From: Acidovorax sp. NCPPB 3576
Lineage (GTDB): Bacteria; Pseudomonadota; Gammaproteobacteria; Burkholderiales; Burkholderiaceae_C
DNA: 64,000 nucleotides
Reading direction: 5' to 3'
Assembly (NCBI RefSeq): GCF_028473605.1
Contig: NZ_CP097267.1
Span: 493,501-557,500, forward strand
Part shown: positions 1 to 64,000 of the stretch, piece by piece
Layout of the letters: every line of letters starts with the position of its first letter
How positions within the stretch are numbered: position 1 is the first letter of the stretch
Translations under genes and position numbers: made by a program
The notes under the pieces: generated by a model
The model's database searches: none
What the model saw: only the letters and a program-made list of their open reading frames with translations
Told to the model about the DNA's origin: nothing

Positions 1-252
1 GCCCATCTGCTGCAGGTAGTTCGTCATGGCCTGCGTGGTGAAGGGCATCTGCGTGGTCTGGTCGCCCGTGCCGTCCAGTCCCACGACGAGGCCATAGCCC
101 GTCAACTGGTTGCTTCGCACGCCTTGCACGGCCGCCACTTCCTTGATGCGCAGGGCATGGGCGGGCAGCGCGGCGCAGAGGATGGCCAGGGCGGCCAGCA
201 GCCACACGAGCCGCGACGCGCGCGAAATCAGGGGAGAGGGCAGGGCTTTCAT
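1..252 (-). CDS. flgI: Flagellar P-ring protein FlgI, N-terminal part (runs off left edge)
   Basis: Only the first 84 codons are in the window; the gene continues leftward. The protein begins with a Sec signal peptide (basic start, then a Leu/Ala-rich stretch ending near AHA). The mature start follows, with the conserved FlgI segments [20 protein letters not shown] and [13 protein letters not shown]. FlgI polymerises in the periplasm as the P-ring around the rod, within the peptidoglycan layer. It follows flgH on the minus strand, as in the usual flgBCDEFGHIJKL order. The ATG at 252 has a GAGG element just upstream. The assignment is firm although the gene is partial. Confidence 0.93.
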
Positions 253-353
253 GGCCTCGATTGTGAAAGCGGACCGCTTCACGGGATGGGCCAAAAAGAT
301 GCCGGATTACCGGTCAATTGGGGCGGCCGGCCCCGGGGAATACAAGAAAAAAA

Positions 354-402
354 CGCCTCCAGTGCAATCAGCACTAGGGCGTTATGCTATAAAAATAATA
401 GC
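354..402 (+). repeat. Dispersed intergenic hairpin repeat, copy A
   Basis: This AT/GC mosaic element lies between flgH and flgI. It has two parts. The first is an imperfect hairpin, CGCCTCCAGTGC / GCACTAGGGCG. The second is a small stem-loop, GCTAT-AAAAATA-ATAGC, at 386-402. A nearly identical copy lies downstream of fliE (42732-42783) and a diverged inverted copy lies downstream of cheZ (about 14124-14152). Similar elements are, to my recollection, common in Comamonadaceae genomes; that part is recall, not computed. Confidence 0.7.
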
Positions 403-463
403 GATCTGCCGCCGGGGCACGGCGGCAGCGGCGGGGGCGGCAGTCAGTCCGTGGCGATCGGCT

Positions 464-1186
464 TCAGAACGGCGTGACCGAATTGAATGCCCGCGACAGC
501 CAGCCCATGGCCTGGGCTTCGCTCTGGGCGCCGCGCCCGCGCGATTGCACCCGGGCGTTGGCCACCAGCGTGGAGCTGATCACGCTGCCCGGCTGCAGCG
601 CGCGCGGGTCCACCGTGCCGGAAAAGCGCAGCACGTCCACGTTGTCGTTCACGCCGATCTGCTTTTCGCCGGCGATCACCAGGTGGCCGTTGGGCAGCAC
701 GTCGATCACGGTGGTGGTGATGGTGCCGGTGAAGGTGTTGGTGCTTTCGGTGCCGCCCTTGCCTTCGAAGTTGTTGGTGCTGGTCGCGCCCAGCGAGGCC
801 TTGCCCAGGTTGGCCGAACTGATGAACGGCAGCGCGGTGATGCCCGACGCCGTGCCCGACTTGCGGTCCACGGTGGAGGTCGATTTCTGGCTGGCCGACA
901 CCGTCTCGATGATCTGGATGGTGACCACGTCGCCCACCAGGCGCGCGCGGCGGTCCTCGAACACCGGCCGGTAGCTGGCGGCGTGGAACAGGCTGCCCGT
1001 CGCCGGGCCCGAGGGGCGCGGCGTGGCGGCCACGGGCGGCGGCGTGGTGGGCAGCAGGTCCACGGGAGGTGGCGGCGACAGCGTGGCGCAGCCGGTGCAC
1101 AGCAGCACGAGGCCGGTGGCGACGGCCAGGCGCGTGGACGGCGCCGCCAGGGCGGACGAACGGAAGAAGAAAGAGGCGGTACGCAT
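464..1186 (-). CDS. flgH: Flagellar L-ring lipoprotein FlgH
   Basis: A 240-residue outer-membrane lipoprotein that forms the L-ring bushing. The N-terminus is a signal sequence ending in a lipobox (LLCTGC, Cys as the first mature residue). A Pro-rich linker follows, then the conserved FlgH body with DDVVTIQIIE-like text (VGDVVTIQIIETVSAS), FEGKG and the end segment AMGWLSRAFNS. I chose the ATG at 1186 because it gives the signal peptide directly; longer in-frame readings run back into flgG. It sits between flgG and flgI with 62 bases after flgG. Length and motifs match the family. Confidence 0.95.
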   Translation of the reverse strand: MRTASFFFRSSALAAPSTRLAVATGLVLLCTGCATLSPPPPVDLLPTTPPPVAATPRPSGPATGSLFHAASYRPVFEDRRARLVGDVVTIQIIETVSASQKSTSTVDRKSGTASGITALPFISSANLGKASLGATSTNNFEGKGGTESTNTFTGTITTTVIDVLPNGHLVIAGEKQIGVNDNVDVLRFSGTVDPRALQPGSVISSTLVANARVQSRGRGAQSEAQAMGWLSRAFNSVTPF

Positions 1187-1248
1187 GGCGGAATCCTGCA
1201 AGCGGTGGGGGCGTGGGCGTTCTTCGTGGGAACGGTCGGCGTTGCGCT

Positions 1249-2031
1249 TCAAAGCTGCGCGAGCTTGGCCAGCATCTGGTCCGATGTCTGGATGGCCTTG
1301 GAATTCATTTCGTAGGCGCGCTGGGTCTGGATCATGGTCACCAGCTCTTCCACCACGTTCACGTTCGACGTTTCGAGAAAGCCCTGGCGCATGTAGCCCA
1401 GGCCGTTGGTGCCCGGCGTGCCCTGCTGGGGCTGGCCGGAGGCGGCGGATTCCTTGTACATGTTCTGCCCGATCGGCTCGAGACCTGCCGGGTTGATGAA
1501 GTTGGCCATGGCGATGCTGCCCAGCTGCTGTGGTGCCGTGCTGCCCGGCACCGTGGCCGAGACGACGCCTTCGGTGCTGATGCTGATCGCGGTGGCATTG
1601 GCCGGCACGGTGATGCCGTTGGCCACCGGCAGGCCGCTGGAGGTGACCATGCGGCCCTGCGAATCGAGCTGGAACGAGCCGTCGCGGGTGTAGCCGATGG
1701 TGCCGTCGGGCTGGGTGATCTCGAAGAAGCCGTTGCCGTTGATCGCCACGTCCAGGTTGTTGTTGGACTGCTGCAGGCTGCCCTGCGTGAAGTTGCGGCT
1801 GGTGGCCACCGTGCGCACGCCCAGGCCCAGGTGCAGGCCGGTGGGCAGCTGGTTTTGCTCGGTGGTCTGCGCGCCGACCTGGCGCTGGTTTTGGTAGATC
1901 AGGTCTTCGAAGACCGCGTTGTTGCGCTTGTAGCCGTTGGTGGAGACGTTGGCCAGGTTGTGCGAGATGACGTCCAGCTGGGTTTGCTGGGCGGACATGC
2001 CGGTCTTGGCGATCCACAGGGAATTGATCAT
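1249..2031 (-). CDS. flgG: Flagellar distal rod protein FlgG
   Basis: 260 residues, the normal FlgG length. The N-terminus [20 protein letters not shown] and the following [14 protein letters not shown] are the classic rod/hook-family signature. The C-terminus carries the matching helix ([20 protein letters not shown]). FlgG forms the distal rod through the P and L rings and is exported by the flagellar type III system without a cleaved signal. It lies 40 bases after flgF in the flgB-I operon. Confidence 0.97.
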
Positions 2032-2071
2032 GGCGGTTCCTTCGGGGAGGCGGTTGCGTCGGGTTCGGCGG

Positions 2072-2812
2072 TCAGCCGTTGATGCTCAGCAGCTGGCTGG
2101 CGGACTTGTCGTTGGTCTCGGCCGTCTGGAGCAGGCGCAACTGCGCCTCGAACTGGCGGGAGGCGGCGATCATTCCGACCATGCTCTCCACGGCATTCAC
2201 GTTGGAGCCTTCCAAGGCGCCCGAGAGCATGCGCGCGTTGGGGTCGCTGGGCAGGGGATCGCCCGAGACGGTGCGGAACAGGGCGTCGTCGCCGCGCTTG
2301 AGCGGGTCTTCCAGCGTGGGCGTGGCCAGCTTCAGGCGCCCCACGGCTGCGGGGCGCTGGCTGCCGACCTTGGCGGTGATGGTCCCGTCCGAGCCCAGCG
2401 CGATCTCCGCGCCCTGGGGCACGTCGATGGGGCCGCCGCCGTCCGAGAGCACGGTCAGGCCGTTGCTCGTGAGCAACTGGCCCGTGGCCGAGACTTCCAG
2501 GCTGCCGTTGCGCGTGTAGGCCTCGGTGCCATCGAGCCCCTGCACCGCGAACCAGGCATTGCCCACCGCCATGGCGTCGAGGTTGCGGCCGGTGCGTTGC
2601 ACCGGGCCGGACGCCTCGGAGTGGCCCGACGTCGCCTCCAAGGCGAACACGCGCGTCTTGGCGCCATCGCCCTGAATGGGCACGGCGCGGAAGGTGGACA
2701 TCTCCGCGCGAAAGCCGTTCGTGGAGGCGTTGGCCAGGTTGTTGGACAGCACCGACTGCCGCTGTGCGGCGGCGTTGGCGCCCGTCATCGAGGTGTAGAT
2801 GAGGTGGTCCAT
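2072..2812 (-). CDS. flgF: Flagellar proximal rod protein FlgF
   Basis: 246 residues. It starts [20 protein letters not shown] and has the rod-family N-terminal signature [16 protein letters not shown]. The C-terminal heptad region is [20 protein letters not shown]. It is distinguished from FlgG by position and by its shorter, more divergent body. It builds the proximal rod and is exported through the flagellar gate. A 56-base gap separates it from flgE and 40 bases from flgG. Confidence 0.95.
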
Positions 2813-2868
2813 GGTGGGTCTCGCGCAGGCGTCTCAGTCGGTGGGGGCAGGGGGTGTCAGGGCGCGGA

Positions 2869-4146
2869 TCAGCGCAGGTTGACCAGCGTGGACATCACCT
2901 GGTCCTGCGTCTTGATGGTCTGCGCGTTGGCCTGGTAGGCCCGCTGCGCCGTCATCATGTTCACCAGCTCGGCCGTCAGATCGACATTGGAGTCTTCCAG
3001 TGCGCCGGAGCGCAGCGCGCCGAACTTGCCGTCCGTGGGCGAGCCCATCACGGCCTGGCCGGATTCGAAGGTTTCCGCCCAGTTGTTGTTGCCGATGGAG
3101 GCCAGGCCCTGCGTGTTGCGGAAGCTGGCGAGCGCCAGCTGGCCCTCGGCACGCGTCACGCCGTTGGAGTAGCGCGTCATCACCATGCCGTTGTTTTCGA
3201 TGTTGATGCCCGTCAGTTCGCCGGCGGTGTAGCCGTCTTGCGACAGGTCGGACACGGCGAACTTGGTGCCGAACTGCGTCACATCGTCGAGCTTCACCTC
3301 CACGGTGTAATTGGCGAGGTTGTTCGGGTTCGGCGGCGTGGGCGAGATCGTGAGCGGCATCTGAAAGCCCGTGGCGGGCGGCGTCGCTGCCGGCGCGGTG
3401 ATCTTGCCGTTGTTGTCGAACGTGATCTGGCCCACGGGCGTGGCCGTCACGGGCGGGGTGGCCGTGGGGTCGTCCAGCTGGTCGTACACATCCCAGGTGT
3501 TGGCGCCGTTCTTCTGGAAATACAGGCTCACCGGCTTGGCGACGCCCTGGCTGTCGTACACGTTGATCGACGTGCCGTAGGTGGCGCGCGGCGTGGCGGG
3601 CACGGGCGGCGTGGCGGTGGAGTCGCCTGCGGCGTCCGGCGCGCGCGCATCGAGGTTGAACGATGCGGTGATCGACGTGGTCTGCTTGGCCGGGATCGGC
3701 TGCGACGTGGGGAAGGTGAGCGGTGCGGCGTTGCTCGACGAGCGAAGGCCCGTGGCCGGGTCCACCGCGTAGCCCATCACCTTGGCGCCGCTGTTGGTGA
3801 TCACGTTGCCCAGGTCGTCGAGCTTGAAGTTGCCCGCACGGGTATAGGCATTGGTGCCATCGGGCTGCTGCAGCTTGAAGAAGCCGTCGCCGTTGATGGC
3901 CACGTCCAGGCTGTTGCCGGTGATCGACAGGTTGCCCTGGTTGAACTGCTGCGCCACATCGGCGGTTTCCACGCCGATGCCGGCGTTGGTTCCCCCCGCG
4001 GAGCCGATGGCAGAGGCCACCATTTCAGCGAACTCGGCGCGGGAGGCCTTGAAGCCCACCGTGTTGGAGTTGGCGATGTTGTGGCCGATCACGTCCAGGT
4101 TCTTGCTGGCGGCGTTGAGGCCGGACAGGCCTTGCTGAAAGCTCAT
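2869..4146 (-). CDS. flgE: Flagellar hook protein FlgE
   Basis: 425 residues beginning MSFQQGLSGLNAASKNLDVI, then GHNIANSNTVGFKASRAEF, the hook-protein signature. The middle is Thr/Ala/Pro-rich, as is usual for the surface domains. The C-terminus (NVDLTAELVNMMTAQRAYQA) pairs with the N-terminal helix in the filament core. The ATG at 4146 has an AGGAG ribosome-binding site; frames extending further upstream would read into flgD and are rejected. FlgE polymerises on the rod to a length set by FliK. Confidence 0.97.
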   Translation of the reverse strand: MSFQQGLSGLNAASKNLDVIGHNIANSNTVGFKASRAEFAEMVASAIGSAGGTNAGIGVETADVAQQFNQGNLSITGNSLDVAINGDGFFKLQQPDGTNAYTRAGNFKLDDLGNVITNSGAKVMGYAVDPATGLRSSSNAAPLTFPTSQPIPAKQTTSITASFNLDARAPDAAGDSTATPPVPATPRATYGTSINVYDSQGVAKPVSLYFQKNGANTWDVYDQLDDPTATPPVTATPVGQITFDNNGKITAPAATPPATGFQMPLTISPTPPNPNNLANYTVEVKLDDVTQFGTKFAVSDLSQDGYTAGELTGINIENNGMVMTRYSNGVTRAEGQLALASFRNTQGLASIGNNNWAETFESGQAVMGSPTDGKFGALRSGALEDSNVDLTAELVNMMTAQRAYQANAQTIKTQDQVMSTLVNLR

Positions 4147-4204
4147 GGTGTTCTCCTGAGAGGAAGAAGGAAAGCGCGTGGAAAAGGAAGGGTGGGCGTG
4201 CCGG

Positions 4205-4855
4205 TCAGAGCACCGCTTTGATCTGGCTGTAGTTGACGGTGCTGCCGGTATCGAGGTCGAGCGTGAGCGCACCGTTGGCAGAGCCGGTGCCCACCACCTT
4301 CGCCTGCATGAGCGCCGTGGACTGCACGGTGCCGTCCTTGGTGGAGGCGACCACGCGGAACTGCAGGTCGCTCTTGTTGCCGGCGTATTTGCTGGCATCG
4401 AATTCGAAATCGTGGCGACCCTTGTCTTGGGCGCCCATGTCCACCGTGCCGACGACGGCGCCGCCGGGCGTGACGACCTCGACCTTGGTGCTGGTCGATG
4501 CGCCGGCCAGCTCGAAATAGCCCTTGCCCGTGCTGTCGGTGAAGGTCATCTTGGAGCCTTCCGCCAGCACCGAGCGGCCGATCATGGCCGTGCCCTGCAG
4601 CGTCTGCATCGTGGAGAACTGCTCGGCCATGGTCTGCATGGTGAGGTTCAGCGTCTGGATGCCGGTGACGGTGTTGATCTGCGCCATCTGCGAGGTCATC
4701 TGCGCGTTGTCCATCGGATTCATCGGATCCTGGTTGTTCAACTGCGCGACCAGCAGCTTCAGGAAGCGGTCCTGCGCGGCATTGGGGTCGGTGGCCGAAT
4801 TGGCGCTGGTGCCCGAGTTCACGGTGGCGGTGGAGCCGATGGGATTGAGGATCAT
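4205..4855 (-). CDS. flgD: Hook-capping (scaffolding) protein FlgD
   Basis: 216 residues. The FlgD N-terminal signature AQDRFLKLLVAQLNNQDPMN is present, followed by MTSQMAQINTVTGIQ. The C-terminal half is the beta-rich FlgD Ig/tudor-like part (GYFELAGASTSTKVEVVTPG). FlgD caps the growing hook and is needed for FlgE assembly. It is located between flgC (21 bases upstream) and flgE (58 bases downstream), as in other flg operons. Confidence 0.95.
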   Translation of the reverse strand: MILNPIGSTATVNSGTSANSATDPNAAQDRFLKLLVAQLNNQDPMNPMDNAQMTSQMAQINTVTGIQTLNLTMQTMAEQFSTMQTLQGTAMIGRSVLAEGSKMTFTDSTGKGYFELAGASTSTKVEVVTPGGAVVGTVDMGAQDKGRHDFEFDASKYAGNKSDLQFRVVASTKDGTVQSTALMQAKVVGTGSANGALTLDLDTGSTVNYSQIKAVL

Positions 4856-4876
4856 GGCGAGGTTCTTCCCGAAAAG

Positions 4877-5281
4877 TTACTGGCCCATCTGCAGGGTCTT
4901 GAGGAGCAGCGACTTGGCCGTGTTCATGACCTCGACGTTGTTCTGGTAGGAGCGGGAGGCGGAGATCATGTTGACCATCTCCTCCACCGCGTTCACGTTG
5001 GAATGGGTGACGTAGCCCTCCGCGTCGGCGGACGGGTGGCTCGGGTCGTGCACCCGCTTGCCCGGCGCATTGCTCTCGCTGATGGCGCTCACCCGCACGC
5101 CGGCGGAGCTCTCGGCCCCCATGGGTGCGGTCTGGAACACCACCTGGCGCGCCTTGTAGGCCTGGCCGTCCGGGCCGGCCACGGCCTCGACGTTGGCCAG
5201 GTTGCTGGCCACTACGTTGAGCCGCTGCGACTGCGCACTGATGGCGCTGCCCGAGACATTGAAGATGGAGAACATGGACAT
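4877..5281 (-). CDS. flgC: Flagellar proximal rod protein FlgC
   Basis: 134 residues, standard for FlgC. The N-terminus (MSMFSIFNVSGSAISAQSQR, then LNVVASNLANVEAV) and the C-terminus (NVNAVEEMVNMISASRSYQN) carry the paired rod-family motifs. FlgC forms part of the proximal rod above the MS ring with FlgB and FlgF. It follows flgB by 36 bases and precedes flgD. Confidence 0.97.
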   Translation of the reverse strand: MSMFSIFNVSGSAISAQSQRLNVVASNLANVEAVAGPDGQAYKARQVVFQTAPMGAESSAGVRVSAISESNAPGKRVHDPSHPSADAEGYVTHSNVNAVEEMVNMISASRSYQNNVEVMNTAKSLLLKTLQMGQ

Positions 5282-5317
5282 GGCGGTTTCCGCTTTCCGT
5301 GGGTCTGGCCGTTACGC

Positions 5318-5776
5318 TTACTGGCCCTGGATGGCGCTCAGCATCGTCTTGGCGTTGCCGTTGATGAAACGCAGCGTGGCTTCGTAGCGCACGGCGTTGT
5401 CCACGAAGGCGGCCCGCTCGCGGTCCAGGTCCACCGTGTTGTTGTCCAGGTTGGGCTGGGTCTGCACCGAATAGCCGAGCGTGCTGCCCGATCCCATGCC
5501 CGTCGTGGCGGCCGGCAGCGGGATGTGGCGCGGGTCGGTGGCGCTTTGCTGGCGCTGGCCGGTGGCCAGTGACATGCTGGCGCCCGATCCCGTGCTCAGC
5601 GTGGTCGAGCCGCCGCCGGTCGCATCGCGCATCGCGTCGGCGAAATTGAAGTCGCGGGCCACGTAGCCGGGCGTGTCGGCGTTGGCGATGTTGCTGGCGA
5701 TGGCACGCTGGCGCTCGGCACGCAGCAAAAGCGCGTTACCGTGGAAATCCAGCCTTTCGGTCATCTTGTTGAGCAT
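5318..5776 (-). CDS. flgB: Flagellar proximal rod protein FlgB
   Basis: 152 residues and first gene of the flgB-I operon. The N-terminal RAERQRAIASNIANADTPGY is the FlgB signature. The C-terminus (DNAVRYEATLRFINGNAKTM) contains the other half of the coiled-coil rod core. A Ser/Thr/Gly-rich insert lies around residues 55-85, which makes it slightly longer than many FlgB proteins. It is divergently arranged with flgA across 214 bases, which must carry the early flagellar promoters. Confidence 0.96.
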   Translation of the reverse strand: MLNKMTERLDFHGNALLLRAERQRAIASNIANADTPGYVARDFNFADAMRDATGGGSTTLSTGSGASMSLATGQRQQSATDPRHIPLPAATTGMGSGSTLGYSVQTQPNLDNNTVDLDRERAAFVDNAVRYEATLRFINGNAKTMLSAIQGQ

Positions 5777-5861
5777 GTCAGCCTCGCACAGCGGTGGGTC
5801 GTGGCCGGAAGGAAAAAGGGTCTTCCGGCGTGGGTTCGATTATGGAAATGGGCCGGTTTTT

Positions 5862-5873
5862 CTAAAGCGCGAA
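5862..5873 (-). promoter_or_regulatory. 12-bp motif shared by flgB and flhB upstream regions (copy 1)
   Basis: CTAAAGCGCGAA on the plus strand lies 86 bases upstream of flgB, between flgB and flgA. The identical 12-mer occurs 27 bases upstream of flhB at 14022-14033, in the same orientation relative to the gene. Both genes head early (class II) flagellar operons. Its role as an operator is inference only; TAAAGCGC also resembles a sigma-28 -35 box for flgA but has no convincing -10 at the right spacing. Confidence 0.3.
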
Positions 5874-5990
5874 GAACGCGGCGATTGGCGCGCAGTTCGG
5901 TGCTTCGTCCGCGCCGCCGGGCCCTAAAGTGCCAGGGGTCGAATGGCCTTCCCTGGTGGGCGGCGCATTCCCCGCCACAGGAGGCTTGCC

Positions 5991-6749
5991 ATGTCACTTA
6001 CTACCGCTCCCCGATTTCTTTCTTCCCTGCGACTGGCCCGGATGGCCGCGCTGGCGGCGGCCTTTGCCCTGCCCGCTGCGGCACTGCGGGCCCAGGCCGT
6101 GGCCGACCCGTCTGCGGACCTGGGCGGCATCACCCAGCGCTGGCTGGACGATGCCCTGCAGCGCGGCCAGTCGGGCACGGCCAGCATGCCGCTGCGCATG
6201 GAAGTGAGCGTGGGCGCGCTGGACCCGCGTTTGCGCCTGGCGCCGTGCGCCCGCGTCGAGCCCTACCTGCCTGCCGGTTCGCGCCTGTGGGGCCGCACCC
6301 GCCTGGGGCTGCGCTGCGTGGACGGCGCCACGGCATGGAATGTGTTCCTTCCCGTCACCGTCAAGGCCTACGGCCCGGCCTGGGTGCTCACGGGCAATGT
6401 GGCGTCCGGCGCCGTGCTCTCGGCTGCCGACGCGACCGAAGCCGAGGTGGACTGGGCGGCGGAAACCACCGCCATCGTGGCCAACCCGGAAAGCTGGGTT
6501 GGCATGGTGGCCTCGCGCCAGCTCATGGCCGGCCAGGCCGTGCGCCAGCACATGGTCAAGGCGCCAACCCTGTTCAAGGCGGGGGCGGCCGTGCGGGTCG
6601 TGGCCCAGGGACGGGGTTATTCGGTAACATCCGCCGGCCAGGCGATCACCGCCGGCGCCGTCGGCGAGACTGTGCGCATCCGTATGGAGAATGGCCGTGT
6701 CGTCGCCGGTGTTGTGTCCGAAAATGGAACAGTAGAGATCACTTTGTAA
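5991..6749 (+). CDS. flgA: P-ring assembly chaperone FlgA
   Basis: 252 residues, periplasmic. The start at 5991 follows a good ribosome-binding site (CAGGAGGC) and gives a clear signal peptide of about 35 residues ending in ALRAQA. The remainder has the FlgA/SAF-domain pattern: RLAPCARVEPYLPAG, RLWGRTRLGLRCVDG, the segment VKAPTLFKAGAAVRVVAQGR, and a C-terminal ENGRVVAGVVSENGTVEI. FlgA helps FlgI assemble into the P-ring. It is divergent from flgB and followed by flgM after 91 bases. An upstream in-frame ATG at 5943 lacks a ribosome-binding site. Confidence 0.94.
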   Translation: MSLTTAPRFLSSLRLARMAALAAAFALPAAALRAQAVADPSADLGGITQRWLDDALQRGQSGTASMPLRMEVSVGALDPRLRLAPCARVEPYLPAGSRLWGRTRLGLRCVDGATAWNVFLPVTVKAYGPAWVLTGNVASGAVLSAADATEAEVDWAAETTAIVANPESWVGMVASRQLMAGQAVRQHMVKAPTLFKAGAAVRVVAQGRGYSVTSAGQAITAGAVGETVRIRMENGRVVAGVVSENGTVEITL

Positions 6750-6771
6750 GCGATGGGGCGCAAGAAAAGCC

Positions 6772-6798
6772 TAAAGTCCCTGTCGAAGTGGTCGAAAA
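6772..6798 (+). promoter_or_regulatory. Sigma-28-type promoter of flgM-flgN
   Basis: TAAAGTCC (6772-6779), an 11-base spacer and GTCGAAAA (6791-6798) match the flagellar sigma-28 consensus TAAAGTTT-N11-GCCGATAA. The -35 has 6 of 8 matches and the -10 has 6 of 8. It lies about 42 bases upstream of the flgM start, after the flgA stop. This would put flgM under late control by FliA, as in enterics, in addition to read-through from flgA. Confidence 0.7.
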
Positions 6799-6840
6799 CA
6801 TTGCTACTGTGCCCCACATCGAGCGGGGTGGGAGAGAGCG

Positions 6841-7176
6841 ATGAAGATAGGTCAAAACCCCGAAATAGCCAATGCAGTGTCGCAAGCCGCCACTGCCGCC
6901 AAGCAGGCCAAGGCCCCTGCGGCTGCCGCCGAAACGGCTGCCAAGAGCGCCGCGCCCGCTGCCGCTGCGGCCGCTGGCGTGCCTGTCACGTTTTCCAGCG
7001 CCGCCCGCGGACTCGAAGCCAATGGCCGGGCCAGCACCGATTTCGATGCCAACAAGGTGAAGGCCGTGCGCGCCGCCATCGAAAAGGGCACCTTCACGGT
7101 GGACGCCGATGCGATCGCGGACAAGCTGCTGTCCAATGCGCAGGAAATCATCTCCCACAACAGCAACAGCCACTGA
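6841..7176 (+). CDS. flgM: Anti-sigma-28 factor FlgM
   Basis: 111 residues. It begins MKIGQNPEIANAVSQAATAA. An Ala-rich, low-complexity, probably disordered N-terminal half is followed by the conserved FlgM C-terminal helices that bind FliA (NKVKAVRAAIEKGTFTVDAD, then AIADKLLSNAQEII). FlgM holds sigma-28 inactive until it is secreted through the completed hook-basal body. The Ala tract makes it a little longer than enteric FlgM (97 residues). A GGGAGAGAG ribosome-binding site precedes the ATG, and a sigma-28-like promoter lies upstream. Confidence 0.93.
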   Translation: MKIGQNPEIANAVSQAATAAKQAKAPAAAAETAAKSAAPAAAAAAGVPVTFSSAARGLEANGRASTDFDANKVKAVRAAIEKGTFTVDADAIADKLLSNAQEIISHNSNSH

Positions 7177-7219
7177 ACCCCGGGTTTCCTGCAGGGGTTG
7201 ATCGGCACAGGATCCACCC

Positions 7220-7582
7220 ATGCAACTCGAAACCACGCTGTCTGAAGTCGAATCCCGGTTGAAAGACGTCGGTGCCGCCCTGCTGGAGACCGACGCGCTC
7301 GCGGTGGAACGCACCGCTCCCTTGTTGCGCCAGGCAGCCCTCGAACTGTCACAGGCGCTCCAGAAAATCCCCCGTCCCACTGAACTGCCGGCCGACATCC
7401 AGCGCCGCATCCAGGCCATCCGCAGCCAGTTGTCCCAGCAGCGCGAGCATTTGGCGCGCCTGTCCGCGCTGACCGAGCGCCAGGTGGCCACCCTGCTGCC
7501 TCCCCAGGAGGCATCGACCTACGGAAACGGCGCCCCGGCCCGCTCGGGCGGCGCCGCACGGATCTACCGGTCCCAGGGCTGA
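7220..7582 (+). CDS. flgN: FlgK/FlgL chaperone FlgN
   Basis: 120 residues, small, mostly helical, directly after flgM (43-base gap), where flgN is normally found. The FlgN-like features are the N-terminal helix with LSEVESRLKDVGAALLETDA and the central LPADIQRRIQAIRSQLSQQR coiled-coil-like stretch. FlgN binds the hook-filament junction proteins FlgK and FlgL in the cytosol before export. Sequence conservation is low in this family, so the name depends partly on position. The operon ends in a strong terminator. Confidence 0.85.
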   Translation: MQLETTLSEVESRLKDVGAALLETDALAVERTAPLLRQAALELSQALQKIPRPTELPADIQRRIQAIRSQLSQQREHLARLSALTERQVATLLPPQEASTYGNGAPARSGGAARIYRSQG

Positions 7583-7628
7583 TCCCGGCCGGCTTCCCTC
7601 GATCCCCTGGCAAAAGCCAGGCCCCAAG

Positions 7629-7660
7629 CAAAAAGGCCGCATCTGCATGCGGCCTTTTTT
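7629..7660. terminator. Bidirectional intrinsic terminator between flgN and fliA
   Basis: AAAAAGGCCGCAT-CTGC-ATGCGGCCTTTTTT is a perfect long stem with an A-tract on one side and a T-tract on the other. It can therefore terminate both the plus-strand flgAMN transcript and the minus-strand flhBAFG-fliA transcript. Confidence 0.93.
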
Positions 7661-7704
7661 CGTTGGTTCAGGGCGCCCGGTGGGCGTGCCCTGAACAGCA
7701 GGGG

Positions 7705-8421
7705 CTAATGGCTCCGCATCTTGGCCCGCAGCCGGGCGATGGACTGGCTGTGCAGCTGGCAGATGCGCGATTCGGTCACGCCCAGCACGGCCGCGATCTC
7801 CTTCAGGTTCATGTCGTGCTCGTAGTACATGCCCATGATGTGCTGCTCGCGCTCCGGCAGGCCCTTGATGGCGGCCACCAGCGAGGCTTTGAGCCGCTGG
7901 TCGCGCAGCATGGCCATCGGGTCTGCTTCGCCATCGGCCACATGCCGGTCGAGGAAGCTGTCGTCGCCGTCGTCGCCGCGGGTCATGTCCTCCAGATAGA
8001 CCAGCTGCGTGCCGCGCACCTTGCCCAGCAGCGTCTGGTATTCGCCCAGGCTCAGGTCCAGTTCGGCGGCGATTTCGGACTCGAGCGGACTGCGGCCGAG
8101 TTTTTGCTCCAGCCGGTGGACGGCATGTTCGATTTCCTTCTGGCTCTTGCGCGAGCTGCGCGACATCCAGTCGCCCTCGCGCAACTCGTCGAGCATGGCG
8201 CCGCGGATGCGCTGGGTGGCGAAGGTCTCGAACTGCACGCCCTGCGTTGCTTCATAGCGCGACAGCGCTTCGCTCAAGCCCATCATGCCGACCTGGATCA
8301 GGTCGTCCAGCTCCACGTTGGGCGGGAGCTTGGCGATCATGTGGTGCGCAATCCGGCGAACCAGCGGCACGTGCTGGCGGATCAGCGCATCGCGGTCGAG
8401 CTGGCCTTTGGCGGTGTACAT
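7705..8421 (-). CDS. fliA: RNA polymerase sigma factor FliA (sigma-28)
   Basis: 238 residues, the usual FliA size. Region 2 contains PLVRRIAHHMIAKLPPNVEL, DDLIQVGMMGLSEALSRYE and FETFATQRIRGAMLDELRE. The region 4 helix-turn-helix is LKEIAAVLGVTESRICQLHS. FliA directs RNA polymerase to late flagellar and chemotaxis promoters such as those before flgM, flagellin and fliST here. The ATG at 8421 removes an Arg-rich N-terminal extension that overlaps flhG, and leaves a 4-base gap after flhG. It is last in the flhB-A-F-G-fliA operon and is followed by the bidirectional terminator. Confidence 0.96.
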   Translation of the reverse strand: MYTAKGQLDRDALIRQHVPLVRRIAHHMIAKLPPNVELDDLIQVGMMGLSEALSRYEATQGVQFETFATQRIRGAMLDELREGDWMSRSSRKSQKEIEHAVHRLEQKLGRSPLESEIAAELDLSLGEYQTLLGKVRGTQLVYLEDMTRGDDGDDSFLDRHVADGEADPMAMLRDQRLKASLVAAIKGLPEREQHIMGMYYEHDMNLKEIAAVLGVTESRICQLHSQSIARLRAKMRSH

Positions 8422-8425
8422 CGGG

Positions 8426-9223
8426 TCAATGTCTCCGGGCGAAATGCGCAGCCGTCTCCGTCGTGCCGAAGGGCGGGGTGGGAGGCGGCGTTGTGGCGCC
8501 AATGGTGCACGCGTTTTCCAGCAGTTGCAAGGCCAGGCGCTGCACGTCCTGCGCGTGGTTGGCGCGCACCGTGCTGGTGAGGATGTCGCTGCCCAGGTGC
8601 CGTTCGGCGCAGCGCTGCAGCGTGTTCAGCGCCGCGTGGGTCGGGTCGGCCTGGGCCGGCCCTCCGGGCGGCAGGATCGACGCGACGGAGCAATGCACGC
8701 CGGCGTGCATCGCCATGTGTTTCAGTTGCCGGTAGCTTTGCACCACGCTGTCGGGGCCGCCCTCGGCGATCACCAGGGGAATGGCCGAGGTCGCGCGCAC
8801 CAGCGGTGCCAGCACTTCGGCGCTGGCATACAGCACGAGCAGCGCATAGGTGCGAAAGAAGGGTTGCAGCGCTTGCATCGCGGCCGGGCCGTCGGCGGTC
8901 TGGCGTGCCAGGCGCTGCATGCCGTAGCCGGCCGGAATCACCGCCAGCGACGAGGCCGCGGGGCCGCTTTCGAGCGGGGCGCCGTTTTGCCAGGAGGGTT
9001 CTGCCAGCAGGTGGGCCAGGCCCGGCGCGTCGTCGGTCTCCCGCGCGGTGCCGTCCAGCACGGCGACGGGATACCCCAGGCGCTGCAGGCTGGAACACAC
9101 CTGCCAGAGGGTTTCCAGCCCGTAGGCGGCGTCGGGCTGCGCCACGACGGAGACGATCCGCAGGTCCGACTGCGGCGTGATGCTGTGCAGGCTCGCGGCC
9201 TGGTGGAATCCGGTATCAAGCAT
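8426..9223 (-). CDS. flhG: FlhG/FleN-like (MinD/ParA family) protein lacking a P-loop
   Basis: 265 residues, between flhF (8-base overlap) and fliA (4-base gap), exactly where the flagellar-number regulator FlhG/FleN lies. The fold of the MinD/ParA family is recognisable: an N-terminal beta strand RIVSVVAQ, the helix region ETLWQVCSSLQRLGYPVAVL followed by DGT, a VIPAGYGMQRLA segment, and FFRTYALLVLYA corresponding to the strand before Walker B. However, the deviant Walker A motif (KGGxGKT) is replaced by PDAAYGLET, so the ATP-binding lysines are absent. It may act as a non-ATPase partner of FlhF or be degenerating. The name rests on synteny more than on motif. Confidence 0.72.
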   Translation of the reverse strand: MLDTGFHQAASLHSITPQSDLRIVSVVAQPDAAYGLETLWQVCSSLQRLGYPVAVLDGTARETDDAPGLAHLLAEPSWQNGAPLESGPAASSLAVIPAGYGMQRLARQTADGPAAMQALQPFFRTYALLVLYASAEVLAPLVRATSAIPLVIAEGGPDSVVQSYRQLKHMAMHAGVHCSVASILPPGGPAQADPTHAALNTLQRCAERHLGSDILTSTVRANHAQDVQRLALQLLENACTIGATTPPPTPPFGTTETAAHFARRH

Positions 9224-10742
9224 CGACCAGTCCCCTTTCCGAGGCCAGCTCGGGCGAGTGCGAGAAGAAGAAGTTCAGGTCCGACGCCTTGGGGTCAAAG
9301 GCCGACTTGGCTGGCGAGCGCATCGAGGTGCTGATGAGCCGGTGCGCATCGGCGGCCTCCCAGTCCTCGGGCACGCGCTGGCCGTTGGTCACGCCGCGCA
9401 GCACCATCTGGTGGCGTATCAGCGCGTCGATCGACGGGCCGAGCTTCACGGCTTCGTCCACCTTCGAGAGGATGGCCTGCTGCGAGCCGGCGGTCTTGAA
9501 GGCGCTGAGCACGTCGTCCAGCGTGTCGCCGTGGCAGCCGGCGTTCAGCACCAGCAGGCGGTTGACGTTGGGCAGGTCCAGCACGTCCAGCATGTCGCGC
9601 TTGCGCGGATCGCGCGGGGCGACGCCGGTGGTGTCGATGAGCACCATCTTCTTGCCGCCCAGCAGGCCCAGCAGGTCCTGCAGCGCAGCGCGGTCATGGG
9701 CCAGGTGGGCCACGACGCCCAGCATGCGGCCATAGGTGCGCAGTTGTTCGTGGGCGCCGACGCGGTACGTGTCCAGGGTGATCAGGCCCACGCTGCCGGG
9801 GCCGTGGATGCGGGCGCACATGGCGGCGAGCTTGGCCGTGGTGGTGGTCTTGCCCACGCCGGTGGAGCCCACCATGGCGTAGATGCCGCCTTCTTCATAG
9901 AGAGGACGGGCGTGCGCGTCGGTCTTCAGGTTGCGTTCCAGCACTTCCATGAGCCAGCGCACGGCATCGCCCGCGCCCAGTTCTTCCGGCAGGCGCTCCA
10001 GCACGGCGCGGGCCAGCGACGGCGAGTAGCCGGCGCGGATGAGCTTGAGCATCAGGTTCGACTGGATCGGGTTCTGCTTGGCCTGGCCGAGCCAGGCCAG
10101 GGTGTTGAAGCGGTCTTCGATGAGGTCCTTCATCGACTGCAGCTCGCTCATCAGGTTCTGCTGACCGGCAGCGGGGGCCAGCGAGGGCACCGGCACCTGC
10201 ACGCGGCGCGGTGCCACGGGCTCGGGGGCGATGTCCATCGGAATGGAGCGCAGCGGGTTGTGGCGCACCACGGGCGCAGCGGCGGGGGCGGGCATGCGTT
10301 CGCGCTCGCGGTCCGGGGCGCGTTCGCGGCTGCGTTCGTTGATCGACGGCGCCTCGGCGGTGCCGGTCAGGGCTTCGTGGCGGCGGCGCAGCATGCGCTC
10401 GCGCACATAGTCCTGGAACGACAGCGTGCTCATGGCCAGCTGCTCGGTGTCCTGCGCCACGGCGCTGCGCTGGGGCTCGGCCCGGGCCGAGGCGGCCACG
10501 GGGCGGGCCAGGGTGCGCGCGGGGCTGGCGGCCATGTCGGAGGCGCGCTCCTGCAGGCGGCTCGTGGGGACCGGCTCAGGGGCGTTTTCCAGGCTGGACA
10601 GCGTGTCTTCCGCCGTGGCCATGACTTCCACGCCATTGGCAGTGGGGCGGTTGGACAGGATGAGGGTGCCGTCCCCGAAGGCCATGCGCGCCTTGGCCAG
10701 GGCCTCACGCGAGGTGGGGGCGGTGAAGCGTTTGATGTTCAT
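9216..10742 (-). CDS. flhF: Flagellar SRP-like GTPase FlhF
   Basis: 508 residues. The N-terminus MNIKRFTAPTSREALAKARM is typical of FlhF. A long variable linker (about residues 60-200, rich in Arg/Ala/Pro) precedes the NG GTPase domain. Visible GTPase motifs are G1 VGSTGVGKTTTTAKLAA, G3/DTYR segment LITLDTYRVGAHEQL, DTTGVAPRD and the SKVDEA segment (G4-like). FlhF sets flagellar position at the pole with FlhG. The gene overlaps flhA by 4 bases (ATGA type) and flhG by 8 bases, so translation is probably coupled. Confidence 0.95.
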   Translation of the reverse strand: MNIKRFTAPTSREALAKARMAFGDGTLILSNRPTANGVEVMATAEDTLSSLENAPEPVPTSRLQERASDMAASPARTLARPVAASARAEPQRSAVAQDTEQLAMSTLSFQDYVRERMLRRRHEALTGTAEAPSINERSRERAPDRERERMPAPAAAPVVRHNPLRSIPMDIAPEPVAPRRVQVPVPSLAPAAGQQNLMSELQSMKDLIEDRFNTLAWLGQAKQNPIQSNLMLKLIRAGYSPSLARAVLERLPEELGAGDAVRWLMEVLERNLKTDAHARPLYEEGGIYAMVGSTGVGKTTTTAKLAAMCARIHGPGSVGLITLDTYRVGAHEQLRTYGRMLGVVAHLAHDRAALQDLLGLLGGKKMVLIDTTGVAPRDPRKRDMLDVLDLPNVNRLLVLNAGCHGDTLDDVLSAFKTAGSQQAILSKVDEAVKLGPSIDALIRHQMVLRGVTNGQRVPEDWEAADAHRLISTSMRSPAKSAFDPKASDLNFFFSHSPELASERGLVDA

Positions 10743-12820
10743 GCGGATGCACCTTTGAGGATCGGGCCAATGCGAATGGTGTGGGTCTCAGGAATTTCGC
10801 TGTGGGCGAGCACCTGCAGCCGAGGCGCGACACGGCGCACCAGGCGGGAAATGGCGTTGCGGATGGCGTCCGGGACCAGCAGGCATGCGGGCATGCCCAT
10901 TTCTTCCTGCTTCATGGCCACTTCGGCCGCCTTCTGCGTGAGGATGTCGGCCACGCCCGGGTCGAGCGAGGGGCCTGCGCTGTTGCTGAGGGCCTGCACC
11001 AGCAGGCGCTCCAGGCCGGGCTCGATGGCGATCACGTTCAGCTCGCGCGTCGGGCCGTAGATCTGCTGCACGATGGCGGGCGACAGCGCGATGCGCACGC
11101 GGCGGGCCAGCTCCACCGGGTCGGTGGTGGCGCCGGCATGCTCGGCCAGCGTTTCGATGATGGTGCGGATGTCGCGGATGTGCACAGACTCTTCCAGCAG
11201 CAGCTGGAGGACTTTCTGGAACGTTGCGATCGACACCATTTTGGGAACCACTTCCTCGATGAGCTTGGGGGCCAGTTTTGCCACGTGTTCCACGAGTTGC
11301 TGGGTTTCGGTGCGACTCAGGAGCTTGGCGGCTTGAACTTGCATCAAGTGTGACAAATGAGTGGCCATCACGGTTTCTGAATCAACGACGGTAAAACCCG
11401 CCATTTGTGCCGCTTCCTTCTGGTGTTCGTCGATCCAGTGGGCGGGCAGGCCGAATGCGGGGTCGGTCGTGGGCGTGCCGATCAGGGGGGTGGTGATGCC
11501 GCCGGGGTTGATTGCCAGGTGCATGCCGGGAAAGGCCTCGCCTTCGCCCACCACCACGCCGCGCAGCGTGATGCGGTAGGCGCTGGGCTTGAGTTCCAGG
11601 TTGTCGCGCACGTGCACGGCCGGCGGCAGGAAGCCCACTTCCTGCGCGAACTTGCGGCGAACGCCCTTGATGCGGGTGAGCAGGTCGCCCTGGCGGTTCT
11701 TGTCCACCAGGGTGATGAGTCGGTAGCCCAGCTCCAGGCCCAGCAGGTCCACGGGCTGCAGGTCGTCCCAGCTGGCTTCACCGTCGTGCGCGGGCGGGGG
11801 CGCTTCCACCACCGGCTGCGGGGCGTTGGCGCGCTTCATCAGCGTCCAGGCAGCGTAGCCCAGGCCCGAGCCCATGATGAGGAACACGGCGTGCGGCATG
11901 CCCGGGATCAGGCCCAGCAGGATCAGGATGCCGGCCGTCACGCCCAGCACGCGGGGCGACATGAAGAGCTGTTGCACGATCTGGTGCCCCATGTCCTCTT
12001 CCTTGCCCACGCGCGAGATCACCATGGCCGCGGCCACCGAGATCAGCAGGCCCGGAATCTGCGCCACCAGCGCGTCGCCGACGGCCAGCAGGATGTAGCT
12101 GTTGGCCGCCTGGCCGGCCGACAGGTCGTGCTGCAGCATGCCGATGGCGAAGCCGCCGACGATGTTGATCAGCAAAATCAGGATGCCGGCGACCGCGTCG
12201 CCGCGCACGAACTTGGAGGCACCGTCCATCGAGCCGAAGAAGTTGGCTTCTTCCGCCACTTCCAGGCGCCGGCGCTTGGCTTCCTTCTCATCGATCAGGC
12301 CGGCGTTCAGGTCGGCGTCCACCGCCATCTGCTTGCCGGGCATGGCGTCCAGGGTGAAGCGGGCCGACACTTCGGCGATCCGCTCGGCGCCCTTGGTCAC
12401 CACCACGAAGTTGATCACCACCAGGATGGCGAACACGATCAGGCCGACGGCGAAGTTGCCGCCGATCAGGAAGTGGCCGAAGGCCTCGATCACCGCGCCC
12501 GCCGCGCCCGGGCCGGTGTGGCCTTCCAGCAGCACCACGCGGGTGGAGGCCACGTTCAGCGACAGCCGCATCAGCGTGGTCAGCAGCAGCACCGAGGGAA
12601 ACGCCGCGAAGTCCAGCGGCCGCAGCATGTAGGCCGCCACCATCATCACCATCAGCGCGACGGCGATGTTCAGCGTGAAGAAGGTGTCCAGCAGCCAGGC
12701 GGGGATGGGCAGCACCATCAGCGCCAGGATGGCCACCACCAGCAGCGGGGCCGACATGCCCTGCACGGCCGAGGCGTTGGTGCCGGCCCATTGCCGGACG
12801 GATTTCATGGAGGGCGTCAT
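10739..12820 (-). CDS. flhA: Flagellar type III export gate protein FlhA
   Basis: 693 residues, full length. The N-terminal half has about eight membrane helices (LLVVAILALMVLPIPAWLLD and following) and includes the FHIPEP-family stretch (RFTLDAMPGKQMAVDADLNA then GLIDEKEAKRRR). The C-terminal cytosolic domain begins after about residue 330 and docks chaperone-substrate complexes. FlhA forms the nonameric ring of the export gate under the MS ring. It overlaps flhB and flhF by 4 bases each. Confidence 0.97.
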   Translation of the reverse strand: MTPSMKSVRQWAGTNASAVQGMSAPLLVVAILALMVLPIPAWLLDTFFTLNIAVALMVMMVAAYMLRPLDFAAFPSVLLLTTLMRLSLNVASTRVVLLEGHTGPGAAGAVIEAFGHFLIGGNFAVGLIVFAILVVINFVVVTKGAERIAEVSARFTLDAMPGKQMAVDADLNAGLIDEKEAKRRRLEVAEEANFFGSMDGASKFVRGDAVAGILILLINIVGGFAIGMLQHDLSAGQAANSYILLAVGDALVAQIPGLLISVAAAMVISRVGKEEDMGHQIVQQLFMSPRVLGVTAGILILLGLIPGMPHAVFLIMGSGLGYAAWTLMKRANAPQPVVEAPPPAHDGEASWDDLQPVDLLGLELGYRLITLVDKNRQGDLLTRIKGVRRKFAQEVGFLPPAVHVRDNLELKPSAYRITLRGVVVGEGEAFPGMHLAINPGGITTPLIGTPTTDPAFGLPAHWIDEHQKEAAQMAGFTVVDSETVMATHLSHLMQVQAAKLLSRTETQQLVEHVAKLAPKLIEEVVPKMVSIATFQKVLQLLLEESVHIRDIRTIIETLAEHAGATTDPVELARRVRIALSPAIVQQIYGPTRELNVIAIEPGLERLLVQALSNSAGPSLDPGVADILTQKAAEVAMKQEEMGMPACLLVPDAIRNAISRLVRRVAPRLQVLAHSEIPETHTIRIGPILKGASA

Positions 12821-13995
12821 GGGGCGGTCCCTGCGTCGGTGGTGCGGTTCAGCGGATCAAGCTCGGGCGGCACGAACGGGTCGGGCTGCGCATCGGGCAT
12901 GCGGCCTTCGCCGCGCATCGCGGCCTTGAGGCGGTAAACGTAGGCCAGCACCTGCGCCACGGCGGCGTACAGCGTGGCGGGAATGGCCTGGTCCAGTTCG
13001 GCGTGCGCGTAGAGCGCCCGGGCCAGCATCGGCGACTGCAGCACCGGCACCGAATGCTGCGTGGCCATTTCGCGGATCTTGAAGGCCAGCAGGTCGGTGC
13101 CCTTGGAGATGACCTGCGGGGCGCTCATCGTGCCTTCTTCGTACTTGAGCGCCACGGCATAGTGGGTCGGGTTCATCACCACGAAGTCGGCCTTGGGCAC
13201 GGAGGCGATGCTGGCGCGGTCGGCGATCTCGCGGGCGCGCTGGCGCTGGCGGCTCTTCGTCTCGGGGCTGCCTTCGGATTCCTTGTGCTCCTGCTTGATT
13301 TCCTCGTGCGACATCTTCTGGCGCGACTTGAAAAAGAAGGCTTGCAGCGGCACATCGACGACCGCCGCGAGGAACACGACCAGCAGCATCAGGCTCACGC
13401 CGGACGTCATCCATTCGCCTACCCAGCGCAGCGACACCGGCGAAGGCTGGAGCACCAGCATGGACAGCTTGTCGATGCTGTTGCCCAGGAAATTCCAGGC
13501 CACGGCCGTGATGATGCCGGTCATGAGCACCATCTTGCCCACGTTGACCAGCTGCTGTTTGGACATCAGGTTGGTGAACCCGGAGATCGGATTCAGCCGG
13601 TTGAACTGGGGCGTGATGGGCTGCAGGCTGAACACCCAGCCGCCGGCGCCGATGGCGCTGGCCACGGCTGCGGCGCTGGTGAGAACGGCGAAGACCAGAC
13701 TGGCGACCACCCCGATCAGCGCCATCTGGTGCAGCCGGGTGACCATGCTGCCCGTGGCCTGCACGGTGGCGGCGTTGAACACCAGTTGCTCGCGCACGGC
13801 CAGCTGCATGTGTTCGGTCAGCATGGGTGCCAGCACGAGGACGCTGCAGGCGCCCATGCCGAGCACGGCGATGTGGGACAGGTCCCGCGAGCGCGCAGCC
13901 TGGCCGTCCTTGCGCGCCTTCTGGAGCTTGTGCTCTGTCGCGGGGAGGTCTTTGTCTTGGCTGGAGTCCATGGTGGCATGACGGCTGGTGGTCAT
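12817..13995 (-). CDS. flhB: Flagellar export switch protein FlhB
   Basis: 392 residues from the first ATG; an alternative start at 13971 (MDSSQDKD) would give 384. Neither has a strong ribosome-binding site. The cytosolic N-terminus TEHKLQKARKDGQAARSRDL, four membrane helices and the C-terminal autocleavage motif NPTH (VVMNPTHYAVALKY) identify FlhB. Cleavage between Asn and Pro switches export from hook to filament substrates together with FliK. The C-terminal tail is Pro/Asp-rich. It is the first gene of flhB-A-F-G-fliA and overlaps flhA by 4 bases. Confidence 0.96.
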   Translation of the reverse strand: MTTSRHATMDSSQDKDLPATEHKLQKARKDGQAARSRDLSHIAVLGMGACSVLVLAPMLTEHMQLAVREQLVFNAATVQATGSMVTRLHQMALIGVVASLVFAVLTSAAAVASAIGAGGWVFSLQPITPQFNRLNPISGFTNLMSKQQLVNVGKMVLMTGIITAVAWNFLGNSIDKLSMLVLQPSPVSLRWVGEWMTSGVSLMLLVVFLAAVVDVPLQAFFFKSRQKMSHEEIKQEHKESEGSPETKSRQRQRAREIADRASIASVPKADFVVMNPTHYAVALKYEEGTMSAPQVISKGTDLLAFKIREMATQHSVPVLQSPMLARALYAHAELDQAIPATLYAAVAQVLAYVYRLKAAMRGEGRMPDAQPDPFVPPELDPLNRTTDAGTAP

Positions 13996-14021
13996 GCCAT
14001 TGTCGTGAGCGCCCCGGAAAC

Positions 14022-14033
14022 CTAAAGCGCGAA
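14022..14033 (-). promoter_or_regulatory. 12-bp motif shared by flgB and flhB upstream regions (copy 2)
   Basis: CTAAAGCGCGAA on the plus strand, 27 bases upstream of flhB, is identical to the site at 5862-5873 upstream of flgB and has the same orientation to its gene. It may be part of a class II activator site; no experimentally defined consensus could be matched by eye. Confidence 0.3.
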
Positions 14034-14123
14034 TAGACGGCTTGTCGGGCGGCTATTCAAGGTGGCGGCCGGGGGCGGGGCCGGCAGGGGGGCGGATTCA
14101 TGGGCACCGAGGAGAATCAAAAA

Positions 14124-14217
14124 TCATAGCACTACGCCCTAGTACTCATTGCCTTTCAGGTTCAAAAGGCATTCAAATGCTACGCAGGTGTGCGGTGAGT
14201 GCTCCTGTTTCAGGAGC
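14124..14217 (-). repeat. Intergenic repeat block, copy B, with strong hairpin after cheZ
   Basis: Read on the minus strand, this block contains GCAATGAGTACTAGGGCG followed by TAGTGCTATGATT. It is a diverged, inverted relative of the repeats at 354-402 and 42732-42783. On the cheZ side lies a perfect hairpin, GCTCCTG-TTT-CAGGAGC (14201-14217), 22 bases after the cheZ stop. It lacks a U-tract on the cheZ strand, so termination is uncertain; it may be an attenuator or RNA-stabilising stem between cheZ and flhB. Confidence 0.5.
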
Positions 14218-14238
14218 AAACGCCAAAATCCATACGGA

Positions 14239-14874
14239 TCAGAAGCCCAGGCTGGCCAGCAGATCGTCCACTTGCGACTGGTCGGTGACCACATCGGGCG
14301 TGCCGTCAGGGTCCACCACCGGGCCTGCCAGGTGCTCGCGGCGCGCTTCCACCACGGGCGCAACCTGCGCCTGCGCGGCGGGCGGGGCGGTCTGGATGAG
14401 CAACTGCACCAGTTGCTCCTCGATCGTGGCCGCCAGGTTGACCACGCGGGCGATCACCTGGCCGGTGAGGTCGTGGAAGTCCTGCGCCATCATGATTTCG
14501 GTCAGGTGGCCATCGGCTTCCTTGGTGACGCGTTCCACGTCGTGCAGGAAATTCATGATCTCGCCCTTGGCGACGGCGGCCACCGGGTCCTTGACCAGCG
14601 AGGAGACGACGCGGCGGGTTTCCTCGGCGATGAAGTCGTGCTGGGCCTTGGCCAGCTCGACCCGGCTCAACACCTTCTCTGCCGCCTCGCCGGTCAGGCG
14701 CGCGATGTAGGAAAGTCGGCTCTGGGCATCGGGCAACTCGCCCATCGTGCCGCGCAGCTTGTCGGCATAGCCGAGTTCGTTCAGCGAGTCGTGCAGCTGG
14801 CGGGTCAGCTGGCCGATCTTGTTGTGAACGGCGCCGGTTTCCGGAAGGGTGTTGTCCGATGTGTCCATGATCAC
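14239..14874 (-). CDS. cheZ: CheY-P phosphatase CheZ
   Basis: 211 residues. The catalytic segment [15 protein letters not shown] holds the Asp and Gln of the E. coli CheZ active site (FxD-x3-Q). Long helices around it form the four-helix bundle. The extreme C-terminus [13 protein letters not shown] is the CheY-binding tail, joined by a flexible Pro/Ala/Val linker. CheZ speeds dephosphorylation of CheY-P near the receptor or pole. It overlaps cheY by 4 bases in the motA-motB-cheY-cheZ operon. Confidence 0.96.
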
Positions 14875-15257
14875 AGGCCCATTTTCTTGAGGATCAGGGT
14901 GACTTTCTCTTCCAGCGTGGCCTTGGTGAACGGCTTGACGATGTAGCCGGCAGCGCCGTTCTGGGCTGCGGCCACGATGTCTTCCTTGCGGGCTTCCGCA
15001 GTCACCATCAGCACAGGCAGGTGCTTGAGCTTGTCGTCCTTCTTGATTTCAGCCAGCAGTTGAAACCCGTTCATGTTGGGCATGTTGATGTCGGTGACGA
15101 CGAAGTCGAACTTGCTGTTGCGCAGTTTGTTCAGCGCCACCACGCCGTCTTCGGCCTCGTCGGCGTCCGCGAAACCGCTTTCCTTGAGCAGGTTGCGCAC
15201 GATGCGTCGCATGGTGGAGAAGTCGTCAACGATCAAAAAGCGGAGTGCAGTGGTCAC
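14871..15257 (-). CDS. cheY: Chemotaxis response regulator CheY
   Basis: 128 residues, single receiver domain. The acidic pair is in [10 protein letters not shown], the phospho-acceptor Asp is in [14 protein letters not shown], Thr in VLMVTAEA, and the conserved Lys in YIVKPF. It has the enteric-type CheY sequence, with [15 protein letters not shown]. CheY-P binds the FliM N-terminus to change motor rotation. It is paired with cheZ. A second CheY-like protein is encoded at 56970-57332 with cheA. Confidence 0.96.
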
Positions 15258-15323
15258 GTGGGACCCTTTCGGTCGGAAATTGCAGTGTGTATTGTCATGG
15301 GCCGCAGGTTTGGTGACAAGACG

Positions 15324-16262
15324 TTACGGCCGAGGGGCGGATGCCGGATTCTCCCGCTTTTCGGCGGCGAACTCCGTGGAAGTGATGGTGGCAGATTTCT
15401 TTCCGAGTAGCCGTTCCTCGGCTTCCTGGGTCAAAACCGTGATCGTGATGCGCCGATTGGCCGGTGCGCGGGGCTCCTTGGGCTCCAGCAAATCGCTCGC
15501 CGCCAGCCCGACAACGCGGCCCAGCTTGGCGTCCGGCATGCCTGCGGCCACGAGTTCGCGGCGCGAGGCGTTGGCGCGGTCTGCCGACAATTCCCAGTTG
15601 CTGTAGCCACGATCGCCATTGCCGTAGGGCGTCGCGTCGGTGTGGCCGGACAGGCTGATGCGGTTTTGCACCCCGCCGAGCGCCGTTCCGATTTCTCGAA
15701 GAATGTCGCGCATGTAGGGTTTTACCAACGCACTGCCGCTGTCGAACATGGGCCGGTTCTGGTCGTCCACGATCTGGATCTGCAGGCCGTCGGGCGTCAC
15801 GTCCATGCGGATTTGCGAGCGATATTCATTCAGCTTGGGCGTTTCGGTGATCAGCGCATCGATTTTGGCCTGCAGGGCCTTGATGCGCATTTCGTCCTGG
15901 CGGGCGCGCTCGGCGCGTGCGGCTTCGAGGTTGGCGCGGCGGTTCGTCGATGTCTCGGAGTCGGAGCGCCGCACCTGTCCGTGTACCTTGGACAGGTCGT
16001 TGCCGCCGCCGGGGATCACGCTCGAACTGTTGCCCGCGCCATCGCCGCCCTGCATGGACACCTTCAGCGGCGAATTGAAGTAGGCAGCGATGCCCTGCAG
16101 TTCGCCCTTGGCGGTGGAGCCCAGCAGCCACATCAGCAGGAAGAACGCCATCATGGCCGTCACGAAGTCGGCATAGGCGATCTTCCAGGCGCCGCCATGC
16201 ACAGCGTGGCCGCCCTTCTTGACGCGCTTGATGATGATCGGCTGGAGTTTCTTATCGGCCAT
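15324..16262 (-). CDS. motB: Flagellar stator protein MotB
   Basis: 312 residues. The single membrane helix carries the proton-binding aspartate (YADFVTAMMAFFLLMWLL, Asp32, same number as in E. coli). The plug region follows. A C-terminal OmpA-like peptidoglycan-binding domain contains SGHTDATPYGNGDRGYSNWE and LSADRANASRRELVAAG. The C-terminal tail is Lys/Arg-rich. With MotA it forms the proton-driven stator anchored to the cell wall. A 12-base gap follows motA. Confidence 0.97.
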   Translation of the reverse strand: MADKKLQPIIIKRVKKGGHAVHGGAWKIAYADFVTAMMAFFLLMWLLGSTAKGELQGIAAYFNSPLKVSMQGGDGAGNSSSVIPGGGNDLSKVHGQVRRSDSETSTNRRANLEAARAERARQDEMRIKALQAKIDALITETPKLNEYRSQIRMDVTPDGLQIQIVDDQNRPMFDSGSALVKPYMRDILREIGTALGGVQNRISLSGHTDATPYGNGDRGYSNWELSADRANASRRELVAAGMPDAKLGRVVGLAASDLLEPKEPRAPANRRITITVLTQEAEERLLGKKSATITSTEFAAEKRENPASAPRP

Positions 16263-16274
16263 GGCGGCAGCAGC

Positions 16275-17135
16275 CTACTTCTTGCCCTTCACGTGGCTTT
16301 CCAGCTCGGAAAAGCTCGGGCGGTCGGTGGAGAAAAGGACCTTGCGGCCGAATTCGATGGCCGTGGCCGGGTTGTAGCCCTGCATGCTGGCCAGCAGCGT
16401 GGTCTTGATGCACTGCAATTCCTTGGCCGCATCTTCCAGCTTCTGCTCCACCAGGCCCCCGAGCGGCTCCACCACGCCATAGGCCAGCAAAATCCCGAGG
16501 AAGGTGCCGACGAGCGCCGAGCCGATCATGCCGCCCAGCACGGAGGGCGGCTGGCCCACCGAGCCCATGGTGTTCACCACGCCCAGCACGGCGGCGATGA
16601 TGCCGAAGGCCGGCAGGGCGCCGGCCAGGCGGGCCAGCGCCGCCACGGGGGCATGCGCTTCCTGGTGGTGGGTCTCGATCTCGCTGTCCATCAGCGCCTC
16701 GATCTCGTGGGCGTTCAGGTTGCCGGAGACCATCATGCGCAGGTAATCGGTCATGAACTCGATCACATGGTGGTCGCTGCCGACCGTGGGGTATTTCTTG
16801 AAGATTTCGGACTCGTGGGGGGTCTCGACATCCTTTTCGATGGCCATCAGCCCTTCTTTGCGGGCTTTCTGCAGGATGTCGTAGAGCATGGCCATCAGTT
16901 CCATGTAGCGCGCCTTGGTGTACTTGGACCCCTTGAGCGCCATGGGCAGCGCCTTCAAAGTGGCCTTGAGCACCTTCGGCTGGTTGTTCACCACGAACGC
17001 GCCCAGCGCGCCGCCGAAGATCGTGATCATCTCGAAGGGGAGCGCTTTGACGATCACGCTCACGTTCCCGCCGTGCACCACGTACACGCCGAAAATGCAC
17101 CCGAGGCAGACCAGGTAACCGATGATTACAAACAT
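16275..17135 (-). CDS. motA: Flagellar stator protein MotA
   Basis: 286 residues starting MFVIIGYLVCLGCIFGVYVV. Four membrane helices are seen, with the typical long cytosolic loop holding charged residues that contact FliG (LQKARKEGLMAIEKDVETP). The later helices have conserved prolines (GALPAFGIIAAVLGVVNTMG). The ATG at 17135 was preferred to a longer in-frame reading that adds 27 non-conserved residues. It is the first gene of motA-motB-cheY-cheZ. The 241 bases upstream are shared with the divergent glycosyltransferase gene and show no convincing sigma-28 box by eye. Confidence 0.96.
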   Translation of the reverse strand: MFVIIGYLVCLGCIFGVYVVHGGNVSVIVKALPFEMITIFGGALGAFVVNNQPKVLKATLKALPMALKGSKYTKARYMELMAMLYDILQKARKEGLMAIEKDVETPHESEIFKKYPTVGSDHHVIEFMTDYLRMMVSGNLNAHEIEALMDSEIETHHQEAHAPVAALARLAGALPAFGIIAAVLGVVNTMGSVGQPPSVLGGMIGSALVGTFLGILLAYGVVEPLGGLVEQKLEDAAKELQCIKTTLLASMQGYNPATAIEFGRKVLFSTDRPSFSELESHVKGKK

Positions 17136-17376
17136 GGGGCCATTCTGGCAGAGTCTTTTTGAAGCGCAAAAACGGAAATGCGGGCGGGATACACCCCAAT
17201 TCGTTCCCCTTGACAAGTTTCATTGCCCTGTTGGTGAAACCGGTTGTCCACAGTCAAAACAGACGGGCAAACCATGGTTTATTGGGGCCACCGCGGGGCC
17301 TGCGAGCCCCTAAGATGGACCCCAGCCGTTTCGATCCACTGCCCCTGATCCATCCCTTCCCCATTGCCTGCCGCCG

Positions 17377-19065
17377 ATGTGCTCCATGCCCACTTCCACC
17401 GACGACGCTGATGTGCAAGAGCATGCCGAACTGCTGATCGCGCTCTTCCAGGCCGAGCAGTGCCTGGCGCAGCAGGATTGGGTAGGGGCTTTGACGAAAT
17501 TCACTGCTGCCCTGGCGTTCGACCCTCGGCGTGCGGATGTGTGGATGCATGTCGGGCGCACCTACCTCAAGATGGAGAACTGGGCGCAGGCCATCCCGGC
17601 GCTGGAGACCGCCCTGGCCCTGCAGCCCGGCATGCCGGATGCGCAGCATGGCCTGTCGTTCGCGCTGTTCAACCTGGGCCGCCACGCCGAAGCGTTGGAA
17701 ATGATCGACGATGTGTGTCGCCGCGGCAACAACCCTTCCATGTGGGTCATGCGCGCCTTCCTGCACGGCCAGATCGACCGCGATCCCGTCAAGACGCTGG
17801 AGGTGTACCGTGACTGGGGCCGGCGCTACGCCGATCCGCTGACACGCAAGGCCGCACCGCTCGCCGTGGCCGACCGCCGGCCGAAAAAGCGCCTCAAGGT
17901 CGGCTATGTCACCGCCGATTTCCGCGAGCATTCGGTCGCGTTCTTCATGTTGCCCGTGCTGCGCCACCACGACCCGCAGGAGGTCGAGGTGCACGTGTAC
18001 TCGGGCGGGCGGCGCGATGGCATCACCGACGCCCTGCAGCAATGCGTGCCCCATTGGCACGAGATGATCCACCTGTCTGATGACGACCTGTACACGCTCA
18101 TCCGCTCGCATGGCATTGACGTGCTGGTGGACCTGTCGGGCCACACCGCTGGCAACCGCCTGCTGGTGTTCGCGCGCCGCGCTGCGCCTGTGCAAGTGAC
18201 ATGGCTCGGGTTCATGAGCCCGCTGGGCATGAAAGCCATGGACTACCGCCTGACCGATGCCGGCATCACTCCGCCGGGCCATGAAGTCTTCTACAGCGAG
18301 CGGCTCTTTCGCCTGGCCTGCATGGCCAGCTACGCGCCGCCCACGTACGCGCCGCTGTGCGAAGAGCCGCCGCTGCTGCGCAACGGCTACCCGACGCTCA
18401 TCTCCCTGAACAATTCCGCCAAGGTCACGGACCGCATGCTGGGTGTCTGGGCGCGCATATTGCAGGCACGCACCGATGCACGCCTCGTCATCATGGTGAA
18501 AGAGCGGTCTGCCGAGGCCGCGCAGGCCAACATGCAGATGCGGGTCGAGGCGGCGGGGATGCCGATCGACCGCGTCTTCGTGCTGCACCAGCAACCCTTG
18601 GGCCAGTTCATGGAGCTGGGCCACATTGCCGACGTGGCGCTGGACACAACGCCGATCTCTGGCGGAACGACCACGCTGCACGCGCTCTGGATGGGCTTGC
18701 CCGTCGTGGCGATGGACGCTGAGCGCGGCATCGACGCTTCGTCTGCCCGCACTCTGCAGGGGCTGGGCTTCGGCGGTGAAGTGGCGCAGGACGAGGTGGC
18801 ATACGTGGCTGCGGCCTTGCGGCTGATGGACGATCCTGAAGGCCTGCTCCAACTGCGGCGCAATGGCCGCGAATGGATGGGTAAAAGCGTGCTGATGGAC
18901 TACGCCGCGCGCACCGCCGAGCTGGAAAAGGCCTATCGCCTGATGTGGCTGAACTACCTGAACCGGGATGCCCGCTGGCTGGATGTAGAGGTCGATCTGG
19001 GCGCCGCCTTGGCCCAGGCCGAACGCGCGCAGCCCCAACCGCAACGCTTGGCAGGCAACGGATGA
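17377..19065 (+). CDS. TPR-containing GT41 (OGT/SPINDLY-type) glycosyltransferase
   Basis: 562 residues (or 559 from the Met at 17386). Residues about 25-130 contain TPR-like helical repeats (ALTKFTAALAFDPRRADVWM and AIPALETALALQPGMPDAQH). From about 170 onward is the GT41 catalytic part: KRLKVGYVTADFREHSVAFF, GIDVLVDLSGHTAGNRLLVF, APVQVTWLGF and LDTTPISGGTTTLHALWMGL. GT41 enzymes transfer a nucleotide-activated sugar to Ser/Thr of proteins. Bacterial members next to flagellin genes often modify flagellin, so flagellin is the likely acceptor, with the sugar made by the genes downstream; this is inference. The stop overlaps the next start (ATGA). Confidence 0.85.
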   Translation: MCSMPTSTDDADVQEHAELLIALFQAEQCLAQQDWVGALTKFTAALAFDPRRADVWMHVGRTYLKMENWAQAIPALETALALQPGMPDAQHGLSFALFNLGRHAEALEMIDDVCRRGNNPSMWVMRAFLHGQIDRDPVKTLEVYRDWGRRYADPLTRKAAPLAVADRRPKKRLKVGYVTADFREHSVAFFMLPVLRHHDPQEVEVHVYSGGRRDGITDALQQCVPHWHEMIHLSDDDLYTLIRSHGIDVLVDLSGHTAGNRLLVFARRAAPVQVTWLGFMSPLGMKAMDYRLTDAGITPPGHEVFYSERLFRLACMASYAPPTYAPLCEEPPLLRNGYPTLISLNNSAKVTDRMLGVWARILQARTDARLVIMVKERSAEAAQANMQMRVEAAGMPIDRVFVLHQQPLGQFMELGHIADVALDTTPISGGTTTLHALWMGLPVVAMDAERGIDASSARTLQGLGFGGEVAQDEVAYVAAALRLMDDPEGLLQLRRNGREWMGKSVLMDYAARTAELEKAYRLMWLNYLNRDARWLDVEVDLGAALAQAERAQPQPQRLAGNG

Positions 19066-20276
19066 CGCCCATGACCGAGTCGCATCTGACGCCCATCCCC
19101 TTGCTGGTGCCGGATCTGCCCGCGCCCGAGGCGCTGATGCCTTTCCTGCAGCGCATGCATGCGGCGCGGCAGTATTCCAACTTCGGCCCCTTGACCTGTG
19201 AATTCGAGACTGTTTTGCGGGCCCTTTTTGCAGCCCGCTCTCCCGCTCCATTGGGTTTGACGACCGTGGCCAACGCCACGCTGGGCCTGGAGCTGGCATT
19301 GACCGCGCTCGACCTTCCGCCCCGCAGCCGGGTACTTTTGCCGGCGCTGACCTTCGTGGCCACCGCCACGGCCGTGCTGCGCGCCGGACACCTGCCAGTG
19401 TTGGCCGACGTGGACGCGCAAAGCTGGCTGCTAACCCCTGAAATCGCCCTGCGTGCGGCAGCCGATGGAAAGGTGGACGCTGTGCTGCCGGTCGCTACCT
19501 TCGGTGCGCCCCATGCGATGGCGGGCTGGCACGACTTCGAGCGCGATACCGGCATTCCCGTGGTGATCGATGCCGCAGCCGCCTTTGGTAGCCAATGGCT
19601 GGATGCGCCCACGGGAACCGCCGTGTTCAGTCTGCATGCCACCAAGTGCCTGCCTGCCGGGGAGGGGGGCTTCGTGGTGTCGAACAAGCCGGAGCTGATC
19701 GCCAAGGTGCGGCAGTTGACCAACTTCGGTATCAATTTGAACCCTGCCGCCGGCGTGCCCGTGGGCATGCTGGCCCGCATCGGCACGAACGCGAAGATGA
19801 GCGAATACCACGCAGCGGTAGGCCTGGCATCGCTGGCCACCTGGGACACCCGCGCTGCGCTGCGCAGGGCGTTGCACGCGGATCTGCGCGCACGGCTCGA
19901 CGCGGCCGCCGGCATGGGAGTGCTGCGGTGGCAGGACATGGCCGAGCCGATCGCTGCGCCCACCCTGCTGTGCGTGCGGCTACCGGATGCGGGGGGCCGC
20001 GATCGCCTCGATCGCCTGTGCGCTGAGCGCCGCATCATGGTGCGGCGGTGGTACCAGCCGTTGCTCAATGCCATGCCGGCGCTGGCGGCGCACAGCGTCT
20101 GCCTGCCGGCGCCCGCTGCGGCAGGCATTGCCATGGATCTGTGTGGGTTGCCGTTCTATCTGGGCATGGCAGACGCCGACGAGGCCCGGCTGGTGGATGC
20201 GTTGAGTGCCGCGCTGGACGAAGGTCAGAGCGCATGCCAAAGCGCTGGCTCGCCCGAAGCACGGCGCAGCGCATGA
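19062..20276 (+). CDS. DegT/DnrJ/EryC1-family PLP sugar aminotransferase
   Basis: 404 residues, fold type I PLP enzyme of the sugar aminotransferase family. The N-terminal [11 protein letters not shown] and the segments [20 protein letters not shown] and [14 protein letters not shown] fit VioA-like 4-aminotransferases. The Schiff-base lysine is seen in [15 protein letters not shown]. It would aminate a nucleotide 4-keto-6-deoxysugar, probably one derived from CDP-glucose by the next genes, or a dTDP sugar made elsewhere. It starts at 19062 within the ATGA overlap with the GT41 gene and ends overlapping rfbF by 4 bases. The exact substrate cannot be read from sequence. Confidence 0.8.
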
Positions 20277-21046
20277 AGGCGATCATCCTGGCGGGCGGGC
20301 TCGGTTCACGGCTCAGCGAAGAAACCCTGCAAAAACCCAAGCCCATGGTGGAGATCGGCGGCAAGCCGATCCTCTGGCACATCATGAAGATGTACTCGCA
20401 CCACGGCATCAACGACTTCGTGATCTGCTGCGGCTACAAGGGCTACATGATCAAGGAATACTTCGCCAACTATTTCCTGCACATGTCGGACGTGACCTTC
20501 GATCTGGCCAACAACCGCATGGAAGTGCATGGGCGCTATGCCGAGCCCTGGCGGGTCACGCTGGTGGACACGGGCGAGGCGACGATGACCGGAGGGCGGC
20601 TCAAGCGCGTGGGCGAATACGTGCGCGGCGAAGAGGCCTTCTGCTTCACCTATGGTGACGGCGTGAGCGACATCGACATCGGCGCGCTCATCGCGTTCCA
20701 CCGCAATGCAGGCGTGCTCGCCACGCTGATGGCCACACCGCCACCCGGTCGGTTCGGTGCGCTGGATTTGGACGAGCAGCAATACGTCACGCTGTTCAAG
20801 GAAAAGCCGGAGGGCGATGGCGGCCTGATCAACGGCGGGTTCTTCGTGCTGTCGCCCCGGGTGCTGGACCTGATCGCTGACGACAGCACCGTGTGGGAGC
20901 GCGAGCCGCTGGAGGTCTTGTCGCAGCGCAAACAGCTTGCCGCCTATCGCCATCCCGGCTTTTGGCAACCCATGGACACCCTGCGCGACAAAATGCTGCT
21001 GGAAACATTGTGGACACAGGAAAAGGCGCCATGGAAAACCTGGTGA
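20273..21046 (+). CDS. rfbF: Glucose-1-phosphate cytidylyltransferase RfbF
   Basis: 257 residues, the canonical length. The nucleotidyltransferase signature is [20 protein letters not shown] followed by [18 protein letters not shown]. Family-specific text includes [17 protein letters not shown] and [16 protein letters not shown]. It makes CDP-glucose from CTP and glucose-1-phosphate, the entry step to 3,6-dideoxyhexoses. The start overlaps the aminotransferase stop by 4 bases. The end overlaps rfbG by 16 bases, so translational coupling is likely. Confidence 0.95.
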
Positions 21047-22173
21047 ATTTCGCTGTGGATGCGGCGTTTTGGCGGGGGCGGCGCGTCTTCTTGACGGGTC
21101 ACACCGGCTTCAAGGGAGGCTGGCTCAGCCTGTGGCTGCAGACTTTGGGAGCGCAAGTGACCGGGTTCGCCTTGGCGCCGCAGGCGCTGTCGCTGTTTCG
21201 TCTGGGCCGGGTGGAGCGAGGGATGCAATCCATCATTGCCAACGTACAGGACGGGGTAGCGCTGCAGGACGCTTTGAGTTCCAGTGGCGCGGAGGTCGTC
21301 ATTCACATGGCGGCTCAGCCGCTGGTGCGTCAAGGGTACGCGGAGCCTGTGGAAACTTACGCTACGAACGTCATGGGGACGGTGCACCTGCTGCAAGCGG
21401 TGCGTGCCACGGCCAGCGTACGGGCGGTCGTCGTGGTGACGACAGACAAATGTTATGAAAACCGGGAGTGGGCCTGGGGATACCGTGAAAACGACGCGTT
21501 GGGTGGGCGTGATCCCTACAGCAACAGCAAGGCTTGCGCCGAGTTGGTCGCGCAGAGTTTTCGGGACTCCTTTTTTCCGGTGGAGCGTTTTGCGGACCAT
21601 CGGGTGGCCATCGCCACGGCCCGCGCGGGCAACGTGATCGGCGGCGGCGACTGGGCGGCGAACCGGCTGGTGCCGGATTTTCTGCGGGCCGCGGAAGGGG
21701 GTGACGTGCTGGAGTTGCGCTATCCCCACGCGGTCCGCCCCTGGCAGCATGTTTTGGAGCCGCTGGCCGGCTACCTCCGGCTGTTGCAGCGGCTGGTGGA
21801 ACTGGGGCCGGAGGTTTCGGGGGCGTGGAACTTCGGCCCAACGGACGACGGCCTGCAGACCGTGGGCGAAGTCGTGCGTCAACTGGCTTCCTGCTGGCCT
21901 GAGTCCGTGAACGTGCGCTACGGCGATGGGCAACCGTCTGCGCACGAAACCAGCGTGCTTCGGTTGGACAGCAGCAAGGCGCGCGCAAACCTGGGATGGC
22001 TGCCGCGCTGGACCTTGGAGCGCGCTTTGCGCAATACGGCGGACTGGCACCTTGCACACCGTAGGGGAAACTGCATGGACGCCGTAACCCGCCAACAAAT
22101 CGCTCAATACACCACCGCCCCGGTCACCGAGCTTTCGGCGGCGCGGACCCTTCACGCAACCTCTCTCACCTGA
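21031..22173 (+). CDS. rfbG: CDP-glucose 4,6-dehydratase RfbG
   Basis: 380 residues, extended SDR. The NAD-binding glycine motif is in [17 protein letters not shown]. The catalytic region is [13 protein letters not shown] and the active-site YxxxK is in [15 protein letters not shown]-glucose dehydratase-specific sequence [17 protein letters not shown] is also present. It converts CDP-glucose to CDP-4-keto-6-deoxyglucose. The start at 21031 lies inside rfbF; the stop overlaps the rfbH start by one base. Confidence 0.94.
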
Positions 22174-23492
22174 TGGACCGACTGAGCCAGATTCGCGAAC
22201 AGATCGCCACCCTTGTCCAGGAATACGCCGCGCGCGCCTACCGGCCTCAGCCCTTTCTGCCTGGCGCCTCCAACGTGGCGGTGTCAGGCAAGGTCATTGG
22301 AGAGGGGGAGTTGCAGAACATGGTATCTGCTGCGTTGGACGGGTGGCTGACCACGGGACGATTCAACGAGGCGTTCGAAGCGCGCATGCGGGCCTTTCTG
22401 GGCGTAGAGCACGTGATGACTACCAACAGTGGCTCATCTGCCAACCTGCTGGCCTTTTCTGCTTTGACTTCCCCCATGCTGGGCGACCGCAGGGTGCGCC
22501 CTGGCGACGAGGTGATCGGTGTGGCGGCGGGTTTTCCGACGACCGTCAACCCCATCCTGCAGGCGGGGGCCGTGCCCGTGTTCGTCGATGTGGAACTGGG
22601 CACCTATAACGTGGATGTCCAGCAATTGGACGCAGCGATCTCCCCAAAAACCAAAGCCATCATGCTGGCGCATACGCTGGGCAATCCGTTCAATCTGCGC
22701 GCCGTGCAGGCCTTGTGCCGCAAGCATGGGTTGTGGCTCATCGAGGACTGCTGCGATGCCCTGGGCTCCACTTATGACGGCCGTCTGGTGGGTACCTTTG
22801 GCGACATCGGGACGCTCAGCTTCTATCCCGCGCACCACATCACGATGGGCGAAGGCGGTGCGGTGTTCACCAACGACGACACACTGGCCCGTATCGTCAC
22901 TTCTTTCAGGGACTGGGGACGCGATTGCTACTGCGAACCTGGTAAGGACAACACCTGCGGCCGGCGATATGAATGGCAACTGGGCGACCTGCCCGCAGGA
23001 TACGACCACAAGTACACCTACTCCCACATAGGCTACAACCTGAAGATCACCGATATGCAGGCCGCATGCGCCCTGGCGCAGATGGACCGCCTGCCCGGTT
23101 TCATCGCCGCGCGGCAGACCAATTTCCACCACCTGTACGAGCGGCTCGAAAGCTGCGAAGAATTCATGATCTTGCCCCGGCCGACCGAAGGGTCCGTTCC
23201 GTCTTGGTTCGGCTTTCCCCTGACATTGCGTGAAGCTGCGGGAAGCCGGCGCGTCGATTTGCTGCAGTATCTGGAGCAAAGCCGTATCGGCACCCGACTG
23301 CTCTTCGCTGGAAATCTGACGCGTCAACCCTGCATGCAAGGGCAGCACTATCGTGTGGCCGGCCCGCTGACCCAGAGCGACGCCATCATGAATGACACTT
23401 TCTGGATCGGCTTGCACCCGGGATTGAGCATGGACATGCTGGACTTCATGGCTGACCGGATCGAATCGTATTTCGGTCTGCACTTTCAATGA
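22173..23492 (+). CDS. rfbH: CDP-4-keto-6-deoxy-D-glucose-3-dehydrase (E1), RfbH
   Basis: 439 residues. This is a PLP-fold enzyme that works with PMP: the Schiff-base lysine is replaced by His ([14 protein letters not shown]). The cysteine pattern C-x57-C-x-C-x7-C of the Yersinia E1 enzyme is exactly met (second Cys of EDCCDA, then CYC, then the Cys of KDNTCG), so a [2Fe-2S] cluster is expected. E1 removes the 3-hydroxyl to give the glucoseen intermediate, and needs a flavin/iron-sulfur reductase (E3) to finish. No E3 gene is in the window. The gene follows rfbG with a one-base overlap. Confidence 0.95.
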
Positions 23493-23532
23493 GCAAGTAC
23501 TCCGTACCCGCCTTGATGCGACGCTTTGGCCC

Positions 23533-24093
23533 ATGAGAATCGAACCCATGCCGCTGCCGGGCTGCTACCAGATCCATCCCCACGTGCTGGCCGATCCACG
23601 GGGCCATTTCGTCAAGACCTTTCAGTCGTCCGCCTTCCGTGCCCACGGATTGGCAGACAATTTCGCCGAAACCTTCTACAGCGTATCGCGTAAGGGGGTG
23701 CTGCGTGGCTTTCACTTCCAAGTGCCTCCGCATGAGCATGCGAAGCTCGTTTATTGCACGGCGGGGGCTGTACTCGATGCGGTGGTGGACATCCGCCGCG
23801 GCTCTCCCACAGAAGCGCAATTCACGACCTTCGAACTGATCGCCGAACATGCCGCCATGGTTTACATTCCGGCCGGGTTCGCCCATGCCTTCTATGCCTT
23901 GACGGACAGCGCTACCGTGGCTTACCAAGTGACCACCGAATTTGCGCCCGAACATGATGCCGGGGTACGCTGGGATTCCTTTGGCGTACCTTGGCCCGAC
24001 CCCAATCCCATCCTGTCTGCCAAGGATATGGCGCTACCGCTCTGGCAGGACTTCGACACTCCCTTTACTCTGGCAAGCGCCCCCAAAGACTGA
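23533..24093 (+). CDS. RmlC-like nucleotide-sugar 5-epimerase (AscE-like candidate)
   Basis: 186 residues, cupin fold of the dTDP-4-dehydrorhamnose 3,5-epimerase family. Recognisable are GHFVKTFQSSAF, the active-site His region VLRGFHFQVPPHEHAKLVY, VVDIRRGSPT and VYIPAGFAHAFYALTD. In this operon, which uses CDP-sugars, it is more likely to epimerise C5 of a CDP-4-keto-3,6-dideoxyhexose (as AscE in ascarylose synthesis) than to act in dTDP-rhamnose synthesis, since rmlA, rmlB and rmlD are absent. This substrate choice is inference. It lies 40 bases after rfbH. Confidence 0.75.
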   Translation: MRIEPMPLPGCYQIHPHVLADPRGHFVKTFQSSAFRAHGLADNFAETFYSVSRKGVLRGFHFQVPPHEHAKLVYCTAGAVLDAVVDIRRGSPTEAQFTTFELIAEHAAMVYIPAGFAHAFYALTDSATVAYQVTTEFAPEHDAGVRWDSFGVPWPDPNPILSAKDMALPLWQDFDTPFTLASAPKD

Positions 24094-24095
24094 CG

Positions 24096-24947
24096 ATGCA
24101 TCTTTTCATCACGGGCGGAACCGGCTTTATCGGTGGCCACCTGCTCGACGCATTGGGGAAGACGGCGCACCGCACGACGGCGCTGTGCAGAAGGCCGGAG
24201 CAAGCTGCCCAACGGCCGGCCGAGAGGCGCACTTGGATATGCAAACCGATGGATGCTCTGGAGGCGGCCGATCTGCGCGGCGTCGATGTGCTGGTGCATC
24301 TTGCGTCCACTGATGTTCCCCCCCGCCCTTCGGAATGGCAGCGGCTTTTTTATTGGAATGTCGATGTGCTCGTGCGGGTGCTTTTGGCCGCGCAGTCGGG
24401 CGGGGTGCGCCGGGTAGTCGTCGCGGGCACTTTCGCGGAGTACGGTCGCTCGTTCGAGAAGTACGATGCCATGCCCTGCGATGCGCCGTTGCTGCCTACT
24501 TATGGATATGCTGCGTCCAAGGCCGCGGCGTTCCAGGTGGCCAGTGCCTTTGCCATCGAACGCGGAATCGAAATGTGCTACCTGCGTATTTTCTCGGCCT
24601 TCGGCGAGGGGCAATATGCGCAGAACTTTTGGCCTGCTTTAAAGAAGGCGGCCTTGGAGGGCGAGGACTTTCCCATGACCCCTGGTGAGCAGGTGCGGGA
24701 CTACGTCGATGTAGAGCAGGTCGCGAGGGCTTTTTTATGCGCTGCCGAATCTGGCGGTGTGCAGGCAGGCGTGCCCTGGGTGCGCAATGTGGGCTCGGGC
24801 GTTCCGGTGTCCATGAAAGCGTTCGCCGAGCATTGGTGGTCGGTCTGGAATGCGCCGGGCCGGCTGCTGGTGGGGGCCTTGCCATACCGGCCCAACGAAC
24901 TCATGCGCTGCGTTCCGCGCCCCGGTGTCGATTTGCTGGTGGGTTGA
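24096..24947 (+). CDS. NAD-dependent epimerase/dehydratase-family sugar 4-ketoreductase
   Basis: 283 residues, extended SDR. The N-terminal nucleotide-binding motif is MHLFITGGTGFIGGHLLDAL. VLVHLASTD and the active-site Thr/YxxxK (VVAGTFAEYGRS; YGYAASKAAAF) follow. VRDYVDVEQVARAFL is typical of this family. It closes the CDP-sugar operon. Relatives such as AscF and the abequose/paratose synthases reduce the C4 ketone in the last step, which is the likely role here. It starts 2 bases after the epimerase and ends 26 bases before the convergent minus-strand operon. Confidence 0.75.
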   Translation: MHLFITGGTGFIGGHLLDALGKTAHRTTALCRRPEQAAQRPAERRTWICKPMDALEAADLRGVDVLVHLASTDVPPRPSEWQRLFYWNVDVLVRVLLAAQSGGVRRVVVAGTFAEYGRSFEKYDAMPCDAPLLPTYGYAASKAAAFQVASAFAIERGIEMCYLRIFSAFGEGQYAQNFWPALKKAALEGEDFPMTPGEQVRDYVDVEQVARAFLCAAESGGVQAGVPWVRNVGSGVPVSMKAFAEHWWSVWNAPGRLLVGALPYRPNELMRCVPRPGVDLLVG

Positions 24948-24973
24948 AGCCAGCCTGTGCTGCGCGGCGGCGA

Positions 24974-26257
24974 TCAGGTGGCCGATGCGAGCACCCGGCG
25001 TGCGGTGTCTGCGCCACTCTGGAACGCCTGGTGGCTCCACAGATAGTCCCACTCGCCGAAACGGCCAGCGCAAGCGATGCCCATGCTGCCTAGCCAAGTG
25101 CGCACGCGGTCGCGGCGTTGTTCCATGCCTTGCTCGAACAGCACGTTGGCATAGGGCACATGGTGGTGGTGGGACACGGCGATATCGGCGTTGGTCGCGA
25201 AACCCCATTTCTCCAGGGCTTGAGCGCAGTCGCGCTGCAGTGCCTCTGCGCTTTGCATCATCGGTCGGCGGCTCGAGCCGTAGATTTCGAACTGGATGGA
25301 GGAGCATCCTGGCGGACAGTTGTCGGCCGACTGCATTCCCGGGCAACTGGCACGGGCTGCCATCACGTCATCGTCGTAAATGTAGAACCACAAGTCCTTG
25401 AACACATTCGGCCGTGCGACGCCAATGCAAATCAGGTCCACCGTGGTCGCCACGAGGCTCTGGGCATCTGCTTGAATCGCGTCCGGTATGCCATCCACCA
25501 TACCGGCTAGCACGGGCAAGGGCAGGGTGGAAATCAAGTGGTTGTAGCGTGTGACATGACCGTTGGTGAAATGCAAGTGTCTGCTCTGTGCATCGATGCG
25601 GCAGAGGCTATGGTCCAGCCGGATATCGGCCTTTGTAATCAGGGGCTCGATGAAGGCGCGGTAGCCACCACGTTCGGGGTATCGCATTTGCGGTGCGTAA
25701 TACACGCTGGGCGTGTCGTCCGTCATTGCTCCGCGTAGCACCTCGTCCAGCGCCGGGCGGTGAATGCGGGGGCCGATCCAGTCAATGCCCATGACCTCTG
25801 CAGGTACCGTCCAGTATTTTTCGGTGTAGCGCTCGGCATAGCGTGCCGAAAGCGCCCTGCCGTACTGGCTCACCAGCCAGTCCTTGTAGTGGCCCGGCCT
25901 GGTGTCAGGCCGCTCTACGAAACCGCGCACGAGTTCCACGCGTTGGTCCACCGGCAAGGGGTGCAGGTTGTTCTGCACCGGATGCTTGAGCCAGTAAGGG
26001 TGCTCCACGCAGCGCGGGCTGGGCGTGAATGCCGCGTGCGCTGTCTGGTCGAAGAATGCCCGCGCCTCTGGCTGGTCGGCGAATGACAGGTGCACTGCGC
26101 GGTCGAAGCGATACCCCTGAACCTCAATCGAATCGAGCAGCCCCCCTGCGCGAGGCGCTGCTTCATACATCACGCAGTCGTGACCGAGCGCTGCGGCTGC
26201 GTGATTGGCGGCCAGGCCCGCTATTCCTGCGCCCAGCACGGTCAGTGACGCGGTCAT
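24974..26257 (-). CDS. FAD-dependent NAD(P)-binding oxidoreductase (protoporphyrinogen oxidase / UDP-galactopyranose mutase-like)
   Basis: 427 residues from the ATG at 26257 (AAGG ribosome-binding site); a further upstream in-frame Met would add 22 residues. The N-terminus is a Rossmann dinucleotide-binding fold: TVLGAGIAGLAANHAAAALG then HDCVMYEA, with the terminal Glu. The segment RAGGLLDSIEVQGYRFDRAV is typical of the NAD_binding_8/amine-oxidase superfamily. Proteins of this type occur in polysaccharide clusters, but the substrate is unknown. It is the last gene of the ACP-headed operon, 46 bases after the WavE-like gene. Confidence 0.7.
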   Translation of the reverse strand: MTASLTVLGAGIAGLAANHAAAALGHDCVMYEAAPRAGGLLDSIEVQGYRFDRAVHLSFADQPEARAFFDQTAHAAFTPSPRCVEHPYWLKHPVQNNLHPLPVDQRVELVRGFVERPDTRPGHYKDWLVSQYGRALSARYAERYTEKYWTVPAEVMGIDWIGPRIHRPALDEVLRGAMTDDTPSVYYAPQMRYPERGGYRAFIEPLITKADIRLDHSLCRIDAQSRHLHFTNGHVTRYNHLISTLPLPVLAGMVDGIPDAIQADAQSLVATTVDLICIGVARPNVFKDLWFYIYDDDVMAARASCPGMQSADNCPPGCSSIQFEIYGSSRRPMMQSAEALQRDCAQALEKWGFATNADIAVSHHHHVPYANVLFEQGMEQRRDRVRTWLGSMGIACAGRFGEWDYLWSHQAFQSGADTARRVLASAT

Positions 26258-26303
26258 CGCCGACCTTGATGGCTGTACGGCAGGTAAAAGCAGGGAGCGA
26301 AAG

Positions 26304-27575
26304 TCATCCGACCCGGCGGGCAAAAAAATCCCCCATCGCCATGCCGGAGGCGGACACGTTGCGCAACTGCTCCAGCGTGCCCTCGAAATCGCCCTGCATT
26401 TCCCGCCACCAGCCCAGCGAGGGCTCCAGCATGGGGCGCAGCTTCAGGTTGAAAAGCGGCACGTGCTTGATCGAGAACATGTGGGTGTCGGAATCGATCT
26501 CCATCAGCCGGTCACGGGCGAAGCGATAGGCGTCCTCCAATGTGTCCGCTGGATATCCTAGCGTCTGCGCGTAGTGCATCCACAAAGAAGACTCATAGGA
26601 CAGGTGCCGGAAATCCAGAAACGGCATGTTCAGGAAGGCCGGATCGGCCAGCGAGGCTGGGAAACTTTCCGCGCCGCGGAGGTCTTCGGGCATGGACCAA
26701 AGTTGCGCCATGTCCTCGGCACGCGCGATCATCAGTTTGTCAGAGAAATGGAACGGCATGTAGGCCCATGAAGCCTGCAGCAGAACGCCCATCTTTCCCG
26801 GGTTTTTGTCACCATTGCCGAACAGCCGCTCCAATGTGCGATAGACCGATCCGACCAGGACGGCATCGGTGCGCAGCCGCACGACATAGCGCACTCCGGC
26901 CTTCAGCATCAGTTGGCTGCCAGCCTTGCACGATCGGGTGACGTAATTGCGGGTGTCGTAGCCGTTGGGAGGTGGGGGCTCGATTTGCACAAGTTCATCC
27001 ACCCAGGGGCGGCAGGCTTTCACCAGTTCCGGGTCTTCCGTTGTCCATGTGACCAGCGCAAGGTGCGATGCGGGGTAGCGCATGCGATGGTAGGCCAGCG
27101 CGAGCAACGTGAACTCAGTGATCGGCCCCTGCATGAACAGGCCCAGTTCCGCCGATCGTATGGCTGGCGCCTTTTCGAGTCGCATACCACCTCGGACAGC
27201 GCCCTGGAATGCCTGCAATTCCTCAATTACACCTGCGTCGTCGCCAAAATCCACCGCGCGCACTGTGCGGTAGTTGCCATAGGTGTTGCGGATGGCGTTC
27301 ATGATTTCCGGTGCATAGGCAGAGAAAACCACGACCAACACATCGTCGTGTTTTTCCTGCAGCAAGGCTTCGGGCGGGCGGACCGGGACGCCGTGGAGCG
27401 TCGTTCCCTGGTTCTCCTGCCGAGGGCAGATCGTGTATTCCAGCGACAGACCGGTATGTGGAAAGTAGTCGCGAAAAGCCTGCCCAGCGCCCCAGCCGAT
27501 CAAGCGGATCTTGGTCAGGTCGATGTCGGCGTATTTCATGAGGACGCGGGAGAGTCCTCCTCGGACGATGGCCAT
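26304..27575 (-). CDS. WavE-like surface glycan synthesis protein
   Basis: 423 residues. The first about 130 residues are a small Rossmann-like domain (IRLIGWGAGQAFRDYFPHTG, then VRPPEALLQ, VVVFSAYAPEI). The rest resembles the WavE lipopolysaccharide-synthesis family: LFMQGPITEFTLLALAYHRM, LVTWTTEDPELVKACRPWVD, YVTRSCKAGSQLMLKAGVRY and VVRLRTDAVL. These last features look like a GT-A glycosyltransferase with an RTD motif. It probably acts as a glycosyltransferase in building the island's glycan; acceptor unknown. A GGAG ribosome-binding site precedes the ATG. It is in the minus-strand operon after two FkbM genes. Confidence 0.7.
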   Translation of the reverse strand: MAIVRGGLSRVLMKYADIDLTKIRLIGWGAGQAFRDYFPHTGLSLEYTICPRQENQGTTLHGVPVRPPEALLQEKHDDVLVVVFSAYAPEIMNAIRNTYGNYRTVRAVDFGDDAGVIEELQAFQGAVRGGMRLEKAPAIRSAELGLFMQGPITEFTLLALAYHRMRYPASHLALVTWTTEDPELVKACRPWVDELVQIEPPPPNGYDTRNYVTRSCKAGSQLMLKAGVRYVVRLRTDAVLVGSVYRTLERLFGNGDKNPGKMGVLLQASWAYMPFHFSDKLMIARAEDMAQLWSMPEDLRGAESFPASLADPAFLNMPFLDFRHLSYESSLWMHYAQTLGYPADTLEDAYRFARDRLMEIDSDTHMFSIKHVPLFNLKLRPMLEPSLGWWREMQGDFEGTLEQLRNVSASGMAMGDFFARRVG

Positions 27576-27623
27576 GGTGACTCCAGAGAATGATGGCGGT
27601 GCGCAAGAATCCGTTAGCTGAGA

Positions 27624-28892
27624 TCAGTAGAAATAAAGGCAACTATCCCATCGGTCCTCTGTGTGGTGCCGTAAGCCCAGTTGGTAGCCAGGGGCAATGC
27701 CATCGATGTAGGCAGGAAGATCCAGCAGGTCTGTCGCCCTGTGATAAGCCGAGACTGCCAACTTGGGTTTCCCTGTTTGAATCGCCTTGATGCCGCCCTT
27801 TAACGCTGGCAGCTCGAACCCTTCGATGTCCATTTTGATGAAGGTGGGTATGTCATCGATGATGTTGTCGATGGGACGGAGCAACACCTTCTCGAGTTTG
27901 GCGGTGGGATCGCTCATCGCAATGGACCCGCTATGTCCACCTTGATGATGAAAAGGCGCCTCAGCCTCTGTTGCTCCGACCGCGACAGGATGCAGAGACA
28001 GTTTCTCCTCTATGGCACTGCCCGCGTGGGAGCGGATCAATTTCCGCAGGGTTTCAACGTTGAAACGGTCTGGCTCAATCATCCAAGAGTGTGAAAAACG
28101 TCCTCTGGTGATACCTATCAAAGCCGTGGTGGATTCACCAATGGATGCGCCACAGTCCACCAGCTTCTCATGGTCTGTCAGGCAGAAAAGGCCGGAGCGG
28201 AAATACAGGCTTGAATATGGTCGGGAGATATTCAGGTGGTACTCTGGATTGCAGGTCAGGTGAAATGCCAGCAGGCCTGCAAGGGTTTCTGCGGAATATG
28301 GATCGGAAAATCTGCGTTGCAGTACTTCGAACTCTTCAAACCTTGCAGAGATCACGGGTGCCCAGTCAGTGACTCGGTGGTCCACCACGTCGTTCAAACC
28401 CATCATGCGAACGGCTTGCTCGTGGTTCAGAAAAACGATGTCGTGCTTTTGGCACAAGGTTTCAAAGAATCGTCGCGAATGATCGAAGCGGCAGCAATTG
28501 ATGGCGATGATGTCGGGATCTTTTGCCACCATTTCGACAAGCCGAGCACTGGTGATTAATGAAATTCCATGAAAAAGCCCACCTTTGGGCGACTGAAAAT
28601 CGTCCACTACGTGCAACACCCGTCCTTTGCCAGCGACGATCGAAATGAAGACAGCAGCGAAATCCTTGGTACCTAGCAGGATGAAATGTGTTTCTCCGCT
28701 CTTTCTTGCAAAGATGTCCAAAGCCCGCTCGGGAACGCAGAAGAGAGGGTTTTTACGATATAGCCCTAACGCTTGCAGCAGGATGTCTTGAGCCGAAAGA
28801 GTGTGAAGGTTCAGCCTCATGACCAGAGGCGCCGAATTTTTCAGCACCTCGCGCGTCATGATCGCAGCAGAGCTTGGCTTGAGAGGAATCAT
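27624..28892 (-). CDS. FkbM-family methyltransferase-like protein 1
   Basis: 422 residues in two parts. Residues about 1-215 form an uncharacterised N-terminal domain. The C-terminal part is an FkbM-type SAM methyltransferase with KLVDCGASIGESTTAL (motif I) and PTFIKMDIEGFELPALKG (the FkbM signature). FkbM enzymes O-methylate hydroxyls, often on sugars. It overlaps the next upstream gene by 4 bases (ATGA), and the two proteins share the same overall architecture. GC content is visibly lower than in the flagellar genes. Acceptor unknown; a glycan sugar is likely. Confidence 0.75.
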   Translation of the reverse strand: MIPLKPSSAAIMTREVLKNSAPLVMRLNLHTLSAQDILLQALGLYRKNPLFCVPERALDIFARKSGETHFILLGTKDFAAVFISIVAGKGRVLHVVDDFQSPKGGLFHGISLITSARLVEMVAKDPDIIAINCCRFDHSRRFFETLCQKHDIVFLNHEQAVRMMGLNDVVDHRVTDWAPVISARFEEFEVLQRRFSDPYSAETLAGLLAFHLTCNPEYHLNISRPYSSLYFRSGLFCLTDHEKLVDCGASIGESTTALIGITRGRFSHSWMIEPDRFNVETLRKLIRSHAGSAIEEKLSLHPVAVGATEAEAPFHHQGGHSGSIAMSDPTAKLEKVLLRPIDNIIDDIPTFIKMDIEGFELPALKGGIKAIQTGKPKLAVSAYHRATDLLDLPAYIDGIAPGYQLGLRHHTEDRWDSCLYFY

Positions 28893-30064
28893 GCGGCCCA
28901 GGCCGGGGCTTCAACGCCCGTAATCGGTGACGCATAGAGAATCAAATCATAGTAGTAGCTACCGTTGTGTTGGCGTAGGCGCAAATGATAATCATCGACG
29001 CTTTTGTCGAGCTGACTGACCACGTCCAGCAGATCATGCGCGTAGTGGTAGACGCATGCCGCGATTCTGGGGCGCTGGTTGGTAATAAGACGAGATGCAC
29101 CTTGCAGAGTCTTGGACTCAAAGCCTTCCACGTCCATCTTCAGGAAGGTGAGTTTTTCCAGCTCATCGTCGAGCTTCGTCGTTTGAACCGTGGCAGTGCC
29201 TGCTGCGGAAACGTAGCTTGAAACGGTGCCTGTTTCCATGAAGCGCAACGTTTGCTTCCGGCTGGAAACCGCTTTATTCACAGGGCGGAAGTTTTCGAGG
29301 GGTAAGGCGGATATACGTTCCAAGACCTCAAAATTGGCGCGATCTGGTTCGAACGCTGTAATACTTTTGTAGTGATAATTTGTGGCTCCTAGAAACTTCG
29401 ACACGATCGGGCCTTGAAAAGCGCCGCAGTCACAGTAATGCTCTTGGCTTCCCAACCGAAAGGTAGAAGGCGCTGCATAACTAGAAAAGTACTCCTCAAT
29501 GGGATTCGCCCAAGTCTGCAACATGTAAGAACGGTCGTAAGTGAGGCGGAACAGCAGATTGGCATAAAGCGTCGCGCGGCTGTGATGGTCAGCAAACCGG
29601 TCTGCCAAGCGCAGGAAATCATCGAGGCGTTCCAACGTCTTGAGGCGGTAATCACCGACCGTCTCATACACCGAAACCATGCCCAACTGTGCCTGTGCAA
29701 TAACGCAGTCTTCCTTCGGGATGCTCGCGCGACGACACAGCTCTGCCATGTGCGACCGATCTGCTGGACTTTCTGAAAAGTCGATAGCTACCGCATTGGC
29801 GTATTGGGCAGCACGCTGCAGAAAGTCCATGCTGCTCCAGCGTGGAGCGCCATGGATGACTGCTTCACAGGACATATCGTCAACGACTGCCACCAAGCCA
29901 GTAGTGGACTTCGCGATTTGAGGACCGTGTGTGGTGCCCAGTAGCGAAGCAGGCGAAAGGATGAAGACCGGCCGGGTCGTGAGGTCGGGAATGGCCGGTT
30001 CTTCAGCCAGTGCAGCAATGGCGAGTAATTGCTGTCTGAGCGATTCCGAGAGTGCTTGGTGCAT
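28889..30064 (-). CDS. FkbM-family methyltransferase-like protein 2
   Basis: 391 residues, paralogous in layout to the 27624-28892 product. The N-terminal domain is about 190 residues. The C-terminal SAM domain has CDCGAFQGPIVSKFLG (motif I region) and LTFLKMDVEGFESKTLQGAS (FkbM signature). Motif I is less canonical than in the neighbour (GAFQGPIV instead of GASIGEST), so activity may differ. It overlaps the neighbouring gene by 4 bases. Local base composition is among the most AT-rich in the window, consistent with recent acquisition. Confidence 0.7.
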   Translation of the reverse strand: MHQALSESLRQQLLAIAALAEEPAIPDLTTRPVFILSPASLLGTTHGPQIAKSTTGLVAVVDDMSCEAVIHGAPRWSSMDFLQRAAQYANAVAIDFSESPADRSHMAELCRRASIPKEDCVIAQAQLGMVSVYETVGDYRLKTLERLDDFLRLADRFADHHSRATLYANLLFRLTYDRSYMLQTWANPIEEYFSSYAAPSTFRLGSQEHYCDCGAFQGPIVSKFLGATNYHYKSITAFEPDRANFEVLERISALPLENFRPVNKAVSSRKQTLRFMETGTVSSYVSAAGTATVQTTKLDDELEKLTFLKMDVEGFESKTLQGASRLITNQRPRIAACVYHYAHDLLDVVSQLDKSVDDYHLRLRQHNGSYYYDLILYASPITGVEAPAWAA

Positions 30065-30087
30065 GGCGTGCTTTCTTTGCGATGCGG

Positions 30088-30723
30088 TCAGGAGATGCCA
30101 CAGTCGACAATCGAAATGGCAAAGGGAAATGCAGGAAGCAGAAAAGTCTTTTCTGCCAACGGCTCTGAACGTCTGCCTGGCAAGTCAAGAATCGACTGTT
30201 TTCCAATGGAGACGCCATCGGCCACGATCACCCCGGTACCCAGTATTGCGTTGGCGCCCACTCGCGCCTGCATTCCGATGTGCACTCCATCGGCGATCCA
30301 AGAGGAAGAGGCTATCTGAACATCCGCCCCCAAGACGCAGCCTGCACCGATCACGCTATTGAAACCAACGCGGCAGCCTGGGCCGACGCTTGCTCCCACA
30401 CCAATGATGCAGTTTTCGCCGATGGTGGACGTGGCTGAAATCATTGCACCTCGGCAGATCAGTGATGGCATGCGAAAGCCTCGACTCTTGAGTTCTCCCA
30501 TCAATTCAAGGCGGCGAAAATTCAAGAACTGGGACCCCCAGACCACAAAGGCTGTTGCTTCAGCCGGGGATGCTTCCGCCAGGGCTCCCAAGTCAAACCG
30601 ATAGTCGCGGTCCTGGCCAATATCGATAGGGTGCAGCGTTTCTTCGGATGCGACTTCAGACCAGTGCGCAAGAGCGGCAGCCAGCAACGCCCCAGTGCCG
30701 ATCACAAACTTCTCAGAGGGCAT
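30088..30723 (-). CDS. Left-handed beta-helix (hexapeptide) acyltransferase, NeuD/PglD type, copy 3
   Basis: 211 residues. A short N-terminal Rossmann-like part (KFVIGTGALLAAALAHWSEV) is followed by LEL-x-GELKSRGFRMPSL and a hexapeptide-repeat helix (TIGENCIIGVGASVGPGCRV, then GFNSVIGAGCVLGADV and GANAILGTGVIVADGVSI). These trimeric enzymes transfer acyl groups from acyl-CoA or acyl-ACP to amino or hydroxyl groups of sugars. It is clearly related to the product of 31869-32528 (shared LN[YF]xRLEL motif). It overlaps the upstream Rieske gene by 11 bases and has a strong GGAGGG ribosome-binding site. Confidence 0.78.
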   Translation of the reverse strand: MPSEKFVIGTGALLAAALAHWSEVASEETLHPIDIGQDRDYRFDLGALAEASPAEATAFVVWGSQFLNFRRLELMGELKSRGFRMPSLICRGAMISATSTIGENCIIGVGASVGPGCRVGFNSVIGAGCVLGADVQIASSSWIADGVHIGMQARVGANAILGTGVIVADGVSIGKQSILDLPGRRSEPLAEKTFLLPAFPFAISIVDCGIS

Positions 30724-31864
30724 GTCGTCCCTCCATTACATCCATGTACCAGCGTTCGACGGCCATGTTGCCGAACTCGAAGTCGCCTAAGGTGGCCCTT
30801 GGCGAGCCGGGGCGAAGTGCCGCCTGCACTTTTTCCATGACGGATATGTCTTCACGCAGCACTTTTTCTGCGCCCTCCAGATGCGCAAGCAAAACCGCTG
30901 CGGAGGTTGGGTAACGGCGCTTCTTTCGGGCGGTGACGTAATAGATGACCAGATCGGTTCGTGCTGCAGAGATTGGCTGGTGATGCTCAATGATGAATGA
31001 GTAGCCACCCGATCCAGAGGCGATGTGCAGATTGGGGAAGACGAGCCAGTTGAGATACCAATCGTCAGTGCCGTATCGATCAACGTTGTCATGCCAAGCG
31101 TACTGCGGCATCTGAACAAGGGGCTCGTTAAGTCCCCCGTTGCTGAATGCGCGCAGATGGGCGAGATGCGCTTCGCGCCCTATGCTGCCACTGGCGTGGT
31201 AACTCTTGGCCGCGGTTACCGCGTTTTCGTCCATCTGCACCTGGAATTTCACTTGCTGATACACGCTCTGCTGGTGCAAGTAGCGTGGATGCAAGCTGTC
31301 GCGAAGGTTTTCGTAAGCCAGTTTCCAGTTGAGCTTCGTGGGCAGGGTAGCGATGAGCACCTCGCTATCAAAATGTTCAGAGGCCGAGCGCAGGGAGGCC
31401 AGCGCTTCCATGGAGAACTGTTCATGCAATTCCACGGGTTTGCTGCCAACGTTCACGAACACCAAGTTGCCGATGCATTCCACTGGAAAGCGTCGTAGTT
31501 TCAGGCATTCCCTTTCCGGCGCTGGCAGCCGATATGCCGTGTCTTGAAAAGGGATGTTGTCAACGGCCCCATCATCACGATAGCCCCAGCCGTGGTAGCT
31601 GCAAACCAGGGGCCTGACGCCGTGGGCCTGGTATTGCAGCGGGTTTTGTCGATGCAGGCAGATGTTTTCGAAGGCTCGTAGTTCGCCATTGAAATTCTGC
31701 ACCACGACCTCAACACCGCAAACACTGCGGGTAACGAATCCGTTGTGTTTGGCAAGCAGCATGCGTGGGGCCACGAATTGCCACAGCGGACGCATCAGTG
31801 CTTCGCGTTCGCGTACGAACCACGCTTCGTCGATATAGGCCTCGGCCGGCAGGGTCGATCGCAT
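30713..31864 (-). CDS. Rieske [2Fe-2S] oxygenase, catalytic subunit-like, copy 2
   Basis: 383 residues. Rieske cluster ligands C69-x-H71 (CLHRQ) and C88-x2-H91 (CSYHGW) are present. The mononuclear iron site has the pattern D189-x2-H192-x4-H197 (NLRDSLHPRYLH). This is the alpha-subunit fold of ring-hydroxylating and other Rieske non-heme oxygenases, which hydroxylate or demethylate small substrates using electrons from a reductase. No reductase or ferredoxin gene is in the cluster. Within a glycan island it may hydroxylate a sugar or its acyl group; that is inference. It is paralogous to the 32525-33661 product with identical ligand positions. Confidence 0.85.
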   Translation of the reverse strand: MRSTLPAEAYIDEAWFVREREALMRPLWQFVAPRMLLAKHNGFVTRSVCGVEVVVQNFNGELRAFENICLHRQNPLQYQAHGVRPLVCSYHGWGYRDDGAVDNIPFQDTAYRLPAPERECLKLRRFPVECIGNLVFVNVGSKPVELHEQFSMEALASLRSASEHFDSEVLIATLPTKLNWKLAYENLRDSLHPRYLHQQSVYQQVKFQVQMDENAVTAAKSYHASGSIGREAHLAHLRAFSNGGLNEPLVQMPQYAWHDNVDRYGTDDWYLNWLVFPNLHIASGSGGYSFIIEHHQPISAARTDLVIYYVTARKKRRYPTSAAVLLAHLEGAEKVLREDISVMEKVQAALRPGSPRATLGDFEFGNMAVERWYMDVMEGRHAL

Positions 31865-31868
31865 GGTG

Positions 31869-32528
31869 TCAGCGCCGTCGCTCGTAGGTGTAGCCCGCGC
31901 CGATCATGCGCGCAGGATTGGGGAAGTGTGTAGCGATGAAACTACCGGCAGCCAAACCGACTGTCTGCTGCCGTGAGACGTCTATTACGCAATGTCGGCC
32001 GAACTGCAGGCTTGCGCCCAAATGCACGTTGCTTCCGATTACACAGTGTGGTCCCACTGCGGTGTTTTCACCGACTGAGGCGCCGGGTCCAATGAAACCG
32101 TGCATGCCAACGTGTGCGCCAGCGTCTATCCGCGCTCCGGCATGCACCATCACGTCGCCGGCAATCCGGGTCGCCCTACCGATGATTGCGCCGGGGCCAA
32201 CCCATACGTTGTCGGCCAACTGGGCCGATGGCGCGACGATGGCGCGCTCATGTATCAGCGTTGCCATGTGAAGCCCGCGCAGGCGCGCCGCGCCATAGAG
32301 TTCCAGCCGTGCGTAATTCAACGCGTTCTGGTCAACGGCTGCAAAGACGCTGGTGAGCCCGGGCTCCAGCCCCTCGAGCAATGAAGGAATGGCGGCGGAC
32401 AGCGCAGCGACATCGTCCACTCGGCGCATCGTCCAGCCTTCGGGTAGGCCATATGCTGCCGCGTCTTCTGCGATCATGTCGAAGACAGAGCCCGTGCCAA
32501 GCAGGCAGAACCTGACCTTTGTGCTCAT
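31869..32528 (-). CDS. Left-handed beta-helix (hexapeptide) acyltransferase, NeuD/PglD type, copy 2
   Basis: 219 residues. The N-terminal part has VRFCLLGTGSVFDMIAEDAA, then LNYARLELYGAARLRGLHMA, then a hexapeptide helix (AQLADNVWVGPGAIIGRATR, GAHVGMHGFIGPGASVGENT, AVGPHCVIGSNVHLGASL). The C-terminus NPARMIGAGYTYERRR lacks the GNPAK consensus ending. Likely an O- or N-acyltransferase on a sugar of the island's glycan, fed by acyl-ACP or acyl-CoA. It overlaps the preceding Rieske gene by 4 bases and precedes the next by 4. Confidence 0.78.
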   Translation of the reverse strand: MSTKVRFCLLGTGSVFDMIAEDAAAYGLPEGWTMRRVDDVAALSAAIPSLLEGLEPGLTSVFAAVDQNALNYARLELYGAARLRGLHMATLIHERAIVAPSAQLADNVWVGPGAIIGRATRIAGDVMVHAGARIDAGAHVGMHGFIGPGASVGENTAVGPHCVIGSNVHLGASLQFGRHCVIDVSRQQTVGLAAGSFIATHFPNPARMIGAGYTYERRR

Positions 32529-33661
32529 GGCTTGCCTTCTTCCATCAGCCGCAGATAGGCTGCTGCCGCGGACTGCAGACGGTCTTCATATTGGCCATGC
32601 TGGGCACGCGGCGCGGCGTCGTGAAGATGCGATTGCAGGGCTTCCAGGTGCGCCAAGTCTTCATGCAGCACCGCGACTTCACTCTTCAAGTGACCCCACA
32701 AGATGGCGGGCAGCGCCGGGAGCCTGCGTGTCTCACGCGCTGCACACAAGGTGAACCGCACTTCGGTCCGGTCGGGCGCCAGCGGGTGGAACTGCTGGAG
32801 CAGGAACGTCAACCCTCCGAGTGAGATGAAGTTGACGTTGGGATAGAGAAAGAAGTTGTAGTAGAAATCGCCGTCTCCATAGCGCTGGACTGCGTCATGC
32901 CATGGCCATGGTTCTATGCGGATCGGTGAACGCGTCCAGAAGCTCTGGGCCGCCAAGTGGTCCCTTCGTGCGGCCACTGAAAGGGCTTGGCCATCCGCGC
33001 CTCCGGCAGCCGGCAGCCCCTGGCGGGCATCCGATATGCCTTCTCGCAATAGTGGCTGGAACGTCTTCGGATGAATGTACGGAACGTGGTTGTAATCGAG
33101 CACGTTCTCGTAGTTGAGCTTCCAGTTGTAGCGGGCGGGCAGATCGGCATGCACGGCTTGCACACCGAAGTGGCTGGTGATGTCCGCCAGTGTTCGCTGC
33201 AGTTCAGGACTGAACTGCTCATCGAAAGGAAGCGGATCGGCATCAAGGTTCACAAAAACCAGGTTGCCGACCTCCCGCACCGCATACCGCTTCAAGCACA
33301 GATCTTTACGCTCGTTAGCAGAGTACGCGTAGAGGCGCTGTTCGTGCGGAATCGTCTTGACCTTGCCTTCGGTATCGAAGACCCAGCCGTGATAGGGGCA
33401 TGCCATGCGCGCTTGGCCGAACGCTTCCTTTTGCAAAGGCATCTGGCGGTGGGGGCACAGGTTTTCGAACGCCCGGATCTCGCCATCGCAGTTCTGCAGC
33501 AGCACCGGCAGGCCACCCAGCTCGCGCGTGGCGAATGCGTCGGGCTCGGCCAGCGCCGTGCGCAACGCTGCGAACAGCCAGAGCTTGCGAAAGAGGCGTG
33601 TTCGCTCGCGCGCAAAAATCTCCTGGTCCAGGTAGTGCGCAGGTGACAGCCGCGACAGCAT
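32525..33661 (-). CDS. Rieske [2Fe-2S] oxygenase, catalytic subunit-like, copy 1
   Basis: 378 residues. Rieske ligands are C69/H71 (CPHRQ) and C88/H91 (CPYHGW). The mononuclear iron motif is D189, H192, H197 (NVLDYNHVPYIHP), the classical form. Residues 5-35 match the typical N-terminal helix (YLDQEIFARERTRLFRKLWL). It is expected to be a soluble oxygenase needing an external electron donor. It is a paralogue of the 30713-31864 product, each being followed by a related hexapeptide acyltransferase. Gap of 4 bases from the upstream PglD-like gene. Confidence 0.87.
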   Translation of the reverse strand: MLSRLSPAHYLDQEIFARERTRLFRKLWLFAALRTALAEPDAFATRELGGLPVLLQNCDGEIRAFENLCPHRQMPLQKEAFGQARMACPYHGWVFDTEGKVKTIPHEQRLYAYSANERKDLCLKRYAVREVGNLVFVNLDADPLPFDEQFSPELQRTLADITSHFGVQAVHADLPARYNWKLNYENVLDYNHVPYIHPKTFQPLLREGISDARQGLPAAGGADGQALSVAARRDHLAAQSFWTRSPIRIEPWPWHDAVQRYGDGDFYYNFFLYPNVNFISLGGLTFLLQQFHPLAPDRTEVRFTLCAARETRRLPALPAILWGHLKSEVAVLHEDLAHLEALQSHLHDAAPRAQHGQYEDRLQSAAAAYLRLMEEGKP

Positions 33662-33665
33662 GGCG

Positions 33666-34319
33666 CTATCGGAACGAAAACGGCTTGGCAGGATTGCCCA
33701 TCACGGTGGTTCCCGGAGCAACGTTGCGGATTACCACGCTGCCTGCGCCCACGATGGCTCCATCACCCACCGTTACCCCTGGCAGGATGGTGGCATGGGG
33801 GTGGATCACCACGTCGTTCCCGATGTGCGCGCCCCCGCCGATGAAGACGAAGCTGGCAATCTGGCAGTAGTCGCCGATGTGCACGTCATAACCCACGATG
33901 GTCGTGGACAGAATGGTGACCAACTCACCTACCCTGACGTCGGGCCCCAAAGACACCTTGCGTTCGAAAAGCCCGCCGGACGAAAGCTGCACGCGCTCAC
34001 CCGTCGTGAGATCAGGCCGCAGGATGATGAAATTGGCGCCCTGCGACCGGAGGTGGGCGGTGTATTGCCGTTTTGCAGCGGGATTGCCCAGCGCGCAAAC
34101 GAAGATATCGCCTTCTTGAACCTCATAGGTCAGCGGATCGCCCAGAATGGGCAGGTCGCTGGGGTTTTGCAGGCCGTTTCGGTTGTCTAGGAATCCCTTG
34201 ACGTCCCAGGCCGTACCGCAGGCCAGATCGGAGCGCGCCAAGCTGGCAATGGCACGGCCGAAGCCACCCGCGCCGACGACCAGCACATGGTTGGGAACAG
34301 TGGTTTTCGCCGAACTCAC
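33666..34319 (-). CDS. PglD/NeuD-like sugar acyltransferase, copy 1
   Basis: 217 residues with a GTG start at 34319 in a GTGA overlap with the SDR stop; this start places the Rossmann motif near the N-terminus. The PglD-type N-domain has HVLVVGAGGFGRAIASLARS and DVKGFLDNR. The hexapeptide helix ends in the family consensus (GDGAIVGAGSVVIRNVAPGT then VMGNPAKPF). The catalytic-type His is in the SFVFIGGGAHIGNDVVIHPH region. PglD/NeuD enzymes acylate amino or hydroxyl groups of nucleotide sugars. Here the N-acylation of a 4-aminosugar with an acyl-ACP made by the preceding genes is a reasonable guess. Confidence 0.82.
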   Translation of the reverse strand: MSSAKTTVPNHVLVVGAGGFGRAIASLARSDLACGTAWDVKGFLDNRNGLQNPSDLPILGDPLTYEVQEGDIFVCALGNPAAKRQYTAHLRSQGANFIILRPDLTTGERVQLSSGGLFERKVSLGPDVRVGELVTILSTTIVGYDVHIGDYCQIASFVFIGGGAHIGNDVVIHPHATILPGVTVGDGAIVGAGSVVIRNVAPGTTVMGNPAKPFSFR

Positions 34320-35086
34320 ACAAACTCCACGCCACCGTCCATGCTGAAAATGGCGCCAGTGACCTTGGTGCTGGCGCCGCTCAGGAAGTACAAGCATGCC
34401 TGCGCCACATCGGCAGGCAGTCCGATGCCCAGCGGGTAGCGCTTGCGGCTTTCTTCGAACCAGTCCTTGTCTTCGGTGATCAGCGTGGTTTCCACCAGAC
34501 CCGGGCACAGCGCATTGGCACGAATGCCACGCTTGGCCAGCTCCAGCGCCAGGGGCCTCAATGTTCCAACCAAAGCGGCCTTGGAGCCAGCGTATGGCCC
34601 CACGCCCACGGTGCCCGTCAGCGCGGCGATGGAAGACAGAAATACCAGCGAACCACCGGGGCGAATCTGTCCTTTGGCCAGCAGATGCCTCGTCAACATC
34701 ATTGGCGCGACGTAATTCGTCTCCATGACCTGGGCCAAAAAGGCGTCGCTCACCATTTTCATGGGAGCGAGGCCGCGGATGCCGGCGCTGTGCACCACGC
34801 CATCGAGCGGGCCGCAGTCGGCTGCGAATTGCTTGCGTGCGGCCACGTCTGTGAGTTCGGCTGCCAATGCTCGGTGGCCAGTGCCTTGCAGGCTGTCCAG
34901 CGTTTCCTGCAGGCGCGCAGCATCGCGTCCAGCAATCACCAGCTGGGCTCCAGAGGCGGCACACTGCCTTGCCACCTCTTGGCCAATGCCTTTGGAGGCG
35001 CCTGTCACCAGCACGGTCTTGCCTTCCAAACCGAAGATGCGCCGGGCAGCAGCCACGGCGGTGTCAAGGGTTGCGACAGTATTCAT
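34316..35086 (-). CDS. SDR-family oxidoreductase (FabG-like) 2
   Basis: 256 residues, classical SDR. NAD(P) motif TGASKGIGQEVARQC; NAG replaced by HSAGIRG; active-site Ser in LVFLSSIAALTG and YxxxK in YAGSKAAL; PG motif LCPGLVETT. It resembles 3-oxoacyl-ACP reductases. Next to ACP and KASIII it most likely reduces a 3-oxoacyl-ACP to the 3-hydroxyacyl form, or a sugar ketone. The ATG at 35086 overlaps the upstream SDR by 4 bases; a longer in-frame reading is not needed. Confidence 0.85.
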   Translation of the reverse strand: MNTVATLDTAVAAARRIFGLEGKTVLVTGASKGIGQEVARQCAASGAQLVIAGRDAARLQETLDSLQGTGHRALAAELTDVAARKQFAADCGPLDGVVHSAGIRGLAPMKMVSDAFLAQVMETNYVAPMMLTRHLLAKGQIRPGGSLVFLSSIAALTGTVGVGPYAGSKAALVGTLRPLALELAKRGIRANALCPGLVETTLITEDKDWFEESRKRYPLGIGLPADVAQACLYFLSGASTKVTGAIFSMDGGVEFV

Positions 35087-35841
35087 AGTCGGATCGGCAG
35101 CGAAATGCCGCCATCCAGGGTCAGCGTGGTGCGCGTGATCCAGCGGCTGGCAGGGGAAAGCAGCCATGCGGCCGCAGGAGCGACATCGTCCGGGGTCACT
35201 GTGCCGAGGGGCGTGAGGGCGACCTTTTCGCTCATGTCGGCCGCGCTGCCCAGGCGGTGGAGCATGGGGGTATCGACATAGCCTGGGGCAATGCAATTGG
35301 ACCGAATGCGCTGCTTTGCATGCTCCAGCCCCAAGGTGCGCGACGCGGCTTCGAGTGCCGCCTTCGAGGCAGCATAGGCGCCGGCGGCCTGCGGCGCAGC
35401 GCGGGCCGACAGCGCACTGACGAACACGAGGGAGGCTCCTTCACGCAGCTTGCGCTTGTATAGAAGGCGCTGTGCCAGCCCGATGGGCGCCAGGTAATTG
35501 ACGGCGAGCATCTGCTGCAGGTACTTTTCACTGGCCATGCGCATCGGCACCAGCGTGGCAGCGCCGGCGCATGAGACCAAGCCGTCAAAATAAGGGGCCG
35601 ATTGCACCAGGGTGTCCAGCGTGGCCGGATCGGTAAGATCCCCAGCGACCACGGTGTGGCCGGAGCCCGATAGGCCGGCGCGCGAGGTTTCCAGCCGCTC
35701 GGCATCACGCCCGTTCAGGCAAAGTTCGGCGCCCAACTCTGCGCAGAGCTTGGCAACCGCGGCGCCGATTCCGGACGAGGCCCCCGTCACCAGCACGCGG
35801 CGGCCGTATAGGCTGAAATCGGCAGTCGGGTCGGTATTCAC
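35083..35841 (-). CDS. SDR-family oxidoreductase (FabG-like) 1
   Basis: 252 residues from a GTG at 35841 that overlaps the KASIII stop as GTGA. Motifs: VLVTGASSGIGAAVAKLC, active-site Ser in LVFVSALSARAAP, YxxxK in AYAASKAAL, and APGYVDTPML. It is a homologue of the following SDR, with about the same length. Two FabG-like reductases in tandem after KASIII suggest two reductive steps, or two different substrates such as the acyl chain and a sugar. The function is inferred from the family and neighbours. Confidence 0.85.
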   Translation of the reverse strand: MNTDPTADFSLYGRRVLVTGASSGIGAAVAKLCAELGAELCLNGRDAERLETSRAGLSGSGHTVVAGDLTDPATLDTLVQSAPYFDGLVSCAGAATLVPMRMASEKYLQQMLAVNYLAPIGLAQRLLYKRKLREGASLVFVSALSARAAPQAAGAYAASKAALEAASRTLGLEHAKQRIRSNCIAPGYVDTPMLHRLGSAADMSEKVALTPLGTVTPDDVAPAAAWLLSPASRWITRTTLTLDGGISLPIRL

Positions 35842-36875
35842 GACACAAGCAGCGGGGGAAATACCGCGTTCTCGATGTCGAGGATGCAAGTGCCCCAGGA
35901 CAGGCCGATGCCGAAACCCCCCAGCAGAAGCTTGTGACGGCCCTGTCCCAGCACTTCATTGATGCGGGCTGTCATGGTCACCGGAAGCGAAGCGCCGCTG
36001 GTGTTGCCAAAGTCCGCCAGGGTGGAGGGCACCTTTTCAGGCGGTAGGGCAAGCTTCTTGCGGATGGTCTCGTTGATCATCCGGTTGGCTTGGTGAAAGA
36101 TGAAAAAGTCGATATCTTCCGTGGTGATTTTTGCGTACTCCATCGCCCGTCGCACGGAAGGAGGCACCTGCTGGGTCGAAAAGCTCAGCACCGCAGGGCC
36201 ATCGAGGATCAGTTCTGCTGGCCAGTGCAGCGTGCCATCTTCGTCTCGCCTGGGCATGCTGTGCTGCGGCCCGAAGGGTTCGCGGTGGCCGCCCACCGGC
36301 AGCATGATGGCTTTGTAGCCGCTGCCGTCGCTGTTAAGGTCGAAGTGCATGGGCGGCGCAGCGGGATCGAACTCCAGCGCAGTTGCGGTGCCGGCGTCCG
36401 AGAAGAGCGGGTCGTTCAGGGTGGCACAGCGGTCGCCTACCAGCACCAGCCCTTTTTTGATCGCTCCGGAAGCAATCATGCTTCCCAATATGTGCAGGCC
36501 GAACGGATAGCCAGAGCAGCCCAAGTTCACATCGAAGGCAATCGTGGCCTGGGAAAGCTTGAGGCGATCCTGCAGGATGATCGCCGTTGCCGGAATCAGG
36601 TAGTCCGGTGATTGCGTGACGACGATCAGTGCATCGATCTCCTCGCGTTGCCAGTTCAGGGTATCCAGCAGGGTGCCTGTAGCGTCGAAAGCGAGATCGG
36701 AAAACGTTTGCCATTCCTGGCAGATGCGGCGTTGCTGGATGCCGATGTTGCGCACCAGACGCTCACGCTCCGAGCGGATTTTGGGAGCCGCGTCGTCGAT
36801 GTTGTGCAGGATGCGTTTGGGAACGCAGCTGGCCATGCCTGCGAACCGGACATTGCTGAGCGTGGACAGCCCCAT
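35838..36875 (-). CDS. 3-oxoacyl-ACP synthase III (FabH-like, KASIII)
   Basis: 345 residues, thiolase fold. The catalytic triad is complete: Cys120 in VNLGCSGYPFGL, His261 in FIFHQANRM and Asn291 in DFGNTSGASLP. It condenses a primer acyl-CoA with malonyl-ACP. It is distinct from a housekeeping FabH because it sits with its own ACP (4 bases upstream) and two SDRs inside a glycan island. Comparable KASIII-ACP-reductase sets in pseudomonad and Burkholderia flagellin-glycosylation loci are thought to supply 3-hydroxyacyl groups for the 4-amino sugar. Application to this cluster is inference. Confidence 0.88.
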   Translation of the reverse strand: MGLSTLSNVRFAGMASCVPKRILHNIDDAAPKIRSERERLVRNIGIQQRRICQEWQTFSDLAFDATGTLLDTLNWQREEIDALIVVTQSPDYLIPATAIILQDRLKLSQATIAFDVNLGCSGYPFGLHILGSMIASGAIKKGLVLVGDRCATLNDPLFSDAGTATALEFDPAAPPMHFDLNSDGSGYKAIMLPVGGHREPFGPQHSMPRRDEDGTLHWPAELILDGPAVLSFSTQQVPPSVRRAMEYAKITTEDIDFFIFHQANRMINETIRKKLALPPEKVPSTLADFGNTSGASLPVTMTARINEVLGQGRHKLLLGGFGIGLSWGTCILDIENAVFPPLLVS

Positions 36876-36879
36876 GGTG

Positions 36880-37110
36880 CTAACCCAAGAGTTTGTACAG
36901 ATCGGTGATCGTGGCGGCGTTCTTCAGGTCTTCCCCGACGATCGTTTTGCCGTAATCCACATCGAACATGACGATCACACCCAGGGCGGCAAGCGAATCC
37001 CACTCGGGCAGGCTGAGCAGCTCCGTCTCCGGCGTGACCTCCACCGGCTCCTGGAAGTCGACCGCGACCAGGAAACTTTCAATGAATTGCTCGATGGTGG
37101 GGGTGGGCAT
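36880..37110 (-). CDS. Acyl carrier protein
   Basis: 76 residues, acidic. The phosphopantetheine attachment Ser39 is in LPEWDSLAALGVIVMFD, where the usual DSL is preserved. Helices before and after fit the ACP bundle (TIEQFIESFLVAVDF; EDLKNAATITDLYKLL). It is a specialised ACP and heads the minus-strand operon. It lies 95 bases downstream of the minus-strand flagellin gene, with a terminator-like hairpin between. A CTGGAG ribosome-binding site precedes the ATG. Confidence 0.92.
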   Translation of the reverse strand: MPTPTIEQFIESFLVAVDFQEPVEVTPETELLSLPEWDSLAALGVIVMFDVDYGKTIVGEDLKNAATITDLYKLLG

Positions 37111-37123
37111 AGTGGCTCCAGGG

Positions 37124-37158
37124 CAAATAAAAGGCCCGTGTGGCGGATGCCGCCGGGC
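37124..37158 (-). terminator. Terminator-like hairpin between flagellin (minus) and the ACP operon
   Basis: On the minus strand GCCCGGCGG-CAT-CCGCCACACGGGC is followed by CTTTTATTT, a GC-rich stem (with a 3-base bulge) and a U-rich tail. It lies 47 bases after the flagellin stop and about 14 bases before the acp start. With no room for a full promoter in between, the ACP operon may depend on read-through of this terminator. Confidence 0.72.
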
Positions 37159-37205
37159 GGGGCGTGAAACGGTTGCGCGGCAGTGTAGCCGCGAATGTCA
37201 CCGGA

Positions 37206-38435
37206 TCAGCCCTGCAGCAGCTTCAGCACCTGCTGAGGCAGCTGGTTGGCCTGGGCCACCATCGCGGTGCCGGCCTGCTGCAGGATCTGCGTGCGCGACA
37301 GGTTGGCCGTTTCCTTGGCGAAATCGGCATCCACGATGCGGCCACGGGCTGCCGCCATGTTCTCGCCCTGAATGTCGATATTGGCGATGGCGTTTTCGAA
37401 GCGGCTTTGCAAGGCCCCGAGGTCGGCGCGTGCCGAATTGACCTGGTCGATGGCGCTGTCGATCTTTTTGAGGGCCACCCAGGCCTGGCTCTGCGTTCCG
37501 ACATCGACGCTGTCGATGCCCTTCTGGGCTGCGCCTGTGGCAGTCGTCAGTGTGGGCGGGGTAAAGCCCGTGTTGGCCACGGTGAATCCGGTGGTGCCGC
37601 CGAACGTGACGGTTTCCGGTACGGGCGGAACCGCGTTCGTCAATTTGGACGACGCAAACTCCAGTCCATAACTGCCGTCGTCGTTCTTGGTCAGGAAGGC
37701 GGTGACACCCGTATCCGCTGTCTTGTTGTTGATGGCCGAAATCACTTGGCCCAGGCGTTCCACGCCGGAACCTGCCGCCTTGATGCTTCCCAGGTCGATG
37801 GCGGAGCCCGAGCCGATCTGGATCGTCAGCCCGCCTGCGGGGATTGCGCTGCCGAAGGCGGAGATCGACGTGTCCGAGGCGTCTACGGCGATCGCTGTGC
37901 TCGTGCTCGAGTACATGATGCTGGACAGGCCCGACGCGCGGGTGTCCGCCAAGGCGCCCAGCGTCACGTTGTCGCCGGAGTTGGCGCCGACCTGGAACAA
38001 CGCACCGGCGAAGCTGCCGTCCAGGATCTTCTGGCCGTTGAAGCTGGTTTGCTTGGAAACGCGGTCGATTTCGTCGGTGAGCTGCTTCACTTCGGACTGC
38101 AGCGCGGCGCGGTCTGCCTTGCTGTTTGTCGCATTGCTGGCCTGTACGGCCAATTCGCGCATCCGCTGCAGCATGTCGCCGACCTTGCCCAGGGCGCCTT
38201 CGGCCGTCTGGGCCAGCGAAATGCCGTCATTGGCATTGCGGGAAGCCACCGCCAAGCCTTTGACCTGGGTGTTCATGCGCTCGGCGATGGCCAGACCGGC
38301 GGCATCGTCCTTTGCGCTGTTGACGCGCAGGCCGGAGGACAGCCTTTGCATGGTGGTCGTCAGCGAGGTTGCCGACAATCCCAGATTGCGCTGGGCGTTG
38401 AGTGAGGCGATGTTGGTGTTGATCGTCGAGGCCAT
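37206..38435 (-). CDS. fliC: Flagellin (second copy, minus strand)
   Basis: 409 residues. The D0/D1 ends are canonical: MASTINTNIASLNAQRNLGL, LSSGLRVNSAKDDAAGLAIA at the N-terminus and FAKETANLSRTQILQQAGTA, MVAQANQLPQQVLKLL at the C-terminus. The central variable part (about 170-300) is Ser/Thr/Ala-rich and is the probable glycosylation surface. The ATG at 38435 follows GAAGGAGTTCC. It is highly similar to the divergent flagellin at 38820-40043 (same lengths of conserved ends, differences in the middle). Upstream is a weak sigma-28-like site and a GGAGAATTCTCC palindrome. The ACP operon follows it in the same orientation. Confidence 0.96.
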   Translation of the reverse strand: MASTINTNIASLNAQRNLGLSATSLTTTMQRLSSGLRVNSAKDDAAGLAIAERMNTQVKGLAVASRNANDGISLAQTAEGALGKVGDMLQRMRELAVQASNATNSKADRAALQSEVKQLTDEIDRVSKQTSFNGQKILDGSFAGALFQVGANSGDNVTLGALADTRASGLSSIMYSSTSTAIAVDASDTSISAFGSAIPAGGLTIQIGSGSAIDLGSIKAAGSGVERLGQVISAINNKTADTGVTAFLTKNDDGSYGLEFASSKLTNAVPPVPETVTFGGTTGFTVANTGFTPPTLTTATGAAQKGIDSVDVGTQSQAWVALKKIDSAIDQVNSARADLGALQSRFENAIANIDIQGENMAAARGRIVDADFAKETANLSRTQILQQAGTAMVAQANQLPQQVLKLLQG

Positions 38436-38819
38436 TACGGAACTCCTTCGCAAAAGGGACAAGGCACAGCTGCCGTGGCCAAGGACACCACCATCAGCGG
38501 GCAACCCTAGCGTTGGGAGAATTCTCCTTAGATGGGGTTTTCCTGGCGTGGGGAAAAAAGGGCGGAAAACCGTCCATATCCACCCTTGTGGGAGTCGGCT
38601 TACCCGGCTGCCCTGGGGAAAGTCGATTTTTTTGCGTGGAGACGCTCAAGTTCTCCAGGGGCTGCCCGATAACCTAACCAACAGGTTCAAGCGAATTTGT
38701 TGACCGGCAAGCGATGGATGGGTTCACGTGACTGCCGCCCCGGTCTTGGCAGCTGGCCATGGGGGTCAGCGTTGTGATCGGCGGTCTAGCCGGAATTTAA
38801 GTTACCAAGGAGCATTTCA
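38436..38819. other. Divergent flagellin promoter region (384 bases without a gene)
   Basis: This spacer serves both flagellin genes. It contains a strong sigma-28-like promoter toward the plus strand (38646-38672, separate entry) and a perfect 12-bp palindrome GGAGAATTCTCC at 38516-38527. On the minus strand there is a weak sigma-28-like arrangement TAAGGAGA-N11-GCTAGGGT overlapping the palindrome. The plus-strand leader is about 140 bases long. No coding sequence was seen in it. Confidence 0.6.
38646..38672 (+). promoter_or_regulatory. Sigma-28-type promoter of flagellin gene fliC (plus strand)
   Basis: TCAAGTTC (38646-38653), an 11-base spacer and CCCGATAA (38665-38672) match the sigma-28 consensus (TAAAGTTT-N11-GCCGATAA) at 6 of 8 and 7 of 8 positions. 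Transcription would begin about 38680, giving a leader of about 140 bases before the AAGGAG ribosome-binding site and ATG at 38820. Confidence 0.82.
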
Positions 38820-40043
38820 ATGGCCTCTACCATCAACACCAATGTTGCTTCGCTCAACGCACAGCGCAATCTGGGCATGTCTGCGAACTCTCTTACCACC
38901 TCGATGCAGCGCCTGTCTTCCGGCCTGCGCGTCAACAGCGCCAAGGACGATGCCGCCGGCCTGTCGATCGCCGAGCGCATGAACACCCAGATCAAGGGCC
39001 TGACCGTGGCGGCGCGCAATGCCAATGACGGCATCTCGCTGGCCCAGACGGCTGAAGGCGCCCTGGGCAAGGTTGGCGACATGCTGCAGCGGATGCGTGA
39101 ACTGTCGGTGCAGGCCAGCAATGCCACCAACAGCACGAAGGACCGCGCTGCGCTGCAGTCCGAAGTGAAGCAACTCACCGACGAAATCGACCGTGTTGCC
39201 AAGCAAACCAGCTTCAACGGCCAGAAGATCCTGGACGGCAGCTTCGCTGGCGCCCTGTTCCAGGTGGGTGCCAACTCCGGTGAAAACATCACCGTCGGCG
39301 CCTTGACCAATTCGTCGGCTTCCGGCCTGTCGAACATCGAATACTCCACGGGCAGCGTGACGTCCCTGAATGCTTCCGACACGACGGTCACGGGTTTCAG
39401 CACCAAGATCGCCGCTGGCGGCCTGACCATTCAAGTGGGCTCGTCGTCCGCCATCGATCTGGGCGAAATCAAGGCCGCCGGCTCTGGCGTGGAACGCCTG
39501 GGCCAAGTGGTGTCCGCGATCAATAACAAGTCCGCCGATACCGGTGTGACCGCTTTCCTGACCAAGAAGGATGACGGCACGTACGATCTGGAGTTCGCTT
39601 CTTCCAAGCTGACGGGCGCAACGCCTCCGGTGCCGGAAACCATCACCTTCGGCGGCACGACGGGCTTCTCCGTAGCAAATACGGGCTTCGCCGCCCCGAC
39701 GCTGGCGGCCGCCACAGGCACCGACAAGAAGGGCATCGACACCGTGACCGTCGCGACGCAAAAGGACGCATGGGTTTCCCTGAAGAAGATCGACAGCGCG
39801 ATCGACCAGGTGAACTCCGCCCGTGCCGACCTCGGCGCTCTGCAAAGCCGCTTCGAGAACTCGGTGGGCAACATCGACATCCAGGCCGAAAATCTGTCGG
39901 CATCGCGTGGCCGGATCGTGGACGCAGACTTCGCCAAGGAAACGGCAAACCTGTCGCGCACGCAGATCCTGCAACAGGCCGGCACCGCGATGGTGGCCCA
40001 GGCCAACCAGCTGCCCCAGGGCGTGCTGTCCCTGCTGCGTTAA
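38820..40043 (+). CDS. fliC: Flagellin (plus strand)
   Basis: 407 residues with MASTINTNVASLNAQRNLGM and LSSGLRVNSAKDDAAGLSIA at the start and FAKETANLSRTQILQQAGTA, MVAQANQLPQGVLSLL at the end. It has a strong AAGGAG ribosome-binding site, a near-consensus sigma-28 promoter and a strong terminator, and it is adjacent to fliD. This looks like the main filament gene. The variable region is rich in Ser/Thr, giving possible O-glycosylation sites. It is divergent from a paralogue at 37206-38435. Confidence 0.97.
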   Translation: MASTINTNVASLNAQRNLGMSANSLTTSMQRLSSGLRVNSAKDDAAGLSIAERMNTQIKGLTVAARNANDGISLAQTAEGALGKVGDMLQRMRELSVQASNATNSTKDRAALQSEVKQLTDEIDRVAKQTSFNGQKILDGSFAGALFQVGANSGENITVGALTNSSASGLSNIEYSTGSVTSLNASDTTVTGFSTKIAAGGLTIQVGSSSAIDLGEIKAAGSGVERLGQVVSAINNKSADTGVTAFLTKKDDGTYDLEFASSKLTGATPPVPETITFGGTTGFSVANTGFAAPTLAAATGTDKKGIDTVTVATQKDAWVSLKKIDSAIDQVNSARADLGALQSRFENSVGNIDIQAENLSASRGRIVDADFAKETANLSRTQILQQAGTAMVAQANQLPQGVLSLLR

Positions 40044-40085
40044 TCGGTGGCTTATAAAGGGGATCGGAGTGGTCCGAACCCTTTT

Positions 40086-40119
40086 AAGCGGCGACAGGGC
40101 CACTCCTGTCGCCGCTTTT
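40086..40119 (+). terminator. Intrinsic terminator after flagellin
   Basis: AAGCGGCGACAGG-GCCACT-CCTGTCGCCGCTT is a perfect 13-bp stem followed by a short T run (TTTT). It starts 43 bases after the flagellin stop. Confidence 0.92.
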
Positions 40120-40200
40120 CCTGCTTTTAGATCGAAGCGATTCTCGCCACAATCGTGTATTGATTGTTGATGGCGGCCCCGGCTGCCTGGGAGACCAAAA

Positions 40201-41625
40201 ATGGGTATTACCTCGATAGGCATTGGCAGCGGGATCGACGTCGAAACCATCGTCACCAAGACGGTGGCGCTGGAGAAACAGCCCCTCGTTCAGCTGCAAG
40301 CCAAAGCGGACACCATTCAGACCAAGATTTCCACGTTCTCCCAGGTGAAGTCGCTGCTCTCGACCTTGTCGGATGCTGCGGCCAAGCTGACCCGGGACAG
40401 CGCGTGGAACGGCATGGCGGTCAGCTCTTCCAACAGCGCGGCCGTCACGGCCACGGTGTCGGGAATTGCCAGCGCGTCGTCTTTCGGTGTGAGCGTGCAG
40501 CAACTGGCTCGCGCGCAATCGAATGCTTCCACCGCCGTGTCCAAGGATTCCGTTGTCGGTGCGGGCACCATGACGATCCAGCTGGGAACCTGGAATTCCA
40601 CGGCGAATCCGCCGACCTTCGGAGTGGGGTCCACCAAGCCGATCAATGTCTCGGTCAGCGCGACCGACACGATCACCAACATCGCGGCGAAGATCAATGA
40701 AGGCGATGCGGGCGTCACCGCCACCGTGTTGCGCGATGCCTCCGGTGAGCGGCTCCTGCTGCGCTCCAAGACCACCGGGGAAGAGTCGGGCTTTCGGGTG
40801 CAGGTGGCGGAAGACCCGGCGGCGCCGGGCCTCTCCAAGCTCGCCTTCGATCCGCAGAATTCCCCAGGCGTCGGGCTGGCGGCCAACACCATCCAGTACG
40901 CGCAAAACACGCAGGCCAAGATCAACGGCATCAGCGTGACGTCCAAGGACAACACGTTCACCGAGGCCATTCCAGGCCTGACCCTGACAGTGTCGCAAGT
41001 CACCACGACCGATGTGGAGATGGGGGTGAAGGCCGACACCGCCACGATGAAGAAGAACGTCCAGGACTTCGTGGATGCCTACAACGCCGTCAACGACCTG
41101 CTGGGTTCCTCCACCAAGTACGACAGCGAGAGCAAAACCAAGGGCGTGCTGCAGGGTGACAGCACGGCGGTCGGGCTGCAGAACTCGCTGCGCGCGGCCA
41201 TTGGCGCCGCGACCGGCGGCACCTCTGCCTTGCAGACGCTGTCCGATATCGGCCTGGAAGTGCAGCGCGGCGGCAAGCTGACGGTGGACAACACCAAGCT
41301 GGACAACGCGCTGAAAACACCCGACACCCTCAAGCAGCTGTTCGCATCCGACCCGGCTTCCGGCGGTACGGGCACTGGCGCTGCGGTTCGCATGAAGTCG
41401 TTCACGTCCGGACTGCTGTCGCTGGACGGGCTCATGAACAACAAGTCCGACGCGCTGGACCTGGAAGTCAAGCGCAACACGTCCGACCAGGACAAGGTGA
41501 ACAACCGCGCTGCCGTGCTGGAAAAACGCATGCGAGCGCAATACACCGCGCTGGACACCCAGATGGGTAATCTTTCGGCCCTCAACAGCTACATCACGCA
41601 GCAGGTCGCGCAGTGGAACAAGTAA
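40201..41625 (+). CDS. fliD: Filament cap protein FliD
   Basis: 474 residues. The N-terminus ITSIGIGSGIDVETIVTKTV and the coiled-coil KQPLVQLQAKADTIQTKIST are typical of FliD. The C-terminal coiled coil is VLEKRMRAQYTALDTQMGNL followed by SALNSYITQQVAQW. The pentameric cap sits at the filament tip and inserts flagellin subunits. FliD is exported by the flagellar system with FliT as chaperone, encoded just downstream. The 157 bases before it contain only the flagellin terminator and no obvious sigma-28 box. Confidence 0.96.
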   Translation: MGITSIGIGSGIDVETIVTKTVALEKQPLVQLQAKADTIQTKISTFSQVKSLLSTLSDAAAKLTRDSAWNGMAVSSSNSAAVTATVSGIASASSFGVSVQQLARAQSNASTAVSKDSVVGAGTMTIQLGTWNSTANPPTFGVGSTKPINVSVSATDTITNIAAKINEGDAGVTATVLRDASGERLLLRSKTTGEESGFRVQVAEDPAAPGLSKLAFDPQNSPGVGLAANTIQYAQNTQAKINGISVTSKDNTFTEAIPGLTLTVSQVTTTDVEMGVKADTATMKKNVQDFVDAYNAVNDLLGSSTKYDSESKTKGVLQGDSTAVGLQNSLRAAIGAATGGTSALQTLSDIGLEVQRGGKLTVDNTKLDNALKTPDTLKQLFASDPASGGTGTGAAVRMKSFTSGLLSLDGLMNNKSDALDLEVKRNTSDQDKVNNRAAVLEKRMRAQYTALDTQMGNLSALNSYITQQVAQWNK

Positions 41626-41634
41626 GTCCTGTGT

Positions 41635-41666
41635 TCAAACCAGCCGCCGCTTTGCGGCGGGTTTGA
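41635..41666 (+). terminator. Hairpin terminator after fliD
   Basis: TCAAAC-CAG-CCGCCGC-TTT-GCGGCGG-GTTTGA forms a two-step stem 10 bases after the fliD stop. There is no long T-tract beyond GTTTGA, so it is a moderately confident terminator. Confidence 0.65.
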
Positions 41667-41727
41667 CTACTGGAAAACGCCCGCTGAAAACACCCTGCCA
41701 GAACGCCAAAACACCTCGTAAATGTCC

Positions 41728-41754
41728 TTGAGTTCCTTCTTGATCTGCCGATAT
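41728..41754 (+). promoter_or_regulatory. Sigma-28-type promoter of fliS-fliT
   Basis: TTGAGTTC (41728-41735), an 11-base spacer and GCCGATAT (41747-41754). The -10 box matches the sigma-28 consensus at 7 of 8 positions, the -35 at 5 of 8. It lies 29 bases before the fliS start chosen here and overlaps an earlier in-frame start at 41754, which supports the later start. Confidence 0.8.
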
Positions 41755-41783
41755 TGAATGTAAGTAGCATGAAGGAGTTCTCG

Positions 41784-42194
41784 ATGTACACGCCAGTCAG
41801 TTCCCGCGCCGCCTCGGTCTATCGGCAGGTCGGTGTGCAATCCAGTGTGGATGGCGCCTCGCCCCATCAATTGATCCAGATGTTGTTCGATGGCCTGATG
41901 CAATCGCTCAACGCCGCCCGCGGCTCCATGCAGCGCGGCGATGTGGAAGAAAAAGGCCGCCATCTGGGCAAGGCGGTACGCATCATCGAAGAGGGGCTCA
42001 AGGGCGGCCTCAACCCCGCTCAAGGCGGCGAGCTGGCCGCCAATCTGAAGGCCCTTTATGACTACTGCGTAGGGCGGCTCACCATGGCCAATCTTCGCAA
42101 CGATGTCACCCTGGTGGAAGAAGTGGTCAACCTGATCGTGCCGGTGGCGCAGGGTTGGGGCGAGATCGGTGCCGGCGGCCGTCCTTCGGCCTAA
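41784..42194 (+). CDS. fliS: Flagellin chaperone FliS
   Basis: 136 residues. The start at 41784 (MYTPVSSRAASVYRQVGVQS) follows a GAAGGAG ribosome-binding site; an earlier frame start at 41754 lies on the promoter -10 and is rejected. FliS signatures are SPHQLIQMLFDGLMQSLNAA and the four-helix body ending VVNLIVPVAQGWGEIG. It binds the flagellin C-terminus in the cytosol to prevent premature polymerisation. fliT follows after 18 bases. Confidence 0.95.
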   Translation: MYTPVSSRAASVYRQVGVQSSVDGASPHQLIQMLFDGLMQSLNAARGSMQRGDVEEKGRHLGKAVRIIEEGLKGGLNPAQGGELAANLKALYDYCVGRLTMANLRNDVTLVEEVVNLIVPVAQGWGEIGAGGRPSA

Positions 42195-42212
42195 GGTTGG
42201 GAGAAACTAAGA

Positions 42213-42512
42213 ATGTCTGAAATGCTCATCGATTACTACAAAGCCATCGAAGACAGCAGCGCCAAGATGCTGGAGGCTGCCAAGCTCAAGGATTGGGACG
42301 GCGTGGTTCGCTACGAAGGCGCCTGTGCGGTGCTCATCGAGCAGCTGCGATTCAAGGCCCAGGAGCACGATCTGCTGCCCGAACACCGCCGTGAGAAGAC
42401 GCGCATCATGCAGCGCATCCTGAGCAACGATGCCCAGATCCGCTGCCTGGCGGAACCCTGGCTGTCGCAGTTCGAGCATTTGCTGGAGCGCCAGCCGCAG
42501 ATGATGCATTGA
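42213..42512 (+). CDS. fliT: FliD chaperone FliT
   Basis: 99 residues, helical. It starts MSEMLIDYYKAIEDSSAKML and contains AKLKDWDGVVRYEGACAVLI. This fits FliT by size, helical character and position directly after fliS. FliT binds FliD and, in enterics, also inhibits FlhDC. The family is poorly conserved, so the name relies partly on synteny. Confidence 0.85.
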   Translation: MSEMLIDYYKAIEDSSAKMLEAAKLKDWDGVVRYEGACAVLIEQLRFKAQEHDLLPEHRREKTRIMQRILSNDAQIRCLAEPWLSQFEHLLERQPQMMH

Positions 42513-42731
42513 GGGGAGGGCGGTTGCCGCCTTTGCCGGGCTGCACGGCCCGGCCCATGCTCACCAGGGTACCTCGCAGGCGGCGGTGAGCAGGCGAGAC
42601 CTGATGCTCAGTGCGCCTGAGGCCGTGTTGTTTTTATGATGGATCACGTCGCCGGGAGCCGGCGGCGAACTGCAAGCCACTGTACAGCGACTGAAGGCGG
42701 GGACAACGACCGAAGGCTTCAATAGCCAAAT
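42513..42731. other. Intergenic region after fliT with a GC-rich hairpin
   Basis: Part of a 300-base stretch without a gene between convergent fliT and fliE. It holds a hairpin GCCGGGC-TGCACG-GCCCGGC (42535-42554), 22 bases after the fliT stop and without a T-tract. This may end the fliST transcript. Nothing else coding was found. The rest of the gap is the repeat at 42732-42783. Confidence 0.5.
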
Positions 42732-42783
42732 CGCCCTCCAGTGCAATAAGTACTAGGGCGATATGCTATAAAAATAATAGCAA
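42732..42783 (+). repeat. Dispersed intergenic hairpin repeat, copy C
   Basis: CGCCCTCCAGTGCAATAAG, TACTAGGGCG and TATGCTATAAAAATAATAGC follow each other. The copy is nearly identical to the one at 354-402 and sits 30 bases downstream of the fliE stop. It contains the same GCTAT/ATAGC stem-loop. All three copies in this window lie just downstream of minus-strand genes. Confidence 0.7.
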
Positions 42784-42812
42784 TTGGCGGAATTTGCGTT
42801 TTGCTGGAGGCG

Positions 42813-43121
42813 TCAAACCTGCATGTTCATGATGTCGGTGTAGGCCTGAACCATGCGGTTGCGCACGTGCAGCGTGGCCTGAAACCCGATCTGGGCCTTC
42901 TGGATCGCCACCATGGTCTCTTCCAGGCTCACGGCCGGGTTTTCCATTTGCACTTCCTTTTGCAGGTCGGCCGCCCGGTTCTGGGAGGCGCTGACCGACT
43001 GCAGCGCGCCCTTGAGCGCCGAGGAAAACCCCACTTCCTGCGAGTCCTGCGGTGCCGCGGCACGGCGCGCAAGGCCAGCACCTGAAAGTGGCGTGGTGGG
43101 GCTTGATATGCGGAGGTCCAT
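42813..43121 (-). CDS. fliE: MS-ring/rod junction protein FliE
   Basis: 102 residues, starting MDLRISSPTTPLSGAGLARR at 43121. The FliE signature is VSLEETMVAIQKAQIGFQAT then LHVRNRMVQAYTDIMNMQV at the C-terminus. FliE joins the MS ring to the rod and is the first exported rod component. The gene is divergent from the fliF operon over 171 bases. Confidence 0.95.
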   Translation of the reverse strand: MDLRISSPTTPLSGAGLARRAAAPQDSQEVGFSSALKGALQSVSASQNRAADLQKEVQMENPAVSLEETMVAIQKAQIGFQATLHVRNRMVQAYTDIMNMQV

Positions 43122-43238
43122 GGCTGTGTCCGAAGGAATGGCGGGATGGTGCAATCCTAGGGGGCCTGCGCTGCGCCATCCTGGGGAATAGATGGTGAAA
43201 CGAGGGCCTTATCTCGGCTACGTCGGCAAGGCGCTCGT

Positions 43239-43248
43239 CCAATAATCG
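43239..43248 (+). promoter_or_regulatory. CCAATAAT motif upstream of fliF (possible early-flagellar operator)
   Basis: CCAATAATCG lies 45 bases upstream of the fliF start in the fliE-fliF divergent region. CCAATAAT recurs at 50247-50254 before fliL, the head of the next fli operon, and CCATAATCG occurs between flgB and flgA on the minus strand. The resemblance to AT-rich FlhDC half-sites (AAATAACG-like) is suggestive only. Confidence 0.3.
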
Positions 43249-43292
43249 CCCCACGCCAACCCTCTGCCGGGTCGGACCTTTTGGAAAGCACC

Positions 43293-44978
43293 ATGTCCGC
43301 AGTTGCTGAAGTCCCTGTCATCAGTCCCGCCAACCCCTCTTGGATGCAGCGGTTTTCCGCGCTCGAACGGGGCCAGCGGATGCGCCTGGGCGCAGGCATG
43401 GTCTTGCTGATCGCGGCCGTGGTCGCCGCAGTGGTCTTCAGCCGCCAGCCGGACTACCGCGTGCTGTTCGCCAACCTGAGCGACAAGGATGGCGGCGCCA
43501 TCGTGGCCCAGCTGTCCACGATGAACGTGCCCTACAAGTACGCCGAGGGCGGCGGCGCCATCCTGATTCCGGCCGACCGCGTGCACGACGTGCGGCTGCG
43601 CCTGGCGACCCAGGGCCTGCCCAAGGGTTCGGTGACGGGCTTCGAGCTGATGGAGACGAACCGGTTCGGCGTCACCCAGTTCCAGGAGCGGCTGAACTTC
43701 CAGCGCGGGCTGGAGGGGGAGCTCACCCGCTCGATTCAGGCGCTGTCTTCGGTGCAAAGCGCACGCGTGCATCTGGCCCTGCCCAACCAGAATGGTTTTT
43801 TCCGCGAGCAGCAAAAGCCGTCAGCCTCCGTGCTGCTGAGCCTGTTCCCCGGCCGCTTCCTCGACCGCACCCAACTGGCCGGCATCGTGCACTTGGTTGC
43901 CTCCAGCGTGCCGGAGCTGTCGCCTTCCGCTGTGAGCGTGCTGGACGACACCGGCAAGCTGCTGTCGCAATCGCCCGACATGGCCGCCGGCTCGGGCGTG
44001 GATGCGCAGCAGCTGAGCTACGTGCAACAGATCGAGCAGCAGTACACCCGCCGCATCCTGGACATCCTGGAGCCGGTGGTGGGCAAGAACAACGTCAAGG
44101 CGCAGGTGACGGCCGAGGTCGATTTCAGCCAGACCGAATCCACCTCCGAGCAGCACCGCCCCAACCAGACGCCCGACGCCAGTGCCGTGCGCAGCCAGCA
44201 GGTGGTGGAAAGCGCCGGCTCCCAAGGCGCCCAGCCGCCCAGCGGCGTGCCCGGTGCCACGAGCAACCAGCCTCCCCAGCCTTCGACGGCGCCCATCAAC
44301 GGCGCCAATCCGGCGCCGACGGCCGCCAACGGCCAGCAGGGCGCGCAGGGTACGGGCAGCAAGCGTGAATCCATCACCAACTACGAAGTGGACAAGACCG
44401 TCCGCGTGACGCGCGGCGGCAGCGGTGCGCTCAAACGCGTGAGCGCGGCCGTGGTGGTCAACTACCAGGCGGTGGCGGAAGCCGCGGGCAAGGCGCCCAC
44501 CAACAAGGCCTTGTCGCCCGAGCAACTGGAGCAGATGACGGCGCTGGTGCGCGAAACCATCGGGTTCAACAAGGACCGCGGCGACTCGGTCAACCTCATG
44601 AACACGCCGTTCCTGGTCGATTCCACGCCGGTGGTGGACCTGCCGCTGTGGAAGCAGCCCGAGATGATCGAGCTGGCCAAGAGCCTGGGCTGGCCCGTGG
44701 GCATGTCGCTGTTCGCCGCGATGGTGCTGCTCGGACTGGTCCGCCCCGCCATCAAGGGCATGGGCAAGCCCCGGGCGATTCCGGTGGCCCAGGGCGGCCA
44801 ACTCGACGCCATCGAGGCGGAAGAGCCGCAGCGCCCGGCCCTGGCTGCACCGTCCAAGCCCGAGGATCTGGTCCAGACGCCCGAGCAGTTGCGTCTGGAA
44901 GAGGCCCGCGTGCTGGCCAAGGAAAACCCGATGGCCGTGGCGAATATTCTCAAGACGTGGGTCAACGGCGAGTCGTGA
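43293..44978 (+). CDS. fliF: Flagellar MS-ring protein FliF
   Basis: 561 residues. The start at 43293 follows GGAAAGCACC. A first membrane helix lies at about residues 38-50 (LGAGMVLLIAAVVAAVVFS) and a second at about 465-480 (GMSLFAAMVLLGLV). Conserved FliF text includes DYRVLFANLSDKDGGAIVAQ and RFGVTQFQERLNFQRGLEGE. The FliG-binding C-terminus is LRLEEARVLAKENPMAVANI ending LKTWVNGES. It builds the ring that houses the export gate. fliG follows after 51 bases. Confidence 0.97.
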   Translation: MSAVAEVPVISPANPSWMQRFSALERGQRMRLGAGMVLLIAAVVAAVVFSRQPDYRVLFANLSDKDGGAIVAQLSTMNVPYKYAEGGGAILIPADRVHDVRLRLATQGLPKGSVTGFELMETNRFGVTQFQERLNFQRGLEGELTRSIQALSSVQSARVHLALPNQNGFFREQQKPSASVLLSLFPGRFLDRTQLAGIVHLVASSVPELSPSAVSVLDDTGKLLSQSPDMAAGSGVDAQQLSYVQQIEQQYTRRILDILEPVVGKNNVKAQVTAEVDFSQTESTSEQHRPNQTPDASAVRSQQVVESAGSQGAQPPSGVPGATSNQPPQPSTAPINGANPAPTAANGQQGAQGTGSKRESITNYEVDKTVRVTRGGSGALKRVSAAVVVNYQAVAEAAGKAPTNKALSPEQLEQMTALVRETIGFNKDRGDSVNLMNTPFLVDSTPVVDLPLWKQPEMIELAKSLGWPVGMSLFAAMVLLGLVRPAIKGMGKPRAIPVAQGGQLDAIEAEEPQRPALAAPSKPEDLVQTPEQLRLEEARVLAKENPMAVANILKTWVNGES

Positions 44979-45029
44979 TGCCGCGCCGTGCGATGATTTC
45001 CCACCGACGCATGAAACCACGAGCTTTCC

Positions 45030-46025
45030 ATGGATGACCAAGGCCTGAACGATGCTGCGATTTTGCTGATGTCCCTCGGCGAAGAGGAAGCCGCCGAGGT
45101 CTTCAAGCATCTGTCGCCGAAAGAAGTGCAAAAGCTGGGCGAAACGATCGCGCGCATGCGCTCGGTCTCGCGCGAGAAGGTCGATTCGGTCATCAACCGC
45201 TTCTCCGGAGACGCCGCGGCGCAGAGCCTGCTGGTGTCCGACACCAGCAATTACGTGCGGGCCGTGCTCAAGCGCGCCCTGGGCGATGACAAGGCCGCGC
45301 TGCTGATCGACCGGATTCTCCAGGGCGGCGACGTTTCCGGCATCGAAAGCCTGAAATGGATGGACCCGCTGTCGGTGGCCGAACTGTTGCGCAACGAGCA
45401 TCCGCAGATCGTCGCTGCCATCCTGGTGCACCTGGACTCCGAGCAGGCCGCGGCCGTGCTCATGCAGCTCACCGACCGTCAGCGCAGCGAAGTGCTGCTG
45501 CGCGTGGCCACGCTGGAGGGCATCCAGCCCACGGCGCTCAAGGACCTCAACGAGGTGCTTTTCAAGGTGCTGGCAGGCGGCGACAAGATCCGCAAAAGCT
45601 CGCTGGGTGGCGTCAAGGCGGCGGCCGAAATCATCAATCTGCTGGGCTCCAACATGGACAGCGTGGTGCTGGAGTCGATCCGGGGGTACGACCCCGACCT
45701 GGCCCAGAAGATCATGGACAAGATGTTCGTCTTCGACGACGTGTCCAAGCTCGACGACCGCGCCATTCAGACCGTGCTCAAGGAAGTGGCGTCCGAAACG
45801 CTCATCGTGGCGCTCAAGGGCGCCGTGCCCGAGTTGCGCGAAAAATTCCTCGCCAACATGTCGTCTCGTGCCGCCGAGGCCATGCGCGAAGACCTGGAAT
45901 CGCGCGGCCCGATGCGGCTGTCCGAAGTCGAAGCCCAGCAAAAGGAGATTCTCAAGACCGTGCGCCGCCTGTCGGATGAAGGCCAGATCGTGATCGGAGG
46001 CGGCGGTGATGACGCATTCGTATAA
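45030..46025 (+). CDS. fliG: Motor switch protein FliG
   Basis: 331 residues, canonical. Middle-domain EHPQ motif is in LLRNEHPQIVAAILVHL. The C-terminal torque helix contains KIMDKMFVFDDVSKLDDRAI and LKGAVPELREKFLANMSSRA. FliG links FliF to FliM and contacts MotA loops. The C-terminal end (GGGGDDAFV) overlaps fliH by 17 bases. Confidence 0.97.
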   Translation: MDDQGLNDAAILLMSLGEEEAAEVFKHLSPKEVQKLGETIARMRSVSREKVDSVINRFSGDAAAQSLLVSDTSNYVRAVLKRALGDDKAALLIDRILQGGDVSGIESLKWMDPLSVAELLRNEHPQIVAAILVHLDSEQAAAVLMQLTDRQRSEVLLRVATLEGIQPTALKDLNEVLFKVLAGGDKIRKSSLGGVKAAAEIINLLGSNMDSVVLESIRGYDPDLAQKIMDKMFVFDDVSKLDDRAIQTVLKEVASETLIVALKGAVPELREKFLANMSSRAAEAMREDLESRGPMRLSEVEAQQKEILKTVRRLSDEGQIVIGGGGDDAFV

Positions 46026-46737
46026 CCCGCGCAGCTACTCGCGCTTCATCCCCAGCGAAGAGGTCGGGGAAGTGACCCAGTGGCAGTTCGGTGCCGTGGA
46101 CGGGTCGGACCTGCTTGCCCCGACGCCGGAGCCCGAGCCGGAACCCCTTCCGGTCGTCTTCGACGAGGCCACGCACCTGAACGCCCTGGAAGCGGCGCGG
46201 CAGGAGGGCTTCGAGCAGGGTCGTGCCCATGGCGAGGACAAGGCCGGGCTGGAGTGGCAGCAGCGCATGGACGACTACATCGCTGGCCAGGGACAGGAGG
46301 TCGCGCAGCGGATGGATCAGGTGGTGCAGGCGGCAGAGGCCAGCCTCGTCAACATGCAGCAGCATGTCGCGCAGGAAGTGCTGCAGCTGGCCTGCGACAT
46401 CGCCCGCCAGGTCATCCGCCAGGAGCTGTCGAGCCAGCCGCTGGCCTTGCTGCCCGTGGTGCGAGAAGCCCTGGGCATGCTGATCGCAGAAGGGCGTCCG
46501 GCCACGGTGCGCATGAATCCTGCCGATTGGGAGGTGCTTGAAAAACCCCTGAGCGAAGCCTATGCGGGGGCCAAGGTGCAGTGGCTGCCCGACGCGGCCG
46601 TGACTGCAGGCGACTGCTTCGTGGAGTCGGCAGGGACGGTGATCGATGGATCGCTCGGCCGGCGCTGGGAGCGTGCCATTGCATCGCTGGGACTGACGTC
46701 GGCCTGGGATGCCGCTGGAGAGAAGGCCCATGGCTGA
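46009..46737 (+). CDS. fliH: Flagellar export ATPase regulator FliH
   Basis: 242 residues from the ATG at 46009 (GGAGG upstream). The N-terminal tail [20 protein letters not shown] includes the conserved Trp-containing region that contacts FliN/FlhA. A Pro/Glu stretch (PTPEPEPEP) follows, then the helical [20 protein letters not shown] and the C-terminal FliI-binding region. FliH holds FliI at the C-ring. It overlaps fliG at the start and fliI by 8 bases at the end. Confidence 0.92.
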
Positions 46738-48181
46738 AATCCTTCCTGACGCCATGCCGCTGCCGGATATTCCTGCCGAGCCTGCTTCCCAGAGCCCGCA
46801 GGACACGGCCTGGGGCCGATTCATGGCGGATGCGCGGACCCGCGTGGCGCAGGGTGCGCCCCTCGAAACCCGCGGCACGCTCACCCGACTGACGGGGCTG
46901 GTGCTGGAGGCCGTGGGTATTCGCGTGCCGGTGGGCTCTCAATGCATGGTGCAGATGCCCGGCCATGAGCCTGTGCTGGCGGAAGTGGTCGGGTTTTCCG
47001 CCGACCGTGCTTTTTTGATGCCGGCAGGCGACATCCATGGGCTCTCCAGCGGCGCCAGCGTGGTGCCTGCGGCGGCGTATGTGCCCCAGCCGCGGCTGGG
47101 CGAGGGCGCGCGGCCTTCGCCTGCGGCTGGCGTGCTGCGGCTGCCGATGGGCGATGGGTTGCTGGGACGTGTGGTCGATTCCCAAGGGGTTCCGCTGGAC
47201 CATGGCGGCGCCGTGGTCAACGTGACCTCCGAGCCCATGGACCGGCGCCAGATCAACGCCATGGACCGCGATCCCGTGCGCGAGACCCTGGACACCGGCG
47301 TGCGTGCCATCAACGCCCTTCTCACCGTGGGGCGGGGCCAGCGCCTGGGGCTGTTCGCCGGCTCCGGCGTGGGCAAGAGCGTGCTGCTGGGCATGATGGC
47401 CCGGTACACCCAGGCCGATGTGATCGTGGTCGGGCTGATCGGCGAACGTGGCCGAGAGGTCAAGGAATTCGTGGAAGACATCCTCGGCGAGGAAGACCGG
47501 GGCCGCGCGGTCGTGGTGGCGGCGCCGGCCGATGCGCCGCCGCTGCTGCGCATGCAGGGCGCCGCGTACGCCACGGCCATTGCGGAACACTTTCGCGACA
47601 AGGGCAAGCATGTGCTGCTGCTCATGGATTCGCTCACCCGCTATGCCATGGCCCAGCGCGAGATCGCCTTGGCCATCGGTGAGCCGCCCGCTACCAAGGG
47701 CTACCCGCCCAGCTGTTTCGCCAAGCTGCCTGCGCTGGTGGAGCGCAGCGGCAACGGGTTGCACGGGGTGGGTTCCATCACCGCCTTCTACACGGTGCTG
47801 TCCGAAGGCGACGACCAGCAGGACCCCATCGCCGATGCGGCGCGCGCGATTTTGGACGGGCACATCGTGTTGTCCCGCGCGCTGGCCGAAACGGGGCATT
47901 TCCCTGCCATCGACATCGAGCAGTCCGCCTCGCGCGTGATGCACAACGTGGTGTCGCGGGAGCACTTCGAGTTGGCCCGGCGGTTCCGCGCGGTGTATTC
48001 GCGCTATCAAAAGAGCCGCGACCTGATCCAGGTGGGGGCCTACATGAGCGGCTCCGACCCGGCGCTGGACGAGGCCATTCGCCTGCAGCCTTCCATGGCG
48101 GATTTTTTGCAGCAGAACATGTTCGAAGCGGCGCCCATGGGCGAAAGCCTGGGGTTCATGGCCTCGGTGCTCAACCATTGA
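46730..48181 (+). CDS. fliI: Flagellum-specific ATPase FliI
   Basis: 483 residues. Walker A is in [16 protein letters not shown] and Walker B in [19 protein letters not shown]. The flagellar/type III ATPase text [20 protein letters not shown] and [18 protein letters not shown] is present. FliI energises substrate delivery to FlhA/FlhB with FliH and FliJ. The start at 46730 (GGAGAGAAGG upstream) sits inside the fliH end. Confidence 0.97.
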
Positions 48182-48202
48182 TGCCCCAAGGGTGAAACGA
48201 CC

Positions 48203-48676
48203 ATGTCTTCCCTGAACGCTTTCCTGGTGGCCGTCGAGATGGCCGAGCGCAAGCGCGACGAAGCGCGGCAGGTGCTGCAGGATGTTCAGCGGGCGCGCGA
48301 GGCGTCGCAGGCGCAACTGCAGCAGCTGGAAGGCTATGCATTGGAAACCCAGGGGCGCTGGGGTGCGCAGCCGGACACCACGGTCAAGCCCGAAGTCATG
48401 TACCACCACTACCAGTTCATGGACCGGCTCGCCCATGCGGTCGGCCTGCAGACCGGGGTGGTGGGGGACCAGGCCGGGCGGGTGGAGCATGCCACCCGGG
48501 CCGTGCTGGCCGCAGAGCTGCGGCTGGCGGCCCTGAGGAAAGTGGTCGAGAAACGCCGGCGCGAGTTGGACAAGGTCCAGGCGCGCCGCGATCAGAAGCA
48601 AACCGATGAGCGCGCTGCGCTCCAATTCGGCAAGGAAAACGCAACCCAGGGCCAGCAGGGGCCGCAGGAGTGGTGA
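48203..48676 (+). CDS. fliJ: Flagellar export chaperone FliJ
   Basis: 157 residues, almost entirely charged coiled coil: MAERKRDEARQVLQDVQRAR at the start, then KVVEKRRRELDKVQARRDQK near the end. Position between fliI and fliK, length (about 150) and coiled-coil character identify it, as FliJ sequences diverge quickly. FliJ acts as the central stalk of the FliH-I ATPase. Confidence 0.88.
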   Translation: MSSLNAFLVAVEMAERKRDEARQVLQDVQRAREASQAQLQQLEGYALETQGRWGAQPDTTVKPEVMYHHYQFMDRLAHAVGLQTGVVGDQAGRVEHATRAVLAAELRLAALRKVVEKRRRELDKVQARRDQKQTDERAALQFGKENATQGQQGPQEW

Positions 48677-48678
48677 AC

Positions 48679-50070
48679 ATGGAACCGACACGCATCAACA
48701 ACTCGCACACGCCCCACGAAACACGCGGGGCGCGCGCCACCGGCAAAGCAGGCTCGGCACATGATGCCACCCAGCAGGCGGCGGGGCAGGGCGGCTTTTC
48801 TCTGCTGCTGGCCGCCATGGATACCACCGCACCCGGAGACGGCACCACGGGGACGTTGCAGACCGACCCAGGTGCGGCCCTGGCCTCTTTGCTGCCGGCG
48901 GGAGAGGCCGGGGCCCTGCCAATGGACCCTGCCGCATTGGCGGCTCAAGGGGGGCAACTGTCGGCCCAGATGCCCCTCCAGGGCCAGGGACCGCTGTTGG
49001 CACAGGGCAATGCCCAGCAGGGGGGGCTCGGCCAATCGCTGGGCCGGGTGCTGGGTGACAGCGCTGGCACGGGGGCCTGGGCCAATGGATTCGGCGGCCT
49101 GATGGATTCCGGTAGCTTGGTGGGACAAACGGCGTGGATGGACCGAGCGACCGATCTGTCCGATGCGGCGGCGCCGACGGCGCCTGGCGCAGCCCCTCAC
49201 AAGGGCCTGCCGTCGCGGTTTTCGGCGGCAGCAGGTTCATCTGCCGGCCTGGGGGTGGATGCCTCCACGGCGGGTGCGAGCGCTGCTGCTCTGCGCAATG
49301 CGCTGGGCAAGGAGGACAAAAAGCCCGCTTCCGCAGAGATGTCTGGAGCGTTGTCCGCAGCGGTCGCTGCCGTTGCACCGGACCGTCGCGACGGCTCGGG
49401 CGCAGTTGGCGTGCCGGCATCCGCTCGGGCAATGCAGGATGCGCTGGGTGCGTCTGCCCCGGTCGCTGGGGCCTTGGCTGAAGCGGTGGCTATGCGCGCT
49501 TCGGAGCGTGGCGCGGAATCGGGCGCATCCGATGCGCAATCGTCTCGGGGCGGCACGCCCGGGGCCGAAAGCGGGATGGGTTTCTCCCTGAACGAAGCGC
49601 CTGCGGCTGCCGACGGCACGGGCGTGTTGGTCGATCCTTCCCAGGTGGGCGCGGAAGACCAGATCGCCGAGCAGGTGGCGTACTGGGTGCACCAGAAAAC
49701 GCAGAACGCCGAACTCACCATCGATCGCGAAGGCCAGCCGGTGGAGGTCATGGTGTCGCTGTCGGGCAACGAAGCCCACGTCACGTTCCGCAGCGACCAG
49801 GCCAATACCCGCGAATGGCTGGATTCCAGCGCTGCGCAACTGCGGGATTTGCTGCGCAGCGAGGGGCTGGAACTGTCGGGCGTCACCGTCGGGCAGTCGG
49901 GCCGCGACGGTACGGGAGCATCGGGTGGCGATGGCCGTCGGTCCTCTTCGGACAGCGATGGTCCTGCCCGGCGCACGCAGGTCCAGGCTGCCGCCGGCGT
50001 GGGCGCAGGGGCAGCTCTGGCCGTGAAGGGCCCTGCAGGCGCTGCCCACGCGCTGGACGTATTCGCTTGA
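48679..50070 (+). CDS. fliK: Hook-length control protein FliK
   Basis: 463 residues. I start at the ATG 48679, 8 bases after CAGGAG; a GTG at 48670 would add three residues and overlap fliJ. The long N-terminal part (to about 310) is low-complexity, Ala/Gly/Ser-rich. The C-terminal FliK (Flg_hook) domain contains QNAELTIDREGQPVEVMVSL, SGNEAHVTFRSDQANTREWL and LRSEGLELSGVTVG. FliK measures the hook and triggers FlhB switching. It ends the fliFGHIJK operon. Confidence 0.92.
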   Translation: MEPTRINNSHTPHETRGARATGKAGSAHDATQQAAGQGGFSLLLAAMDTTAPGDGTTGTLQTDPGAALASLLPAGEAGALPMDPAALAAQGGQLSAQMPLQGQGPLLAQGNAQQGGLGQSLGRVLGDSAGTGAWANGFGGLMDSGSLVGQTAWMDRATDLSDAAAPTAPGAAPHKGLPSRFSAAAGSSAGLGVDASTAGASAAALRNALGKEDKKPASAEMSGALSAAVAAVAPDRRDGSGAVGVPASARAMQDALGASAPVAGALAEAVAMRASERGAESGASDAQSSRGGTPGAESGMGFSLNEAPAAADGTGVLVDPSQVGAEDQIAEQVAYWVHQKTQNAELTIDREGQPVEVMVSLSGNEAHVTFRSDQANTREWLDSSAAQLRDLLRSEGLELSGVTVGQSGRDGTGASGGDGRRSSSDSDGPARRTQVQAAAGVGAGAALAVKGPAGAAHALDVFA

Positions 50071-50074
50071 GCGC

Positions 50075-50092
50075 TGAGCCCGTCTGGGCTCA
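50075..50092 (+). terminator. Hairpin after fliK
   Basis: TGAGCCC-GTCT-GGGCTCA, flanked by further GCGC pairing, starts 4 bases after the fliK stop. There is no T-tract, so it may be a Rho-assisted or structural stem rather than an intrinsic terminator. Confidence 0.45.
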
Positions 50093-50246
50093 CGCGCTCT
50101 CGCGCTGAAGAGCTGCCTGAGGCGAAGGGGAAAGGCATCGACGAAGGTGGCCAATGCCGCGTCGCCTCCGCACAGCGTCCTGCCCTAGGAGGCTGAAAGC
50201 CATGGTTTTGGGCTTTTATTCTGGCTATTATCGAAAGCCAGGGCGC

Positions 50247-50254
50247 CCAATAAT
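50247..50254 (+). promoter_or_regulatory. CCAATAAT motif upstream of fliL
   Basis: CCAATAAT lies 82 bases before the fliL start, beside a GGCTATTATCGAAAGCC semi-palindrome (50223-50239). The same octamer is before fliF at 43239. Both are candidate class II activator sites on context alone. Confidence 0.3.
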
Positions 50255-50336
50255 GGGGTCATCGAGCGAGGTGTGCAGCCTGTGCTGCCCTCGCTGTGCC
50301 TCCCTGTCCTGAATTTGTTGCGCAAGGAAACCCAAC

Positions 50337-50921
50337 GTGTCTGCCAATCCTGCTGCCGCAGCGCCGCCCAAGGCCAAGAGCAAGAAGATGCTCATCATCG
50401 GTGTGGTCGTTGCCCTGCTGGTCATCGCTGGCGGGGGCGCGGCCTGGTTCATCCTGAACAGCCGCAACCATGCCGAAGACGAGGAGGGCGCCGAGGCGCG
50501 CCCCCATGCGCCGGCGGCACCCAAGGTAGCCCCTACCTTCCTGCCCATCGACAACATGGTCGTCAATCTTGCCGATACCGGCGGAGAGCGGTTTGCCCAG
50601 ATCGGCCTCACGCTGGAACTGGCCGATGCCAAAACGGCAGAGCAGGTCAAGCTGTACCTGCCGAGCATCCGAAGTGCCATTCTGATGCTGGTGTCCCAGC
50701 GCTCCTCTGAGGAGCTGCTGGGCCGCGAAGGCAAGGAAAAGCTGGCCACCGACATTCGGCGTGAAGTTTCCAAGCCACTCGGATACACGGTGGCCAAGCC
50801 ACGCAAGCGCCCCGCCAGCCAAGAGGCGGAGGACGAAGAAGAGGCGCCCCGCGCCAACAAGCCCGCTGCCGATACGAACCCTGTGCGGCAGGTCCTTTTC
50901 TCCAGCTTCATCATCCAGTGA
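50337..50921 (+). CDS. fliL: Flagellar basal body-associated protein FliL
   Basis: 194 residues with a GTG start (AAGGAAA upstream). A short basic cytosolic tail (PPKAKSKK) is followed by one membrane helix (MLIIGVVVALLVIAGGGAAW) and a periplasmic domain with APTFLPIDNMVVNLADTGGE and TLELADAKTAEQVKLYLPSI. It ends NPVRQVLFSSFIIQ. FliL rings the stator and supports torque. It is the first gene of the fliLMNOPQR operon. Confidence 0.93.
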   Translation: MSANPAAAAPPKAKSKKMLIIGVVVALLVIAGGGAAWFILNSRNHAEDEEGAEARPHAPAAPKVAPTFLPIDNMVVNLADTGGERFAQIGLTLELADAKTAEQVKLYLPSIRSAILMLVSQRSSEELLGREGKEKLATDIRREVSKPLGYTVAKPRKRPASQEAEDEEEAPRANKPAADTNPVRQVLFSSFIIQ

Positions 50922-50939
50922 CGGCGACAGGAGACTGCC

Positions 50940-51944
50940 ATGAGTGATTCATTTCTGTCGCAGGAAGAGGTCGATGCCCTTTTGGAGGGCGTCACGGGCG
51001 AGAGCCAGAAGTCGGTCGAGGAAGCGACCGAGACCGGCGCGGTTCGCAATTACGACATCTCCAGCCAAGAGCGCATCGTGCGCGGCCGCATGCCGACGAT
51101 GGAAATCGTCAATGAGCGGTTTGCGCGCAACTTCCGCATCGGCCTGTTCAATTTCATCCGGCGCAGCCCGGAAATCTCGGTGGGTACGGTTTCGGTGCAG
51201 CGCTACAGCGCCTTCCTGCGCGAACTGGCGGTGCCTACCAACTTCAACATCGTCGCCATTCGTCCCCTGCGCGGCAGCGGGCTGATCGTGTGCGAACCAT
51301 CGCTGGTGTTCGGCATCATCGACACGCTGTATGGTGGTGTCGGCAAGTTCCAGACCCGCATTGAAGGGCGGGACTTTTCGCCGACTGAACAGCGCGTCAT
51401 CAACCGCCTGGTCGATGTGATCTGCGCCGAATACAAGAAGGCATGGCACGGCATCTACCCGCTCGATCTGGAGTACCAGCGTTCGGAGATGCAGCCGCAG
51501 TTCGCCAACATCGCGACCCCCAGCGAAATCGTGGTGTCCACCGCGTTCCAGCTGGAGATCGGTGATCTGTCCGGCGCGATTCATATCTGCATGCCCTATG
51601 CGACGCTGGAGCCCATCCGCGACGTGCTGTATTCGTCCACGCAAGGTGATTCCATCGAGGTGGATCGTCGTTGGGTGCGCGTGCTCACCCGGGAAATCCA
51701 GGCCGCCGAGGTGACGCTGGTGGCCGAGCTCGCCAAAGCCGATGCCACGGTGGAACAGTTGCTGGCCATGAAGCCTGGGGATTTCATCGAGCTCGACCGG
51801 GAGCCTCGCATCCGTGCCTCCATCGGAGGCGTGCCCATTTTTGAGTGCCAGTACGGCACGCACAACGCGAAATACGCCATCCGGATCGAGGAGTGCCTGC
51901 GCAACGCCGATCTGAGCTGGCTGGGAGAAAAGAATGTCAACTGA
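50940..51944 (+). CDS. fliM: Motor switch protein FliM
   Basis: 334 residues. The N-terminal CheY-P-binding peptide is FLSQEEVDALLEGVTGE. The middle CheC-like domain has NFIRRSPEISVGTVSVQRYS and LIVCEPSLVFGIIDTLYGG. The C-terminal SpoA domain ends the protein (ECLRNADLSWLGEKNVN). It couples CheY-P to rotation direction. It overlaps fliN by 11 bases. Confidence 0.97.
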   Translation: MSDSFLSQEEVDALLEGVTGESQKSVEEATETGAVRNYDISSQERIVRGRMPTMEIVNERFARNFRIGLFNFIRRSPEISVGTVSVQRYSAFLRELAVPTNFNIVAIRPLRGSGLIVCEPSLVFGIIDTLYGGVGKFQTRIEGRDFSPTEQRVINRLVDVICAEYKKAWHGIYPLDLEYQRSEMQPQFANIATPSEIVVSTAFQLEIGDLSGAIHICMPYATLEPIRDVLYSSTQGDSIEVDRRWVRVLTREIQAAEVTLVAELAKADATVEQLLAMKPGDFIELDREPRIRASIGGVPIFECQYGTHNAKYAIRIEECLRNADLSWLGEKNVN

Positions 51945-52374
51945 AGGCGACAACGACAACAAGGACGCTGGCGCGGCGGACGATCCGTTTGCGGGCTGGG
52001 CCGAGGCGCTGGAAGAGCAAAAGCGCACGGACGAGCCTTCAGCGGACCAGGGTGGGCCGCTGGCGGGAGACCCGGTGCGGCCTTTCTCTACCAACTCGGA
52101 CTCTCCGGTCAACGACATCAACATGGTGCTGGACATTCCGGTGCAGTTGTCGGTGGAACTGGGCCGGACCAAAGTGCCGATCAAGTACATCCTGCAATTG
52201 GCGCAGGGCTCGGTGGTTGAACTCGACGCATTGGCAGGCGAGCCCATGGACGTGCTGGTCAATGGCTACCTCATCGCCCAGGGCGAGGTGGTGGTGGTGA
52301 ACGACAAATTCGGGATTCGCCTGACCGATGTGGTCACGCCATCGGAACGCCTGCGAAGGGTCAGCCGTGGATAG
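51934..52374 (+). CDS. fliN: Motor switch protein FliN
   Basis: 146 residues. A disordered acidic N-terminus is followed by the SpoA domain: NDINMVLDIPVQLSVELGRT, KVPIKYILQLAQGSVVELDA, VLVNGYLIAQGEVVVVNDKF. FliN forms the lower C-ring and binds FliH. It overlaps fliM by 11 bases and the likely fliO start by 8 bases. Confidence 0.96.
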   Translation: MSTEGDNDNKDAGAADDPFAGWAEALEEQKRTDEPSADQGGPLAGDPVRPFSTNSDSPVNDINMVLDIPVQLSVELGRTKVPIKYILQLAQGSVVELDALAGEPMDVLVNGYLIAQGEVVVVNDKFGIRLTDVVTPSERLRRVSRG

Positions 52375-52747
52375 CGCGGGCGGCAATATGACGCAGACGC
52401 TGGTCATCGTCGTGCTGTTCGTCGCAGCCATCGCGACGCTGCCCTGGTGGATAAAACGCATGCAGCAGCGGCAGGGCGGTGGCCTGGGCGCGGCTGCGAG
52501 CGCCGCCTCCAAGGTGGTGTCAACCGTCGGTATCGGGCCGCAGCAACGCGTGATCACGGTGGAAGTGGGGCCGGAGCATCAGCGGACCTGGCTGGTGCTG
52601 GGGGTCACGGCACAGCAGATCCGTTGCCTGCACGTGATCGATCCTTCAGCGCCTGCCGGTGTGCCCCGGGGCGTGGTTTCTGCTCCCTCCTTCGCCGATG
52701 AGGTGGCTGCAGCCAAGTTGCGGGGGCAAGAGGCACCCCATGGCTGA
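52367..52747 (+). CDS. fliO: Flagellar export component FliO
   Basis: 126 residues from a GTG at 52367 (GAAGGG upstream). An ATG at 52388 would give 119. One membrane helix near the N-terminus ([20 protein letters not shown]) is followed by a cytosolic beta-rich domain with [20 protein letters not shown] and [14 protein letters not shown]. This is the FliO pattern. It assists FliP ring assembly. It overlaps fliP by 8 bases. Confidence 0.85.
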
Positions 52748-53501
52748 TCGCTGGCCCACCTGGATTGGGGGGGCGTTGGCGGTCGCCGCTGCGGTTTTTG
52801 CCCCTGCGGCACTCGCGCAAGCGGCACCGGGCTCGTTGCCGGTGCTGGTCGGATCGGGCAACGCGGGCGCGAGCTTTTCAGTGCCCATTCAGACGCTGCT
52901 GTTTTTCACGGCCCTTTCTTTCCTGCCGGCAGTGCTTCTCATGATGACGGGCTTCACCCGCATCGTGATCGTGCTGTCGCTGCTCCGCCAGGCCATCGGA
53001 ACCCAGTCGGCACCGCCAAACCAGGTGATCGTGGGCCTGTCGCTGTTTCTTACCTTCTTCGTAATGGGCCCCACCTTCGATCGCGTGTACCAGGATGCTT
53101 ATGTGCCCTACACGTCGAACACCATCACGTTTGAACAAGCGCTGGAAAAGGCGGAGGCCCCCATGCGCGGCTTCATGCTCAAACAAACACGCCAATCCGA
53201 TTTCGCCCTGTTCGCCCGCCTGGCCAAATTGGAGCAGGGCGCCACGGCAGAAACCGCGCCCCTGCGCGTGCTGGTGCCGGCGTTCGTGACCAGCGAACTC
53301 AAATCCGCATTCCAGATCGGATTCATGATCTTCATTCCGTTTCTGGTCATCGACATGGTGGTCTCCAGCATCCTGATGTCCCTGGGCATGATGATGTTGT
53401 CTCCCGTGCTGGTCGCATTGCCGTTCAAGCTCATGCTGTTCGTATTGGCGGATGGCTGGAATCTGCTGATCGGCTCACTGGCCGCCAGTTTTGCCACCTG
53501 A
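52740..53501 (+). CDS. fliP: Flagellar export gate protein FliP
   Basis: 253 residues. It carries a cleavable signal peptide ending ALAQA, which is a FliP hallmark. Next come [40 protein letters not shown] and [20 protein letters not shown], and in the C-terminal half [20 protein letters not shown] and the helix [17 protein letters not shown]. FliP with FliQ and FliR forms the export channel. Confidence 0.97.
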
Positions 53502-53510
53502 GGAGCGCGC

Positions 53511-53780
53511 ATGACCTCGCAAATGGTTCTGACGATGGGGCGAGATGCCCTGACGTTGTTGCTGATGATTTCGATGCCGGTACTGGGCGCCGTCATGGTG
53601 GTGGGGCTGCTGGTCAGCATCTTCCAGGCCGTGACCCAGATCAATGAGGCGACGCTGGCCTTCGTGCCCAAGCTGATTGCTGCCATGGTGGTGTTCGCCA
53701 TTGCCGGCCCCTGGATGATCACTTCGCTCGTGGATTTCATCCGCAGAACCATCGAATCCATTCCGTCGGTCGTGTCGTGA
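53511..53780 (+). CDS. fliQ: Flagellar export gate protein FliQ
   Basis: 89 residues, two membrane helices. MTSQMVLTMGRDALTLLLMI and LVSIFQAVTQINEATLAFVP then KLIAAMVVFAIAGPWM match FliQ. It starts 9 bases after fliP and overlaps fliR by 4 bases. Confidence 0.96.
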   Translation: MTSQMVLTMGRDALTLLLMISMPVLGAVMVVGLLVSIFQAVTQINEATLAFVPKLIAAMVVFAIAGPWMITSLVDFIRRTIESIPSVVS

Positions 53781-54547
53781 TCACGTTTTCTGAGGCCCAG
53801 CTGGTGGCGTGGTTGTCACCGATCCTGTGGCCTTTTCTTCGCATATTGGCCATGTTCATGGTGGCCCCCGTTTTTTCCATGCGCGTGATACCGATGCGCG
53901 CCAAGATCGGGTTGGCCTTTCTCATTTCGGTGTGCGCGCAGGCTGCGTTGCCTGATCAGCCCATCATCAACATCAATGGCAGGGAAGCGCTCGGTGCCGT
54001 GGCTCAGCAACTGGCTGTCGGCGCGGCGATTGGTTTTGCGGTGCGCCTGGTGTTTACTGCGGTGGAATTGGCGGGCGAGGTGATCGGGCTTCAGATGGGG
54101 CTGAACTTTGCGTCGTTCTTTGATCCCTCCAGCAACACCCAAGTCAGCGCTGTGGCCCGGTTTTTCGGGCACATGGCCATGCTGCTTTTCGTTGTCATCA
54201 ATGGGCACTTGATGGTGCTGATGGCGGTGGTCAAGAGTTTCGACAGCTTTCCCGTGGACGGCCATTTCATGCAGGCCTTGGGCCAGTTGCGGCTGCATGA
54301 CCTGGGGGCCTCGCTCTTTTCCAGCGCCTTGTGGATCGCGTTGCCCATGATCGCCCTCTTGTTGTTCGTGAACATGGCCATGGGCATCATCTCGCGCGTG
54401 GCACCTCAGATGAATATCTATGCGGTCGGTTTTCCAGTGACGTTGACGGTGGGTTTACTGGGCATTGCTGCGACGCTGCCCATGCTCGAGCAGCCCGTCA
54501 TGGCATTGATGCAGCGATCCATCGATCTTTTCGCTTCACAGCGGTAG
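53777..54547 (+). CDS. fliR: Flagellar export gate protein FliR
   Basis: 256 residues with a GTG start at 53777 (GTGA overlap with fliQ). It has about six membrane helices. The text MVAPVFSMRVIPMRAKIGLA and LAGEVIGLQMGLNFASFFDP is typical, and MNIYAVGFPVTLTVGLLGI is near the C-terminus. It is the last gene of fliLMNOPQR and converges on the two-component genes with only 11 bases between. Confidence 0.96.
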   Translation: MITFSEAQLVAWLSPILWPFLRILAMFMVAPVFSMRVIPMRAKIGLAFLISVCAQAALPDQPIININGREALGAVAQQLAVGAAIGFAVRLVFTAVELAGEVIGLQMGLNFASFFDPSSNTQVSAVARFFGHMAMLLFVVINGHLMVLMAVVKSFDSFPVDGHFMQALGQLRLHDLGASLFSSALWIALPMIALLLFVNMAMGIISRVAPQMNIYAVGFPVTLTVGLLGIAATLPMLEQPVMALMQRSIDLFASQR

Positions 54548-54558
54548 ATGCCTGGCCT

Positions 54559-55188
54559 TTAGACCAACTGGTTGCGAATGGCGTACACCGTCAGTTCCGC
54601 ATTGTTGGTGAGCTTGAGTTTTTCCAGCACGCGAGACCGATAGACGCTGACCGTCTTGGGGCTCAGCATCAGCTCCTCGGCGATGTCAGACAGGCGTCTG
54701 CCGGACGCGATCTTCACCAAGGTCTGCAACTCCCTCTCCGAAAGCGCCTCGTGCGGCAATTCGGGACTGGGTTGCGCCAGGCTGTCGGCTAGCATCTGCG
54801 CCACTTCAGGCGTGAGGTATTTGCGGCCTTTCATCACGGTACGCACTGCTTCGATCAACTCCACGGGATCCCCCGCTTTGTTGGCATAGCCTTGTGCGCC
54901 AGCGCGCAAGCAACGCAGCGCGTATTGGTCCTCGGGATACATCGATACGACCAATACCTTGACGGCGGAGTCCGTCTCGCGAAGGCTTGCCAGCACCTCC
55001 AGGCCGCTGCGGCCTGGCATATTCAAGTCCAACAGCAATACATCGCAGGGAGCGGTGCGCAACACGTCCCTCAACTCGGAGTAGCCGCCGGCCTCTCCCG
55101 TCACCTGGATGTCCGGCGCCTCCGATAGCGTGTCGCGGATGCCCCTTCGCAGGACCGCATGGTCATCACACAACACGACCTGGATCAT
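54559..55188 (-). CDS. NarL/FixJ-family response regulator
   Basis: 209 residues. The receiver domain has VVLCDDHAVLRRGI, the phospho-Asp in VLLLDLNMPGRSGLEVL, and Lys in GYANKAGDP (KA rather than KP). The C-terminal LuxR-type helix-turn-helix is LSERELQTLVKIASGRRLSD followed by IAEELMLSPKTVSVYRSRVL. The start at 55188 overlaps the kinase gene by 4 bases. It regulates unknown targets; its position beside the flagellar and chemotaxis genes suggests motility or lifestyle control. Confidence 0.92.
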   Translation of the reverse strand: MIQVVLCDDHAVLRRGIRDTLSEAPDIQVTGEAGGYSELRDVLRTAPCDVLLLDLNMPGRSGLEVLASLRETDSAVKVLVVSMYPEDQYALRCLRAGAQGYANKAGDPVELIEAVRTVMKGRKYLTPEVAQMLADSLAQPSPELPHEALSERELQTLVKIASGRRLSDIAEELMLSPKTVSVYRSRVLEKLKLTNNAELTVYAIRNQLV

Positions 55189-56315
55189 GGTGCCTCCTCC
55201 TCTGAAATGTTCTGGGGTGTCAGCGGCACCGACAGGATGACAGCGGTCCCGCGGCCTGGGTGGCTGCTGATGTCGAGCCACCCTCCAACGGTACGCGCAC
55301 GTTCTTGAAGGCCTTTGAGCCCGAAAGATTTTGGTTTTTCCCGCATGGCCGGCTCCATGCCTCTGCCATCGTCGGTGACTTCGAGTGTGAGCACTCCTTC
55401 GCTGTCCGACAAGTCGACTCCGACCTGCCGTGCATCGGCATATTTGAAGACATTGGTCAGGGCTTCCTGCGCCGTGCGGTAAGCCACCAACTGAATGGCT
55501 GCGTCCACCTCGATTGTGTCCTTGCTGGTATACACCCGTGTGGGAATGCCCGTGCGCCGCTCGAAACTTTCCGCCAACCACTGCACTGCGGCCACCAGCC
55601 CCTGATCCAGGATAGGTGGACGGAGGTTCATCATGATGCGCTGACTCGCCTCGATGGCGTGCTGCAGCATCTCGGTTGCAGCCGCCGCATGGGCCTGCAT
55701 CCCGTCGTCCTTCGCATGCCGGCTGATCCACCCCACATCGAAGCGCACCGCACTCAGTGCGCCGCCGATGTCATCGTGGATCTCGCGGGCAATGGCTGCC
55801 CGTTCTTTTTCGATTGAGCTTTGCAAGTGTTCGGTGAGCTCTGCCAGCCGCCGTTCCGATGCGGCCAAGTCGGCGGTGGCTTTCTCTCTGGCGCGCCGTG
55901 CCTCGTGCACTTCGATCGCCCGGTCAATGACGTGTGGCAACCTCGCCATGTCGTCTTTGAGGAGGTAGTCCGCAATGCCTAACCGCATTGCGTCCACAGC
56001 CGCTGCCTCGCCGATGGCACCGGACAGCAAAACGAAAGGGGGGTGGGACTCTCGCTGCGCGACGACGCTCCATGCATCCAGTGCGGTGAAGCCGGGCAGG
56101 CGGTAGTCCGCAAGAATCAGATCGAAAGGCTCCGCATCAAGCTGCTCGATGAACGTGACCAGGGTGTCCACGTGGTGGATTTCATACACCACGTTGGCGC
56201 GGCGCAACGTAATGCAAGCCAACTCATGATCCGCTACAGAATCTTCCAAATGCAGGATGCGCAAGGGTCGATCCGTTACTCCTGAGGGCATAGGGAACGC
56301 TATCATAGGATACAT
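55185..56315 (-). CDS. Soluble hybrid sensor histidine kinase (receiver + HisKA_3 + HATPase)
   Basis: 376 residues from the ATG at 56315; the start is uncertain, as Met codons at 56306 and 56291 also fit and none has a clear ribosome-binding site. The N-terminal receiver has RILHLEDSVADHELACITLR and phospho-Asp in FDLILADYRLPGFTALDA. A helical linker leads to the HisKA_3 phospho-acceptor His in RAAIAREIHDDIGGALSAV. The HATPase domain has VAYRTAQEALTNVFKYADA and VTDDGRGMEP, KSFGLKGLQERA. No membrane helix is seen, so it senses a cytosolic input or receives phosphate from another kinase. It overlaps its partner regulator by 4 bases. Confidence 0.85.
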   Translation of the reverse strand: MYPMIAFPMPSGVTDRPLRILHLEDSVADHELACITLRRANVVYEIHHVDTLVTFIEQLDAEPFDLILADYRLPGFTALDAWSVVAQRESHPPFVLLSGAIGEAAAVDAMRLGIADYLLKDDMARLPHVIDRAIEVHEARRAREKATADLAASERRLAELTEHLQSSIEKERAAIAREIHDDIGGALSAVRFDVGWISRHAKDDGMQAHAAAATEMLQHAIEASQRIMMNLRPPILDQGLVAAVQWLAESFERRTGIPTRVYTSKDTIEVDAAIQLVAYRTAQEALTNVFKYADARQVGVDLSDSEGVLTLEVTDDGRGMEPAMREKPKSFGLKGLQERARTVGGWLDISSHPGRGTAVILSVPLTPQNISEEEAP

Positions 56316-56471
56316 ATTGGAACAAACAAGGGTGTTTGTCCCGTGCGGCGGTGATCGAAGAAAGCCGAGAGAATGGTTTGCATGGGACGTTTTGCCAGTG
56401 GAGTCCGCCACCAGCGTCTTGCCGAGTTGGAATTTGTTTGCCCTGCAGCCGTTTGCAGTTCTGGAGAAACG

Positions 56472-56918
56472 ATGCAATCTACGCTAACTAGCCCTGGCGG
56501 CCCAGGGGTTCAAGTGCCAGTCATGGTTGCTGCAGAATTGCAAGACTCCTTGTTGGTCGTCATGCATGATCTGCACCGCTTGGAAGGCTTGCTCAGCCAT
56601 GCAACAGACAATCTGCTGGCCCGCTTTGGCGAAGCCAACGGTGCATTGACCGACGAAGTTGTCGGTGACTCGGCCGAGCTTGCGGCGCTGCGGACGGCCT
56701 TGCGCAGTGCAGTCACCGAACTGCAGTTTCAAGACATGGCATCCCAACTGATCTGGCACACAACTAAGGTGCTGCAAGGATGCGCTTTCCGTTTGGCTTC
56801 CGAAGCCATGGGCACCGAAGAGGGCGAAGAAGCTGCGCCTTTCGCCGAAATGGCCCCCGACCGTCCCAATCCTGTCACGCAGAGCGAAATGGATGCAGGA
56901 TCAATCGACCTGTTCTGA
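56472..56918 (+). CDS. CheZ-like chemotaxis protein (candidate second CheY phosphatase)
   Basis: 148 residues from the ATG at 56472 (CTGGAGAAACG upstream). It is helical: ELQDSLLVVMHDLHRLEGLL, then LFRQ-free helix ALRTALRSAVTELQFQDMAS, QLIWHTTKVLQG. The segment FQDMASQLI aligns with the CheZ active site FxDLTGQVI, keeping the Asp and Gln four residues apart. An acidic linker leads to the C-terminus AGSIDLF. It directly precedes cheY and cheA. I do not know a named family for it. A role as a divergent CheY-P phosphatase is inference from the motif and context. Confidence 0.6.
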   Translation: MQSTLTSPGGPGVQVPVMVAAELQDSLLVVMHDLHRLEGLLSHATDNLLARFGEANGALTDEVVGDSAELAALRTALRSAVTELQFQDMASQLIWHTTKVLQGCAFRLASEAMGTEEGEEAAPFAEMAPDRPNPVTQSEMDAGSIDLF

Positions 56919-56969
56919 GCACGCGCCCGTAACTGGTTACCTTATATATTCAAGTGAGTGGAGCCCTAC

Positions 56970-57332
56970 ATGCAATCGATTCTTGCCGTTGATGATTCAC
57001 CGTCCATGCGAAAGATGGTGTCCTTCACCCTGACCGGGGCGGGGTATCACGTGGTGGAGGCGGTAGACGGGCAAGACGCGCTCGAAAAGGCTGAAACCCA
57101 CGACATTCATCTGGTGCTGGCAGACCAGAACATGCCAAGACTCGATGGAATCGGTTTGACCCGCAAGCTGCGTGAGCATCCCCGGTTCAAGACCATTCCC
57201 ATTTTGATTCTCACGACTGAGTCGAGCGACCAGATGAAGCAAGCGGGACGTTCCGCAGGCGCCACAGGCTGGCTGGTCAAACCTTTTGACCCGAACCGCT
57301 TGATCGAAGTGATTCAAAAAGTCATTCGCTAA
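56970..57332 (+). CDS. cheY: CheY-like response regulator (che operon copy)
   Basis: 120 residues starting MQSILAVDDSPSMRKMVSFT at 56970 after GTGGAG. Phospho-Asp in LVLADQNMPRLDGIGL, Thr in ILTTESS, Lys in WLVKPFDP. Single receiver domain without output. It is distinct from the CheY encoded beside cheZ (14871-15257) and is 39 bases upstream of cheA, so CheA probably phosphorylates it directly. It may work with the CheZ-like neighbour. Confidence 0.93.
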   Translation: MQSILAVDDSPSMRKMVSFTLTGAGYHVVEAVDGQDALEKAETHDIHLVLADQNMPRLDGIGLTRKLREHPRFKTIPILILTTESSDQMKQAGRSAGATGWLVKPFDPNRLIEVIQKVIR

Positions 57333-57371
57333 CGCCATCGCGCGCAGATAACCTAAGTACTGGAGCCCCTA

Positions 57372-59522
57372 ATGGCGGACACCTATCAAGAAGGCGCGGG
57401 CGGCGGCGCGGATTTCGATCTCAGTCAGTTTTATCAGATCTTCTTCGAAGAAGCGGGCGAGAACCTGGACCAGATGGAGCACATGCTCCTGGATCTGGAT
57501 CTGAGTGCCGCCAATGACGAAGAATTAAACGGCATTTTCCGTTGTGCGCACTCCATTAAGGGAGGTGCTGCGACTTTCGGTTTTTCCGACGTCGCTGAAC
57601 TGACCCACCAAATGGAATCGCTGCTGGATCGCTTGCGGCGCCATGAGTTGCAGCCTATCCCCCAGATGGTGGATGTATTGCTGGAGTCTGCCGATGCCTC
57701 CCGTAGCCTGCTGGCACGTCACCAAGCCGGAGGCCAAGGTGAAGCCGTGTCCACTGCTGCGCTCGTGCGTCGCATCAGTGAATTGGCGGCTGGCAATGTT
57801 CCCGCTGAGCCCGTTGCTGCTGTGGCACCGCCGCCAGCACCAGCGGCCCCCGTGGTTGTGCCATCCATTGTTGCGCCTCCGCCAGCCATTCCCACGGCAG
57901 CTGCACCCGGCGGTTCCCGCTCACTCGAGATCCGTATCGGTCCGCTGGAGCGTCTTGAACAGGCGGATGCCATCAAGGAGTTGTTCCGCGATATTCCGGG
58001 GTTGGGTTCGATTCGTGACGTTGCGTCCGAGGAGCCAGGTGTCCGACGGTTCGCTGTAGAGACGACCTCTACCAACGATGATCTGCTGGATCTGTTCGCT
58101 TTCCATGTCTCGAAAGATCAGGTGAGGATCAGTGCAGAGGGCGGTGCATCGGCAGTGGACGCTGATCCGGAAGCTGCGTTGCTGCAAGCCACGGAGGCTT
58201 CCGCTGAAGCACCTTATGGTTTCTTCAATGGATCCCCCGGAATGCCGAGCGAGCGGGTAGAAACAGTCGCTGGGAGTGTGGCGGATGCGCCCTCTACCAA
58301 GCAGCCTGTCAGCGCAGTCCGCACGGCCGAGCCCAAGGCAGTGAGCCAGGCGCAGATGGAATCCACGACCATCCGTGTGGCAGTGAACAAAGTCGACCAG
58401 TTGATCAATCTGGTGGGTGAGTTGGTCATTACCCAGGCCATGCTGGCGCAAAACAGCCGGGGACTCGATGCGGGGGCGTATCAGCAATTGCTTGCAGGCC
58501 TTGCCGATCTGGATCGCAACACACGGGACCTGCAAGAGTCTGTGATGTCGATCCGCATGATTCCCATGTCGATCGTTTTCAGCCGCTTTCCCCGGATGCT
58601 CAGGGACTTGGCCAACAAGCTGGGCAAGAAAGTCGAGATGGTCACGTTGGGCGAGGCCACTGAGCTGGACAAGAGCTTGGTCGAAAAAATCACAGACCCG
58701 TTGACGCACTTGGTCCGCAACAGTTGCGACCATGGCATCGAAATGCCAGCGGACCGGCTGGCTGCCGGCAAGTCCGAACATGGAACGATCACTTTGTCGG
58801 CATCCCATCAAGGGGGGTCTATCGTGATCGAGGTGCGCGATGACGGTAGAGGTCTTTCCCGCGAGAAAATCATGCGCAAAGCCAGAGAGCGTGGGCTCGA
58901 TGTCTCCGACCAGATGAGCGATGCGGATGTGTGGGGTCTGATCTTTGCTCCAGGTTTCTCTACGGCTGACGAAGTGACCGACGTTTCTGGGCGCGGTGTC
59001 GGCATGGATGTAGTGAAGCGAAATATCGCCGCACTCAACGGGTCTGTGGAAATCGACTCCGCGGAGGGTTACGGCATGCGGGTATCGGTGCGGTTGCCGC
59101 TGACGCTGGCGATCATGGATGGCATGTCTGTGGGCGTGGGCGAAGAGGTTTACATTCTTCCGCTGTCTTCCGTCGTGGAGTCTTTCCAGGTCAATCCCGA
59201 CGACGTCAATACGGTTGCGCAAGGATCTCAGCTGGTCAAAGTCCGGGATGAATACATGCCGGTCATTGCTCTGGAGAAAACATTCCAAGTCCCGCGGTTG
59301 GACCAAAGCAAGTCCAGCAACATCATGGTGGTGGTGGAGGCGGACGGCAGCCGGGTCGCTCTGTTGGTGGATGAGCTGCTTGGGCAGCACCAAGTCGTCG
59401 TTAAGAACCTGGAAACCAACTATCGCAAAGTGCCTAATGTGTCCGGAGCCACCATTCTTGGCGACGGCACCGTGGCATTGATTTTGGACACAGGTGCTTT
59501 GGTGCGGCGTGCTCGTCATTGA
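57372..59522 (+). CDS. cheA: Chemotaxis histidine kinase CheA
   Basis: 716 residues. Hpt domain with the phospho-His in FRCAHSIKGGAATFGFS (near residue 60); Pro/Ala linker (135-175); P2-like CheY-binding segment (about 180-260); dimerisation TTIRVAVNKVDQLINLVGEL; HATPase N-box LVRNSCDHGIEMP, DDGRGLSREKI, GFSTADEVTDVSGRGVGMDV; and a C-terminal CheW-like domain ending VALILDTGALVRRA. It is the central kinase of the chemosensory array. cheW follows after 32 bases. Confidence 0.97.
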   Translation: MADTYQEGAGGGADFDLSQFYQIFFEEAGENLDQMEHMLLDLDLSAANDEELNGIFRCAHSIKGGAATFGFSDVAELTHQMESLLDRLRRHELQPIPQMVDVLLESADASRSLLARHQAGGQGEAVSTAALVRRISELAAGNVPAEPVAAVAPPPAPAAPVVVPSIVAPPPAIPTAAAPGGSRSLEIRIGPLERLEQADAIKELFRDIPGLGSIRDVASEEPGVRRFAVETTSTNDDLLDLFAFHVSKDQVRISAEGGASAVDADPEAALLQATEASAEAPYGFFNGSPGMPSERVETVAGSVADAPSTKQPVSAVRTAEPKAVSQAQMESTTIRVAVNKVDQLINLVGELVITQAMLAQNSRGLDAGAYQQLLAGLADLDRNTRDLQESVMSIRMIPMSIVFSRFPRMLRDLANKLGKKVEMVTLGEATELDKSLVEKITDPLTHLVRNSCDHGIEMPADRLAAGKSEHGTITLSASHQGGSIVIEVRDDGRGLSREKIMRKARERGLDVSDQMSDADVWGLIFAPGFSTADEVTDVSGRGVGMDVVKRNIAALNGSVEIDSAEGYGMRVSVRLPLTLAIMDGMSVGVGEEVYILPLSSVVESFQVNPDDVNTVAQGSQLVKVRDEYMPVIALEKTFQVPRLDQSKSSNIMVVVEADGSRVALLVDELLGQHQVVVKNLETNYRKVPNVSGATILGDGTVALILDTGALVRRARH

Positions 59523-59554
59523 GTCCCGCGACCCGTTGATATAAGGAGAGCCCT

Positions 59555-60046
59555 ATGGCTGGAGTGATGGAAAAGACCAATGAAGCGACTGTCTCTGGCG
59601 CCCGGGAGTATCTGACTTTCCGGTTGGATCAGGAGGAATACGGGATCGATATTCTGAAGGTGCAGGAAATCCGCGGCTATGAACCGCCCACACGCATTGC
59701 CAATGCACCAGATTTCATAAAAGGTGTGACGAATCTTCGTGGCACCATTGTCCCCATTGTGGACATGCGTTTGAAGTTCAGTTGCTCCAAAGCGGAATAC
59801 AACAGCTTCACGGTGGTCATCATTCTGAATTTACGCAATCGGGTGGTCGGGATCGTGGTGGACTCTGTGAGTGATGTCATGGAACTAAACTCCGATCAGA
59901 TCCGCGTCGCGCCAGAAGTAGAAAGCACTATCGACACCAACTGCATCGTTGGCCTGGGCTCTGTGGGTGAGCGCATGCTGATCCTGCTAGACATAGAAAA
60001 ACTCATGGCCAGCATGGATATGGGGTTGGTTTCCGCCAACGAATAA
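59555..60046 (+). CDS. cheW: Chemotaxis coupling protein CheW
   Basis: 163 residues. The CheW fold is shown by EYLTFRLDQEEYGIDILKVQ, EIRGYEPPTRIANAPDFIKG, VTNLRGTIVPIVDMRLKF and the final ILLDIEKLMAS. It links receptors to CheA. A ribosome-binding site AAGGAGAG precedes the ATG. No receptor (MCP) gene lies between cheW and cheR, unlike enteric bacteria. Confidence 0.97.
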   Translation: MAGVMEKTNEATVSGAREYLTFRLDQEEYGIDILKVQEIRGYEPPTRIANAPDFIKGVTNLRGTIVPIVDMRLKFSCSKAEYNSFTVVIILNLRNRVVGIVVDSVSDVMELNSDQIRVAPEVESTIDTNCIVGLGSVGERMLILLDIEKLMASMDMGLVSANE

Positions 60047-60147
60047 GACCGATAGCACGCCGCCACGCAACGGCTTCAGGAAAAGTCGACGTGGTTGCTC
60101 CATAACCACTGGCATGTGGACCACCGACCTCTCGAAGTGAAAGCAAC

Positions 60148-61038
60148 ATGCGCCAGACCTCCAGTCATATCTCTTCTGCGCGAGGCGTGGCCGAATCACC
60201 GTCAGCGTCGCCTGCATCAGGTCCTTTGGCCCAGGGGCGAGAGTTTGTCTGGACCAATGCAGACTTCTCGCGTGTTCAAGCGCTCATTTATCAGCGAGCA
60301 GGCATCAGCCTTCATGATGGCAAGCATGCAATGGTCTATAGCCGTTTGTCGCGGCGGCTGCGTGATACTGGTCACACCAGCTTTCATGAATATCTGAGTT
60401 GGCTGGAAACTCATGATGGTCCGGAATGGCAGGAGTTTGTGAACGCGCTCACGACCAACCTGACGGCCTTCTTCCGAGAGCAGCACCATTTTGAAATTCT
60501 TGCCAATCTCTTGCGTACCCGGCCTGCTGGTCCATGGAGCGTGTGGTGCAACGCTGCGTCGACTGGGGAAGAGCCATATTCCATCGTAATGACAGCCATG
60601 GAGTCGTTGAACACTAACGGCTCGTTCAAATTGACAGCCAGCGATATCGACTCGCGCGTGTTGGCGACAGCGGCTGAGGGGGTATACCGCCTAGACAGTG
60701 TGAAAGGGTTGAGCCCTGAGCGTCTTCAGCGGTTCTTTTTGCGCGGCAAGGCGTCGAATGCCGGGTTCGCACGCGCTAAGCCGGAATTGCGCCGAGGCAT
60801 AGATTTTTTAAGCGTCAATCTGATCCGCGACGATTGGCCTTTTCGAGAGCCCTTTGATGTCGTTTTTTGTCGCAATGTGATGATCTATTTCGACGCTGCG
60901 ACTCAGCGCAAAGTGCTGGAGCGCATTCACCGTGTCTTGAAGCCAGGCGGCATGCTGTTTGTTGGGCATGCTGAAAATTTCAGCGAGTCCCGCGACCTTT
61001 TCACCTTGCGTGGAAAGACCGTGTACGAACGCCGCTGA
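60148..61038 (+). CDS. cheR: Chemotaxis receptor methyltransferase CheR
   Basis: 296 residues. The N-terminal about 30 residues are extra and Ser/Ala-rich. The all-helical N-domain has RVQALIYQRAGISLHDGKHA. The SAM-binding domain has VWCNAASTGEEPYSIVMTAM, and VFCRNVMIYFDAATQRKVLE followed by LKPGGMLFVGHAENFSE. It methylates receptor glutamates and opposes CheB. It lies 101 bases after cheW and 25 before cheD. Confidence 0.96.
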   Translation: MRQTSSHISSARGVAESPSASPASGPLAQGREFVWTNADFSRVQALIYQRAGISLHDGKHAMVYSRLSRRLRDTGHTSFHEYLSWLETHDGPEWQEFVNALTTNLTAFFREQHHFEILANLLRTRPAGPWSVWCNAASTGEEPYSIVMTAMESLNTNGSFKLTASDIDSRVLATAAEGVYRLDSVKGLSPERLQRFFLRGKASNAGFARAKPELRRGIDFLSVNLIRDDWPFREPFDVVFCRNVMIYFDAATQRKVLERIHRVLKPGGMLFVGHAENFSESRDLFTLRGKTVYERR

Positions 61039-61063
61039 CCGATAGTCTTCTGCAAGAGCCCAC

Positions 61064-61825
61064 ATGACTAATACCCGTCCTGGTTTCCCGCCCCCGTCTG
61101 GCGCTCCCCCGTCTGCCCTGGGAGGAACGGTGGAGCGGCGACGCGCGCCGCGAATCGCCCCACTGAGTGCGGATATCTACACTGGGACTCCTGCCCCCGC
61201 AGTGAGGCAGTCGACGTTGCCGGAACTCAAGGCACAAGCCCGCCGCCCAGGAGAAGCCTCTTTCTTCTTTTTCGATCACCATTTCCAGCACAATGCGGTC
61301 AAAGTGCTTCCTGGTGAGTATTTCGTTGCTGATGAAAATCTGGTGATCATGACCGTACTGGGCTCATGCATCTCCGCTTGCCTTTGGGATAGTCGTTGTC
61401 GAGTCGGTGGCATGAATCATTTCATGTTGCCCGATGGAGATTCGTCCGATGTGTCTGGCCGTTATGGCTCCTACGCCATGGAACTGCTGATCAACGAAAT
61501 GCTAAAACTTGGTGCCCGCCGCGAAAGCATGCAAGCCAAAATTTTTGGCGGGGCTCAGGTCATGCATAACTTCACCACCATGAACGTGGGGGAGCGCAAC
61601 ACCAATTTTGTCCTCAACTACCTCCAGACGGAGCGTATCCCGATTGTTTCGGAAGACGTGCTCGATATTTATCCGCGTAAGGTTGTCTTCTTTCCGGTGA
61701 CAGGCAAGGCAATGGTGAAGCGTCTTGCACATGCGCATCCCGAGACATTGGTGGAACAGGAAGTTCGCGGCAACGCTGCGACGGTTGCCAAGGCGACCTC
61801 AGGCGGATCAGTGGATCTCTTTTGA
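61064..61825 (+). CDS. cheD: Receptor deamidase CheD
   Basis: 253 residues, longer than usual because of a basic/Pro-rich N-terminal extension of about 70 residues. The deamidase core has the catalytic Cys in [20 protein letters not shown] and His in NHFMLPDG, then [12 protein letters not shown]. The C-terminus is GGSVDLF, closely resembling that of the CheZ-like protein in the same operon (GSIDLF). CheD deamidates receptor glutamines. Its stop lies 23 bases before the cheB start. Confidence 0.95.
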
Positions 61826-61848
61826 GAAATGAACAAGGACATGAGGGA

Positions 61849-62961
61849 ATGAGCAGCAAGATCCGGGTGATCGTCGTAGATGATTCGGCGCTGGTGCGCA
61901 GTCTTTTGGCTGAAATCATCAATCGCCAGCGGGATATGGAGTGCATAGGAACGGCCAACGATCCTTTGATCGCGCGCGAGATGATTCGTGAAATGAACCC
62001 TGATGTCATTACGCTGGATGTTGAAATGCCGCGTATGGATGGGATCGACTTTTTGGGCCGTTTAATGCGGTTGCGGCCGATGCCAGTCGTCATGATTTCA
62101 ACGCTCACGGAGCGCGGTGCGGAAGTCACCATGAAAGCGCTCGAACTGGGGGCTGTCGACTTCGTCGCCAAACCTCGGGTCGGCCTATCGAGTGGCCTGA
62201 ATGAGTTGGCCACCCAGATTGTTGAAAAAATTCGGGTGGCGGCTGTTGCGCAGGTGCGCAGAGCGCCTGCGCAAGGGACTGCTCGTCCGCACTCTTCTGC
62301 AGCAATTTCCGCAGATGGTGGGCATTCCCCGACGCATACCACCACATTGCTAGGCAGGCTGTCTACCGAGAAACTGATTTGTATTGGGGCATCCACTGGC
62401 GGTACGGAGGCCATCCGTGAAGTGCTGGTGCAGATGCCTGCGGATTCACCTGCTATTGTAATTACACAGCACATGCCGCCCGGTTTTACCACCAGCTTTG
62501 CTGCCAGGCTCAATGGGCTGTGCCAGATCACAGTGAAAGAAGCGGTCAATGGAGAGCGTATCTTGCCCGGCCATGCATATATAGCGCCAGGAGGTAGGCA
62601 ATTCCACATTGCTCGTAGCGGAGCCAACTATGTTGCCGTTGTAGATGATGGCCCACCCGTCAATCGACACAAGCCTTCAGTAGAGGTTTTGTTCAAGTCG
62701 GCGGCTGTAGTGGCTGGACGCAATGTTTTCGGCATCATGCTCACGGGTATGGGGAATGATGGCGCTGCCGCGATGCGGGAGATGAAGGACGCCGGCAGCT
62801 TTAACTATGTGCAGGATGAGGCGAGCTGCATCGTTTTCGGGATGCCTAGGGAGGCCATTGCACATGGCGCTGCTGATGAGGTCTTGCCTTTAAATCAGAT
62901 CGCTTCCGCTTTAGTTGCCAAGCTGCGTGGTTCAACCGATCGGTTGCACCATCGTATCTAA
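61849..62961 (+). CDS. cheB: Chemotaxis methylesterase CheB
   Basis: 370 residues from the ATG at 61849 (GAGGG upstream). The receiver domain has [17 protein letters not shown] and [16 protein letters not shown]. The catalytic triad of the esterase domain is Ser in [12 protein letters not shown], His in [15 protein letters not shown] and Asp in [13 protein letters not shown]. It demethylates receptors when phosphorylated by CheA. It is the last gene of the che operon; no terminator hairpin was found after it. Confidence 0.97.
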
Positions 62962-63008
62962 GTTTTAGGTCAAAGCAGGCCGTAGCTATGAGTGAATCGC
63001 CCCGGTTT

Positions 63009-63550
63009 TGAACTGACCCCCAGAAGTTGGACGAACTGACCTGCTCCCCATAGGACGTACCAGTTGAAGGTTGGTAGAGTCCGTTTTCAGAGGAAGAACG
63101 GACATAAAGAAGAGCAGATTCACCGACGAACAGATCATCGGTTTTCTCAAGCAGGCCGAGGACGGCATGCCGGTCCAAGAGTTGTGCCGCCCGGGCGGCT
63201 TCAGCGATGCGACCTTCTACAAGTGGCGTGCCAAGTTCGGTGGCATGCAGACCAGCGAAGCCACGCGGCTGCGCGAGATCGAGGGGGAGAACGCCAAGCT
63301 CAAGAAGCTGCTGGCTGAGGCCCACCTGCACATCGAGGCGCTGAAGGTGGGCTTTGGGGTAAAGCGCTGACCCCGCAGGCCAGGCGCGAGGCCGCTGCCA
63401 GGATGGTTCAGGAACTGTCCATCAGCGAGCGGCGCGCCTGTCGCTATGCGGGGTTGTCCAGAACTAGTTACCGGGATCCGCCCAGCATGAACGAGTTCAC
63501 GGCCAACCTGAGCACGCATTCGATGTGTCCGGGAAACCTGGGGAAGTCCA
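63009..63550 (+). mobile_element. Internally deleted IS3-family element
   Basis: The left end TGAACTGACCCCCAGAAGTT (63009 on) resembles an IS3-type terminal repeat, and the right end at 63526-63550 read in reverse (TGGACTTCCCCAGGTTTCCC) shares the TGxACTxxCCCC pattern. Between them are an orfA remnant and only the first about 36 codons of orfB. At about 540 bp it is far shorter than an intact IS3 element (about 1.2-1.5 kb) and cannot transpose alone. No clear target duplication was seen. Two different elements joined by deletion is an alternative. Confidence 0.65.
63104..63370 (+). pseudogene. IS3-family transposase OrfA, start codon lost
   Basis: The reading frame encodes KKSRFTDEQIIGFLKQAEDG, LCRPGGFSDATFYKWRAKFG and a leucine-zipper-like ENAKLKKLLAEAHLHIEAL, typical of IS3/IS911 OrfA (helix-turn-helix plus zipper). 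The position of the expected initiator Met is ATA (63104-63106), so the normal start is missing, though a TTG at 63071 opens the frame. The TGA at 63368 overlaps orfB in the -1 frame as in intact elements. Confidence 0.75.
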
Positions 63551-63555
63551 CCTAG
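63367..63555 (+). pseudogene. IS3-family transposase OrfB, truncated
   Basis: In the -1 frame relative to orfA the sequence reads LTPQARREAAARMVQELSIS, ERRACRYAGLSRTSYRDPP, matching the start of IS3-type OrfB. It then loses homology and stops at 63553-63555. The DDE catalytic core is absent, so the transposase is inactive. Confidence 0.75.
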
Positions 63556-63623
63556 TCCTTGCGGTGCTCATGTTGCCCGCCGTTGCAAGGGTGCCTGCAG
63601 GAGCGGGAAGTTCACAACACGAT

Positions 63624-64000
63624 TTAAGAGGACAAGGTGGTCCAGCGCTCCAACGCAGCCATAAGCTGTCTTTCTATCTCTCCCTCTCGCGCATGAAGGG
63701 CTACCGCTTGTACTCCGTCTTTTGCATACAGTGAGCCATCGGCCAGTTTTGACTGAATCGCCAGTTGCTCCGCTTCTAACGTAGCAATCTGAGTGGGAAG
63801 TTGCTCCAACTCTCGCTGCTCTTTGTAGCTCAGCTTCTTCTTTGCTGCGGGCCCTGTCTTTTCCTGGACATCTCCCTTGTCATCGGGCGCAACTTTGGCT
63901 GAAGCTAATGTTGTAGCGTTAAGCAAGCCACTGCGACGAGATTGAATGAGCCAATCTTGAACACTGCCTTCATATTCCCGCCAAAGTCCATTTCCCTCAT
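63624..64000 (-). CDS. uup: ABC-F family ATPase Uup, C-terminal part (runs off right edge)
   Basis: The frame is open from the right edge to the stop at 63624. It reads GLWREYEGSVQDWLIQSRR near the edge and then, after a charged linker, the C-terminal coiled-coil domain: KKKLSYKEQRELEQLPTQIA, TLEAEQLAIQSKLADGSLYA, ending MAALERWTTL. This matches the ABC-F protein Uup, a ribosome/DNA-associated ATPase. Only about the last 125 residues are present; the ATPase domains lie outside the window. It is unrelated to the flagellar regulon and marks its border. Confidence 0.85.
   Translation of the reverse strand, partial: EGNGLWREYEGSVQDWLIQSRRSGLLNATTLASAKVAPDDKGDVQEKTGPAAKKKLSYKEQRELEQLPTQIATLEAEQLAIQSKLADGSLYAKDGVQAVALHAREGEIERQLMAALERWTTLSS

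Follow-up and report, generated by a model that had tools for sequence, protein, structure and literature searches.

A candidate filament-glycan tailoring cassette with paired Rieske oxygenases beside the flagellin genes of Acidovorax sp. NCPPB 3576

Gene content of the flagellin-adjacent locus

The window analysed here is a 64,000-nt stretch of contig NZ_CP097267.1 from Acidovorax sp. NCPPB 3576, a plant-associated bacterium, and all coordinates are window positions. The first-pass annotation had described a tightly packed run of thirteen minus-strand genes (24974..37110) adjacent to flagellin, and this layout was borne out. All 13 ORFs were present, with overlaps of 4-11 bases and gaps of no more than 48 bases, and flagellin genes were observed at 37206..38435 (flagellin A, minus strand) and 38820..40043 (flagellin B, plus strand), both presumed acceptors located by profile scan and ORF list. 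Starting at the ACP end, the 12 junctions measured 4, -4, -4, -4, 4, -4, 4, -11, 23, -4, 48 and 46 bases (minus denoting overlap), lengths that depend on the start codons we chose. The domain assignments held for the KASIII, two SDRs, three hexapeptide proteins, two Rieske oxygenases, two FkbM-domain proteins and a flavoprotein (Pfam, NCBIfam), while the WavE domain fell under the Pfam cut-off and the FAD gene was redefined as UDP-galactopyranose-mutase-like. The earlier gene list was also incomplete, omitting the plus-strand sugar genes through which the functional unit reaches beyond 24974, leftward to 17377. These additions comprise a GT41, a DegT aminotransferase and the series RfbF-RfbG-RfbH-RmlC-reductase, and the whole unit sits within a flagellar super-cluster. 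Sigma-28-type matches numbered four in the window, compared with 1.05 expected; a sigma-28 promoter for the operon was rejected, the closest being a site with two mismatches at 38646, upstream of flagellin B. No sigma-70-like site was observed in 37000-39000, the stretch scanned.

The first five minus-strand genes form an acyl set. The gene at 36880..37110 encodes a dedicated 76-aa carrier protein with a DSL motif; it had no Pfam match at E 0.001, and its NCBIfam score of 22.5 bits lay below the 65-bit cut-off. Counterparts 56-93% identical were found in nine homologous loci, and on these and the motif the gene is an ACP. The KASIII (35838..36875; Pfam, NCBIfam, alignment) retains the full Cys-His-Asn triad previously claimed for it, with Cys120, His261 and Asn291 unchanged in all 10 homologues aligned. 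Two FabG-like SDRs follow at 35083..35841 (GTG start assumed) and 34316..35086, both from Pfam and NCBIfam and each with a YxxxK motif read by eye. The gene at 33666..34319 (GTG start assumed) passed the NeuD/PglD/VioB family score (TIGR03570, 162.1 bits, cut-off 160.8) and matched PDB VioB 7txp (E 1e-27), which points to a VioB/PglD/NeuD-type sugar N-acyltransferase. Of 12 aligned copies of the VioB-like protein, 6 have Tyr in place of the usual catalytic His, the window's among them, and the other 6 have His.

Downstream on the same strand lie two Rieske oxygenase alpha subunits (Pfam, alignment, tree), Rie1 (32525..33661) and Rie2 (30713..31864), each paired with a hexapeptide (LbH) protein (31869..32528 and 30088..30723, respectively; Pfam, NCBIfam). 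The Rieske cluster ligands C69, H71, C88 and H91 (CxH...CxxH) and the mononuclear iron ligands H192, H197 and D335 (2-His-1-carboxylate) were invariant in all 16 aligned Rieskes, and the bridging D189 was kept in at least 90% of rows. No electron-transfer partner was identified among the 13 genes by domain scans. Three PF00175 reductases are present in the genome, all away from the cassette; the two that were examined were BenC/MmoC-like and over the cut-off of no family listed at E 1e-30. The paired hexapeptide proteins resemble nucleotide-sugar acyltransferases, below the curated cut-off (TIGR03570, 63.8 bits for 31869 and 77.4 for 30088, cut-off 160.8). A His read by eye from the alignment was conserved in 5 of 5 Rie1-paired rows and 0 of 6 Rie2-paired rows, and because it is missing, acyltransfer by the Rie2-paired protein is doubtful.

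The minus-strand run ends with two FkbM-domain proteins, each a putative methyltransferase in its C-terminal half (28889..30064 and 27624..28892; Pfam, NCBIfam), a WavE-like protein (26304..27575) and the flavoprotein (24974..26257). The WavE-like protein, a possible second glycosyltransferase, matched PF07507 weakly (22 bits, gathering cut-off 27), and no credible relative was found in the PDB. An amine oxidase role for the flavoprotein, its Pfam name, was replaced by a UDP-galactopyranose-mutase-like one on its full-length match to the solved UGM 4dsg (E 1e-31, residues 2-427), suggesting a possible pyranose/furanose mutase.

On the plus strand, the gene at 17377..19065 encodes a TPR-GT41 (SPINDLY/OGT-like) glycosyltransferase, a candidate flagellin O-glycosyltransferase comprising TPRs and an OGT/SPINDLY catalytic region; it matched 5djs (E 3e-75, residues 46-526 of 562) and SPINDLY (E 5e-67). 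It is followed by a DegT-type sugar aminotransferase (19062..20276; Pfam, NCBIfam, synteny), a gene that lies beside GT41 in the window and in 11 other loci (the L117 copy being a fragment). The linked sugar genes are CDP-type: RfbF, glucose-1-phosphate cytidylyltransferase (20273..21046; TIGR02623, 460 bits, cut-off 300), RfbG, CDP-glucose 4,6-dehydratase (21031..22173; TIGR02622, 459 bits, cut-off 278) and RfbH, the 3-dehydratase for 3,6-dideoxy sugars (22173..23492; NF011936, 739 bits, cut-off 423). An RmlC-like 3,5-epimerase (23533..24093; PF00908, with TIGR01221 at 155.1 bits just below its cut-off of 155.75) and an SDR annotated as a sugar-nucleotide epimerase/reductase (24096..24947; Pfam, NCBIfam) complete the set. 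Compared with the CDP-ascarylose/3,6-dideoxyhexose pathway, the window thus holds RfbF, RfbG, RfbH, an RmlC-like epimerase and an SDR reductase, while no linked copy of the E3 reductase (RfbI/AscD) was found among the window genes scanned.

Linkage, clade and targets across genomes

Chance arrangement is excluded because gene order is kept across homologous loci: the order ACP-KAS-SDR-SDR-NeuD-Rie-LbH-Rie-LbH recurs in five further genomes (L034, L035, L036, L037, L038). In the tree, 20 cassette and near Rieskes form a single clade apart from 31 sampled others (support 99/97); two duplicates (L061 of L036, L008 of L084) and two L039 fragments were left out. ACP and KASIII were observed on the same stretch as a clade Rieske in 21 of 24 loci (20 of 23 plus the window) and in none of 20 control Rieske loci. 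The 24 exclude L086, a 3,353-base KASIII contig with no Rieske, and the control left out 5 of 25 other-Rieske loci (L012, L021, L022, L027, L029). On the tree and the linkage control, the view of the Rieskes as strayed catabolic dioxygenases was rejected. Ligand sets and profile similarity to solved members are shared with known Rieske non-haem iron oxygenases (phthalate dioxygenase, CntA, naphthalene dioxygenase), but the cassette enzymes differ in having no adjoining reductase, ferredoxin or beta subunit and in their separate clade. A carnitine/betaine-type demethylase was also rejected; CntA was among the PDB matches, the similarity is general, and CntA differs from the Asp that most cassette rows carry at the bridging residue.

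Nine of the ten genomes found through the Rieske alone carried ACP and KASIII, the tenth being a 3.9-kb contig with SDR-SDR-NeuD-Rieske-LbH. Within a family sample, 6 of 299 genomes carried this KASIII type, including all five listed as Rieske-clade carriers; the one other carrier is a 3.35-kb contig that ends in NeuD. In two of nine test loci (L123 and L128) the KASIII was just 36-40% identical. A diverged clade member (G139, locus L087), absent from the initial listing of carriers in that sample, carries a different type of KASIII; its surroundings are those of an exopolysaccharide locus, with genes for Wzx, SLBB-export and Wzz.

Genome neighbourhoods thus upheld the proposed co-occurrence of KASIII and ACP with these Rieskes, but not the implied dedication to flagellin. 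Across the 24 loci, the window included, flagellin was observed at 8, type IV pilin at 3, Tad-pilus genes at 1 and an exopolysaccharide set at 1; in Xenophilus sp. L33, pilin takes the position that flagellin has here. With the queries used, no filament or target gene was observed at 11, including three (L120, L122, L125) with a flagellar-type GT41. Of the 11 loci with flagellin or pilin, 9 had a GT41 on the stretch read (all except L034 and L038). At two pilin loci the KASIII was 81-82% identical to that of the window and the GT41 just 32-33%, and for this reason the sugar-building and target-choosing parts seem exchangeable. L119 combines pilin with a flagellar-type DegT (53%); the DegT therefore does not track the target. 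High-similarity RfbF, RfbG or RfbH relatives were observed on the stretch read at 5 of 24 loci (window, L034, L042, L084, L123).

Relation to described glycosylation islands

The viosamine island of Pseudomonas syringae includes vioA, vioB, vioT, vioR, vioS, acp and vioM (PMC3927599, as far as its available text goes). There, flagellin of vioA, vioB, vioT and vioR mutants lacks N-(3-hydroxy-1-oxobutyl) viosamine, and that of a vioM mutant carries it demethylated. Common to this island, that of P. aeruginosa PAK and the window, within the source text available, are ACP, KASIII, 3-oxoacyl-ACP reductase, a VioB-type N-acyltransferase and an aminotransferase near flagellin. The viosamine product is a hydroxyacyl amino sugar on flagellin, the kind of product proposed here; its sugar is dTDP-linked, whereas the window has linked CDP-type genes and a GT41 transferase. 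The window also has a Rieske oxygenase with its hexapeptide partner, a UGM-like protein and a CDP-dideoxy pathway, none of which the available part of PMC3927599 names.

Flagellin islands of Enterobacteriaceae share GT41 transferases, DegT aminotransferases, FkbM proteins, ACP and FabG with the window, but the text available of PMC4875605 has no word starting with "Rieske" or "oxygenase". Aeromonas group II polar flagellum islands likewise place ACP and 3-oxoacyl-ACP reductase by flagellar glycosyltransferases, but carry pseudaminic acid genes, and "Rieske", "dioxygenase" and "FkbM" do not occur in the available text of PMC7874193. Judged by titles and abstracts, the literature searched describes no Rieske enzyme in such a glycosylation locus, and by title a search on hydroxybutyryl flagellin glycans gave nothing on such loci. 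The available portions of PMC8268093 and PMC5550985 hold, respectively, no Acidovorax flagellin glycan mass and no island gene list. Through its ACP, KASIII, SDRs and VioB/NeuD-like gene, the cassette matches the viosamine-island logic of an N-hydroxyacyl amino sugar on flagellin; the unfamiliar component is the Rieske oxygenase with its hexapeptide protein, present twice.

Proposed function and alternatives

Gene content, conserved order, clade and linkage are the observed basis on which we consider it probable that this is a portable cassette building and tailoring an N-acylated amino-deoxysugar for surface filaments, with flagellin the most likely acceptor here. The original proposal of acyl-ACP sugar tailoring for flagellin agrees with flagellin at 8 loci and with the adjoining GT41 and DegT genes, and gives way in its flagellin specificity. 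For what the Rieskes act on, how the glycan is built and how it reaches flagellin, we infer the following steps. RfbF, RfbG and RfbH would make a CDP-4-keto-3,6-dideoxyhexose that the DegT enzyme would aminate at C4. As in the P. syringae viosamine island, KASIII would extend a short acyl-CoA on the cassette's own ACP, giving a 3-oxoacyl-ACP, one SDR would reduce this to 3-hydroxyacyl-ACP, and the VioB-like protein would transfer the acyl group to the 4-amino group. A Rieske oxygenase may then hydroxylate the nucleotide-sugar conjugate. The acyl part is the likelier site, since acyl genes are the constant partners and sugar genes differ between loci. The hexapeptide protein paired with it may acylate or cap the hydroxyl so formed; an old duplication would account for the second pair. 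The FkbM proteins may methylate, and GT41 would place the sugar on flagellin Ser/Thr, a different GT41 type accompanying pilin in sister loci. The RmlC-like and reductase genes suggest a second, non-amino sugar, for which the scheme has no explanation.

The Rieskes might instead act on the sugar ring, for example re-oxygenating a deoxy carbon that the hexapeptide proteins then O-acetylate. RfbH-type 3-deoxygenation genes in the window, L034, L084 and L123 fit such a role, as does the sub-threshold likeness of the hexapeptide proteins to nucleotide-sugar acyltransferases; but RfbF/G/H relatives accompany 5 of 24 loci as against 21 for ACP and KASIII, a disparity tempered by sugar genes that could sit elsewhere in the genomes, and we regard ring oxidation as rather unlikely. 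That the product is an O-antigen or capsule sugar and flagellin an incidental neighbour seems improbable. WavE and UGM-like genes are characteristic of loci for polysaccharides, and the diverged L087 version lies among Wzx, SLBB-export and Wzz genes, but no Wzx, Wzy or Wzz was found among the 33 window proteins scanned, and flagellin or pilin occurs at 11 of 24 loci, 9 of them with GT41. Least credible is a product that has nothing to do with glycans, such as a secreted lipid or polyketide-like metabolite of small size. Clusters for such compounds also contain ACP, KASIII, SDRs and Rieske enzymes, but here their neighbours are a GT41, CDP-sugar genes and enzymes of the DegT and VioB/NeuD-like types, and no thioesterase or NRPS gene over cut-off was present among the same 33 proteins.

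Returning to the cassette reading, we tentatively suggest, at somewhat less than even confidence, an undescribed class of filament-glycan tailoring in which a mobile ACP-KASIII-SDR-VioB cassette, with its own Rieske clade and paired hexapeptide proteins, first oxidises a hydroxyacyl amino sugar and afterwards caps it, serving flagella, type IV pili, Tad pili or polysaccharide by transferase exchange. This would be the first Rieske role in protein glycosylation. C-H hydroxylation would then join the chemistry of bacterial protein glycosylation, and one sugar kit could be redirected between flagella and pili by a change of transferase. Flagellin glycans are important for bacterial motility and host perception, and a Rieske gene beside KASIII, ACP and VioB-like genes would provide a genomic marker for new filament glycans.

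Layout of the putative tailoring unit

The window is a piece of a single 5.41-Mb contig. We found all thirteen minus-strand genes of the first-pass annotation, in the order it gave (37110-24974: acyl carrier protein (ACP), KASIII, SDR1, SDR2, a NeuD/VioB-like protein, two Rieske oxygenases each paired with a hexapeptide protein (LbH), two FkbM, a WavE-like and a UGM-like protein), and with start codons chosen by us, neighboring genes overlap by as much as 11 bases or lie no more than 48 bases apart. The tailoring unit is larger than this minus-strand half: it spans 17377-37110 and includes a plus-strand half omitted from that annotation, containing a SPINDLY/OGT-like glycosyltransferase (GT41, 17377..19065), a DegT sugar aminotransferase (19062..20276), RfbF, RfbG, RfbH, an RmlC-like epimerase and a sugar reductase. 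The left flank is flagellar (FlhB, FlhA, an SRP54-type GTPase, MotB, MotA) and the right flank contains flagellins, FliD, FliF, FliG, FliM and FliP. The flagellin genes diverge around 38436-38819, and a sigma-28-like site with two mismatches was observed at 38646-38672 on the plus strand.

The G+C content of the operon was 0.593, versus 0.659 and 0.646 in the two flagellar flanks, and fell to 0.52 in the second FkbM gene. This would fit a mosaic island, but composition alone proves little because positions 54600-64000 are likewise low (0.57). The UGM-like and WavE-like genes, complete only in the window and L034 among the loci read and with WavE reduced to a 21-residue start in L038, are accessory; they may serve a second sugar from the RfbH, RmlC-like and reductase genes, a set we presume to resemble an ascarylose-like route.

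Linkage, ancestry and distribution of the Rieske genes

Ten previously unseen genomes were found by Rieske alignment alone in the order and phylum samples. Both ACP and KASIII were matched on the stretch read in nine of these; the contig of the tenth, just 3,932 bases long, carries SDR-SDR-NeuD-Rieske-LbH, arranged as elsewhere. In L123 and L128, which belong to the nine, KASIII shares only 36-40% identity with that of the window and may represent a different type. A control search (E 1e-4) covered 16-18 kb at each of 20 out of 25 other Rieske loci from the family sample, and none of the 20 gave a match to KASIII, ACP, NeuD, LbH, GT41, flagellin, FliD or pilin. Pooling the named-genome, family (Rieske and KASIII), order and phylum searches gave 23 loci, all met via Rieske except L087, met via KASIII. 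Co-occurrence of ACP and KASIII with Rieske genes, part of a neighborhood check proposed in the first-pass annotation, was observed in 20 of the 23 loci plus the window, against 0 of 20 controls; the remaining three comprise L039, which is eroded, and L121 and L127, which lie at contig ends.

Iron-sulphur and iron ligands were invariant in all 16 aligned Rieske proteins. In a maximum-likelihood tree built from 51 Rieske sequences, one branch set apart the 16 from the cassettes (support 100/98), and another separated these, with four more distant Rieskes from similar loci, from 31 others (99/97); the tree is midpoint-rooted and has several long branches, and most of the 31 were chosen by similarity to the first Rieske protein (Rie1, 32525..33661). 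Rie1 and the second protein (Rie2, 30713..31864) formed two well-supported groups. Because each contains a Methylomonas protein, the tree indicates that the duplication predates the dispersal of the cassette across this set of lineages. Identity to the window's Rie1-paired LbH was 42-62% for Rie1-paired LbH and only 27-36% for Rie2-paired LbH; since the hexapeptide proteins thereby fall into two sets that parallel the Rieske groups, both genes look to have been duplicated as a pair. Seven single-pair loci were closest to Rie2 (L042, L117, L118, L119, L120, L121, L122), and five had Rie1 as best match at 25-37% (L040, L043, L084, L125, L128), with no LbH partner seen in L084, L125 or L128. A PIN-domain ORF lies between KASIII and SDR2 in L043 (7547-8284), where other loci have SDR1.

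The closest named relatives of the cassette were in Paracidovorax valerianellae, whose flagellin is 99% identical to flagellin B of the window, and Acidovorax sp. SUPP3334. These similarities point to Paracidovorax as the probable genus of the organism. A Rie1 scan of named genomes gave eight loci, five of which (L034, L035, L036, L037, L038) kept the full order ACP-KAS-SDR-SDR-NeuD-Rie-LbH-Rie-LbH. L040 (a Zoogloeaceae MAG) had a reduced gene set, the Rieskes of L041 (Novosphingobium) belong to the other group, and in L039 (Candidatus Burkholderia verschuerenii) the Rieske gene is broken in two and accompanied by a hexapeptide gene (2340-4085), while the 13.4 kb read there gave no match to KASIII or ACP. 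In L037, a Methylomonas flagellin locus, an additional set comprising an SDR, an AMP-binding enzyme and a KASIII adjoins the cassette (2662-5837).

Within the family sample (299 genomes including our own), full-length relatives were observed in G039, G196 and G232 besides our own genome, and the KASIII alignment search (E < 1e-180) gave six genomes, own included. A clade Rieske was within 5 kb of KASIII in five of the six, that of G219 being a more distant relative; in the sixth, G068, the contig is only 3,353 bases long and stops within the NeuD gene. A sixth family member with a clade Rieske, G139 (L087), is diverged, has another KASIII type and was met only via the KASIII search. The cassette is rare, as our own genome alone passed 1e-60 in the class sample (n = 369) and Rieske matches at 1e-45, counting our own genome, came from 10 of 399 genomes in the order sample and 5 of 398 in the phylum sample. 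Neither a KASIII nor a Rieske of this type was found in three same-genus genomes at the thresholds used; near flagellin, outside the flagellar genes, query matching alone gave one weak match each (RfbH-like 30%, DegT-like 30%, SDR 28%).

Proposed route and comparison with known islands

Flagellin glycans of Acidovorax avenae and Xanthomonas have been the subject of earlier work. What was observed directly is which genes are present and in what order, that their motifs are intact, the Rieske clade and the linkage; for the route, KASIII, SDR and ACP would form a 3-hydroxyacyl thioester, and the VioB-like enzyme would transfer the 3-hydroxyacyl group to a 4-amino sugar. A Rieske protein would then oxidize the acyl-aminosugar conjugate and its hexapeptide partner cap it, FkbM proteins may methylate, and GT41 would attach the finished sugar. 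The acyl group is the favored Rieske substrate, given that acyl genes are its constant companions and close CDP-sugar relatives occur in 5 of 24 loci (window, L034, L042, L084, L123). Several points weaken this route. A linked reductase was not found among the cassette genes scanned or in a genome search for reductases. The VioB-like protein (33666-34319) has GYDV versus GHDV/AHDV in relatives, a replacement of the usual catalytic His by Tyr that 6 of the 12 copies aligned share; loss of this His is tolerated by relatives. In an alignment judged by eye, a His that is conserved among Rie1-paired hexapeptide proteins is missing from those paired with Rie2.

Mutations in such an island alter flagellin glycan mass in P. 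syringae, where the sugar is N-(3-hydroxy-1-oxobutyl)-2-O-methylviosamine (PMC3927599, in part). The portion available shows no Rieske gene in that island, and the word Rieske does not occur in the available portions on Enterobacteriaceae (PMC4875605) and Aeromonas (PMC7874193) islands. Titles and abstracts of the open-access papers matched in searches gave no locus with a Rieske or dioxygenase in flagellin/pilin glycosylation, surface glycans or deoxysugars. We therefore call the locus, within these sources, a viosamine-type hydroxyacyl-aminosugar island, new in its oxidative module and portable target.

Putative targets of the cassette

Flagellin was observed on the stretch read in 8 of 24 loci (window included), which upholds the flagellar link of the first-pass annotation, though not as sole target: type IV pilin was observed in three (L035, L036, L119; in L036 as two pilin genes within 3 kb past its end, as read in L061), Tad-pilus genes in one (L126) and an exopolysaccharide set in one (L087). 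In the other eleven, the queries used and the neighbors scanned showed no target. Identity to the window's KASIII was 82% in pilin locus L035 and 81% in pilin locus L036, versus only 32-33% for GT41, which was 43-66% identical in flagellin loci; on our reading of these identities, the transferase was probably exchanged along with the target. GT41 was not seen on the stretch read in L034 and L038, and a second GT41 in L084 (29%) falls outside the flagellin-locus range. Counter to a strict target rule, however, the pilin locus L119 carries a flagellar-type DegT (53%), and L120, L122 and L125 carry a flagellar-type GT41 (46-49%) with no flagellin within 20 kb. These last three genomes are of one family; pilin was also not found in the 20 kb, and thiG adjoins the cassette in the two scanned (L120, L125).

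In L126 (7242-14042), from a genome outside this class, the cassette adjoins TadE, Tad and T2SSF genes, suggesting the Tad (Flp) pilus as target there. The exopolysaccharide locus of L087 (128-18901), with Polysacc_synt, an SLBB export protein and Wzz, includes KAS-ACP-KAS-SDR-NeuD-Rieske genes in diverged form.
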